Positions 1-37,278 of a stretch of DNA of 37,278 bases are shown here, piece after piece. The DNA is from Actinomycetota bacterium (lineage in GTDB: Bacteria; Actinomycetota; Actinomycetes; S36-B12; CAIYMF01). The position numbers and the translations under genes are program-made. A model generated the notes under the pieces. That model saw only the letters and a program-made list of their open reading frames with translations, was not told where the DNA came from and did no database searches. The number at the start of each line of letters is the position of its first letter. The stretch's first letter is position 1. The stretch is taken from the NCBI GenBank assembly GCA_947455705.1, contig CANGPO010000019.1, positions 1-37,278 of the forward strand. Reading direction: 5' to 3'.

Positions 1-476
1 CCAACCTGCGCGCGGATTGTCGGCCCCAGGATTCCAAGGTACGCATCCTCGACGGGACGTGGCTTCAATGTCGTGAACGTCGCGTCGGTGTACTCGCGGT
101 ACAGCGCCTTGGTGTAGGTACTACCGATTCGGCCCGCTCCAGAACCGACGAACACATTTTCTTCGGCGTTGAAAGCGCGGCCTTGGGCAACGTTCGTCCC
201 GTCGGGTGCGTAGTTCCATTGCACGAGGTCAGCGGCGATGTAATACGTGCGGGTCATCGGCTTGACCGCTCCAACTAGACACGTGCCCGCGGCATTTGCT
301 TCCGCACCGTGATTGTGACCTGCACCTACGCCGCCTGGGCCGATCAGTACCCAGCCGAGCGCGAGTATGACAGTGCCCACGATGGCGAGGCCGCGTCCGC
401 GGAACCCGGTCTTGGTCGTATTCTCGCGCTCTTCCTCGGGTGAATCACCGTTATGTAGGTCGGTCGTGCCAATCAG
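1..476 (-). CDS. Multicopper oxidase, ceruloplasmin/hephaestin-like, N-terminal part
   Basis: This gene is cut by the left window edge, so only the N-terminus is present. An acidic cytoplasmic head is followed by one hydrophobic segment (GLAIVGTVILALGWVLIG), a short HNHG stretch, and then the start of a cupredoxin domain. That domain carries TRTYYIAADLVQWNYAP, GRIGSTYTKALYREYTD and LGILGPTIRAQVG, which closely resemble the first domain of ceruloplasmin, hephaestin and factor V/VIII-type multicopper oxidases. The copper ligands lie beyond the edge. The family oxidises Fe(II), Cu(I) or organic substrates outside the membrane; the single N-terminal helix suggests a membrane-anchored or exported enzyme. 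No ATG, GTG or TTG lies in frame between the upstream stop (519-521) and the conserved part, except a GTG inside the membrane segment. An AAGGA (483-487) sits 6 nt before an in-frame CTG (474-476), which I take as the start; ATT at 471-473 is the alternative. The family call is solid, the start is not. Confidence 0.75.
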   Translation of the reverse strand, partial: MIGTTDLHNGDSPEEERENTTKTGFRGRGLAIVGTVILALGWVLIGPGGVGAGHNHGAEANAAGTCLVGAVKPMTRTYYIAADLVQWNYAPDGTNVAQGRAFNAEENVFVGSGAGRIGSTYTKALYREYTDATFTTLKPRPVEDAYLGILGPTIRAQV

Positions 477-1177
477 TTGTTGTCCTTCATCTGGGGGGGG
501 CGTGTAACGAAGCGTGGATTACTCAGAGTGATCAGGCAAATTGGCCGTGACCTAGTTTTGTAAACCTTGATTCTCTGTTGGTAATCTTGAGCCAGAATTC
601 ACCGACCATCTACAATGCGTCACCAAAGTTACTTTTTGCGTTGCAATTGTTAGATAAATGGCCCGAAGTGTCTGGGACTGAAATGATCATCGACGAAGCT
701 GGCGACGAACCAGGACCGCACAGCCGTGGCCATTCCGCCAACTAGTTGATGATAAAAGTAAGGAAATAGTTACTCTAAGTAATCACATTCGACTAAGTGA
801 GTAGATGTTCCGGTGAGCCAACCACGTCGTGCGTCGAGGCTGATCCCCTCACGAGCGTTAGCCTTCGCCGGCGGATGATGTCAGGGCTGTGCGAGGGCAA
901 CATTGAGGCGAGCGCGGCTCGGCACTGCTCTATGGCGCTGGTAACCCACATGGACTAGTGGATCCATGAGCGCATACGCCCACTTACCGTGCGTAACCCT
1001 TCGTTCAACTGGATGCGGGCGAATCGGATATTTGCGGTCAAAATTGGTTACTGGCTAGGAGAGATTGCCAAAATCTGTTCATGGTCTGTTCACGAAAGTG
1101 CATACATTGCGCTACTCCGAATGGTGGATGGTTTCCCCGAGCGGGAACAACCCGCCCCACAATTTCGGAGGAACTCG
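477..1177. other. Intergenic region between divergent surface genes
   Basis: About 700 bases without a convincing gene separate the minus-strand multicopper oxidase from the plus-strand FMN-binding genes. The middle part (about 600-800) is visibly richer in A+T than its surroundings, as expected for divergent promoters. A run of eight G (493-500) lies just upstream of the oxidase ribosome-binding site. A CATACA element near 1101, with a poor -35, could serve the plus-strand gene. An open frame from TTG 578 to TAG 745 (55 codons) has no ribosome-binding site and is not called. A GCGGG/CCCGC hairpin (1141-1155) lies just before the ribosome-binding site of the next gene. Confidence 0.5.
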
Positions 1178-2092
1178 ATGACTCGCCACGTCGCCGCCAA
1201 CACCCCCCTGAGCGGTCGTATCCCTATGTCGCGTGGTCCGCTGATCGCGGTCGGAACGGTTGCGGGCATCGCGGCTGTCTTCGGCGCGAACGCACTGACC
1301 AACGCGCTGGCTGCGAACAGCACCCCCGTTGCCCCCGGCACGAACCTGCCGAACATCGATGTATCCGTGTCCTCAGGTCAGACGGTGTACGCCCGCAACG
1401 CGTCGCTGTCGCTCAACACCACCTCCGACAAGACTCTGGTGTCGCCAGGGACCGACATCACCTTCACCTATACGCTGCTCAACACCGGAACCACCGACTT
1501 CCAGAACGTTCGTATCTCGGACGTCGGCTGTGGCAACATCGTGGGCCCGGCGGGGAACAATGCCGATCCGCTGCTGAACGCTGGCGAGACGTGGACGTAC
1601 ACCTGTACCACCACGGTGAACGCTGATCAGACGAACAATGCCTCGGTACTCGCAACCCCGATCCTGTCTACCGCCAACGTTCCCGTTGCGTCACCAACGC
1701 CGACGGCCACCAAGACCATCGTGGATGGCACCTACACCGGTGCGCTCAAGAACGAGGCCAACTTCACCCTTGCCAACGGCACCACCTGGGCCAAGGACGG
1801 AGCGAGTCAGCGGGGTACCAATGCAGGCAGCAATGTGCAGGTTTCAGCGGTAGTCAACGGCGGCAGGCTCACCTCGGTGACCCTCCTGCACCCCACCACG
1901 GCCGAAGCTGGCAACAATGCTCCGTATATCTTCCAGGCTGGCCCGAACTTCGACACCCCAGCTGACACGTTCCTGAGTGCCGACGCGGTGGCAGCGAACT
2001 CCGCCAACGTTTCCGCCGTCAGCGGTGCAACCTTCTTCTCGGAGGCTTACAAGGCTTCGCTGCAGGATGCGCTGACTCAGGCTGGTTACTAG
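1178..2092 (+). CDS. Exported Ig-like/FMN-binding domain protein (paralog 1)
   Basis: The product is 304 residues. An N-terminal hydrophobic segment (about residues 20-45) ends in ALAAN and looks like a signal peptide. Residues about 57-160 form a DUF11/DUF7507-type Ig-like domain (SLVSPG-type start, LLNTGTTDFQNVRISD, GETWTYTC), with C118 and C143 placed to make a disulfide. A short TP-rich linker follows. Residues about 182-304 match the FMN_bind family: DGTYTG, then SGAT at 282-285 and a terminal ALTQAGY. In flavinylated members, ApbE attaches FMN to the Thr of SGAT, here T285. The likely role is extracytoplasmic electron transfer at the cell surface; donor and acceptor are unknown. I start at ATG 1178, which has a GGAGG 6 nt upstream. 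The frame is open further upstream (GTG 989), but that extension is not protein-like. A paralog follows after 50 bases, probably in the same operon. Confidence 0.8.
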   Translation: MTRHVAANTPLSGRIPMSRGPLIAVGTVAGIAAVFGANALTNALAANSTPVAPGTNLPNIDVSVSSGQTVYARNASLSLNTTSDKTLVSPGTDITFTYTLLNTGTTDFQNVRISDVGCGNIVGPAGNNADPLLNAGETWTYTCTTTVNADQTNNASVLATPILSTANVPVASPTPTATKTIVDGTYTGALKNEANFTLANGTTWAKDGASQRGTNAGSNVQVSAVVNGGRLTSVTLLHPTTAEAGNNAPYIFQAGPNFDTPADTFLSADAVAANSANVSAVSGATFFSEAYKASLQDALTQAGY

Positions 2093-2142
2093 GACACTGC
2101 TGCGCACGGCGAGCCGTAACTAGTTGAGGACATCACCGAATC

Positions 2143-3495
2143 ATGGGTAAGCACGCTAGTCGCAGGGGAGTGGTCGGCGGTAAGCATGTTGCCGCCGGTC
2201 GTTCCACCCATGTGGTCGGGAATCGCGGGTTACTTGCTGCCGGTACGGCTGTCGGAGTGGCTGCAGTGTTCGGGGCAAATCTGATCTCATCAGCAATCGC
2301 CGACAACAGTCCGCCGGTGGCTCCCGGTACCAACCTTGAAAACATCGATGTGACCGTGAGTTCTGGTCATACGGTGTATGCCCGGAATGCGTCTCTGTCG
2401 CTGGTTACCACCTCAGATCAGAGTCTGGTCTCGGTCGGCTCGACGGTTGCGTTTACATACACGTTGAAGAACACCGGGCAAACTGATTTCACGAATGTGC
2501 GCATCTCCGACGTGGGTTGTTCGCACATCGTTGGTCCAACGGGTAACGACACTGATCCGCTGTTGAACATCGGCGAAACGTGGACGTACACGTGCTCGAC
2601 CGTGCTGATGGCTGATCAGACAAATCTGGCTACGGTAACGGCCACCCCGATCCTTACCACCGTCGCGCCGCGGCCGTCGGTCACCCCGACTGCCACGCCA
2701 ACAGCAACGCCATCACCGTCACCCACCACGTCGGCAACGGCAGCCCCATCGGCAAGCCCGACACCGACGTCGACCATCGTCAATGGCGTAACTCTCGTCA
2801 ATGGTGTGCCGGTCAGCGTCGATCCTTCATTGAGTCCGGCGGTGATTTTGGCACCGGGGCAGTCGTGGTACCTGTCATGCGGCGCTGGGGTGAGCAATGG
2901 AACTGATGGCTATCAGGTTTACACCGACAATGGTGCCTGCTTCGACGGCGGCTTCGTCCTGATCTGGGCTACGCCTGGGGCGACGGCGGTTTCCAGTTCA
3001 CCATCGCCGACAACGTCACCAACCGCCGCACCGACCCCGACGTCAACCCCGACAGTTGTGCCTCCCACTCCAACTCCGACAATTGCGCCCACGCCAACCC
3101 CGACAGTTACCGTCACGGTGACGCCAACGCCAACGCCGACGGTCGTGACGCCAACGCCAACAGTGACGCCGACGCCCACAACGCCAGCGTCCACGATCGT
3201 TGATGGCGTATACACCGGTACGAGCGTTGTGGTTAATGTTCCTGGCGAGGGAATCAAGGGCAATCTGCAGGTCGTTGCCACAATTACCGCTGGCAAGATT
3301 TCCGCGATCACCATCCCCGTGTCTCCGAATGTAGATGGCACGTCGGTGCGACTTTTTGCTCAAGCTAAGCCGGTGTTGATTTCTGAAGCCATCACAGCCA
3401 ACTCGGCAAACGTCGCATCATTCTCCGGCGCGACGTATACGAGTGCGGCGTTCAAGACGTCACTGCAGTCCGCGCTGACCATGGCGGGCTACTAA
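2143..3495 (+). CDS. Exported Ig-like/FMN-binding protein with Pro/Thr linkers (paralog 2)
   Basis: The product is 450 residues and is a clear duplicate of the preceding gene: it shares APGTNL-NIDV, VYARNASLSL, FTYTL-NTG and NVRISDVGC almost word for word. Order: basic N-terminus, hydrophobic segment (about 28-53, ending AIAD), Ig-like domain (about 65-170, with C126 and C151 conserved), a first Thr/Pro-rich linker (about 174-210), a segment unique to this copy (about 211-278, C246 and C266 possibly a disulfide), a long (TP)n linker (about 284-350), and a C-terminal FMN_bind domain (352-450) with SGAT at 428-431. T431 is the predicted FMN attachment site. The family works outside the membrane and needs the flavin transferase ApbE, which is not in this window. 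The long Pro/Thr linkers would let the flavin domain reach away from or through the wall. ATG 2143 has only a weak AGGA about 12 nt upstream. Confidence 0.8.
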   Translation: MGKHASRRGVVGGKHVAAGRSTHVVGNRGLLAAGTAVGVAAVFGANLISSAIADNSPPVAPGTNLENIDVTVSSGHTVYARNASLSLVTTSDQSLVSVGSTVAFTYTLKNTGQTDFTNVRISDVGCSHIVGPTGNDTDPLLNIGETWTYTCSTVLMADQTNLATVTATPILTTVAPRPSVTPTATPTATPSPSPTTSATAAPSASPTPTSTIVNGVTLVNGVPVSVDPSLSPAVILAPGQSWYLSCGAGVSNGTDGYQVYTDNGACFDGGFVLIWATPGATAVSSSPSPTTSPTAAPTPTSTPTVVPPTPTPTIAPTPTPTVTVTVTPTPTPTVVTPTPTVTPTPTTPASTIVDGVYTGTSVVVNVPGEGIKGNLQVVATITAGKISAITIPVSPNVDGTSVRLFAQAKPVLISEAITANSANVASFSGATYTSAAFKTSLQSALTMAGY

Positions 3496-3500
3496 GAATT

Positions 3501-3519
3501 CGATGACGCTGCGTCATCG
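3501..3519 (+). terminator. Hairpin after the FMN-binding gene pair
   Basis: A perfect inverted repeat, CGATGACGC-T-GCGTCATCG, starts 6 bases after the stop of the second FMN-binding gene. It can fold as a 7-bp stem with a 5-base loop, and short AATT arms flank it. No clean T-run follows, so termination efficiency is uncertain. Confidence 0.5.
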
Positions 3520-3676
3520 ACGAATTACGTTGCGTTTATTGGACAATTGCTAGGTCACATAACGGGACCCCGAATGTCTTCGGCCGCGACGTAGGCGCAA
3601 GACTAGGTCTCGATGTTGTTTTAAGAATCGTATGTACGTGTCGCGACGAAATGGCCTTGCTGACGTCGCAGGTAGG

Positions 3677-3695
3677 GCACACTGTGCTTTATAGA
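3677..3695 (+). promoter_or_regulatory. Putative promoter and operator of the LPXTG stalk gene
   Basis: An 11-base palindrome GCACACTGTGC (3677-3687) sits directly upstream of a TATAGA -10-like hexamer (3690-3695). The gene's GGGAGGG (3706-3712) and TTG start (3719) follow at sensible distances. No good -35 is visible, so the palindrome could mark an activator or repressor site. This is inferred from layout only. Confidence 0.35.
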
Positions 3696-3718
3696 GAGAA
3701 GTTCTGGGAGGGATTTCG

Positions 3719-4300
3719 TTGTCACTGTCACTATCCTCACTGAGTAGTACTCAGGTTCGCGTTGCACTTGCTGCTTGTGCAGCTACCACAGTGTTTGGTC
3801 TCAGTGTTGGTCCACTAGTTGGATCCGCAGCGGCCGCGAATGTGCACCCCGCGTGCGACCCAACACCGACGCCAACGCCAACCGATAGCGCGTCGCCAAC
3901 GGATTCGCCGTCACCGACTGAGTCTGCATCACCGACGGATTCGCCGTCACCGACGGAGTCTGCATCACCAACTGAATCACCATCACCTTCGGACTCTGCA
4001 TCACCGACGGATTCGCCGTCACCGACTGAGTCTGCATCGCCAACAGATTCACCGTCACCGACAGAGTCTGCATCACCAACGGAGTCAGGCTCTGCCACTG
4101 ATACTCCGTCCGTGGATCCATCACAGAGCTCCAATGGTGGTAACAGCGGTTCCGGTGGAAACACCGGTGGTGGCAACGCAGCGCAGTTGCCCAAGACGGG
4201 AACTTCACACACCGGTGCGCAAGCACTGCTCGGTCTTGCTCTTGCCGCACTTGGCGCTGCTGCCGTTGTGGCTGGACGCCCACGCGGAACGCATCACTAA
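3719..4300 (+). CDS. LPXTG-anchored Ser/Pro/Thr stalk protein
   Basis: The product is 193 residues. It starts at TTG 3719, supported by GGGAGGG six bases upstream and by no other good start. A signal peptide covers about residues 1-40 (ending GSAAAAN). Residues 48-120 are a low-complexity stalk that includes five exact-length 12-residue repeats of the form TDSPSPTESASP. A Gly/Asn/Ser-rich stretch follows, then the sorting signal LPKTG (157-161), a hydrophobic helix (about 167-186) and a basic tail (GRPRGTHH). The family is cut between Thr and Gly by sortase and linked to peptidoglycan; no sortase is encoded in the window. There is no folded head domain, so the mature protein would be almost entirely stalk, probably O-glycosylated if the host has that machinery. 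It lies in its own unit between two terminator-like hairpins. Confidence 0.85.
   Translation: MSLSLSSLSSTQVRVALAACAATTVFGLSVGPLVGSAAAANVHPACDPTPTPTPTDSASPTDSPSPTESASPTDSPSPTESASPTESPSPSDSASPTDSPSPTESASPTDSPSPTESASPTESGSATDTPSVDPSQSSNGGNSGSGGNTGGGNAAQLPKTGTSHTGAQALLGLALAALGAAAVVAGRPRGTHH
3899..4078 (+). repeat. Five tandem 36-bp coding repeats
   Basis: Five consecutive 36-base units encode 12-residue repeats. Units 1, 2, 4 and 5 read TDSPSPTESASP; unit 3 is a variant, TESPSPSDSASP. Third codon positions vary between units, so these are older duplications under protein-level selection and not a very recent expansion. Copy number may differ between strains. Confidence 0.85.
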
Positions 4301-4333
4301 GACGCGTCAGCGGCCTTGTGCCGCACAATGGCC

Positions 4334-4376
4334 AACGACTAGGGCCCCGCACATGATGTGCGGGGCCCTCGTCGTT
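4334..4376. terminator. Bidirectional terminator between convergent genes
   Basis: A long near-perfect inverted repeat: the core arms AGGGCCCCGCACA and TGTGCGGGGCCCT surround TGA, and outer AACGAC/GTCGTT arms extend the stem past one mismatch. A T-rich tract (GTTGTGTTTTGT) follows on the plus strand. It separates the LPXTG gene (plus) from the marR gene (minus) and can serve both. Confidence 0.85.
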
Positions 4377-4398
4377 GTGTTTTGTCAAGGATGTGAGG

Positions 4399-4893
4399 CT
4401 AGGCGGTTTCGGCCGTGGTACCGCATCCCGCGCGCTCACCCGGGCTCGTCGCGAGATGCTCAGCCACGATCGCACAGGCGCGGCCCAGTGCGTTGAATTC
4501 GTCCTGCGTCAGCAGATCTACCAGGTGCGAGCGCACACCCGTAACGTGTGTTGGTGCTGCGTCGACGAGAAGCGCGAAACCCTCATCAGTCAGAATCGCG
4601 TTCTGGCCACGACGGTCCTCGTTGCACGCCTCGCGGCGCACGAGCCCTGCGCGTTCAAGCCGGTCGATCTGATGTGAGAGCCGACTACGGCTCGCCAAGG
4701 TGCAATCTGCCAATTGGCTCATGCGCTGCGTTCGTTCGTGAGCTTCTGACAGGCGTACCAGAATCTCGTAATCGGCTATCGAGATGCCATGCGCATCCTG
4801 TAACTCGCGCGATAACTGCTCGTGAAGCAGCGTCGTGGCGGCGATGTATGCGCGCCACTGCTGTTGCTGATCGTGGTTGAGCCAGTTCGTCAT
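4399..4893 (-). CDS. MarR-family transcriptional regulator
   Basis: The product is 164 residues from the ATG at 4893 (MTNWLNHDQQQQW). It has the MarR layout: N-terminal dimerisation helices, the winged helix-turn-helix (SIADYEILVRLSEA, MSQLADCTLASRSRLSHQIDRLERAGLVRR), the wing (EDRRGQNAILTDEGFALL) and a C-terminal dimerisation helix. These proteins are usually repressors that release DNA on binding small phenolic or oxidised ligands. The frame is open up to 4971, overlapping the upstream kinase gene, but the shorter start fits the family better and leaves room for the inverted repeat at 4917-4940. It lies downstream of map and ppgK on the same strand. Its target genes cannot be told from the sequence; autoregulation is likely. 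Confidence 0.85.
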   Translation of the reverse strand: MTNWLNHDQQQQWRAYIAATTLLHEQLSRELQDAHGISIADYEILVRLSEAHERTQRMSQLADCTLASRSRLSHQIDRLERAGLVRREACNEDRRGQNAILTDEGFALLVDAAPTHVTGVRSHLVDLLTQDEFNALGRACAIVAEHLATSPGERAGCGTTAETA

Positions 4894-4916
4894 AACCGCA
4901 TCGTACGCCCGCGATG

Positions 4917-4940
4917 AGTTAATTGAAAGTCGAACTAACT
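4917..4940. promoter_or_regulatory. Putative MarR operator
   Basis: The inverted repeat AGTTAaTT-N8-AAcTAACT (24 bases) lies between the ppgK stop and the marR start. Its size and two-fold symmetry fit a MarR dimer, and its place immediately upstream of marR suggests autoregulation. No binding evidence is available here. Confidence 0.45.
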
Positions 4941-4952
4941 GCTTCAGGGCTA

Positions 4953-5726
4953 CTAACTGTCCATATCCCATAGCCGAACGCCGCCAAGAATCCCAGCGGT
5001 GTTATCAACGATGCGAGCATTCGGTGGAAGTATCGACGGATCTACATGCTTGGCGTTTCCGCCTCCGATGTAGATGGTGTCGAAGAACAGGAAGGCGTGA
5101 TAGGCCGCAATTGCCTTCACCAGACGTCGCTGCCACCGGTCGTTGCCGACAGCGACTCGTGCCACATTCCCCAACTGTTCTTCGAACGTATCGCCCTTGC
5201 GAAACGGTGCATGGCCGGCCTCCAGGTGTGGGGCAAGCTTGCCGTTGAGAAAGAGTGCGGTGCCCACTCCGGTGCCCAGGGTCATGACGAATTCGAATCC
5301 ATTGCCTTCCACCACTGCACAGCCCTGCACGTCGGCATCGTTTGCCACCTTGACCGGTACGTTGAAAGCATCCGTCAGTGCACCGGCTAGATGGAAGTTT
5401 TCCCAGAGGGCTTCAAGGTCGGGATCTGAGTCCCCGTCGTATGCACGTCGAGACAAGGTGGGGATGTTGCGAACCTTGCCGTCCCGTACTAGTCCAGGGA
5501 AACCGACACTCACTCGATCCCATGAGCCAAGGTCGTGTACAAGGTGAGTAACCGTGTCAACGAATACCTCGGGGGGACATGGATACGGCGTCTCGATGCG
5601 CACTCGCTGTGTCAGCATGGCTCCATCGGTGCTGACGACGGCCGCCTTGAATCCGCTACCACCAATGTCGATTGCGAGAGTTCGGACATCGTTTGGCCAC
5701 TCGGTTGGAGTTGGTGTGGAAGGCAT
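4953..5726 (-). CDS. ppgK: ROK-family polyphosphate glucokinase-like kinase
   Basis: The product is 257 residues. Motifs: the phosphate-binding DIGGSGFK (20-27), the catalytic NDAD (129-132, Asp as general base), the second phosphate loop GTGVGTA (151-157) and the glucose-binding EAGH (169-172). Like the actinobacterial polyphosphate glucokinases, it lacks the Cys-rich zinc motif of ordinary ROK glucokinases and is of similar length. The expected reaction is polyphosphate (or ATP) + glucose to glucose 6-phosphate in the cytoplasm. An ATP-dependent or other hexose kinase of the same family cannot be excluded from sequence. It follows map by 43 bases on the same strand and probably shares its transcript. 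Confidence 0.8.
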   Translation of the reverse strand: MPSTPTPTEWPNDVRTLAIDIGGSGFKAAVVSTDGAMLTQRVRIETPYPCPPEVFVDTVTHLVHDLGSWDRVSVGFPGLVRDGKVRNIPTLSRRAYDGDSDPDLEALWENFHLAGALTDAFNVPVKVANDADVQGCAVVEGNGFEFVMTLGTGVGTALFLNGKLAPHLEAGHAPFRKGDTFEEQLGNVARVAVGNDRWQRRLVKAIAAYHAFLFFDTIYIGGGNAKHVDPSILPPNARIVDNTAGILGGVRLWDMDS

Positions 5727-5769
5727 GGGTTAACAGTAGGGGGTGGCGTTGCCAGATTCCTGCCACGAA

Positions 5770-6633
5770 TCACGCAAGCGTAAGAATCTCAGCACCAGAT
5801 TGCGTTACCAAGATGGTGTGCTCGAATTGGGCCGAGCGCTTCAAATCTTTGGTCACAATCGTCCATCCGTCTGCCCACATATCCCACGTGAACGTACCCA
5901 GGGTAAGCATGGGTTCGATGGTGAATGTCATGCCAACTTCGATCATGGTTGTGGCCGATGGATCGTCAAAATGAGGTACTACTAATCCGCTGTGAAATGC
6001 GGTTCCGATCCCATGCCCGGTGAAGTCACGCACCACTCCGTAGCCGAACCGTTTTGCATAAGACTCGATCACGCGACCGATCACGTTGAGTTCGCGGCCA
6101 GGCGCTACTGCATTGATCCCGCGCATCGTGGCCTCGTGGGTGCGTTCGACAAGTAGACGCGATTCCTCGTCCACATCGCCGACGAGGAACGTTGCGTTGG
6201 TATCACCGTGTACACCGTAGATGAATGCGGTGATGTCGATATTGCAGATGTCACCGTCCTGGAGAACGGTGGAATCAGGAACACCGTGGCAAATGACTTC
6301 GTTGAGTGATGAACACAAGGACTTGGTGAAGATCGGCCCGCGTCCGCCTCCGGGATATCCCAACGTGGACGGGTAAGCATTGTGGTCGCACAGGAACTCG
6401 TGACCGATCCGGTCGAGCTCATCGGTGGTAACGCCGGGCTTGATTGCTGCGCCGACTTCGGCAAGTGCTTGTGCGGCGAGCTTCCCGGCCCCGCGCATTC
6501 GCTCAATCGTGTCAGCATCTTTGACGTCTGAACCTGTGGCCCGTTGTGCACGTGGTTTACCGACGTACTCAGGTCGCGGGATATGTGGTGGCACCGAACG
6601 CATCGGACTCACGACACCGGGGGAGAGAGGCAT
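5770..6633 (-). CDS. map: Methionine aminopeptidase, type I
   Basis: The product is 287 residues and removes the initiator Met from nascent proteins. All five metal ligands are present: D133 (NIDIT), D144 (HGDTN), H207 (TGHGIG), E240 (TIEPM) and E271 (EHT), plus the substrate-side H116 (ICHGVP). The N-terminal extension of about 40 residues contains PPHIPRPEY, the PxxP-type segment found in actinobacterial type Ic enzymes such as the M. tuberculosis one, which may contact the ribosome. A TAGAAT hexamer ends 6 nt before the ATG, and there is no Shine-Dalgarno, so the mRNA is probably leaderless. ppgK and marR follow on the same strand. Confidence 0.93.
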
Positions 6634-6645
6634 GAGGTGATTCTA
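6634..6645 (-). promoter_or_regulatory. -10 element for a leaderless map transcript
   Basis: On the minus strand, TAGAAT (6645-6640) is followed by six bases (CACCTC) and then the map ATG. This puts transcription start at or next to the start codon, as in the leaderless genes common in actinobacteria. No purine-rich ribosome-binding site exists, and the -35 region is poor. Confidence 0.5.
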
Positions 6646-6667
6646 CGAGTATGACGACGGGAAAAGA

Positions 6668-6701
6668 CTGATGGCCGGCACCCGAAGGTGCCGGCCATCA
6701 G
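6668..6701 (-). terminator. Terminator of the histone-like gene, UUCG tetraloop
   Basis: A perfect 15-bp stem, CTGATGGCCGGCACC paired with its complement, encloses four bases. On the minus strand the loop reads TTCG closed by C-G, the very stable cUUCGg tetraloop, and the stem is followed by TCTTTTCCC. It begins 13 bases after the stop of the histone-like gene and lies upstream of the map promoter, so it separates the two units. Confidence 0.9.
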
Positions 6702-6714
6702 TTGTGAAGAACGA

Positions 6715-7203
6715 TTAGCGCTTTGCAGCCGTCTTGCGGGCTGGTGCACGCTTAACAGCGGCCTTCTTGGCAGGTGCCTTCTTGGCTGGTGCTGCCTTCT
6801 TAACAGCGGCCTTCTTGGCTGGTGCTGCCTTCTTAACAGCGGCCTTCTTGGCTGGTGCTGCCTTCTTAACAGCGGCCTTCTTGGCTGATGCTGCCTTCTT
6901 AACAGCGGCCTTCTTGGCCACAGCAGTCTTCTTGACTGCGGCCTTCTTGGCTGGTGCTGCCTTCTTAACAGCGGCCTTCTTGGCCACAGCAGTCTTCTTG
7001 ACTGCAGCCTTCTTGGCCACAGCAGTCTTCTTGACTGCAGCCTTCTTGGCTGGTGCCTTCTTGGCAACTGCCTTCTTGGCAACTGCCTTCTTGGCTGGAG
7101 CCTTCTTGGCTGGAGCCTTCTTCGCTACTGCCTTCTTGGCAGGAGCCTTTTTCGCGGGCGCCTTCTTGGCAACCTTCTTCGCGGTGGTCTTTGCAGCCGC
7201 CAC
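6715..7203 (-). CDS. Lys/Ala/Pro-rich histone H1-like DNA-binding protein
   Basis: The product is 162 residues, made almost entirely of repeated 4-10 residue units such as [12 protein letters not shown] and [11 protein letters not shown], ending [11 protein letters not shown]. It resembles the C-terminal tails of eukaryotic histone H1 and of actinobacterial HupB/HU-Lys proteins, which bind DNA non-specifically through lysines and help compact the nucleoid. Here no HU fold precedes the tail: the frame continues upstream, but the sequence there is not HU-like. GTG 7203 is preceded by AGGGAGG, so the tail-only protein starts there. The repeated codons make this stretch prone to length change. 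A strong terminator follows. Function in nucleoid compaction or ribosome/rRNA binding is inferred from composition alone. Confidence 0.75.
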
Positions 7204-7351
7204 GATGCCTCCCTGAGTCGTACTCCAGCCTTGTTGCCGGAATCCTGTGTTCTTAACTGTGTCAGAACTATTAACAAATGTGACGCATGTCCGCGTCGTT
7301 TTGCAAATTCGTGTCGTCATCGTGGTAACCCAGATCACAACGGGCACATGG

Positions 7352-8674
7352 CTAGTCAGTGTCTTGCTGTTGGTTTCTTTCGCGTTCTTCGCGCACTTGA
7401 GCAACGTGTATCGACGTGCGTTCGTCGTAATTCCATAGCGACGGTAGTGCGAGAGCGAGGCCGAAAACGCCTGCGGCACAGAGGATTCCACCAGTTGCAA
7501 TAGAGGATGTGAGTCCGCGCCATTGCGCGCCGAGGCTTACGCGTGCATTGCCAAGTTGTGGACCGATGGCGTACGACATGAGTTCTATGCCGGCAAGTCG
7601 ACCGCGAATCGAATCAGGAATTGATTTATTCCAGATGGCTTGGCGGAACACGACGCTCACCATGTCTGTCGCACCGGCCACTGCTAAAAACGCGAGTGCG
7701 ATGGGCAGGGTTGGTGAAACACCGAAGAGTGAAATCGACAAGCCGTAAGCGATGGCTGCGATGAAGATTGCACGTCCGTGACGATGGATGCGTGACGTCC
7801 AACCGCTTGTTAGTGAAGCGATTGCAGCACCGACGGCCGGTGCAGCGAAGAGCAATCCGAGTGCCCATGGTGCGTTGTACTTCTCTGCGACGAATGGAAA
7901 AACTGCCGTCGGAAAGGCAAAAATCATGGCCGTTGTATCTATGGCGTATGTGCCGAGCAAGTCCTTGCGCTGCCAGGCGTAACTCAGTCCGTCCGTGATT
8001 GACGACAGGCCGGGAAACTTATCCTCATGAGACATTCGGCCGCGACTGCTGATCTGAATAAGTAAGAAGAAGGATGCGATGTACGTGACGATGTCGAGTC
8101 CGTATGCAGTTGCAACGCCCCAGTAACTGGCGATGAAGCCGCCAAGAGCGGTGCCGAAGATGAATGTGGCGTTTCCACGTAACGACATGAGTGCCGCTGC
8201 ACTGGTGATTGCATCGTGATCCACCATCTGTGGAAGTAAGGCGTCGAGTGATGGACGTTGAATCGAATCAAAGATTGCGAACGTTGCACCCACAACGAAC
8301 AAAACCCACACCTGTGGTGACGGGCTGATGGCATTGATGAACAACACGACAGTGCACGTGGCTGCCCCGACTTCACCGATGAGCACCATGAGCCGACGGT
8401 CCATGTGGTCGGCAAGGGCGCCTCCCCATAGCCCAAAGACAATCAATGGGATCACCTCGGCTAAGCCAAGGAGACCGACGACGACGAAGGATCCCGTCAT
8501 CCTCTGTGCCTGGAGTGGGACCGCGACGTATGTAAACATCGAGCCGATCGTTGAGATCAGACCGGCGAAGAAAAGTAGGCGGAAGTCACGCGGACCTCGA
8601 AGCGCCGAAGTGTCGATCCGCCAACTTGATGACCTTGCCTCGTCGTCGTGCTTGTCAGGTGACGATGGAGTCAT
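7352..8674 (-). CDS. MFS transporter (EntS/MFS_3-like)
   Basis: The product is 440 residues. After about 30 hydrophilic residues there are about 12 hydrophobic segments, starting at FRLLFFAGLISTIGSMFTYVAV. The loop GGALADHMDRRLMV corresponds to MFS motif A between helices 2 and 3. Sequence style matches the MFS_3 group (enterobactin exporter EntS and related multidrug or macrolide exporters). Substrate and direction are unknown; export of a small molecule is likeliest for the group. The ATG at 8674 is 3 bases from the stop of the upstream gene, so the two are probably translationally coupled. No terminator is evident before the histone-like gene 148 bases downstream. Confidence 0.8.
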   Translation of the reverse strand: MTPSSPDKHDDEARSSSWRIDTSALRGPRDFRLLFFAGLISTIGSMFTYVAVPLQAQRMTGSFVVVGLLGLAEVIPLIVFGLWGGALADHMDRRLMVLIGEVGAATCTVVLFINAISPSPQVWVLFVVGATFAIFDSIQRPSLDALLPQMVDHDAITSAAALMSLRGNATFIFGTALGGFIASYWGVATAYGLDIVTYIASFFLLIQISSRGRMSHEDKFPGLSSITDGLSYAWQRKDLLGTYAIDTTAMIFAFPTAVFPFVAEKYNAPWALGLLFAAPAVGAAIASLTSGWTSRIHRHGRAIFIAAIAYGLSISLFGVSPTLPIALAFLAVAGATDMVSVVFRQAIWNKSIPDSIRGRLAGIELMSYAIGPQLGNARVSLGAQWRGLTSSIATGGILCAAGVFGLALALPSLWNYDERTSIHVAQVREERERNQQQDTD

Positions 8675-8677
8675 GAG

Positions 8678-9388
8678 CTACCAGTCACTAGGTGGCTGTG
8701 CACCTTGGATGCTGTCGAGCATTCGCCCCAGCCGATCTTTGAAACGACCTCGCGAGGTTGCACCTGATTCAGGGGCTTCACCGGCTGCCGCAGACACAAG
8801 GTGCTGCACGGTATCGAACGACATACCCGGTGCAATGAGTTCGATCTCGGTCATCCGGCCAAGCGATGACAATGTCGAGGGGGGCTCAGGTCGTAATTCG
8901 TTGCTGGAAAGTGGGGCACCCGATGCAGAGATCAAGCCGGTCGGCGGGACGATGAGTTGGTCGTGTGCCAAGCTCGCGAGATCGTCGTCGCCACGATCCA
9001 TGGTCAGAAGGGTGGCTCCAGACTTACGTGCATCGGCGAGACGTTCTAGAAGCGCAGCTGTTGGGTCGTCCGGGGCAACGACGAACAGCGTTTCACCGCG
9101 CCCTGCGGTTTCAATCCGCTCGAGGCCGATGGACAAATGTGCCGGTGCGCCGGGTGGCGGATTCCAGCGAACCAAGGTTGGCATCAGAGTGGGGATTCCG
9201 GCGTAACGGGACTCGTCATCGAGATGGGCGGCAAGGTGCCAGGGCTCTTCTGTTGGCGTGCCCACCAGGAGCAACCCATCACCTGCATCGGTTGATCGAC
9301 GAATGGAACGCGCGAATCCGCGAGTGCGATCAACCCAGCCCGTGGTTGACAGCAACTCGCGCAGCAATTGCACGCGGGTTGAATCCAT
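8678..9388 (-). CDS. Uncharacterised protein, possible SIS-like fold
   Basis: The product is 236 residues with no signal peptide or membrane segment, and I do not recognise a named family. Visible features: LLLVGTPTEEPWHLAAHLDDE (about 38-58), a strand-like LFVVAPDDPTAALLERLADARKSGATLLTMDRGDDD (about 100-135) and HDQLIVPPT. This alternation (value-rich strand, then helix, then ATLLTMD) resembles a sugar-isomerase (SIS) or other Rossmann-like domain, but the SIS Ser/Thr phosphate loop is not obvious. The C-terminal 40 residues are basic and Ser-rich. It is coupled to the MFS gene downstream and divergent from npdG with only 44 bases between them. It may act with the transporter, but nothing proves this. 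Confidence 0.6.
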   Translation of the reverse strand: MDSTRVQLLRELLSTTGWVDRTRGFARSIRRSTDAGDGLLLVGTPTEEPWHLAAHLDDESRYAGIPTLMPTLVRWNPPPGAPAHLSIGLERIETAGRGETLFVVAPDDPTAALLERLADARKSGATLLTMDRGDDDLASLAHDQLIVPPTGLISASGAPLSSNELRPEPPSTLSSLGRMTEIELIAPGMSFDTVQHLVSAAAGEAPESGATSRGRFKDRLGRMLDSIQGAQPPSDW

Positions 9389-9432
9389 ATCCTCATGGTG
9401 CCGTATTGCTGGTTATTTGGTTGGATAGCGAC

Positions 9433-10119
9433 ATGACCGAAAACACATCCCCCTCACCTCATGATCTGCCTGACGTCAGCCATTTCACCGTAGGAGTCCT
9501 CGGTGGCACCGGAGAGCAGGGCCGAGGTCTTGCTCGACGCTTGGCCATGGCTGGGCAGCGGGTCATCATTGGATCGCGTTCTGCCGAACGGGCCGCCCAG
9601 TCAGCAACGGAACTGGGCTTCAATGTGACCGGCGCTGATAACGCTGGTTGTGCGCGTGATGCGGACATCGTGATCGTGGCCGTTCCTTACGACGGACATC
9701 AGGCGCTGCTCACAGAGTTGGCATCCGAACTGGCCGGCAAAATTGTGATCGACTGCGTGAATCCACTTGGGTTCGACAAGCAAGGCGCGTTTGGGCTTGC
9801 CGTCGAAGCTGGTTCAGCCGCGCAGGAGGCAGCAATCGCCGCACCAGAGGCCCGCGTCGTCGGTGCGTTCCATCACGTGTCGGCGGTGTTGCTGCTTGAT
9901 GTATCAGTAGATGAGATCAACACCGACATCTTGGTCGTTGGCGATGATCGCGAAGCCACTGACATCACTCAGGCGCTGGCCAACCGGATCTCGGGAATGC
10001 GTGGAATCTATGCAGGTCGCCTTCGCAATGCGCATCAGGTAGAAGCGATGACCGCGAATCTCATTTCGGTGAACCGTCGCTACAAGGCACATGCCGGTCT
10101 GCGAGTTACGGACGTCTAG
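9433..10119 (+). CDS. npdG: F420-dependent NADP reductase
   Basis: The product is 228 residues. The N-terminal Rossmann motif GVLGGTGEQGRGLARRLAMAG followed by VIIGSR is the NADP-binding signature of NADPH:F420 oxidoreductases (GTGxQGxGLA). Further family features are DIVIVAVPYDGH, IVIDCVNPL, GAFHHVSA and DILVVGDD. It moves hydride between F420 and NADP in the cytoplasm and implies that the organism makes coenzyme F420. ATG 9433 was chosen because the family motif begins about 20 residues later; the frame is open far upstream, but over the divergent gene. The short divergent spacer means both promoters overlap. A strong hairpin follows the gene. Confidence 0.88.
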   Translation: MTENTSPSPHDLPDVSHFTVGVLGGTGEQGRGLARRLAMAGQRVIIGSRSAERAAQSATELGFNVTGADNAGCARDADIVIVAVPYDGHQALLTELASELAGKIVIDCVNPLGFDKQGAFGLAVEAGSAAQEAAIAAPEARVVGAFHHVSAVLLLDVSVDEINTDILVVGDDREATDITQALANRISGMRGIYAGRLRNAHQVEAMTANLISVNRRYKAHAGLRVTDV

Positions 10120-10130
10120 AGCGCAACGTT

Positions 10131-10173
10131 GAATGATCGGTCGTCCAGAGGTGATCTGGGCGACCGATCATTC
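10131..10173. terminator. Bidirectional terminator between npdG and panB
   Basis: The arms GAATGATCGGTCGTCCAGA (10131-10149) and TCTGGGCGACCGATCATTC (10155-10173) pair along 19 positions with one G-T/A-C type interruption near the loop. The stem lies between the stops of the convergent npdG and panB genes; its right arm reaches into the panB stop codon. Confidence 0.8.
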
Positions 10174-11023
10174 AGTTATAGCTATGTTCAGGCGCTGGGT
10201 ACGCACCGGTCACGACATCGTCTGCCCAACGTGATGCGGCATCGAGTAACACCCCGTGGACATCGGCGTACTTCTTGACGAACTTTGCCGTGCGCCCAGG
10301 AGTCAGGCCCGCCATGTCTTGCCACACGATGACCTGAGCATCGGTGCCCGCGCCAGCTCCGATACCAACTGTCGGAATCTCCAGAGATGCGGTGACGGCC
10401 GTTGCCAGATCAGCCGGTACGACCTCAAGGACAACGGCAAATGCACCAGCTGCCGCAAGGGCCTTGGCATCCTGCATCAAGATGACGCCATCTTCACCGC
10501 GACCCTGCACTTTGTAGCCGCCGAAGGCATTGACGGACTGCGGGGTCAGGCCCAGGTGAGCCATCACGGGAATCCCAGATGCTACGAGTAATTCGACTTG
10601 GGGGAGTACGCGCGCGCCACCTTCTAACTTAACTGCGTGCGCCCCGGTTTCTTTCATAAAACGCGTGGCAGTCTCGAGTGCCTGCTGCGGTGATGCCTGA
10701 TAGGAGCCGAAGGGAAGATCGGCTACGACCATGGCGCGTTGCGAACCGCGCACAACTCCGCGCACAAGCGGAATCAGTTCGTCGACCGTCACGGGAATTG
10801 TTGAGTCGTGGCCGTAGACGACCATCGCGGCAGAGTCGCCTACGAGTAGGACGGGGATGCCAGCTTCGTCGAAAACGCGAGCGGTCAGGGCGTCATACGC
10901 CGTGATCATGGGCCATTTCTCGCCGCGCACCTTGGCGCCCGCGAGATCTGAAATGGATACGCGCCGCCCACTCGGTGCGCCGCCATAGAGCGGTTCCGGG
11001 ACAGCATTAACAGATGTGGTCAT
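10172..11023 (-). CDS. panB: 3-methyl-2-oxobutanoate hydroxymethyltransferase
   Basis: The product is 283 residues from the ATG at 11023 ([11 protein letters not shown]), which has AAGGGG about 7 nt upstream; the frame is open 9 codons further. The enzyme makes ketopantoate from 2-oxoisovalerate and methylene-tetrahydrofolate, the first step of pantothenate synthesis. Family motifs in order: [26 protein letters not shown] (metal Asp), ADLPFGSY (metal Asp), [23 protein letters not shown] (catalytic Glu), [15 protein letters not shown] and FVKKYAD. It stands alone, divergent from the drug-exporter gene and convergent with npdG. Confidence 0.95.
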
Positions 11024-11214
11024 AGTGACCCCTTTCGACTCGAGTCCCATGACGGGTACCCGTTCTGTGTAAAGAAGTATGGCACGACGTTGTCGCTGTT
11101 GCTAGGTACCCGAATCGGCCGACTTTCACACCTGATCACGACGAATTGTTTCCATCGGGTGGACATTGTCGGATGCCGGTTGGGTGACCTCGGTGACGCA
11201 GATGTGGGGCATGC

Positions 11215-11243
11215 TTGAAGTTTCAACTTGCACCTCATATGAG
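11215..11243 (+). promoter_or_regulatory. Putative promoter of the DHA2 exporter-tetR operon
   Basis: TTGAAG (11215-11220) and TATGAG (11238-11243) are separated by 17 bases, each matching the consensus at four of six positions. The predicted start of transcription falls near 11250, inside the adjacent inverted repeat, and leaves a leader of about 85 bases before the ATG at 11335. Confidence 0.45.
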
Positions 11244-11246
11244 ATT

Positions 11247-11264
11247 CGATACGCTGTCGTATCG
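11247..11264. promoter_or_regulatory. Putative TetR operator
   Basis: The perfect inverted repeat CGATACG-CTGT-CGTATCG has 7-base arms and a 4-base spacer and covers the predicted transcription start of the exporter gene. Its size suits a TetR dimer, and a tetR-type gene is the second gene of the same operon. Confidence 0.55.
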
Positions 11265-11334
11265 GTATTAGCACCAGTGCCCACACTGCGATGTGCGCAG
11301 CCATAGATGAGTGACGAGTTAGAGGCGGAAACGA

Positions 11335-13107
11335 ATGTCGAATGAGAGTCGGTCTCCAGCGACTGGATCAGTGGCCGCGCAGGCCACGATGGAAAACGTG
11401 AACCCACGTCGTTGGAAGATCCTTGGCGTGCTGGTTGTCAGCCTCGTCGTGGTCATCTTGGATAACACGGTCCTCAACGTTGCGCTGAAGACGATTCAGC
11501 AGGATTTGAATGCGACTCAGTCTGAACTCATCTGGGCGATCAACTCGTACACCTTGGTGTTCGCAGCTCTCCTGTTCACCTGGGGTGCACTAGGCGACCG
11601 CTTCGGACGCAAGCGGATCCTCCTCATCGGTCTAACGATGTTCGCCGCGGCTTCGGCCCTGTGTGCGTTCGCGTCGAGCCCGCAGCAGTTGATTTTCTTC
11701 CGCGGGCTCATGGGAATTGGTGCTGCGTCCGTTCTGCCAGTAACCCTTGCCATCATCACCGTCATCTTCCCCCCGCAGGAGCGAGGTAAGGCCATCGGTG
11801 CCTGGGCCGCCGCCGTCGGTGGTGCGGTGGCGCTCGGCCCGATCGTTGGCGGTGTCCTTCTTGAGCACCCGCAATGGTTTAGCTGGTTGACGGGTAACGA
11901 CTGGGGATCGGTCTTCTTCATCAACGTGCCGATCATCATCGTTGGCATCATCGGCATCGTGGCGATCGTTCCAGAGACGAAGAACGAGAACTACGCCAAG
12001 CTTGATCCGATTGGTCTGATCCTGTCGATCACCGGCTTGCTCGCACTCGTCTATGGAATTCAGGAAGCTGGTTGGGGAGAGGCTCGCACATACGCGTGGA
12101 TCGGCCTGGGTTTGGCCATCTTGATCGGATTCCTCGTCTTTGAAAGCCGCACCTCACACCCGTCACTTGACCTGTCGCTTTTCAAGATTCGGTCGTTCTC
12201 CGTTCCGCTCGCCGGTGTTTCATTGGCCTTCGCAGCACTTCAGGGATCGCTACTCTTCCTGTCGTTCTACTACCAACTCGTGCGCGGTTGGTCACCACTC
12301 CAAAGTGGTGCGCTTACCCTGCCATTCGCAGTGGGACAGGTGATCGCCGCACCACGTAGCGCAAAGATGGTGCAAAAGTTTGGGGCGCGTCGAGTGATCC
12401 CCGCTGGCGTGCTTATCGCAACGATTGCCATGGTGTTAATCGCGACGCTGCAAGTTGATGCGCCGATCTGGTACCTGGTCCTGCTCGGTTTCCTTTTCGG
12501 ATTCGGCCTCGGAAACACCATCGCACCGTCTACGACCCGGATGACGTTGGCAACCCCGCCGTCGCGTTCGGGTTCAGGCAGCGCGGTGCAGAACACGGTT
12601 CGTCAGGTCTGTGCAGCCCTTGGTGTGGCCATCATTAGTTCCATCGTCGCCACCGTTTACGCACACAACTTGTCGCCCGTACTCGACAATTCGCCGCTGC
12701 CGCCCGCATTGAAGAACGCCGCATCAGATTCAATCGGCGCAACCTTCGGGATCGCCGACAAGATTGACCAGTCGGGTCAAGCACCAGCGGGATCGGGTGA
12801 TCTACTTCGTCAGGCGGGCATCGCCTCGTTCATGCCGGCCCTGCACACTGCCGCCTGGATCGCTGCGGGATTGCTTGTGGTTGCCTTCATTATTTTCGTA
12901 GCGATGCTTCCCGCTAAGGCCGAGGCTGTTGCTTGGGCCGGATCACATCCAAGTCCGGATGCGGCTAAGGGACCAATCGTTCCGGGTGAAGGTGAAACCG
13001 ATGCAGCACACCAGGTTCACGTCGTGGACGAACAGGGTGACGGGCTCGCACACGTCGCGCAGGCTCCTTTAGAAATTGCCGAAGAAGTCACAACGGATCC
13101 TGTGTAA
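11335..13107 (+). CDS. DHA2-family (EmrB/QacA) MFS drug exporter
   Basis: The product is 590 residues with about 14 membrane segments, the number typical of the drug:H+ antiporter-2 family. Motif A is GALGDRFGRKRIL between helices 2 and 3; the proline/glycine motif C region is GGAVALGPIVGGVLL. The first helix carries LDNTVLNVAL, matching the family D1 motif (LDxTIVNVALP). The C-terminal 70 residues are hydrophilic and cytoplasmic. The protein should export cationic or hydrophobic drugs with proton exchange; the real substrate is unknown. A tetR gene starts 5 bases after its stop, and an inverted repeat sits at its promoter, so repression relieved by the exported compound is likely. Confidence 0.9.
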   Translation: MSNESRSPATGSVAAQATMENVNPRRWKILGVLVVSLVVVILDNTVLNVALKTIQQDLNATQSELIWAINSYTLVFAALLFTWGALGDRFGRKRILLIGLTMFAAASALCAFASSPQQLIFFRGLMGIGAASVLPVTLAIITVIFPPQERGKAIGAWAAAVGGAVALGPIVGGVLLEHPQWFSWLTGNDWGSVFFINVPIIIVGIIGIVAIVPETKNENYAKLDPIGLILSITGLLALVYGIQEAGWGEARTYAWIGLGLAILIGFLVFESRTSHPSLDLSLFKIRSFSVPLAGVSLAFAALQGSLLFLSFYYQLVRGWSPLQSGALTLPFAVGQVIAAPRSAKMVQKFGARRVIPAGVLIATIAMVLIATLQVDAPIWYLVLLGFLFGFGLGNTIAPSTTRMTLATPPSRSGSGSAVQNTVRQVCAALGVAIISSIVATVYAHNLSPVLDNSPLPPALKNAASDSIGATFGIADKIDQSGQAPAGSGDLLRQAGIASFMPALHTAAWIAAGLLVVAFIIFVAMLPAKAEAVAWAGSHPSPDAAKGPIVPGEGETDAAHQVHVVDEQGDGLAHVAQAPLEIAEEVTTDPV

Positions 13108-13112
13108 CTCCT

Positions 13113-13739
13113 ATGTCTGTGGTTGAAAGCATCGACGTATGTGCATCGCGTGGGCCAGGTCGCCCGCGCGATGCACGTGCAGATGAGGCGATCATCGCTA
13201 CGACGCTGAGCCTGATGTCCGAGGTTGGCATCACCGGGCTCTCGATCGAGGAAGTGGCTGGCCGCGCGGGTGTCAGCAAGGCAACTATCTATCGCCGATT
13301 TGACTCCAAGGATGAGCTGATCGTTGCTGCCCTTGCGTCCTTGAATGCTGATCTCATGACCGAGATTCCGGCCGGCTCGACCCGCGACGTTTTGGTGAGC
13401 TTGTTTGAGTCCTGGTGGAAAAGCCATCCCACGAGTCAAAGTGGTCAGTTGTTCCCACGGCTGTTTGGACATGCGAGATCGCATCCGGAATTGTTCGGTA
13501 ACTTCTTTGATCACGTCATCGAACCTCGACGAGATTTGTTTCGTCGGTTAATCCGTCGAGGGATTGAACAGGAAGAATTGCGGCCTGATACTGACGTCGA
13601 ATTGGTCACGACCCTGCTGATTTCGTCGTCCGTTTACACGCTGCACTTACGCGCCGCCGGTCGAGATGTAGCACCGGGTGCAACCCCGGCCGATTTTGTC
13701 GACGCTGTCATCGCCGGGTTTTTATCTACACACGACTGA
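13113..13739 (+). CDS. TetR-family regulator of the adjacent exporter
   Basis: The product is 208 residues. The N-terminal TetR helix-turn-helix is clear: GRPRDARADEAIIATTLSLMSEVGITGLSIEEVAGRAGVSKATIYRRFDSKDELI is the standard arrangement, at residues about 16-70. The C-terminal part (LFGHARSHPELFGNFFDHVIEPRR, then a helix pair) resembles the TetR_C_11/16-type ligand domains of actinobacterial drug regulators. It follows the DHA2 exporter by 5 bases and is almost certainly co-transcribed and autoregulated through the repeat at 11247-11264. It is convergent with nadE, with 22 bases between the stops. Confidence 0.9.
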   Translation: MSVVESIDVCASRGPGRPRDARADEAIIATTLSLMSEVGITGLSIEEVAGRAGVSKATIYRRFDSKDELIVAALASLNADLMTEIPAGSTRDVLVSLFESWWKSHPTSQSGQLFPRLFGHARSHPELFGNFFDHVIEPRRDLFRRLIRRGIEQEELRPDTDVELVTTLLISSSVYTLHLRAAGRDVAPGATPADFVDAVIAGFLSTHD

Positions 13740-13761
13740 CCAAGGCTGTTCGTCGAAGTCC

Positions 13762-15483
13762 CTATTCGGCCTGTTCGCGCCATCGGTTCGTAATGGGCAG
13801 ACGGCGATCGCGGCCAAAGCCCTTGGACGAGATCTTGGTTCCAGGTGGATATTGCCGACGCTTGTACTCAGCGAGATCAGTCATTCGCAACACTCGTTCA
13901 ACCAAGGCGCGGTCGAATCCGTCGGACACTAACTCTGCCGCTCCACGATCATTTTCAACGTAATCATCAAGTAGGTCATCGAGTAACTCGTAGTCGGGCA
14001 ATGAATCAGAGTCGAGTTGATCGGGCCGCAACTCAGCCGACGGTGGTTTTTCAATACTGTTCTCTGGAATCGGCGGGACCTCACCGTTCGCAACCGCAAG
14101 CTCGTTCCGCCACCGGGCCAACCGCCATACATCGACCTTTGGTACATCCTTGATGGGGGCGAAACCTCCAACGGCGTCGCCGTAAATCGTTGAGTAGCCG
14201 ACAGACAGTTCACTCTTGTTTCCCGTGGCGAGAATCAGATGGCCTTCGGCGTTGGAAATTGCCATGAGCGTTGTTCCGCGAACGCGAGCCTGCAGGTTCT
14301 CTTCGGCCAACCCGGTGAGATGAAGTTGTGATTGATACGCATCCACCATCGGTGCAATCCCGACGGTTCGATAGTGCAATCCCGTGCGGGTCGACATGTC
14401 CGCAGCGTCGTCACGGGAATGCTGTGACGAATAGACCGACGGCATCGAAACGCCATGGACGTTATCGGCTCCGAGTGCGTCCACCGCGATCGCTGCCACC
14501 ACGGCCGAATCGATGCCGCCGGAAAGGCCGAGGGCTACTGAGCGGAAACCATTCTTGTGAATGTAGTCGCGTAGGCCGGTAACGAGTGCGGCCCATACCT
14601 CGGCCTCATCGCTCGTTCGTCCGGCAATCGACGCGGGTGCTGCCGGGTATGCATCAACAGGCTCGCCGATGACGATGCTGGCCACGCTGGTCGTTGGCGC
14701 GGCAGGTAGATCGAGATCGACAATAAGAAGTGACTCTTCGAACTGAGGTGCTCGAGCGATGAGTTCGCCGTCAGCTGCCACGACAATCGAGTCACCATCG
14801 AATACGAGTTCGTCCTGCCCGCCGAACATGTTGACGTAGGCCAACGCGCAGCCGGCTTCCTGGGCCCGCCGCGCACATAAGTCGAGTCGAACATCGTCCT
14901 TGTTACGTTCGTAAGGAGAACCATTGATGACGACGAGTAACCCAGCACCAGATTCGCCCACGCGGGCCACGGGGCCGCCGTCCTGCCACAGGTCTTCACA
15001 GATCGCCAGAGCGACGTCAATACCGTTGATCCGCACGACGCTGGAGTCATGCCCGGGTACGAAGTAGCGGTACTCGTCGAACACTCCATAGTTCGGAAGG
15101 TGGTGCTTGGCATAACGACCATGGATGCTGCCCTGGTGAACAAAACAGGCAGCGTTCTGCGGTGCGCCTTTAGGGCGTCCCAGTTGTTCACCGGCGTCGT
15201 CGATCCGATCGAGGTAACCCACGATCACGACCATGTCGCCGAGGCCCTGCTTGACCAGCAGTGCAGCTAACTCCGTGAGCGCTCGCCGACTCGCATCTTG
15301 AAATGAGGGGCGCAGGGCGAGGTCTTCGACTGGATAGCCGGTAATCATCATTTCGGGAAACGCGACCACATGGGCACCGGCCGCCTGGGCTGACGCGGTA
15401 TGACCAAGGATGAGGTCGAGATTTCCGTGGATGTCGCCGACACAGGGATTCACTTGAGCAAGCGCGAGACGCAACTGAGGCAC
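13762..15483 (-). CDS. nadE: Glutamine-dependent NAD+ synthetase
   Basis: The product is 573 residues, two domains. The N-terminal nitrilase-like glutaminase has the catalytic triad E44 (AFPEM), K126 (YAKHHLPNYGVFDE) and C162 (AICEDLW). The C-terminal synthetase has the pyrophosphate-binding SGGIDS (321-326), ATGNKSELSVGYSTIYGD and the DLAEYKRRQYPPG segment. It converts deamido-NAD+ to NAD+ using glutamine nitrogen and ATP, with ammonia passing through an internal tunnel. At 573 residues it matches the shorter glutamine-dependent class and not the roughly 680-residue mycobacterial enzyme. It is divergent from glnA2 with 149 bases between them. Confidence 0.95.
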   Translation of the reverse strand: MPQLRLALAQVNPCVGDIHGNLDLILGHTASAQAAGAHVVAFPEMMITGYPVEDLALRPSFQDASRRALTELAALLVKQGLGDMVVIVGYLDRIDDAGEQLGRPKGAPQNAACFVHQGSIHGRYAKHHLPNYGVFDEYRYFVPGHDSSVVRINGIDVALAICEDLWQDGGPVARVGESGAGLLVVINGSPYERNKDDVRLDLCARRAQEAGCALAYVNMFGGQDELVFDGDSIVVAADGELIARAPQFEESLLIVDLDLPAAPTTSVASIVIGEPVDAYPAAPASIAGRTSDEAEVWAALVTGLRDYIHKNGFRSVALGLSGGIDSAVVAAIAVDALGADNVHGVSMPSVYSSQHSRDDAADMSTRTGLHYRTVGIAPMVDAYQSQLHLTGLAEENLQARVRGTTLMAISNAEGHLILATGNKSELSVGYSTIYGDAVGGFAPIKDVPKVDVWRLARWRNELAVANGEVPPIPENSIEKPPSAELRPDQLDSDSLPDYELLDDLLDDYVENDRGAAELVSDGFDRALVERVLRMTDLAEYKRRQYPPGTKISSKGFGRDRRLPITNRWREQAE

Positions 15484-15632
15484 GAACCCAGCCTAGTGGC
15501 CACGATCGAGGTGGGCCCGGTGTTCGGCCATTGCGACGATCGTGTGACGTCCCGCCGGCACCAGCCAGAGTTGGGGGACGAGTAGGGCGAGCCCACTGCG
15601 CAGATGGCCCCGGTCTACGTCAAGATGTATCC

Positions 15633-16970
15633 ATGGATAAGCAGACTGAGTTTGTGCTGCGCACGATTGAAGAGCGCGACATCCGTTTCGTCCGCCTGTG
15701 GTTTACCGACGTCTTGGGCATGCTCAAGTCCGTGTCGGTAGCACCTGCGGAGATCGAGGGTGCATTCGCCGAAGGTATTGGCTTCGATGGATCGGCAATC
15801 GAAGGCTTCGCCCGCGTCGTTGAGTCAGACATGCTGATCAAGCCGGACCCGAGCACCTTCCAGGTGCTGCCGTGGAGAGGCGAAAGCCCCGGTGTGGCTC
15901 GCATGTTCTGCGACATCCTCATGCCCGACGGAACGCCGTCGTATGCCGATCCACGGCACGTGCTCAAGCGCACGTTGGCTAAGGCTGCAGATCTGGGGTT
16001 CACCTTCTATACCCATCCCGAGATTGAATTCTTCCTCGTCAATCAAGGATTTGCTCGTGGGCAGGAGCCGACTCCGATTGATGAGGTTGGCTACTTCGAC
16101 CACAGCCCACACGGTGCTGGTTATGACTTCCGTCGTGAGGCCATCACGATTTTGGAGTCCATGGGTATCTCGGTTGAGTTCAGTCACCATGAAGGTGGAC
16201 CGGGTCAGCAAGAAATCGATCTACGCTACGCCGACGCATTGACGATGGCTGACAACATCATGACGTTCCGGCTGGTCATCAAAGAGGTTGCGCTTGAACA
16301 GGGCGTCTATGCAACCTTCATGCCTAAGCCGTTTGCCAAGCATCCCGGCTCTGGCATGCACACTCACGTCTCGCTGTTCGAGGGAGACCGCAACGCCTTC
16401 TATGAGGCAGGTGCTCAGTACCAGCTGTCAAAGGTCGCAAAGTCGTTCATGGCCGGTCTGCTGCGACATGCACCGGAGTTCACCGCCGTTACTAATCAGT
16501 GGGTGAACAGCTACAAGCGGCTCAGTGGTGGCGGGGAAGCACCTGCCTATGTCTGCTGGGGTCATCAGAACAGTTCAGCCCTGGTCCGGGTGCCGATGTA
16601 CAAGCCGAATAAGGGCAACTCCACGCGCATGGAGGTTCGTTCGATCGACAGTGCCACGAACCCATACCTAGCCTTCGCGGTGATTTTGGCAGCTGGTCTT
16701 AAAGGTGTTGAGGAAGGTTACGAACTTCCCGTCGAGGCCGAAGATGATGTGTGGGCACTGACCGAGGCCGAGCGACGCGCGCTCGGTATCGATCCGCTGC
16801 CGACCTCACTTGGTCAGGCCGTTATGGCAATGGAGCGCAGCGAACTCGTCGCCGAAACGCTGGGCGAGCATGTCTTCGACTTCTTCCTACGTAACAAGCG
16901 CGCTGAATGGGCCGACTACCGGAGTCAAGTGACGCAATTCGAGCTCAACCGGTACCTTCCTGTCCTATGA
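15633..16970 (+). CDS. glnA2: Glutamine synthetase type I, GlnA2-like
   Basis: The product is 445 residues from ATG 15633 (MDKQTEFVLRTIEERDIRFVRLWFTDVLGMLKSV), the usual GlnA2 N-terminus; the frame is open about 100 bases further upstream without conservation. Signature motifs: GFDGSAIEGF, the metal/glutamate-binding EIEFFL and HHEGGPGQQEIDLRYADAL, the ATP site KPFAKHPGSGMHTHVSL, and NSYKRLSGGGEAPAYVCWG with RMEVRSIDSATNPY. It makes glutamine from glutamate, ammonia and ATP, or gamma-glutamylates other amines in some paralogs. The usual GSI-beta adenylylation context (NLYDLP) is replaced by EGYELP, so control by GlnE is uncertain. The 25-residue GSI-beta insertion is absent by length. It overlaps the amidotransferase gene by 4 bases, and glnE follows. 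Confidence 0.92.
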   Translation: MDKQTEFVLRTIEERDIRFVRLWFTDVLGMLKSVSVAPAEIEGAFAEGIGFDGSAIEGFARVVESDMLIKPDPSTFQVLPWRGESPGVARMFCDILMPDGTPSYADPRHVLKRTLAKAADLGFTFYTHPEIEFFLVNQGFARGQEPTPIDEVGYFDHSPHGAGYDFRREAITILESMGISVEFSHHEGGPGQQEIDLRYADALTMADNIMTFRLVIKEVALEQGVYATFMPKPFAKHPGSGMHTHVSLFEGDRNAFYEAGAQYQLSKVAKSFMAGLLRHAPEFTAVTNQWVNSYKRLSGGGEAPAYVCWGHQNSSALVRVPMYKPNKGNSTRMEVRSIDSATNPYLAFAVILAAGLKGVEEGYELPVEAEDDVWALTEAERRALGIDPLPTSLGQAVMAMERSELVAETLGEHVFDFFLRNKRAEWADYRSQVTQFELNRYLPVL

Positions 16971-17707
16971 CGACATCATCACCTCGCCCCCGCGTTCTGG
17001 TAGTTCGCAATGACGCCACGGATCCTCTTGCCCTGCTCGCCGATTGGTGGGTTGAAGTCGGGGTCGACTTCGACGAAATCAAGGCTGACGATGGTGAATT
17101 CGTCCCCGATTCACTGCCCGAGGGTTACGACGGACTAGTGCTGCTGGGCGGTGGCATGTCCGCATGGGAAGACGATGTTGCGCCGTGGCTACCCAACGAA
17201 CGCGCTATGACCGCTCGCGCGGTTGCCGATGGCACCCCCGTGCTAGGCGTGTGTCTTGGTGGGCAGATCATCACGATCGCCTGTGGCGGAACGGTAGAGC
17301 GCGCTGGTCAGGGTGAGGTGGGTGTTGTCGAGTTGCACCTCACGGACGAGGCCGCGGCGGATCCCATCTTCTCGTCCCTCCCGCAGGTTCCAGCCGTGGC
17401 AGAGTTCCACATCGATGAGATGAAGGTGCTGCCCGAAGGTGCGGTTGTCTTGGCGTCCACGCCGGCATGCGCACATCAGGCATATCGTCTCGGAGATCGG
17501 GCCTGGGCATTGCAGTTTCACCCCGAGATCGACGCCGAGATCATGGGTATCTGGGCCGATGGTGAGCCTGAGATTGCACAGCGATGCGGCATGTCTCCTG
17601 GCCAAGCCGAAGCGATCACCGCATCCCGTCAGGACGAACTCGTCGCGACGTGGCGTCCGTTTGCACATGCGTGGGCGGATGTCGTGCGTTCGGCAGCGGC
17701 CGAGTAG
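16967..17707 (+). CDS. Class I glutamine amidotransferase (GATase1)
   Basis: The product is 246 residues. The catalytic triad of class I amidotransferases is present: C96 in the nucleophile elbow GVCLGGQ, H185 and E187 in FHPE. LVLLGGGMSAWEDD near residue 57 is the oxyanion-hole region seen in GuaA-like stand-alone amidotransferases. It is a stand-alone domain with no synthetase partner attached. Its ATG overlaps the glnA2 stop (ATGA), and glnE starts 9 bases after its end, so it is co-expressed with glutamine synthetase. Members can be hydrolases of gamma-glutamyl compounds or ammonia donors to a partner. Given the operon, a role in gamma-glutamyl amine or glutamine handling is plausible but inferred. 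Confidence 0.85.
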   Translation: MTTSSPRPRVLVVRNDATDPLALLADWWVEVGVDFDEIKADDGEFVPDSLPEGYDGLVLLGGGMSAWEDDVAPWLPNERAMTARAVADGTPVLGVCLGGQIITIACGGTVERAGQGEVGVVELHLTDEAAADPIFSSLPQVPAVAEFHIDEMKVLPEGAVVLASTPACAHQAYRLGDRAWALQFHPEIDAEIMGIWADGEPEIAQRCGMSPGQAEAITASRQDELVATWRPFAHAWADVVRSAAAE

Positions 17708-17716
17708 AACCTCACC

Positions 17717-20716
17717 ATGCCTGCGGAGGGGAATCGTGACCGGCAGGCCAGCCTGCAGTCACGACTTGTCCGCGCGGGGCTGGTCAATTCCGATACCGCG
17801 CTTGAGCTGCTTGGGCTGCCGGGGCTGGCTGACCTCAGCGATGAAGCGATCGATGATCTGGCCTTAGCGCCCGATCCTGATCTAGCCCTATTGACGATGT
17901 CTCGGCTGGTTGAAGTCGGCGGCACGGACGTCGATTCGTTCATCGAGGAACTCTCCACGGATGCGGATCTGCGTCGTCGGGCATTCGCCGTAGTAGGCAC
18001 AAGTCTGGCGCTGGGCGAACATCTCATTCGACATCCAGACCAATGGATTGTGTTGCGTGCGCCGGGCGAGGATGAGGGCATGCGCACGCATCGCCAGATG
18101 TGTGCGTCGCTGCTGGCTGCCGTTGCCGCCGACGCAGATGCGCCACTACCTGTCGCTCACGGGTTTGATGTCGATGTCCTTGCGAGCCTACGTGTTGCGT
18201 ATCGACGGGAGTTGCTGGCGATCGCTGCGTCAGACGTTGGTGATTCAGCACCATTCGTCAACGTATCTGCGGCTTTGGCCGACTTGGCTGATGCAGTGCT
18301 TGAAGCCGCCTTGGCGATTGCACGTGCGGAGTTTCCAGCTGATGCGGCCGCATGTTCGCTCGGTGTGATTGCACTCGGCAAGAGTGGTGGTCGAGAACTC
18401 AATTACATCTCGGATGTGGACGTCCTGTTCGTCGTCGAACCAATTGAACAGGGCGGTGAGGATCGGGCCCTTGCCGCGGCAACCAAACTCGCACAGAGCA
18501 TGATGCGAGCGTGTTCTGCCGTGACGCCTGAAGGTGCCATTTGGGAGGTCGATCCGAACCTTCGACCCGAAGGCCGTGCCGGTGCACTCGTGCGGACCAT
18601 GCCGAGTTTCGATGAGTATTACCAGCGTTGGGCATCCACGTGGGAGTTTCAAGCCTTGCTGAAAGCCCGTGCTGCCGCCGGAAACGTGGAGCTTGGTCGA
18701 CGGTTTGTCGAGTTAGTAACTCCCTTGGTGTGGTCTGCTGCGGACCGCCCGAACTTCGTCGAAGATGTGCAGGCAATGCGTCGACGCGTTGAGCAAAATG
18801 TGCCCGCCAAAGATGCTGATCGCCAACTTAAGTTGGGTGCCGGTGGATTGCGCGATGTGGAGTTCAGCGTGCAGTTACTGCAACTGGTTCACGGTCGCAG
18901 TGACGTCATGTTGCATAGCCCAACGACGATGTACGCACTTGAAGCGCTGGCAACGTGGGGCTACGTAGGACGTGAGGATGCCAGCAGTTTGGCATCGTCG
19001 TACGAGTTCTTGCGCACTCTCGAGCATCGCATTCAGATGTATCGCCTCCGACGTACACATGTGGTGCCCGATAACGATGATGATCTGAGACGAATCGCTC
19101 GATCCATGGGGATGCGAACGGATCCGGTTCGTGAGTTAACGGAGGCACTTCGCCGTCATCGCATGGAAGTGCGCCGGCTCCACGAAAAGCTGTTCTATCG
19201 ACCATTGCTGAACGCGGTTGCCAAGTTGGACGCTGGTGAAGCGCGGTTGACTCCGCAGGCCGCCCAACAGCGGTTGGAGATGCTCGGCTATTCAGATCCG
19301 GTGGGTGCCTTGCGTCATCTTGAATCATTGAGTTCTGGGGTGTCGCGACGTGCTGCGATCCAACGAACACTTCTCCCGGTGATGTTGGGGTGGTTCGCTG
19401 CTGCGCCCGATCCAGATGCAGGGCTACTCGCATTCCGTCAGGTCAGTGATGCACTGGGATCGACGCACTGGTATCTACGCCTTCTGCGAGATGAATCGCT
19501 TGCAGCTCAGAGACTTGCGACGGTTCTGGCATCAAGTCGTTACGCCACTGATCTGCTGATGCGCGCACCTGAAGCGGTCGTGATGCTGGCCGATGATGCT
19601 GAGCTTGCACCTCGATCACGTGAGTCCCTCGCGCATGAGGCGCGGGCCGCAGCGCAGAGGCACGATGATCCTGAGGTAGCGGTTGCAGCTGTGCGGGCGC
19701 TGCGGCGCCGTGAGCTTTTCCGTACCGCCGTCGCGGAGATACTCCAGGTGGCCGACGTCGACGATGTAGGTGATGCGCTGTCGGATATCACTGCCGCAAC
19801 CATCGACGGTGCGCTTGAGATCGCGCTCCGCGTTGTCGAGCGTTCCAAAGGGGCCCCCCTTCCCATGACTTTCCTGGTCGTCGCCATGGGCCGGTTTGGT
19901 GGTGCCGAATTGGGATTCGCCAGCGACGCTGATGTCATGTTCGTCTACGACCCGCGCGGCGACGATCACCTGGCGCACGAGGCGGCCCTTGCCGTGGCAG
20001 GTGAACTGCGTCGGCTACTGATGATTCCTACTCCAGATCCCGTGCTCGATATCGATGCTGGCCTTCGTCCGGAGGGCCGCAATGGGCCGCTGGTACGTTC
20101 ATTGGACTCATATCGTTCCTACTACGAACGATGGTCGTCCACGTGGGAAGCACAGGCCCTCCTGCGCGCTGAGCCCGTTGCGGGTGACGATGAACTTGGC
20201 AGCCGATTCGTGGCCCTGATCGACGATTTGCGTTACCCAGTAGGTGGTTTGGCTGATGAGGATGTTCGTGAGATTCGTCGGATCAAGGCGCGAATGGAAG
20301 CAGAACGGCTTCCCCGCGGAGCTGATCCCGGCCTACACACAAAACTCGGTCGCGGCGGTCTCTCCGACGTCGAGTGGGTCGCTCAACTGTTGCAGCTTCA
20401 GCATGGACACGACGTCGCATCGTTGCGCACGACGCGCACGTTGCCAGCGCTGCTGGCAGCACAAAATAGCGGCCTGCTCGCACGCCAGGACGCAGAACAG
20501 CTTCGTGATGCATGGCGTATCGCGACCAGAGTGAGAGATGCCGTGATGTTGGTACGAGGTAGGCCGAGCGATCTCGTGCCCACCGACACGCACAGCCTGG
20601 CCGCTATCGCTCAGGTGCTCGGATACCCTGCCCATGAAGGTGGCGCACTGCTCGACGATTATCGACGGTTAACCCGTCGCGCGCGAGCAGTCGTAGAGAG
20701 GGTGTTCTACGCGTGA
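17717..20716 (+). CDS. glnE: Glutamine synthetase adenylyltransferase/adenylyl-removing enzyme
   Basis: The product is 999 residues, a normal length. It has two nucleotidyltransferase domains. The N-terminal one carries GKSGGRELNYISDVDVLFV (about 221-239; adenylyl-removing activity in the E. coli enzyme). The C-terminal one carries GRFGGAELGFASDADVMFVYD (about 724-744; adenylyl transfer). Each is followed by a conserved DxxLRPEGRxGxLVRxxxSxxxYYxRWxSTWExQALLxA block, one copy per half, and by a KLGxGGLxDVEW/F segment. It attaches or removes AMP on a Tyr of dodecameric glutamine synthetase in response to PII and nitrogen status. Operon: glnA2, amidotransferase, glnE. The stop overlaps the GTG of the next MFS gene. 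Confidence 0.95.
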   Translation: MPAEGNRDRQASLQSRLVRAGLVNSDTALELLGLPGLADLSDEAIDDLALAPDPDLALLTMSRLVEVGGTDVDSFIEELSTDADLRRRAFAVVGTSLALGEHLIRHPDQWIVLRAPGEDEGMRTHRQMCASLLAAVAADADAPLPVAHGFDVDVLASLRVAYRRELLAIAASDVGDSAPFVNVSAALADLADAVLEAALAIARAEFPADAAACSLGVIALGKSGGRELNYISDVDVLFVVEPIEQGGEDRALAAATKLAQSMMRACSAVTPEGAIWEVDPNLRPEGRAGALVRTMPSFDEYYQRWASTWEFQALLKARAAAGNVELGRRFVELVTPLVWSAADRPNFVEDVQAMRRRVEQNVPAKDADRQLKLGAGGLRDVEFSVQLLQLVHGRSDVMLHSPTTMYALEALATWGYVGREDASSLASSYEFLRTLEHRIQMYRLRRTHVVPDNDDDLRRIARSMGMRTDPVRELTEALRRHRMEVRRLHEKLFYRPLLNAVAKLDAGEARLTPQAAQQRLEMLGYSDPVGALRHLESLSSGVSRRAAIQRTLLPVMLGWFAAAPDPDAGLLAFRQVSDALGSTHWYLRLLRDESLAAQRLATVLASSRYATDLLMRAPEAVVMLADDAELAPRSRESLAHEARAAAQRHDDPEVAVAAVRALRRRELFRTAVAEILQVADVDDVGDALSDITAATIDGALEIALRVVERSKGAPLPMTFLVVAMGRFGGAELGFASDADVMFVYDPRGDDHLAHEAALAVAGELRRLLMIPTPDPVLDIDAGLRPEGRNGPLVRSLDSYRSYYERWSSTWEAQALLRAEPVAGDDELGSRFVALIDDLRYPVGGLADEDVREIRRIKARMEAERLPRGADPGLHTKLGRGGLSDVEWVAQLLQLQHGHDVASLRTTRTLPALLAAQNSGLLARQDAEQLRDAWRIATRVRDAVMLVRGRPSDLVPTDTHSLAAIAQVLGYPAHEGGALLDDYRRLTRRARAVVERVFYA

Positions 20717-21999
20717 CAGCTACAGCTGAGGTTCGATCCATGGACGACGACGAACCACGAGTCAGTGTGCGTGAGCCGCTGGCTAATGCAGAGTTCCGTG
20801 GAATGATCCTTGCCCAGGTTGCGAGCGAGGCCGGAGATCAGATCGCCCGCGTAGCTATTGCACTGCTGGTCCTGTCGCAGACCGGTTCCGCACTGCTCGC
20901 TGCTGCGACATTTGCGGTGTCGTTTATCCCCACGTTTCTCGGAGCTGCGCTCCTAGGCCCAATAGCTGATCGCTTTAGTCGTCGCAGCTTGATGTTGGGT
21001 GCTGATCTCGGCCGTGCCTGTGTCATCGGTGTCATGGCGTTGGTAGCCATACCGGGAACGCCGGTCTGGCTCCTTTTTGCCCTGCTCATCGTCGCGGAAT
21101 TTTTCACCCCTGTTTTCGACTCGGCTCGGTCCGCCTCGATCCCGGATATCTTGGGCGATCGTGATTTGGTCACGGCTGGGCTCGGACTGTCGAGATCTCT
21201 GCACCTGATCAATCAGGCGGTCGGTTTGATCGTCGGCGGGTTCTTGGTGCAGTTAACCTCAGCGCGCACTGCACTTGTGATCGATGCGGTGTCATTTCTG
21301 GTTTCCTTCGCGCTGCTCGCTGCCTTCTTGAAACGTCGTCCGGCCACCCTGGATGCACCAAGTGGTGTTGGCGTTCTGTTCAGCGATCTGCGCGAGGGGT
21401 GGGATGTGTTGTTCGCGGACACGTCTCGCCGCGCGTTGATTCTTCTTGGTTGGGGCATGGCCATCGCGATTGTTGCACCGGAGGCGGTCGCCCTGGCCTA
21501 CGTGCGCGATCAGGGTTGGGGGGATGCATGGGGCGGAATTTTGATGGCGTCGGTCATTGTTGGGGCTGCGATCGGTTCGCTCTTTGTGGCATCGCAACCT
21601 GTCAATCTGCAGATTGACTTGCTGCTGCCATTGGCAATCGCCGTTTGTCTCCCGCTGTTGGTAACAGGGTTGGAGCCGCCGCGGCTGGTGCTGGTCGTCC
21701 TGTGGGTTCTATCAGGATGTGCGCAAGCGTTCCTTGTTCCGTTGATGTCATTCACAACGATGCTTACCAAGAACGAACACCGGGGGCGGGTTGTCGGGAT
21801 TGCCAGTGCGGGTTTCGCTGCACTCACGGCGTTGGGATACCTGTTGGCCGGAGCCATCGCAGATGCCACGAGCCCTGCTTTCTCCGTCGTGGTGATGGCT
21901 GTGATCGGTTTGATTGTCGCGTCAATCGGGTTCTCGACGTGGCCCACCACCAGGCTCCGCCAAGATCTCGCAGCCATTGATTCGCCGTTCCCCGGCTAG
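20713..21999 (+). CDS. MFS transporter (MFS_3-like)
   Basis: The product is 428 residues with about 12 hydrophobic segments. The loop LLGPIADRFSRRSLMLGADLGRA is the motif A region, and FTPVFDSARSASIPDILGDRDLVTAGLGLSRS in the fourth/fifth helix area is characteristic of the MFS_3 group of exporters. The GTG at 20713 overlaps the glnE stop by 4 bases (GTGA), which supports this start over the ATG at 20740 nine codons later. Because it is translationally coupled to glnE it should be expressed with the nitrogen genes, but a metabolic link is not evident and the substrate is unknown. Confidence 0.82.
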   Translation: MTATAEVRSMDDDEPRVSVREPLANAEFRGMILAQVASEAGDQIARVAIALLVLSQTGSALLAAATFAVSFIPTFLGAALLGPIADRFSRRSLMLGADLGRACVIGVMALVAIPGTPVWLLFALLIVAEFFTPVFDSARSASIPDILGDRDLVTAGLGLSRSLHLINQAVGLIVGGFLVQLTSARTALVIDAVSFLVSFALLAAFLKRRPATLDAPSGVGVLFSDLREGWDVLFADTSRRALILLGWGMAIAIVAPEAVALAYVRDQGWGDAWGGILMASVIVGAAIGSLFVASQPVNLQIDLLLPLAIAVCLPLLVTGLEPPRLVLVVLWVLSGCAQAFLVPLMSFTTMLTKNEHRGRVVGIASAGFAALTALGYLLAGAIADATSPAFSVVVMAVIGLIVASIGFSTWPTTRLRQDLAAIDSPFPG

Positions 22000-22016
22000 G
22001 TCGAGGATTTGCCTGA

Positions 22017-22655
22017 TTACAGACCGAGCGAGTGCGCACGTTGACGAACGTCGTTCAATTGAGACGTATCGCTCAGTAGGGCTCGGGTCACTAGGGATGC
22101 CGCCAAGTCAGGTTGGTCGATGATGGGCGTCTCATCTACAGAACCGCGCATTGCTTCAATGCTGATCGCGTCGATAGTTCGACGTAAGAACACGACATCC
22201 ATGTCGATGAAGTCACCAGCGGCGATTCCTCGGCGGATGAGTGCTTCAAGTTGTTGGCTGAAGTTTTCGAGTAGGTCGCGACATGAGTCAAGCTCGGGAA
22301 GTTCGAGGATTTCGGCGTTGTAGAGGGCGCGCTTATCGAAGGGGTCTTCGATGTCGTAGGTGATTTCCCAGCGCAAGTATCGGTACAACTCGACGGCCGC
22401 GCCGCCACCATCTGCCTGCATTCTGGCGAGCGCATCGATCCCCAAGGTCAGGTCACGGCGTAGCAACTCTTCGGCAATGGATTGCTTCGAGTCGAAGTGC
22501 GAGTAGAGCGACGGTTGGCGGATTCCGACCGCAGCGCAAATATCGCGGGTGGACGTACCTCTAAATCCTCTGGTCGCGAACAGTCGTGACGCTTCAAGCA
22601 AAATGGAATCACGGGTTGACCAGACCTGGGCGGTCTCAGGTGAAGGACTGGGCAT
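22017..22655 (-). CDS. TetR-family regulator
   Basis: The product is 212 residues. The N-terminal HTH is typical: RDSILLEASRLFATRGFRGTSTRDICAAVGIRQPSLYSHFDSKQSIAEELL (about 15-65). The C-terminal ligand domain is unremarkable and its ligand cannot be guessed. It is divergently transcribed from the FMN/FeS oxidoreductase with 63 bases between the starts, and a short inverted repeat lies in that gap. The usual reading is that it represses that oxidoreductase and itself. It converges on the MFS gene with 17 bases between the stops. Confidence 0.9.
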   Translation of the reverse strand: MPSPSPETAQVWSTRDSILLEASRLFATRGFRGTSTRDICAAVGIRQPSLYSHFDSKQSIAEELLRRDLTLGIDALARMQADGGGAAVELYRYLRWEITYDIEDPFDKRALYNAEILELPELDSCRDLLENFSQQLEALIRRGIAAGDFIDMDVVFLRRTIDAISIEAMRGSVDETPIIDQPDLAASLVTRALLSDTSQLNDVRQRAHSLGL

Positions 22656-22676
22656 GGATTGATCTTAGGGGCTGAC

Positions 22677-22688
22677 GTCGTCAACGAC
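22677..22688. promoter_or_regulatory. Putative TetR operator, divergent tetR / oxidoreductase
   Basis: The inverted repeat GTCGT-CA-ACGAC lies centrally in the 63-base gap between the divergent starts. A TAGCAT hexamer (22707-22712) ending 6 bases before the oxidoreductase ATG suggests a leaderless transcript. The repeat would cover its -35 region. It is short for a TetR site, so this is tentative. Confidence 0.35.
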
Positions 22689-22718
22689 AGGGCGTCTCGG
22701 TAGGACTAGCATCGGGCT

Positions 22719-24674
22719 ATGTTTCCGACCCTGTTCACTCCACTTTCGGTGGGACCAATCGAGCTATCGAATCGCATCATTTCCTCGGGCCACGAGACGA
22801 TCATGGTCACCGAGGGAGTAATCAGCGATCGGATGCATGCGTATCACATGGCCCGCGCCGATGGTGGGGTCGGACTCATCGTCGTTCAAGTCTCGCAGGT
22901 CGATCCGTCGGAAGGTGACGATGGCGGCATGCTGTTCGCCTTCGATGACGTGGTTATTCCCGGCTACGCCCGCCTGGCAACTGATGCGCATCAGCGTGGT
23001 ACGAAGGTGTTTGCCCAATTGCACCATGGTGGACGGGAAGCGCATCGAAAAGGCGATGGCACTCTGCCCGTGCCGGTTGGTCCTTCTGCAATCCCGAATG
23101 AGCGCTTCTTAATGATGCCGCGCGAGTTAAGTGTGGCTCGCATTAAGGACATCATTGGGTACTTCGCAGCTGCGGCGGATCGCATGCGTCGCGCGGGTAT
23201 CGATGGTGTTGAGATTGTGGCGAGCCACGGCTATCTACCCGCACAGTTTCTCAACCCCAACTCCAATCAACGTTCGGATGAATATGGAGGCGACGCACAA
23301 GGTCGGCTTCGTTTCCTGCGTGAGATCGTGCAAGCGACCCGTACCGCTGTTGGTCCCGATCTGGCAGTTGGAGTCCGCATCTCGATCGATGAAGTCGGGC
23401 ACGACGGTTTGCCTTCAGATGTCGCGTTGGATGCGGTGGCTGAGCTAGATCGTGATGCGCTGGTTGACTACGTGTCCGTCGTCAGCGGTTCGTCGGCGAC
23501 GTATGTCGGTTCACACCACATCGTTCCCTCGATGGCGCATGAGGTTGGCTACGTCGCACCGCGTGCGGCTTTGGTCAAGCAGCGGGTGTCTGTCCCGGTG
23601 TTTGTTGCAGGACGAATCAATCAGCCACAGGACGCCGAGCGCATTCTTGCCTCTGGTCTGGCGGACGGTTGCGTCATGACGCGGGCGATGATCTGTGATC
23701 CGGATATGCCACGTAAGGCGAAAGCTGCTCAGACCGAGGAGATCAGGGCATGTATCGGCTGCAACCAAGCGTGCATCGGTCATTACCTCGGGGGCTATCC
23801 GATCTCCTGCATCCAGCATCCAGAAACAGGTCGTGAGCTCACTTACGGCATCATCACACCCGCACCGTCGTCGCGTCGTGTTCTCGTGGTGGGCGGTGGG
23901 CCCGGTGGTTTGAAGGCGGCAACAGCGGCCGCGGATCGGGGACATCGGGTCGAACTACATGAATCCGCTGCTCGCGTCGGAGGTCAGGCCCTGCTGGCCG
24001 AGAAGATTCCCGGTCGTGCGGAGTTTGGCGGCATCGTTACCAACCTCGAAGGGGAAGCTCGTCGAGCTGGTGTGGTAATCCGTACGGGGTCGACGGTAAC
24101 GATGCAATGCATCGATGAGTTGCGACCTGATGTCGTCATCGTCGCCACCGGAGCCGAGCCACGGATACCCGCGCTCGCGATAGATGGAAATCTTCCCATC
24201 CTTACCGCGTGGCAGGTTCTAGACGGTGCAGAGGTTCCTCGTGGAGACGTCGTTGTTGTCGATTGGCGTGGCGATTGGATCGGGTTGGGTACCTCTATCG
24301 CTCTTGCTCGTCGAGGTCGTCGTGTCACTCTCGCCGTCACCGGTCCGCACGCAGGTCAATCGTTGATGCAGTACGTTCGCGACGAGATGACGGCTGATGC
24401 CCTCAACCTCGGGGTCTCCATCGTTGCGTTTACGCGGCCCTACGGCGTAGATGACGACACGGTGTATCTGCAGCACGTGCTGACCGGTAACCCCGTCATG
24501 GTTGAGGCTGGCTCGTTGGTGCTGGCGATGGGACATGAATCGGTAGATGGGCTGCTGCGTGAGCTTGAGTTGCGTACCGATATCGAGGTCATCGGTGTGG
24601 GTGACTGCGTCGCGCCACGAACTGCTGAAGAGGCTGTCCTTGAGGGCCTCAAGGCCGCAGCGTCATTGGGCTAA
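22719..24674 (+). CDS. Old-yellow-enzyme family FMN/[4Fe-4S]/FAD oxidoreductase
   Basis: The product is 651 residues with the full architecture of 2,4-dienoyl-CoA reductase, trimethylamine dehydrogenase and N-methylproline demethylase. An N-terminal FMN TIM barrel (about 1-335) has AQLHHGGREAH, the SHGYLPAQFLNPNSNQRSDEYGG signature, and VFVAGRI. A [4Fe-4S] cluster site has C345, C348, C352 and C364. A C-terminal FAD/NAD(P)-binding domain begins RVLVVGGGPGGLKAATAAADRG (387-408). Electrons pass from NAD(P)H through FAD and the cluster to FMN, or the reverse for a demethylase. Substrate cannot be assigned; the SSGHETIMVTEG N-terminus is more like the amine demethylase/dehydrogenase branch than dienoyl-CoA reductase. 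Probably controlled by the divergent TetR gene. Confidence 0.87.
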   Translation: MFPTLFTPLSVGPIELSNRIISSGHETIMVTEGVISDRMHAYHMARADGGVGLIVVQVSQVDPSEGDDGGMLFAFDDVVIPGYARLATDAHQRGTKVFAQLHHGGREAHRKGDGTLPVPVGPSAIPNERFLMMPRELSVARIKDIIGYFAAAADRMRRAGIDGVEIVASHGYLPAQFLNPNSNQRSDEYGGDAQGRLRFLREIVQATRTAVGPDLAVGVRISIDEVGHDGLPSDVALDAVAELDRDALVDYVSVVSGSSATYVGSHHIVPSMAHEVGYVAPRAALVKQRVSVPVFVAGRINQPQDAERILASGLADGCVMTRAMICDPDMPRKAKAAQTEEIRACIGCNQACIGHYLGGYPISCIQHPETGRELTYGIITPAPSSRRVLVVGGGPGGLKAATAAADRGHRVELHESAARVGGQALLAEKIPGRAEFGGIVTNLEGEARRAGVVIRTGSTVTMQCIDELRPDVVIVATGAEPRIPALAIDGNLPILTAWQVLDGAEVPRGDVVVVDWRGDWIGLGTSIALARRGRRVTLAVTGPHAGQSLMQYVRDEMTADALNLGVSIVAFTRPYGVDDDTVYLQHVLTGNPVMVEAGSLVLAMGHESVDGLLRELELRTDIEVIGVGDCVAPRTAEEAVLEGLKAAASLG

Positions 24675-24682
24675 CTCCTGCG

Positions 24683-25450
24683 TCAGGCGACCGGTGTATT
24701 GAGCCACGTGGCAGGTCCGATGATGATGCGTGGATGTGCATTTGGCTTGAGCCACTTGACGATACTGCGCATGCGGTTCAATTCCACCGAAACGCATCCG
24801 AGGGTTAGACCTCGACCGTTTGCGTGCAGAAAGATACCGGCACCGCGGTCGATGACAGGGTTTGGTCGGTTGAAGTTGATGACCGCTACATAGTCGTATT
24901 GCGATCCCACGGCGGCGAGTTGCTCGGAAGAGTTGAACCCTGATGCGCTGACACGAAATCCTCCCGCCAAAGCGGAGTGCATCTGGTTGTAGAACAGGGA
25001 CGTCCGATCCTCAACCCACCAGTCGTCAGCGGTGACCTGCTTGAACGGCATCGTGGTTCCGGGGTTGACCTGTCGGCCGAACGTTTCTGTGATTCCGAAT
25101 TGGCCGGCCGGTGTCGTACCAGTGTCTTGCCGTCGATGGCTCGCCGGGACCAATCCGCCGTAACCGAGACGTGCGGGCATGCTGGTGACGCGAGTCCACG
25201 TGTGACCGTTAGAGCTGTACACCGTCAACGTTGCCGTGGTGCTGCGCCAGGCCGCGGAGCTGACGACGATCACCTGTGATGTGCTGGCGCTGATGTGGCC
25301 GGTGAACCGTGCGGCGGCTGGGATCGCCGGTGCAAATGTTGTTGCCGTAGCCATGGGCCGCGCGATGGCGCTCGCGGATGCACCCGTACCTATGGCGATT
25401 GAGAGCGCGACGACGAGAGCCACAAAACCTGACATCGTTGCGCGTTTCAT
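24683..25450 (-). CDS. Exported L,D-transpeptidase-like (YkuD-fold) protein
   Basis: The product is 255 residues from ATG 25450, which follows GGAGGG closely; six upstream codons are also open. A signal peptide covers about residues 1-28 (ALVVALSIAIGTGASASA). The C-terminal half has the YkuD-type active site: IFLHANGRGLTLGCVSVE, with H209, G218 and C219 as the catalytic His, Gly and nucleophilic Cys. TTPAGQFGITETFG (112-125) is the conserved substrate-side TPxGxF motif. The family makes 3-3 cross-links in peptidoglycan or attaches proteins to it. It resembles the short stand-alone actinobacterial members without Ig-like domains. It converges with the oxidoreductase gene; 8 bases separate the stops. 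Confidence 0.82.
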   Translation of the reverse strand: MKRATMSGFVALVVALSIAIGTGASASAIARPMATATTFAPAIPAAARFTGHISASTSQVIVVSSAAWRSTTATLTVYSSNGHTWTRVTSMPARLGYGGLVPASHRRQDTGTTPAGQFGITETFGRQVNPGTTMPFKQVTADDWWVEDRTSLFYNQMHSALAGGFRVSASGFNSSEQLAAVGSQYDYVAVINFNRPNPVIDRGAGIFLHANGRGLTLGCVSVELNRMRSIVKWLKPNAHPRIIIGPATWLNTPVA

Positions 25451-25498
25451 CAACCCTCCAATGTCCACAGTACGTGGGCTAGGACGGGTTATGCCAAT

Positions 25499-26398
25499 TT
25501 ATGAACACGCATCGAGCAGCTGATCGGTGAGTCGATCCACTGCGGCAATTGTTTCGGTATCGAGTTCAAAGCCGACGGGCTGGCGCCGATGTGTGTGGGT
25601 GAAGATCCCTTGACGAACGAGCATGTGTTTCTCGACGGCGATGAATGAATCAAGGCTCGTCTGCAGCGAGACGAGAGCGGCGATTAACCCGTGTATCTGG
25701 CTGATCCGCTGCTCTTCTCGAGCCTCAAGCGCCCTCCAGAGCGCAACCAGTGCCCAAGGCATCTCCGCTCCGGGCATAGTGCCGACGATCCCACGGCTGA
25801 AGCTATCGACGAGCATGAGGCCACCGGTTCCTTCAAACACTCGTGCTCGTGCATCGCTGGCATCTCGCAGTGCAGACAGGCGTTGTCCGATCGGTGCCGC
25901 CTCAGGCTTCACATAAACCCGATCCGCCCCGTAGTTGTCGATGAGATCGACGTACAGCGAGATCGGTAACGCCCGCCCCAGATAGCCAGATGCATCCTGG
26001 ACCACGACGGGGATGTCGATTGATTCAATGATGTGACGAAAGTACGTGGTGATCTGTTCGTCGGGGAGCGCAACGGCCATCGGCGCGATAGCCATGACGG
26101 CGCTGGCGCCGATCTCTTGTGCATGTTGCGCGTAGGCAACCGCAAGGCGGGTTGTTTCAGCGCCAACACTGGTAATCACCGGTACACGACCGGCCGCATG
26201 CGACACCGTGATTTCGGCGAGGGTGCGTCGCTCACTCTCGCTAAGCCGCAAGACCTCAGAGACCATGGCAATGGTGAGACCGTCGACCCCGCAGTTGATG
26301 AGCCAGTCGATTTCTCGCTGCAGGATCGCGACGTCGATCTCGTCACTATCGCTGAAAGGCGTTGAGATTACGGGATACACGCCCGTCAGTGAACCCAT
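25499..26398 (-). CDS. DHDPS-family 2-keto-3-deoxy-acid dehydratase or aldolase
   Basis: The product is 299 residues from ATG 26398, which overlaps the SMP-30 stop (ATGA). It is a class I TIM-barrel lyase of the dihydrodipicolinate synthase/N-acetylneuraminate lyase family. K164 (VYVKPEA) is the Schiff-base lysine. The usual YNxP segment is replaced by VVQDASGYLG (131-140), as in L-2-keto-3-deoxyarabonate dehydratase, and the N-terminus GVYPVISTPFSDSDEID is standard. With the dehydrogenase, lactonase, IlvD-type dehydratase and semialdehyde dehydrogenase around it, the best guess is dehydration of a 2-keto-3-deoxypentonate to 2-oxoglutarate semialdehyde. An aldolase splitting it to pyruvate and glycolaldehyde is the alternative. 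Confidence 0.8.
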   Translation of the reverse strand: MGSLTGVYPVISTPFSDSDEIDVAILQREIDWLINCGVDGLTIAMVSEVLRLSESERRTLAEITVSHAAGRVPVITSVGAETTRLAVAYAQHAQEIGASAVMAIAPMAVALPDEQITTYFRHIIESIDIPVVVQDASGYLGRALPISLYVDLIDNYGADRVYVKPEAAPIGQRLSALRDASDARARVFEGTGGLMLVDSFSRGIVGTMPGAEMPWALVALWRALEAREEQRISQIHGLIAALVSLQTSLDSFIAVEKHMLVRQGIFTHTHRRQPVGFELDTETIAAVDRLTDQLLDACS

Positions 26399-27300
26399 CA
26401 CCGGTGTCCGCCGAATCGGAATGGAAGTCTTCCTCGAGCGTCGATGGGGGTTGTGATGACATGGCCTGCCCATGGCTCGGCTGCGCGTTGTTCGGGACTA
26501 AGGTCCTGCCACGCTGACGTCACGACGAGGGTGTCGCGATCTGGTCCGACGAGAGCGGGGCAGGTCAGTTTGGAAACGGGGGCGATCAATTCGCCGAGTA
26601 GTTCACCGTGAGGGGAGTAGCGACGAATGGCCGAGCCTTCCCAGAAAGCCACCCAAATCGAATCATCTTCGTCAACGATCACTCCATCGCTGATTCCTTG
26701 GTCCGTCGGTAGCGACACAAGATCTACGAGTCTCTCGCCGAGTGTGCCGTTGTCCACGTCGTATTCGTATCTGCGCACAACGGACTCATACGAGTCGACG
26801 TAGTACATGATTTTTCCGTCGATTGACCAATCAAGGCCGTTGGACTCGAAGATTCCGGTGAGTAGAACGCGAACGGTGAGATCGGTGTCGATGGAGAACA
26901 GCACGCCATTCGGTGGTCCGGCGGGATCTGAGTTGGTCCCGACGACGAATCGCCCTCGTGGATCGCACATACCGTCGTTGAACATGGTGTTCGCGGGCAG
27001 TTCGAGGGCCAGCGGTTCGGCATCGACGTCACCGTGCTCGTTGAGGAACACGATGTTCCCGTCGACGGCAGCGGCGATCCCGCCAACCTCGCGTAGTACT
27101 GCGACGCCAACATTGCTGCCCAACGAGATTGACGTGGTGTGCCACGGCAACGGTCCGCCAAAGGTGGTGCGGTGGACGGTGCCTGTTGGGATGTCGACCC
27201 AGACGAAGGTGCCTGTGCGCTCATCCCAGAGCGGGCGTTCGCCGATCTCACACGCCGAGGCAACTACCACGTCCCACTGCTCATGAACTGATCCGCTCAT
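26398..27300 (-). CDS. SMP-30/gluconolactonase-family sugar lactonase
   Basis: The product is 300 residues, a six-bladed propeller hydrolase. Metal-ligand positions fit the family: E21 (GERPLWDE), N154 (ESNGLDWS) and D205 (ISDGVIVDE), with N108/D109 (MFNDGMCDPRGRFVVGT) lining the active site. It should open the lactone formed by the neighbouring sugar dehydrogenase to the aldonate. The start overlaps the dehydrogenase stop by 4 bases, and its stop overlaps the next gene's ATG, so the three enzymes are translationally coupled and made in similar amounts. Confidence 0.88.
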   Translation of the reverse strand: MSGSVHEQWDVVVASACEIGERPLWDERTGTFVWVDIPTGTVHRTTFGGPLPWHTTSISLGSNVGVAVLREVGGIAAAVDGNIVFLNEHGDVDAEPLALELPANTMFNDGMCDPRGRFVVGTNSDPAGPPNGVLFSIDTDLTVRVLLTGIFESNGLDWSIDGKIMYYVDSYESVVRRYEYDVDNGTLGERLVDLVSLPTDQGISDGVIVDEDDSIWVAFWEGSAIRRYSPHGELLGELIAPVSKLTCPALVGPDRDTLVVTSAWQDLSPEQRAAEPWAGHVITTPIDARGRLPFRFGGHR

Positions 27301-28295
27301 GGGGTTACCTCCATAAGAACTTTGCCTCGAGCCCCAACGGGCTTACGAAGTGTTGCGATGGCAGATGCATAGTCGTCGAGTGTGAATCGATGCGTGACAA
27401 GGAATCCCGGATCAAAGCTGCCTGAGTTTAAAAGGGCAACCACATCCGCCCACGCACTGCGGGTGTAGGAGAAGCTACCCAAAATCAGTAGGTCGCCATT
27501 GATGACGTCATCCACGGGTAGCGGGGCAGCATGGCCTTGCCCTGGGTAACCCAGCAGCACAATTCGTCCACCGCGCGCCGCACTATTGAGAGCAACTGTG
27601 GTGGCGACGATGGCGCCTGCGGCATCAATGATGAGTGAGTAGCCCGAAGCAGTTTCGTCGGGATTGGTCGTAAACAGATCGACCCCTGCTGTGGCGGCCA
27701 AATCACGTTGTTCATCGCGTGCCCCCAGCATCGTGACGGACGTGGGATTCCATTGGCGGACAAGCAATGCGGCCAGCAGTGCGATCGTTCCATCGCCGAC
27801 AACGAGAACTTTCTCTCCCTGTTGGGGATCGATGCGTTGAAGTGCTCGCAGAACGACGGCTGAGGGCTCGGTGAGTGCGGCTGATTCCCAACTCACGTGA
27901 TCGTTCATGGCGTGTACTAGGTCAGGATGCGCGATCACTGCATCCATAGCTGCGCCATCGCGGGTGAAGCCGTATTCGTCATAAATGGCGCAGCGATTGG
28001 TGGCACCTCGACGGCATTCTGCACAGTCGCCACAGGCAATGACACCCTCGACCACCACCTTGGTTCCGGCGGGAAATGCCTCGCTACCAACGCTGACTAC
28101 GCCAGCCCATTCGTGGCCGATCACGATCGGGTAGTTAACGAAGTCTGGGTCAATTGTTCCGTCAAGGATGTCCACATCGGTGCCGCATACTCCAACAACC
28201 TTCGGGCTGATAACGAGGTTGCCATCGCTTGCCACAACATCATCGCGCTGCTGCAACGTAATGGTTCCGGGCTCCACAACAGTGAGTGCGCGCAT
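27297..28295 (-). CDS. Zinc-dependent medium-chain sugar dehydrogenase
   Basis: The product is 332 residues from ATG 28295 (a GTG one codon earlier is also possible). Catalytic-zinc ligands are C37 (VCGTD) and H61/E62 (GHEWAG); structural-zinc ligands are C88, C91, C94 and C102 (CGDCAECRRGATNRC). The cofactor domain has VLVVGDGTIALLAALL, a slightly altered GxGxxG. It belongs with the sorbitol/threonine/galactitol dehydrogenases. In this operon it probably oxidises the sugar at C1 to a lactone with NAD(P)+. The ATG overlaps the iclR stop. Confidence 0.85.
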   Translation of the reverse strand: MRALTVVEPGTITLQQRDDVVASDGNLVISPKVVGVCGTDVDILDGTIDPDFVNYPIVIGHEWAGVVSVGSEAFPAGTKVVVEGVIACGDCAECRRGATNRCAIYDEYGFTRDGAAMDAVIAHPDLVHAMNDHVSWESAALTEPSAVVLRALQRIDPQQGEKVLVVGDGTIALLAALLVRQWNPTSVTMLGARDEQRDLAATAGVDLFTTNPDETASGYSLIIDAAGAIVATTVALNSAARGGRIVLLGYPGQGHAAPLPVDDVINGDLLILGSFSYTRSAWADVVALLNSGSFDPGFLVTHRFTLDDYASAIATLRKPVGARGKVLMEVTP

Positions 28296-29137
28296 CACAA
28301 CATCAACCCTCTGCGACCACCGTCGCTGACAAGTGCAGTTACAGCTTCTGCTGCTCGTTGCACGGCATGGCCAAGTTCTTCAATCTGACGTGGGGTTTGA
28401 TCGAGTTTGATTCCCGTCGCGCTCACAGCGCCAGTCACTTTGCCACTTCGATCGACAAAGGGTGCCGCGACGCAGAAGACCCCCTCGACATCTTCTTCAT
28501 CGTCGATCGCATAACCGCGTCGGCGTGTGGCGTCGAGGTCAAGCTCGAGATCGGCCAACGTTGTGATCGTCTTACGGGTGCGGCGGGGGAGTCCGGTCTC
28601 GGCAATGAGCTGTGTGACCTCGGCGCTGGTCATCTGCGACAGGATCGCCTTACCGGCCGAACTGGTGTGGGGTAGCTCGCGCACACCGAGGGCCGTGTGA
28701 AATCGAATAGTGCCAGGTGAATCCACTCGCGCAATGAAAATCGGATAGCCGTGATCGGAGATTGCTGCCCGTGTGGTTAATCCGGTGTCGCGACTGAGTT
28801 GCAGCAGCACGGGTTCGCAGACCTGACCGAGTGGGAAGTCACGGCTCGCGTCATCGCCGAGGCGCACGAGGGCCATACCCAAGTGATACCGCGGGCCGGG
28901 CTGCACTTCACGCAGAAATCCTCGAGTCACCAGAGTGCGTACGAGCGCGAATGCGGTGGACTTAGAGGTTCCGATAGTGCGGGCGATCTCGGACACGGTC
29001 ATTCCGTCATCAGTGGATGCGGCCACCGTCTCCAGAACGGTCAATGCGCGAGCGACGCTACCGACGGTGTATCGGTCCCGTTGTTCGACTGCGTTGTCGC
29101 CTGCGGTCGGACCACGTTCATAAGTGGACGCGCTCAT
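28295..29137 (-). CDS. IclR-family regulator of the sugar locus
   Basis: The product is 280 residues. An N-terminal winged HTH (about 24-85: SVARALTVLETVAASTDDGMTVSEIARTIGTSKSTAFALVRTLVTRGFLRE) is followed by the IclR effector domain (about 100-270: LSRDTGLTTRAAISDHG, RVDSPGTIRFHTALGVRELPHTSSAGKAILSQM, GYAIDDEEDVEGVFCVAAPFVDRSGKVTGAVSATG). It is the first gene of the minus-strand catabolic operon and divergent from the plus-strand operon; the 141 bases between them hold inverted repeats suited to dimer binding. It probably represses both operons until a pathway intermediate binds. Confidence 0.92.
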   Translation of the reverse strand: MSASTYERGPTAGDNAVEQRDRYTVGSVARALTVLETVAASTDDGMTVSEIARTIGTSKSTAFALVRTLVTRGFLREVQPGPRYHLGMALVRLGDDASRDFPLGQVCEPVLLQLSRDTGLTTRAAISDHGYPIFIARVDSPGTIRFHTALGVRELPHTSSAGKAILSQMTSAEVTQLIAETGLPRRTRKTITTLADLELDLDATRRRGYAIDDEEDVEGVFCVAAPFVDRSGKVTGAVSATGIKLDQTPRQIEELGHAVQRAAEAVTALVSDGGRRGLML

Positions 29138-29147
29138 CGATATCTCC

Positions 29148-29184
29148 GTTCGGTATTACCGTACAAAACTTGTAGCAACCGAAC
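29148..29184. promoter_or_regulatory. Putative IclR operator region
   Basis: Two nested symmetric elements lie in the divergent spacer. GTTCGGT (29148-29154) and ACCGAAC (29178-29184) form a 7-base inverted repeat with a 23-base spacer. Within it CGGTATTACCG (29151-29161) is an 11-base palindrome. GTTCG half-sites resemble those reported for IclR-family regulators such as PcaU/PobR. The region is next to the iclR start and so can also control it. Confidence 0.45.
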
Positions 29185-29278
29185 AGTCGCACTACTTGAC
29201 TTGATGTTGTGTGACTGGTTGGCTCAAGCACAGCCCCGAACTGGGTTCTGTGTGGCCGAACATAGCAGGGAGCGGACG

Positions 29279-30427
29279 ATGGTGCCAGTGTCCGATGAGA
29301 GTCCGCTCTCACGTGCACGCACCCTTGTGACCGCTCATCGCGGCGCCGATGGGGATTCCAACCGAGCGCAGGTAGCGGGCATCGTTCTGACGCGGCCGGG
29401 GCCGGTCTCATGGGTAATCCCTGGAATCAATCCGCCCATCGATCGCACTGCAGCTATCGACACCGTGTGGGTCGCCATTGGCCCTGATTCCTGCACGGTC
29501 ATCACCACCGAGGTTGAACAGCGGCGGGTGAGCGAAGAACTACTCCCGGCCGGGGTCGAACTGGTCGCCGTGCCGTGGTGGGATGGCCAAGCCATGGTGA
29601 GTGCTGCGCAACAAGCCCTCGGAGTGTCACTCGAGCACATTGGCAGTGACGGCCATCCAGCATTCGGGCACGACCTCGACCACGAGCTAACAGTGACGCG
29701 TTTGGCATTGAACTCAGATGAGCGGGTGCGGCTGTGCACTCTCGGCCGGCTGGCAACGCTCGCCGTTGAGGATGCACTTCGATCGTGGCAGCCAGGTGAG
29801 GCTGATACCGAGATTGCGGCTCGCATTGCTCAGGGCGTCGAAAGGTTCGGTGGAGACGCGCCCGTGCTACTCGTCGGCGCGGACGACAGATTGCGCCGAT
29901 ACCGACACCCGGTAGCAGTCGGTGCTCCGGCGCGGGAATGCGTTATGGCAGTTCTCGTTGCCCGGTCTCGAGGGTTGCATGTCGCACTAACTCGATACAC
30001 CGCCTGTGGTGATACCGCCGAGCTTGAAGCTGGGCTTGATGTCACTCGGTCGATTCACCGCGACGTTCTAAACGCTGGCCGCCCTGACGTCACGTACGGC
30101 TCGGTTCTAGAAACCCTCGCCAACTCCTATGCGGCTCATGGTCATGCTGGTGCGTGGAGCGAGCATTACCAAGGCGGACCCATCGGCTACGCGCAGCGCG
30201 AATTCGAAATCTCGCCTGCCCAGCAGACAAGCCCGTGGTGGGATCAGCTTGTTCATGAAAACACCGCAGTTGCCTGGAACCCCAGTGTGGCCGGTGGGTT
30301 GAAAGATGAAGACACGTATCTCATTTCAGCCGACGGCGTGCACCTAGTGACGGACTCAGCACAGTGGCCGATGGATTCGGATCCGCTACTTCCTAGACCG
30401 TTGGTGCTACGACGTGATGATGTATGA
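29279..30427 (+). CDS. M24-like (creatinase/prolidase fold) protein lacking metal ligands
   Basis: The product is 382 residues from ATG 29279, preceded by AGGGAG. It has the two-domain M24 layout: a creatinase-type N-terminal domain (about 10-140) and a pita-bread C-terminal domain (about 145-380). The region that normally holds the two metal aspartates (DxG...SDxTR) reads LVARSRGLHVALTR (226-239), so both appear lost. H296 (HYQGGPIGYAQRE) and E344 (KDEDT) remain. A metal-dependent peptidase is therefore unlikely; lyase or decarboxylase-like activity, or a non-catalytic role, is possible. It heads the plus operon of the sugar locus; a conserved place in sugar-acid clusters would suggest a pathway role. 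Function unknown. Confidence 0.75.
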   Translation: MVPVSDESPLSRARTLVTAHRGADGDSNRAQVAGIVLTRPGPVSWVIPGINPPIDRTAAIDTVWVAIGPDSCTVITTEVEQRRVSEELLPAGVELVAVPWWDGQAMVSAAQQALGVSLEHIGSDGHPAFGHDLDHELTVTRLALNSDERVRLCTLGRLATLAVEDALRSWQPGEADTEIAARIAQGVERFGGDAPVLLVGADDRLRRYRHPVAVGAPARECVMAVLVARSRGLHVALTRYTACGDTAELEAGLDVTRSIHRDVLNAGRPDVTYGSVLETLANSYAAHGHAGAWSEHYQGGPIGYAQREFEISPAQQTSPWWDQLVHENTAVAWNPSVAGGLKDEDTYLISADGVHLVTDSAQWPMDSDPLLPRPLVLRRDDV

Positions 30428-30455
30428 CCAGTAACAGCCATGAAGGGATAGTGAC

Positions 30456-31376
30456 ATGATTTCCGATCAGATCATTTCTGCAGCGGGGTTGCCGACGGAG
30501 TCTGTTCCGCAAGCAAGCCAGGCGCGCTTCCCGGATGGCGCTCACATGCGCATCGAGATTCCGTCAGTCGAGGGCCCGGGAGTCCTTGCCGCTGTTCTCG
30601 ACGAAGCCAAGAAGCGCGGCGTTGTGGTCAACCGCGTATCCCAAGGCAGCGGTGCGATGCTGCACACGAAGATCGAGCTTCGCGAGATGTCGATGATCGC
30701 CGCCGATGCTGGGCTGGAGATCTCTCTGTTCGTTGGCCCACGCGAAGAGTGGGGAACTCAGGCGATGTCGCGCTCTCCTGAAGGTCCTGCGCTAGGCGGC
30801 GCTATTCGCGGCATGCGACAGATGCGGTACGCCGTCGACGACGTACTGCGTGCCATCGACTGTGGCATTCGCGGATTCCTGATCGCTGACCTCGGCCTAC
30901 TTCAGGTGCTTAGCCAAGCCCAAGCTCGTGGCGAGATTCCAGCCTCGGTGGTGTGGAAGGTATCGGTCATGCTCGCTCCATCGAATGCGGCAACTCTGGC
31001 CGTCTTGGCGTCACTTGGCGGCCACACCGTCAATCTTCCGACGGATCTAACGCTGCATGAATTGGCCGAGATGCGCGCTGTCACTGATCTGCCGCTTGAT
31101 CTTTATGTGGAGGCTCCGGACGGCCTTGGTGGAGTGGTTCGTGGAGAACAGATCGCCGACCTCGTCACTGTGGCAGCCCCGCTCTACGCGAAGTTTGGCC
31201 TGCGTAACTCGCGCGGAATCTATCCGTCTGGAATGCATTTACAAGCCGACGCCGAACTCATCGGACGTGAGAAAGTCCGGCGGGCCGAGATCTCGATGGA
31301 GTGGTTGGAGCGATCGGGTGTTGACATCATCCAGTCTGCGCCAGGTGCGGCGGGCCTTGGAATTCCTGACCTGTAA
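30456..31376 (+). CDS. Uncharacterised TIM-barrel protein (U32-like)
   Basis: The product is 306 residues, soluble, with no signal peptide. Its sequence suggests an alpha/beta barrel: HMRIEIPSVEGPGVLAAVLDEAKKRGV, CGIRGFLIADLGLLQVLS, VVWKVSVMLAPSNAATLAVLASLGGHTVNLPTDLTLHELAEMRAVTDLPLDLYVEAPDGLGG, ending QSAPGAAGLGIPDL. The style resembles barrels labelled peptidase U32, but I see no U32 Cys cluster or other peptidase signature, so that label would be doubtful. It sits between the M24-like gene and the sugar-acid dehydratase, 28 and 56 bases from each. A role in the same pathway, perhaps as an epimerase, isomerase or aldolase, is inferred from context only. ATG 30456 is preceded by GAAGGG. Confidence 0.7.
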   Translation: MISDQIISAAGLPTESVPQASQARFPDGAHMRIEIPSVEGPGVLAAVLDEAKKRGVVVNRVSQGSGAMLHTKIELREMSMIAADAGLEISLFVGPREEWGTQAMSRSPEGPALGGAIRGMRQMRYAVDDVLRAIDCGIRGFLIADLGLLQVLSQAQARGEIPASVVWKVSVMLAPSNAATLAVLASLGGHTVNLPTDLTLHELAEMRAVTDLPLDLYVEAPDGLGGVVRGEQIADLVTVAAPLYAKFGLRNSRGIYPSGMHLQADAELIGREKVRRAEISMEWLERSGVDIIQSAPGAAGLGIPDL

Positions 31377-31381
31377 GTAGT

Positions 31382-31397
31382 TGCCGCCGCAGCGGCA
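31382..31397 (+). other. Intercistronic hairpin
   Basis: TGCCGC-CGCA-GCGGCA, a 6-bp GC-rich stem with a four-base loop, lies 6 bases after the TIM-barrel gene stop and 35 bases before the dehydratase start. No T-run follows. It may protect the upstream mRNA or lower downstream expression. Confidence 0.4.
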
Positions 31398-31432
31398 GTA
31401 GTCGTGACGATGATTCTGAGAGGAGGAATGTG

Positions 31433-33148
31433 ATGAGAAGCAGTGAGTGGTTCGCCGGTGACGACGAGGTCGCGGTTGCACACCGCGTTGCTCTACGTAC
31501 GTCCGGATTGGATATTCAGGCCAATGACACTCGACCGATTATCGGCATCGCAGATTCCTCGTCTGATCTCAACCCGTGCAATCTTCCGTTACGCGCGTTG
31601 GCGAGTGATGTCTCCGCCGGAATCGTTGCCGCAGGTGGGATTCCCGTCATGTTCTCGGTAATGAGCATGGGCGAAGATCTGATGAAGCCATCGGCTCTGC
31701 TCTATCGCAACCTGTTGGCGATGGAGGTGGAGGAGTACATCCGCTCGTACCCCATAGATGGCGTTGTCCTGCTTGCCAATTGCGATAAGTCAGTGCCGGG
31801 TGCACTGATGGGTGCGGTGTCTACTGACATTCCCACCCTCGTTCTCACCGGTGGCGCGCGACCGATTGCGAAGTTCCGTGGCAAGCGTGTTGGCACTGGC
31901 ACGGATTTGTGGCGGGCATGGGAGCAACACCGCACTGGTGAGATGAGCGATGCCGACTGGGCCGAATTCGAGTCATGTTTGAACTGTGGACAGGGTGCGT
32001 GTAACACCATGGGCACGGCATCTTCCATGGCAATCACCACTGAAACATTGGGTATGTGTCTGCCGGGCAGTGCCTCAATTCCGGCCGATCATCCCGATCG
32101 CGTAGCCGCAGCGTACGCAACCGGTGAGCGCATTGTCGCGATGGTCAAAGATGATGTCCGTCCGTCGTCGATTCTCACCGACACTGCATTCGCCAACGCC
32201 ATTCGCATGTTGAGTGCATGTGGGGGATCCACCAACGCGGTCTTGCATCTGCTGGCCATCGCTGGACGCACGGCGTCATCGCTCACCTTGGACGATGTGG
32301 GCAGGATCGCCCAAACGGTGCCCGTACTTGCCGACGTCGAGCCGTCGGGTTCGCTCTTGATCCAGGACTTCCATGATTCAGGTGGCGTGCCTGCCATGGT
32401 TCGCGAATTAGGCGCCCTGTTCGTCAACTCAGCGGTAACTGCATCTGGCCGAACGTGGCGTGATGAGGCTGCTGACGCCGGGCCTCGAGGACTGGCGATT
32501 CGTTCGATCGACGATCCCATGTTCACCGATGGTGCCTTTGCCGTTGTTCGGGGGAGTTTGGCCCCGCGCGGTGCACTCATCAAGATTTCGGCGGCCAGTT
32601 CGCACCTCTTGCGTCACACCGGGCCGGCATTGGTATTCCATTCCTATAACGACATGCGCAGTCGCATCGACGACGAGGCTCTGACGGTGTCCCCTGAGAC
32701 TGTGTTGGTTTTTGGTGGTGCCGGCCCGGTGGCTGTACCGGGCATGCCCGAGTGGGGAATGATCCCCATTCCGGCCAAGCTCGCAGCGGCCGGGGTCACC
32801 GATATGGTTCGCGTCACGGACGCCCGCATGAGTGGAACGTCGTTCGGAACGTGTGTTTTACATACCGCTCCCGAGGCCGCCGTGGGCGGTCCGCTGGCCC
32901 TCGTTCGTGATGGTGACCTCATCACCCTCGACGCGATCGCCGGCACCCTTGATCTCGATGTTCCAGAAGAGGAATTGGAACGTCGACGGGCCGAGTGGAC
33001 GCCGCCGGTGTCTGCCCACGTTCGTGGATGGCCCATGCTCTACCAGCAACACGTCACCCAAGCCGACCTCGGATGCGATCTCGATTTCTTGAGAGCGGAC
33101 ACGCCCGAAGCACGTGTATTCGTGCCACCGGTGGTGGGAAGGTCATGA
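31433..33148 (+). CDS. IlvD/Edd-family sugar-acid dehydratase
   Basis: The product is 571 residues from ATG 31433 (AGGAGG 6 nt upstream; GTG 31430 is one codon earlier). The three cluster cysteines of the family are C49 (NPCNLPL), C117 (ANCDKSVPG) and C190 (CGQGACNTMGTAS). HLLAIAGRT, DFHDSGGVPAMVRELG and DARMSGTSFGTCVLH are conserved family blocks. Length and the pathway context favour a pentonate/aldonate dehydratase (arabonate, xylonate, or gluconate type) over dihydroxy-acid dehydratase of branched-chain amino-acid synthesis, because the neighbours are sugar genes and no ilv gene is near. It removes water from the aldonate to give 2-keto-3-deoxy acid, using a 2Fe-2S or 4Fe-4S cluster. Its stop overlaps an ATG of the binding-protein frame. 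Confidence 0.88.
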   Translation: MRSSEWFAGDDEVAVAHRVALRTSGLDIQANDTRPIIGIADSSSDLNPCNLPLRALASDVSAGIVAAGGIPVMFSVMSMGEDLMKPSALLYRNLLAMEVEEYIRSYPIDGVVLLANCDKSVPGALMGAVSTDIPTLVLTGGARPIAKFRGKRVGTGTDLWRAWEQHRTGEMSDADWAEFESCLNCGQGACNTMGTASSMAITTETLGMCLPGSASIPADHPDRVAAAYATGERIVAMVKDDVRPSSILTDTAFANAIRMLSACGGSTNAVLHLLAIAGRTASSLTLDDVGRIAQTVPVLADVEPSGSLLIQDFHDSGGVPAMVRELGALFVNSAVTASGRTWRDEAADAGPRGLAIRSIDDPMFTDGAFAVVRGSLAPRGALIKISAASSHLLRHTGPALVFHSYNDMRSRIDDEALTVSPETVLVFGGAGPVAVPGMPEWGMIPIPAKLAAAGVTDMVRVTDARMSGTSFGTCVLHTAPEAAVGGPLALVRDGDLITLDAIAGTLDLDVPEEELERRRAEWTPPVSAHVRGWPMLYQQHVTQADLGCDLDFLRADTPEARVFVPPVVGRS

Positions 33149-33216
33149 CGTTACGAAAGTCCAGCAAGGAAGTACCACGTAAGAAACTCGCCAATGTACG
33201 TACAACTGGAGGACAG

Positions 33217-34530
33217 GTGCGCAAGCTCACTCTCATGGCAGTCGCAGCGGCATCCGCTGTGGTTCTCGCCGCATGTTCTAGTGGTGGTGGATCGGGAACG
33301 ACCTCACCGAGCGCGTCCGGTGGCTCAGCCGCACCGGTTACGTTGACGCTCTGGCACAACTACGGCACCGAGCAAAATGCTGTTGCTACGCAAAATCTGG
33401 TGAAGGCCTACCAGGCTGAACACCCGAACGTCACGATCAATCTCGTGAGCCAGCCAGGTGACAACTACTTCTCGTTGTTGCAGGCAGCCGCTGTATCGCA
33501 GTCTGGTCCAGACCTTGCTGTGATGTGGACCGGTCTGTTCACCCTTCAGTACAAGTCATTCCTGACCAACCTCAAGGATCTAGTGCCGGCCGATGCATTG
33601 AGTAAGGTGCAGGGCCTGGAGTGGACGGCCGATGGCTTCAACAAGGACAACGGCCCTTACGTCATGCCACTTGAGAAGCAGTTCTACATCGGCTTCTACA
33701 ACAAGGCCGACTTCGCCAAGGCTGGTGTCGCATCAGTCCCAACGACGTGGGATGAACTGGGTGCGGCCTGCACCAAGCTCAAGGCGGCTGGCTTCACGCC
33801 GCTTGTCTACGGCAATGGTGGACAGGCTCTGGGCGCGGAGTTCTACCCCTGGTACGACTCGAGTTACCTCATGATTGGTAAGTACTCGGTTGAGCAGTGG
33901 AAGGATCTGTACAACGGCAAGATCGCCTGGAACTCACCTGAGAACATTGCCCAGTACACCAAGTGGGCAAATCTCGAGAAGTCCGGATGCACCAACACGG
34001 ACATCCTCACCAAGACCAACAACATCGACGACTTCACCTCAGGTAAGGCCGCGATGATCATCGATGGAACCTGGGATACCCAGAAGTACACCGATGCGAT
34101 GAAGGACAACGTCGCCGCATTCGTACCACCGTTCTCTGATACGCCGATCAAGGGCGTTGTCGAGTACCCCGGTGACGGTTTCGGAATCACCAGCTACTCC
34201 CAGCACCAGAAGGAGGCCGCGGACTTCTTGGCCTTCATGACCTCCGATGCTGGAGTCAAGGCAATCAACGATGCGGGTCTGATCCCTGACATCACTGGTG
34301 CAACCACCACGAACCCGGTTAACCAGCAGATGCTTGATTTCGCTGAGAATCAGGGCTTCACGCGCTACCCAATGCTCGACAACGTCATCCAAGGCGATGT
34401 CGTCGACGCCGGTAACAAGGTGTTGCCATCGGTGCTTGCCGGAAAGATGTCGCCAACTGAGGCACTAGACCAGCTCAATACTGCGTGGAAGAACCTTTCG
34501 CCAGATAAGCAGGGTCCTGACTACTCGTAG
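33217..34530 (+). CDS. CUT1-type ABC sugar-binding lipoprotein
   Basis: The product is 437 residues from GTG 33217, which has GGAGG 4 nt upstream. This gives a compact lipoprotein signal RKLTLMAVAAASAVVLAAC with the lipobox LAAC (Cys20). An ATG at 33145, overlapping the dehydratase stop (ATGA), is the alternative and would add 24 basic residues. After a Ser/Gly linker the mature part is a family 1 solute-binding protein: LTLWHNYGTEQNAVATQNLVKAYQAEHPNVTINLV, GPDLAVMW, TWDELGAACTKLKAAGFTPLVYG, SGKAAMIIDGTWD and DFLAFMTS. It binds a mono- or oligosaccharide outside the membrane for the two permeases that follow. The sugar is inferred from the pathway, probably a pentose. Confidence 0.88.
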   Translation: MRKLTLMAVAAASAVVLAACSSGGGSGTTSPSASGGSAAPVTLTLWHNYGTEQNAVATQNLVKAYQAEHPNVTINLVSQPGDNYFSLLQAAAVSQSGPDLAVMWTGLFTLQYKSFLTNLKDLVPADALSKVQGLEWTADGFNKDNGPYVMPLEKQFYIGFYNKADFAKAGVASVPTTWDELGAACTKLKAAGFTPLVYGNGGQALGAEFYPWYDSSYLMIGKYSVEQWKDLYNGKIAWNSPENIAQYTKWANLEKSGCTNTDILTKTNNIDDFTSGKAAMIIDGTWDTQKYTDAMKDNVAAFVPPFSDTPIKGVVEYPGDGFGITSYSQHQKEAADFLAFMTSDAGVKAINDAGLIPDITGATTTNPVNQQMLDFAENQGFTRYPMLDNVIQGDVVDAGNKVLPSVLAGKMSPTEALDQLNTAWKNLSPDKQGPDYS

Positions 34531-34543
34531 TCACTCGGTAGTT

Positions 34544-34580
34544 GTGTGTGGTGGGGGTCGATCAGGCTCCCACCACACAC
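34544..34580 (+). other. Intercistronic hairpin between binding protein and permease genes
   Basis: GTGTGTGGTGGG (34544-34555) pairs perfectly with CCCACCACACAC (34569-34580) across a 13-base loop. The stem begins 14 bases after the binding-protein stop, and no T-run follows. This position is typical of the hairpins that stabilise binding-protein mRNA relative to permease mRNA in ABC operons. Confidence 0.7.
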
Positions 34581-34640
34581 TGCCGCGTCAGAAAATCGTT
34601 CAGTTCGAACGATCATGTTCATGGTGAGAGGAGCGATTCG

Positions 34641-35564
34641 GTGAGTAGTGCGACGGCGTCATCGACATCGTCGATGTCACAGCCTCGACGTGGTCGTTCG
34701 GTCATTGGTAAGCGTCGCGCCCGATCCGGCATTGTGATGGCGGCTCCCGCTGTCATCTTGGTGTTGCTCGTCTTGGGGATCCCGATCTTCCAGGCCCTCT
34801 ATTACTCAATGACGGACTGGAATGGCATCACGGCGCATTGGATCGGCCCGTCTACGTATCTACACGAGTTTCAGAACCCCACTTTTTGGCGAGTTCTACT
34901 CAACAATGCTTTGTTACTTCTGGCTGTGCCCATTGCGGTCATGATTCCCATGGGAATCGCCTACCTGCTTAACGAACGCGTCCGCGGCTGGCAACTGTTT
35001 CGCTCCATCTATTTCCTTCCCACTGCGATCTCATGGGTCGTGATCGGAATGGTCGCTCTGCGGTTTTTCGCCGCTGACGGTGTTCTGAATCATCTGTTGA
35101 GCGCTTTTGGGTTGGGCTTCATCCAAACGGACATGCTGTCCGACCAGCATCAGGCGTTGATCGCAGTGGCCTTGACCTTTATTTGGTCGATGGTGGGAAC
35201 GAACACCATCATTTTCCTCACCGGTATGGCCACCCTTGATCCGTCCCTTGCAGAAGCTGCGAAGGTTGACGGTGCGGGGGCATGGAAAGTTCTGTGGCAC
35301 ATCAGCCTGCCGCAACTTAAGCGCTTCATTCAGTTTGCGACCGTCCTCACCTTGATTAGCGCATTCACAGCGCTGTTCAGCCTGATCTTCGTCATGACAG
35401 GTGGCGGACCCGGATACGGAACGACGACGTTGGAGTTCTTCGTGTATCAGACGGCGTTCTCGCGTGGCCTGTTTGGAACCGGTGCCATGCTCGGAATCAT
35501 CTTGTTCGTCATCATGGCTGTTGTCGGCTTGCTTCAACTTCGTCTATTGCGGACGGAGGACTGA
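34641..35564 (+). CDS. ABC sugar permease, MalF type
   Basis: The product is 307 residues from GTG 34641, preceded by GAGAGGAG at 7 nt. After a basic, Ser-rich N-terminus there are about six membrane segments (MAAPAVILVLLVLGIPIFQALYY; LLLAVPIAVMIPMGIAYLL; and so on). The cytoplasmic EAA loop, EAAKVDGAGAWKVLWHISLPQLKR, contacts the ATPase. With the next gene it forms the transmembrane pair of a CUT1 importer. No ATPase gene is in the window; CUT1 importers of actinobacteria often share an MsiK-type ATPase coded elsewhere, or the gene may lie beyond the right edge. Confidence 0.88.
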   Translation: MSSATASSTSSMSQPRRGRSVIGKRRARSGIVMAAPAVILVLLVLGIPIFQALYYSMTDWNGITAHWIGPSTYLHEFQNPTFWRVLLNNALLLLAVPIAVMIPMGIAYLLNERVRGWQLFRSIYFLPTAISWVVIGMVALRFFAADGVLNHLLSAFGLGFIQTDMLSDQHQALIAVALTFIWSMVGTNTIIFLTGMATLDPSLAEAAKVDGAGAWKVLWHISLPQLKRFIQFATVLTLISAFTALFSLIFVMTGGGPGYGTTTLEFFVYQTAFSRGLFGTGAMLGIILFVIMAVVGLLQLRLLRTED

Positions 35565-35566
35565 TC

Positions 35567-36445
35567 ATGTCTGGCATCACAGTTGACGAACTCGTACCGC
35601 CTGAATCACGACAGCATGCCGTCACAAACACGCGGCGTCGACGTTCACCGGTGAAGCAGATACTGCTCTTCGCGTTGATGGTGCTGATCGCCATCGTCAT
35701 GCTGTACCCGTTTTACTTCATGGTGGATACGTCCTTGAAGTCGAACGATCAGTTCTTGCACGGTGGTGGTCATTCACTCGAATCGTGGACGTCATTGAGT
35801 AAGGCGCTGCCCTGGGGGCAGCAGATGGTCAACTCGGCAATCGTTTCAGCGGCTGCGATCGTGATCATCCTCGTCGTGAGTAGTCTGGCCGGCTTCTCAT
35901 TCGCGAAGTTGCAGTTCCGGATGTCGGGGTTTGTCTTGATGGGCGTTGTGGCAGCAATGCTCATCCCCGTGCAGTCGATCATCATCCCGGTCTACGTCAA
36001 CATCGCTCACCTACATCTTCTGAACACGTACGTCGGTGCCGTGGTCGTATACGCAGCTCTTGGTACTCCGTTCGCCACCTTTCTGATGACCGCCTACTAC
36101 CGCAGCATTCCCGACGACGTTGTCGAGGCCGGCATCGTTGATGGTTTGTCGTACTCACAGGTGTTTCGACGGATCGCACTGCCACTGTCTACTCCAGCAC
36201 TCATTACCATCACCGTGCTCCAGTTCATCCAGATTTGGGACGACCTACTGGTCGGATTGCTGTTTCTGCAAAATCCGTCGCAGCGCACAATCACCGTTGG
36301 TCTTGGCGCGTTGGCCGCTGGTCGAACCACGGATATTCCGGTGCTTATGGCAGGCTCGATTATGAGTGCGATTCCCGCGATCTTGGTGTACTTGGTGTTT
36401 CAGCGGTTCTTGATCAACGGACTTACGGCCGGTATCGGCAAGTAA
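35567..36445 (+). CDS. ABC sugar permease, MalG type
   Basis: The product is 292 residues, starting 2 bases after the first permease stop, with CGGAGGA in front of the ATG. A basic N-terminus (NTRRRRSPVKQ) precedes about six membrane segments (LLFALMVLIAIVMLYPFYFMV; IVSAAAIVIILVVSSLAGF; LMGVVAAMLIPVQSIIIPVYV and others). The EAA loop is EAGIVDGLSYSQVFRRIALPLSTPAL. It completes the membrane pair of the importer. Confidence 0.9.
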   Translation: MSGITVDELVPPESRQHAVTNTRRRRSPVKQILLFALMVLIAIVMLYPFYFMVDTSLKSNDQFLHGGGHSLESWTSLSKALPWGQQMVNSAIVSAAAIVIILVVSSLAGFSFAKLQFRMSGFVLMGVVAAMLIPVQSIIIPVYVNIAHLHLLNTYVGAVVVYAALGTPFATFLMTAYYRSIPDDVVEAGIVDGLSYSQVFRRIALPLSTPALITITVLQFIQIWDDLLVGLLFLQNPSQRTITVGLGALAAGRTTDIPVLMAGSIMSAIPAILVYLVFQRFLINGLTAGIGK

Positions 36446-36505
36446 GGTCGCCAGTTAGATACGGGTCGATTCGGCTCGCTGCCCACACTGATATGAGGAA
36501 ACGAC

Positions 36506-37278
36506 ATGCCATCTCAATCTGTTGACCCCCGTACCGGCGTTGCCTTTGGCCCCGTCATCGACGACACATCGGTCGAGGATGTTCGCGCTATATGTGCTCG
36601 GGCACAAGCCGCGACCGCAGTGTGGGGTTCGACGTCGAAAGCGGCCCGTGCAGCGATGCTGCGCGCCGGCGCTGACGCACTTGATGCCGCTGCCGAACAA
36701 CTCATCCCGCTCGCGGATCAAGAAAGTGGTCTAGGCATTCCTCGGGTTACCGGCGAGTTGGCCCGAACAACCTTCCAGATTCGGATGTTTGCCGATGCCG
36801 TCGAGCAGGGCGCGTTCCAAGAAGTCATCATTGACCCGGCCGATGACCGTCCCGTTCCCGTTGGCCACCCGGACCTTCGACGGATGCTCGTGCCGTTGGG
36901 TGCGGTGGCAGTATTCGGTGCTAGTAACTTCCCCTTCGCATTCTCGGTAGCAGGTGGGGACACCGCGTCAGCGCTGGCCGCGGGTTGCCCCGTGGTCGTC
37001 AAGGCTCACCCTGCACATCCGCAGCTGTCCGCGGCTGTTCACGCCGTCCTATCCGATGCGCTCACAGCAGCGGGAGCACCTGCAGGTGTCTTCGGCATCG
37101 TGCATGGGTTCGAAGCCGGTCAGATGCTGGTGAGTGATCCGAGCATTAAGGCCGCTGCCTTTACCGGATCCGGACCTGGTGGACGAGCCCTATTCGATCT
37201 TGCGGTGTCGCGACCAGATCCGATTCCTTTCTACGGCGAACTCGGCAGCGTGAATCCGGTCTTCGTTACACCGCAGGC
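36506..37278 (+). CDS. Aldehyde dehydrogenase, 2-oxoglutarate-semialdehyde type, N-terminal part
   Basis: The gene runs off the right edge; 257 residues are present of an expected 500 or so. ATG 36506 has GAGGAAACGAC in front. The N-terminus MPSQSVDPRTGVAFG and the block VAVFGASNFPFAFSVAGGDTASALAAGCPVVVKAHPAHP, followed by AAFTGSGPGGRAL and PFYGELGSVNPVFV, are typical of 2-oxoglutarate-semialdehyde dehydrogenases of sugar-acid pathways (with NAD(P)+-binding K and the general-base Glu in GELGS). The catalytic Cys lies beyond the edge. In the proposed pathway it oxidises 2-oxoglutarate semialdehyde to 2-oxoglutarate, which enters the TCA cycle. Other aldonate or lactaldehyde-type activities remain possible. 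Confidence 0.85.
   Translation, partial: MPSQSVDPRTGVAFGPVIDDTSVEDVRAICARAQAATAVWGSTSKAARAAMLRAGADALDAAAEQLIPLADQESGLGIPRVTGELARTTFQIRMFADAVEQGAFQEVIIDPADDRPVPVGHPDLRRMLVPLGAVAVFGASNFPFAFSVAGGDTASALAAGCPVVVKAHPAHPQLSAAVHAVLSDALTAAGAPAGVFGIVHGFEAGQMLVSDPSIKAAAFTGSGPGGRALFDLAVSRPDPIPFYGELGSVNPVFVTPQ

Follow-up and report, generated by a model that had tools for sequence, protein, structure and literature searches.

TIM-barrel proteins of the U32 family (PF01136), including TrhP, RlhA, and UbiU/UbiV, are known for the hydroxylation of RNA or ubiquinone, and the peptidase activity of the family is itself doubtful. A four-cysteine motif (CX6CX15CX3/4C) is described for eight of ten U32 protein families, with distinct spacings in UbiU/UbiV, where such cysteines bind a 4Fe-4S cluster, and U32 groups #5 and #6 are described as being without a conserved four-cysteine cluster (PMC6747719). 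For the dehydration of 2-keto-3-deoxy-pentonate, two enzyme types are known: an L-type from the DHDPS family and a D-type from the FAH family (PMC7374468). The window analyzed here, a 37,278-nt stretch of DNA from an Actinomycetota bacterium (GCA_947455705.1, contig CANGPO010000019.1, forward strand positions 1-37,278), encodes a TIM-barrel protein that is probably a cluster-free U32-like barrel serving known pathway chemistry.

The barrel gene and its operon

The barrel gene (30456..31376, + strand) has an ATG start codon and codes for a protein of 306 amino acids. Its ORF starts 28 nt 3' of the end of an M24-like gene (30427), and 53 nt separate its end from an IlvD/Edd gene at 31430, with both neighbors on the same strand. 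The ORF is a genuine gene and not a chance reading frame, because relatives recur across the class (51/296 genomes), the phylum (31/296 genomes of the phylum sample), and GTDB contigs, where at least 577 relatives were confirmed. The window's own genome carries one copy. Among the matches listed are members of Actinomycetota, Chloroflexota, Acidobacteriota, Bacillota (Paenibacillus, Cohnella), Deinococcota (Trueperaceae), and other phyla.

The upstream M24-like protein (29279..30427, + strand; creatinase/aminopeptidase fold, PF00557 at 26.1 bits with a cut-off of 23) belongs to the same operon, in which it is a second 'peptidase-like' gene. Downstream is a sugar-acid dehydratase of the IlvD/Edd family (31430..33148, + strand; PF00920/PF24877), whose gene has a GTG start followed by ATG as the next codon. 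Its best solved relatives are 8ej0, which is named dihydroxyacid dehydratase (578 bits), and the L-arabinonate dehydratase 9evv (543 bits). Then follow, also on the + strand, the substrate-binding protein (SBP) of a sugar ABC transporter (PF01547; listed as an ORF at 32995..34530, although the real start lies further in), a pair of putative sugar permeases of the ABC type (at 34542-35564 and 35567-36445, assigned by sequence reading and neighborhood BLAST), and an aldehyde dehydrogenase (36506..37276; PF00171) that is cut by the window end. The solved structures nearest to a full-length relative of this last protein are the NADP+ aldehyde dehydrogenases 1eyy/3v4c, and a role on alpha-ketoglutaric semialdehyde (KGSA) is suggested for it. 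A previous interpretation made from the letters alone, hereafter the sequence-only reading, had assigned the barrel gene to one operon with the dehydratase, transporter, and semialdehyde dehydrogenase, and all of these indeed follow the barrel gene on the + strand.

Divergent from the operon is an IclR-family regulator (28295..29137, - strand; PF01614/PF09339). The same strand carries genes for a zinc alcohol (sugar) dehydrogenase (27297..28298; PF08240/PF00107), an SMP-30/gluconolactonase-like (SGL) lactonase (26398..27300; PF08450), and a DHDPS-family enzyme (25499..26473; PF00701). The best PDB match for the latter is the L-2-keto-3-deoxyarabonate dehydratase 7c0c (104 bits), and the enzyme is probably an L-2-keto-3-deoxy-pentonate dehydratase. 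As judged by Pfam classes, PDB relatives, and BLAST context, the cluster includes all classes of a non-phosphorylative (Weimberg-type) sugar operon, counted as sugar dehydrogenase, lactonase, IlvD/Edd, 2-keto-3-deoxy acid dehydratase, semialdehyde dehydrogenase, and ABC transporter. We read it as an oxidative (Weimberg-like) cluster of the pentose type, with an enzyme for each of the five textbook steps. The claim that five steps are accounted for had been made before, and Pfam matches and PDB relatives bear it out for the zinc dehydrogenase, SGL, IlvD/Edd, DHDPS-family enzyme, and aldehyde dehydrogenase.

Elsewhere in the window are two low-complexity proteins, one with Ser/Pro/Thr repeats (3719-4300, + strand) and another with a Lys/Ala-rich (AKKAPAKKA) C-terminal tail (6609-7500, - strand).

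Relationship to U32 proteins and predicted fold

The PF01136 (Peptidase_U32) model matches only residues 129-218 of the barrel protein (27.8 bits versus a curated cut-off of 22.4) and is matched by 49/50 aligned barrel members at E up to 1. When compared with E. coli TrhP by hhalign, residues 122-220 align with TrhP 74-167 (probability 92.8, E 4e-7). TrhP E162, which is essential (PMC6599085), aligns with D215 of the barrel protein, an acid that is invariant in 116/116 relatives, with Glu in the one protein and Asp in the other. The alignment ends at residue 220, before TrhP C170 and C177. We take the PF01136 match to reflect real distant homology in the middle part of the barrel.

The U32 four-cysteine motif, sought as CX6CX14-16CX3-4C, occurs in 0/116 distinct barrel relatives. 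On average, these relatives have 1.6 Cys per protein, and none is in a conserved column (the commonest is occupied in 32/116). By these comparisons, the barrel protein is a distant, cysteine-less U32 relative and does not appear to be an Fe-S hydroxylase. It resembles U32 proteins such as 5d88 in having a TIM barrel with homology over strands 4-7, but it is without the 4Fe-4S cysteines and without homology past residue 220. Moreover, U32 members act in RNA or ubiquinone hydroxylation, whereas the barrel gene occurs in a sugar-catabolic context. The 'U32 peptidase' label must be considered misleading, because the four-cysteine motif is absent from all of these relatives, and nothing in the sequences supports peptidase activity. 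The sequence-only reading had regarded the label as unsupported by any peptidase motif. This holds with respect to motifs, as neither a peptidase nor an Fe-S motif is present, but the HMM search does place PF01136 above its curated cut-off, so the label has a basis in real, if distant, homology.

In the libraries searched, the barrel family is known only via the U32 label, as in the Thermomicrobium roseum copy, which is annotated 'U32 family peptidase'. The barrel protein matches no NCBIfam model (E up to 1), and a PDB sequence search with the single protein likewise gave no match (E up to 10). The sole PDB match of the barrel profile, tagatose-bisphosphate aldolase 1gvf, has an E value of 1.2 and is meaningless. 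We found no paper in the licensed PMC literature that ties a U32-like protein to sugar-acid catabolism. There are also no fusion proteins among the loci, as none of the ORFs combines the barrel with a match to a further pathway profile. Long barrel ORFs of 600-650 amino acids are N-terminal open-frame extensions and not fusions.

An AlphaFold model based on 50 aligned sequences predicts an eight-stranded TIM barrel (pLDDT 90.1, pTM 0.90), and this fold, which had been proposed from the sequence, is also recovered in fold searches. The best Foldseek match is the U32 protein 5d88 (E 3.4e-7), to which VIA-align gives a Z of 14.5 and an rmsd of 3.0 over 187 residues. The top VIA-align matches are the CutC proteins 3iwp, 4r9x, and 1twd (Z 15.3, 15.3, and 15.1; rmsd 3.0-3.3 over 198-205 residues). 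The likeness to CutC is confined to the TIM barrel and these alignments; sequence identity is 12-14%, RuBisCO-like and U32 barrels score within 1 Z, and we draw no functional inference from it. We rejected the fold search as a guide to function, with CutC, RuBisCO-like, U32, class II aldolase, and GH84 barrels all at Z 13-15.

Catalysis in TIM barrels takes place at the C-terminal strand ends. When 116 distinct relatives were checked position by position, 18 polar or charged residues proved invariant in 116/116 (E34, S37, E39, R60, S62, Q63, D145, K168, S170, N177, N193, D215, Y217, E219, R229, K246, Y256, and R276). Most of these are located where the eight predicted strands of the model end on the C-terminal side, or just beyond. 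This clustering argues for one conserved enzyme chemistry in the barrel family, with the 18 positions as putative active-site residues. K168 and K246, on predicted strands 5 and 8, are candidate Schiff-base lysines.

Gene neighborhoods of barrel relatives

In a set of 118 loci, which includes a few short contigs as well as identical rows and whose gene maps are mechanical ORFs, the barrel gene frequently adjoins genes for sugar-acid dehydratases. On the same strand and within 400 bp of the barrel gene, an IlvD/Edd dehydratase is found in 32/118 loci and an enolase-superfamily dehydratase in 20/118, which agrees with the earlier claim of a conserved position next to such an enzyme. Within 4 kb, the counts are 39 for IlvD/Edd, 37 for the enolase superfamily (here any MR/MLE protein that an iterated profile retrieved at E 1e-10), 24 for aldehyde dehydrogenase, and 18 for SGL. 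A second count was made for homologues of the window cluster in 80 named loci, which are the best 80 of at least 577 relatives and are skewed to close relatives; several are near-identical or on short contigs, and the denominator of 80 retains the latter. Near the barrel gene, these loci include IclR (36), IlvD (33), zinc dehydrogenase (33), SBP (30), the two permeases (30 and 28), aldehyde dehydrogenase (22), M24-like (21), SGL (17), and DHDPS (5) homologues. Close homologues of the aldehyde dehydrogenase are present in 24 of the barrel loci examined.

Loci without IlvD often carry an enolase-superfamily dehydratase together with an SDR dehydrogenase, an MBL or SGL lactonase, and an ABC transporter. 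The best NCBIfam models for this enolase-type partner are D-gluconate/D-galactonate and galactonate dehydratase, both below cut-off. In a quick barrel tree with SH-aLRT support only, there are at least five changes between IlvD and enolase partners among 76 labelled rows while the barrel stays, with 31 rows having neither dehydratase and 12 being too short to score. Among the 296 genomes of the phylum sample, 20 encode the enolase-type partner with at least 50% identity, and 19 of these also carry the barrel, always on the same contig and within 1.3 kb. The barrel occurs in 12 of the 276 other genomes and in 0/8 that have only weaker enolase-family matches. Because the partner swaps between two unrelated dehydratase families while the barrel stays, the barrel is tied to sugar-acid dehydration whichever family carries it out. 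What the IlvD/Edd and enolase types have in common is the substrate and the product (the 2-keto-3-deoxy acid).

Some loci have other arrangements. Four loci from Mycobacterium/Mycolicibacterium, each lacking a dehydratase gene, encode a dehydrogenase, the barrel, a lactonase, and an aldehyde dehydrogenase. For eight Acidobacteria barrel loci, no sugar pathway partner was found. In seven Acidobacteria loci (L085, L086, L088, L091, L094, L099, and L113), the barrel gene often follows a homoserine-kinase gene (TIGR00191 at 249 bits in L086, with a cut-off of 168) and an IolG-like oxidoreductase gene, and there is no sugar-acid dehydratase nearby. M24-like homologues are also present in three barrel-free control loci with aldehyde dehydrogenase (L231, L243, and L245), each of which has an enolase-superfamily gene and a DHDPS gene.

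Small genomes labelled f31 carry a block in which the barrel gene is accompanied by genes for an SDR (~235 amino acids), an APH-family kinase, and a second enolase (L115 9960-12949; also L114, L116, and L119-L122). Two enolases are encoded by 10/10 f31 genomes examined, and the paralogue is within ~12 kb of the barrel gene in 9/10 and ~27 kb away in the tenth (G114). In one f31 genome (G278), a window-type cluster (L188 4951-12597) with IlvD (61%), SBP, permease, IclR, and ADH genes plus DHDPS is without the barrel gene, which is elsewhere in the genome.

Possible functions of the barrel protein

On the basis of this neighborhood, we consider it very likely that the barrel protein is an enzyme of an oxidative, non-phosphorylative sugar-acid pathway. 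More tentatively, and with somewhat less than even confidence, we propose that it is a lyase (a dehydratase, perhaps an aldolase) acting on a 2-keto-3-deoxy sugar acid, which would add a third family to the known DHDPS and FAH types. The neighboring dehydratase would make the 2-keto-3-deoxy sugar acid that serves as substrate. In operons that end in a semialdehyde dehydrogenase, the barrel protein would then carry out a second dehydration to yield alpha-ketoglutaric semialdehyde, and elsewhere it might catalyze aldol cleavage. For this chemistry it would draw on one of two invariant lysines, K168 or K246, together with carboxylates at the barrel's C-terminal mouth. The predicted role, neighborhood, TIM barrel, and a possible Schiff-base lysine are all reminiscent of DHDPS-family L-2-keto-3-deoxy-pentonate dehydratases and KDG aldolases (7c0c, 3fkk), but the barrel protein does not match PF00701 (DHDPS/NAL) at E up to 0.1, its lysines are on predicted strands 5 and 8, and the window has a separate DHDPS gene. 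Similarly, the predicted reaction is that of the FAH-family D-2-keto-3-deoxy-pentonate dehydratase (XylX type), whose fold family is unrelated, and there is no match to PF01557 (FAH) at E up to 0.1.

The lyase proposal draws most on operons in Paenibacillus and Cohnella (L084, L095, and L098). These encode an SBP, two permeases, an SDR, a GH4 glycosidase, an aldose-1-epimerase, IlvD, the barrel, and an aldehyde dehydrogenase, with the last three genes in this order. In L084, from P. baekrokdamisoli, the gaps on either side of the barrel gene (9968-10900) are 34-39 nt, and the dehydrogenase matches NF042993 (alpha-ketoglutaric semialdehyde dehydrogenase) at 860.6 bits (cut-off 770). One step is missing in these operons between the IlvD product and the dehydrogenase substrate, and the barrel gene is the sole unassigned gene between. 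In the three loci, DHDPS and FAH profiles have no match within ~10 kb. Only two genes of the DHDPS family are present in the complete genome of P. baekrokdamisoli; one is a strong DapA match, the other is DapA-like, and neither is near the operon. In Paenibacillus, DHDPS was searched over this complete genome and FAH within the loci. A single missing step, a single unassigned gene to fill it, and no DHDPS or FAH gene in the same loci together suggest a lyase.

If the barrel protein replaces the known dehydratases, the two should seldom occur together. Of the 17 loci in which both an IlvD and an aldehyde dehydrogenase gene accompany the barrel, 13 have no DHDPS- or FAH-type gene and 4 have a known type; there are only two barrel-free controls, and both have one. 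For IlvD loci in general, a known-type enzyme is found in 10/33 with the barrel versus 11/18 without (Fisher p 0.042, with non-independent loci). No difference is evident for aldehyde-dehydrogenase loci (13/34 with the barrel versus 10/20 without, p 0.57), and there is no contrast for enolase-type loci, where KDPG aldolase or PfkB is found in 2/8 loci without the barrel (L178-L185) and DHDPS, FAH, or PfkB in 3/12 with it (L166-L177). The co-occurrence test is thus weakly supportive of a lyase. Enzymes of known type do coexist with the barrel. A DHDPS-family enzyme is encoded in the window and in 5 of the best 80 of at least 577 relatives, an FAH-family gene is beside the barrel gene together with IlvD and aldehyde dehydrogenase genes in two f31 genomes (L115 and L116), and a KDPG aldolase and a sugar kinase accompany the barrel in L114, L118, L121, and L123. 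In the window, the barrel protein would complement the DHDPS-type dehydratase and not take its place; it might, for instance, act on the opposite enantiomer. This coexistence, the loci without a dehydratase, the weak replacement test, the f31 block, and the epimerase alternative discussed below all temper our enthusiasm for the lyase assignment.

The f31 block suggests a C3 product, and therefore an aldolase. It is possibly a dedicated glycerate-to-PEP branch, in keeping with the glycerate kinase/enolase logic described for a C3 branch (PMC2063504). A 2-keto-3-deoxy sugar-acid aldolase that forms pyruvate and glyceraldehyde or glycolaldehyde (Route I only, with no dehydration) would fit a series from pyruvate plus glyceraldehyde through glycerate and 2-phosphoglycerate to PEP. 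It would also render complete those operons in which an ABC transporter, a dehydrogenase, an enolase-type dehydratase, and the barrel are followed by no later enzyme (L089, L166, and similar loci). However, an aldolase leaves unexplained why, in Paenibacillus, the barrel gene is flanked by those for IlvD and KGSA dehydrogenase. The argument is further weakened by the KDPG aldolase genes that each of the 10 f31 genomes examined carries, one of which adjoins the barrel gene in L123. We therefore regard a function restricted to aldol cleavage as unlikely.

We are similarly doubtful that the protein is an epimerase or isomerase of a sugar acid or lactone that supplies the stereoisomer accepted by the dehydratase. 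Such an activity would account for the 'extra' status of the barrel where all later steps are present (the window, L114, and L123) and for its company with lactonases where there is no dehydratase (the Mycobacterium loci and Anaerolineae L087, L097, and L106), and the many acids that vary little or not at all (E34, E39, E88, and E219) would be suited to proton transfer. However, one unvarying putative active site is found across differing dehydrogenases, dehydratases, and probably sugars, and the position between dehydratase and KGSA dehydrogenase in Paenibacillus again argues against this function. The sequence-only reading had raised an epimerase, a helper, or a second aldolase, any of which is conceivable; the evidence leans toward a lyase on a 2-keto-3-deoxy acid.

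The frequent SDR genes beside the barrel gene (the L089 set and the f31 block) would be consistent with a C-C hydrolase that acts on a 2,4-diketo-3-deoxy acid after an SDR 4-dehydrogenase, as in Route III (PMC6336799), but the window and the IlvD loci mostly have a zinc dehydrogenase and not an SDR, no hydrolase motif was recognised in the barrel, and we judge this function improbable. A U32-type prephenate-dependent hydroxylase or peptidase that is in the operon by chance is very improbable despite the PF01136, hhalign, and Foldseek matches, given the missing Fe-S cysteine motif, the end of homology at residue 220, and the persistent sugar-pathway context.

Stated most broadly, the lyase proposal is that a third non-homologous class of dehydratase/lyase for 2-keto-3-deoxy-pentonate and related compounds arose from a U32 barrel after loss of the Fe-S cluster, and that it fills the gap from dehydratase to KGSA dehydrogenase in Actinomycetota, Chloroflexota, Bacillota, and others. 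In this full form, we consider the proposal possible but rather doubtful. If the barrel protein is a sugar-acid lyase, then the 'U32 family peptidase' label would be wrong across several phyla, and oxidative sugar operons that appear incomplete would become complete. The U32 family, otherwise known for prephenate-dependent hydroxylation, would also gain a metabolic, cluster-free branch.
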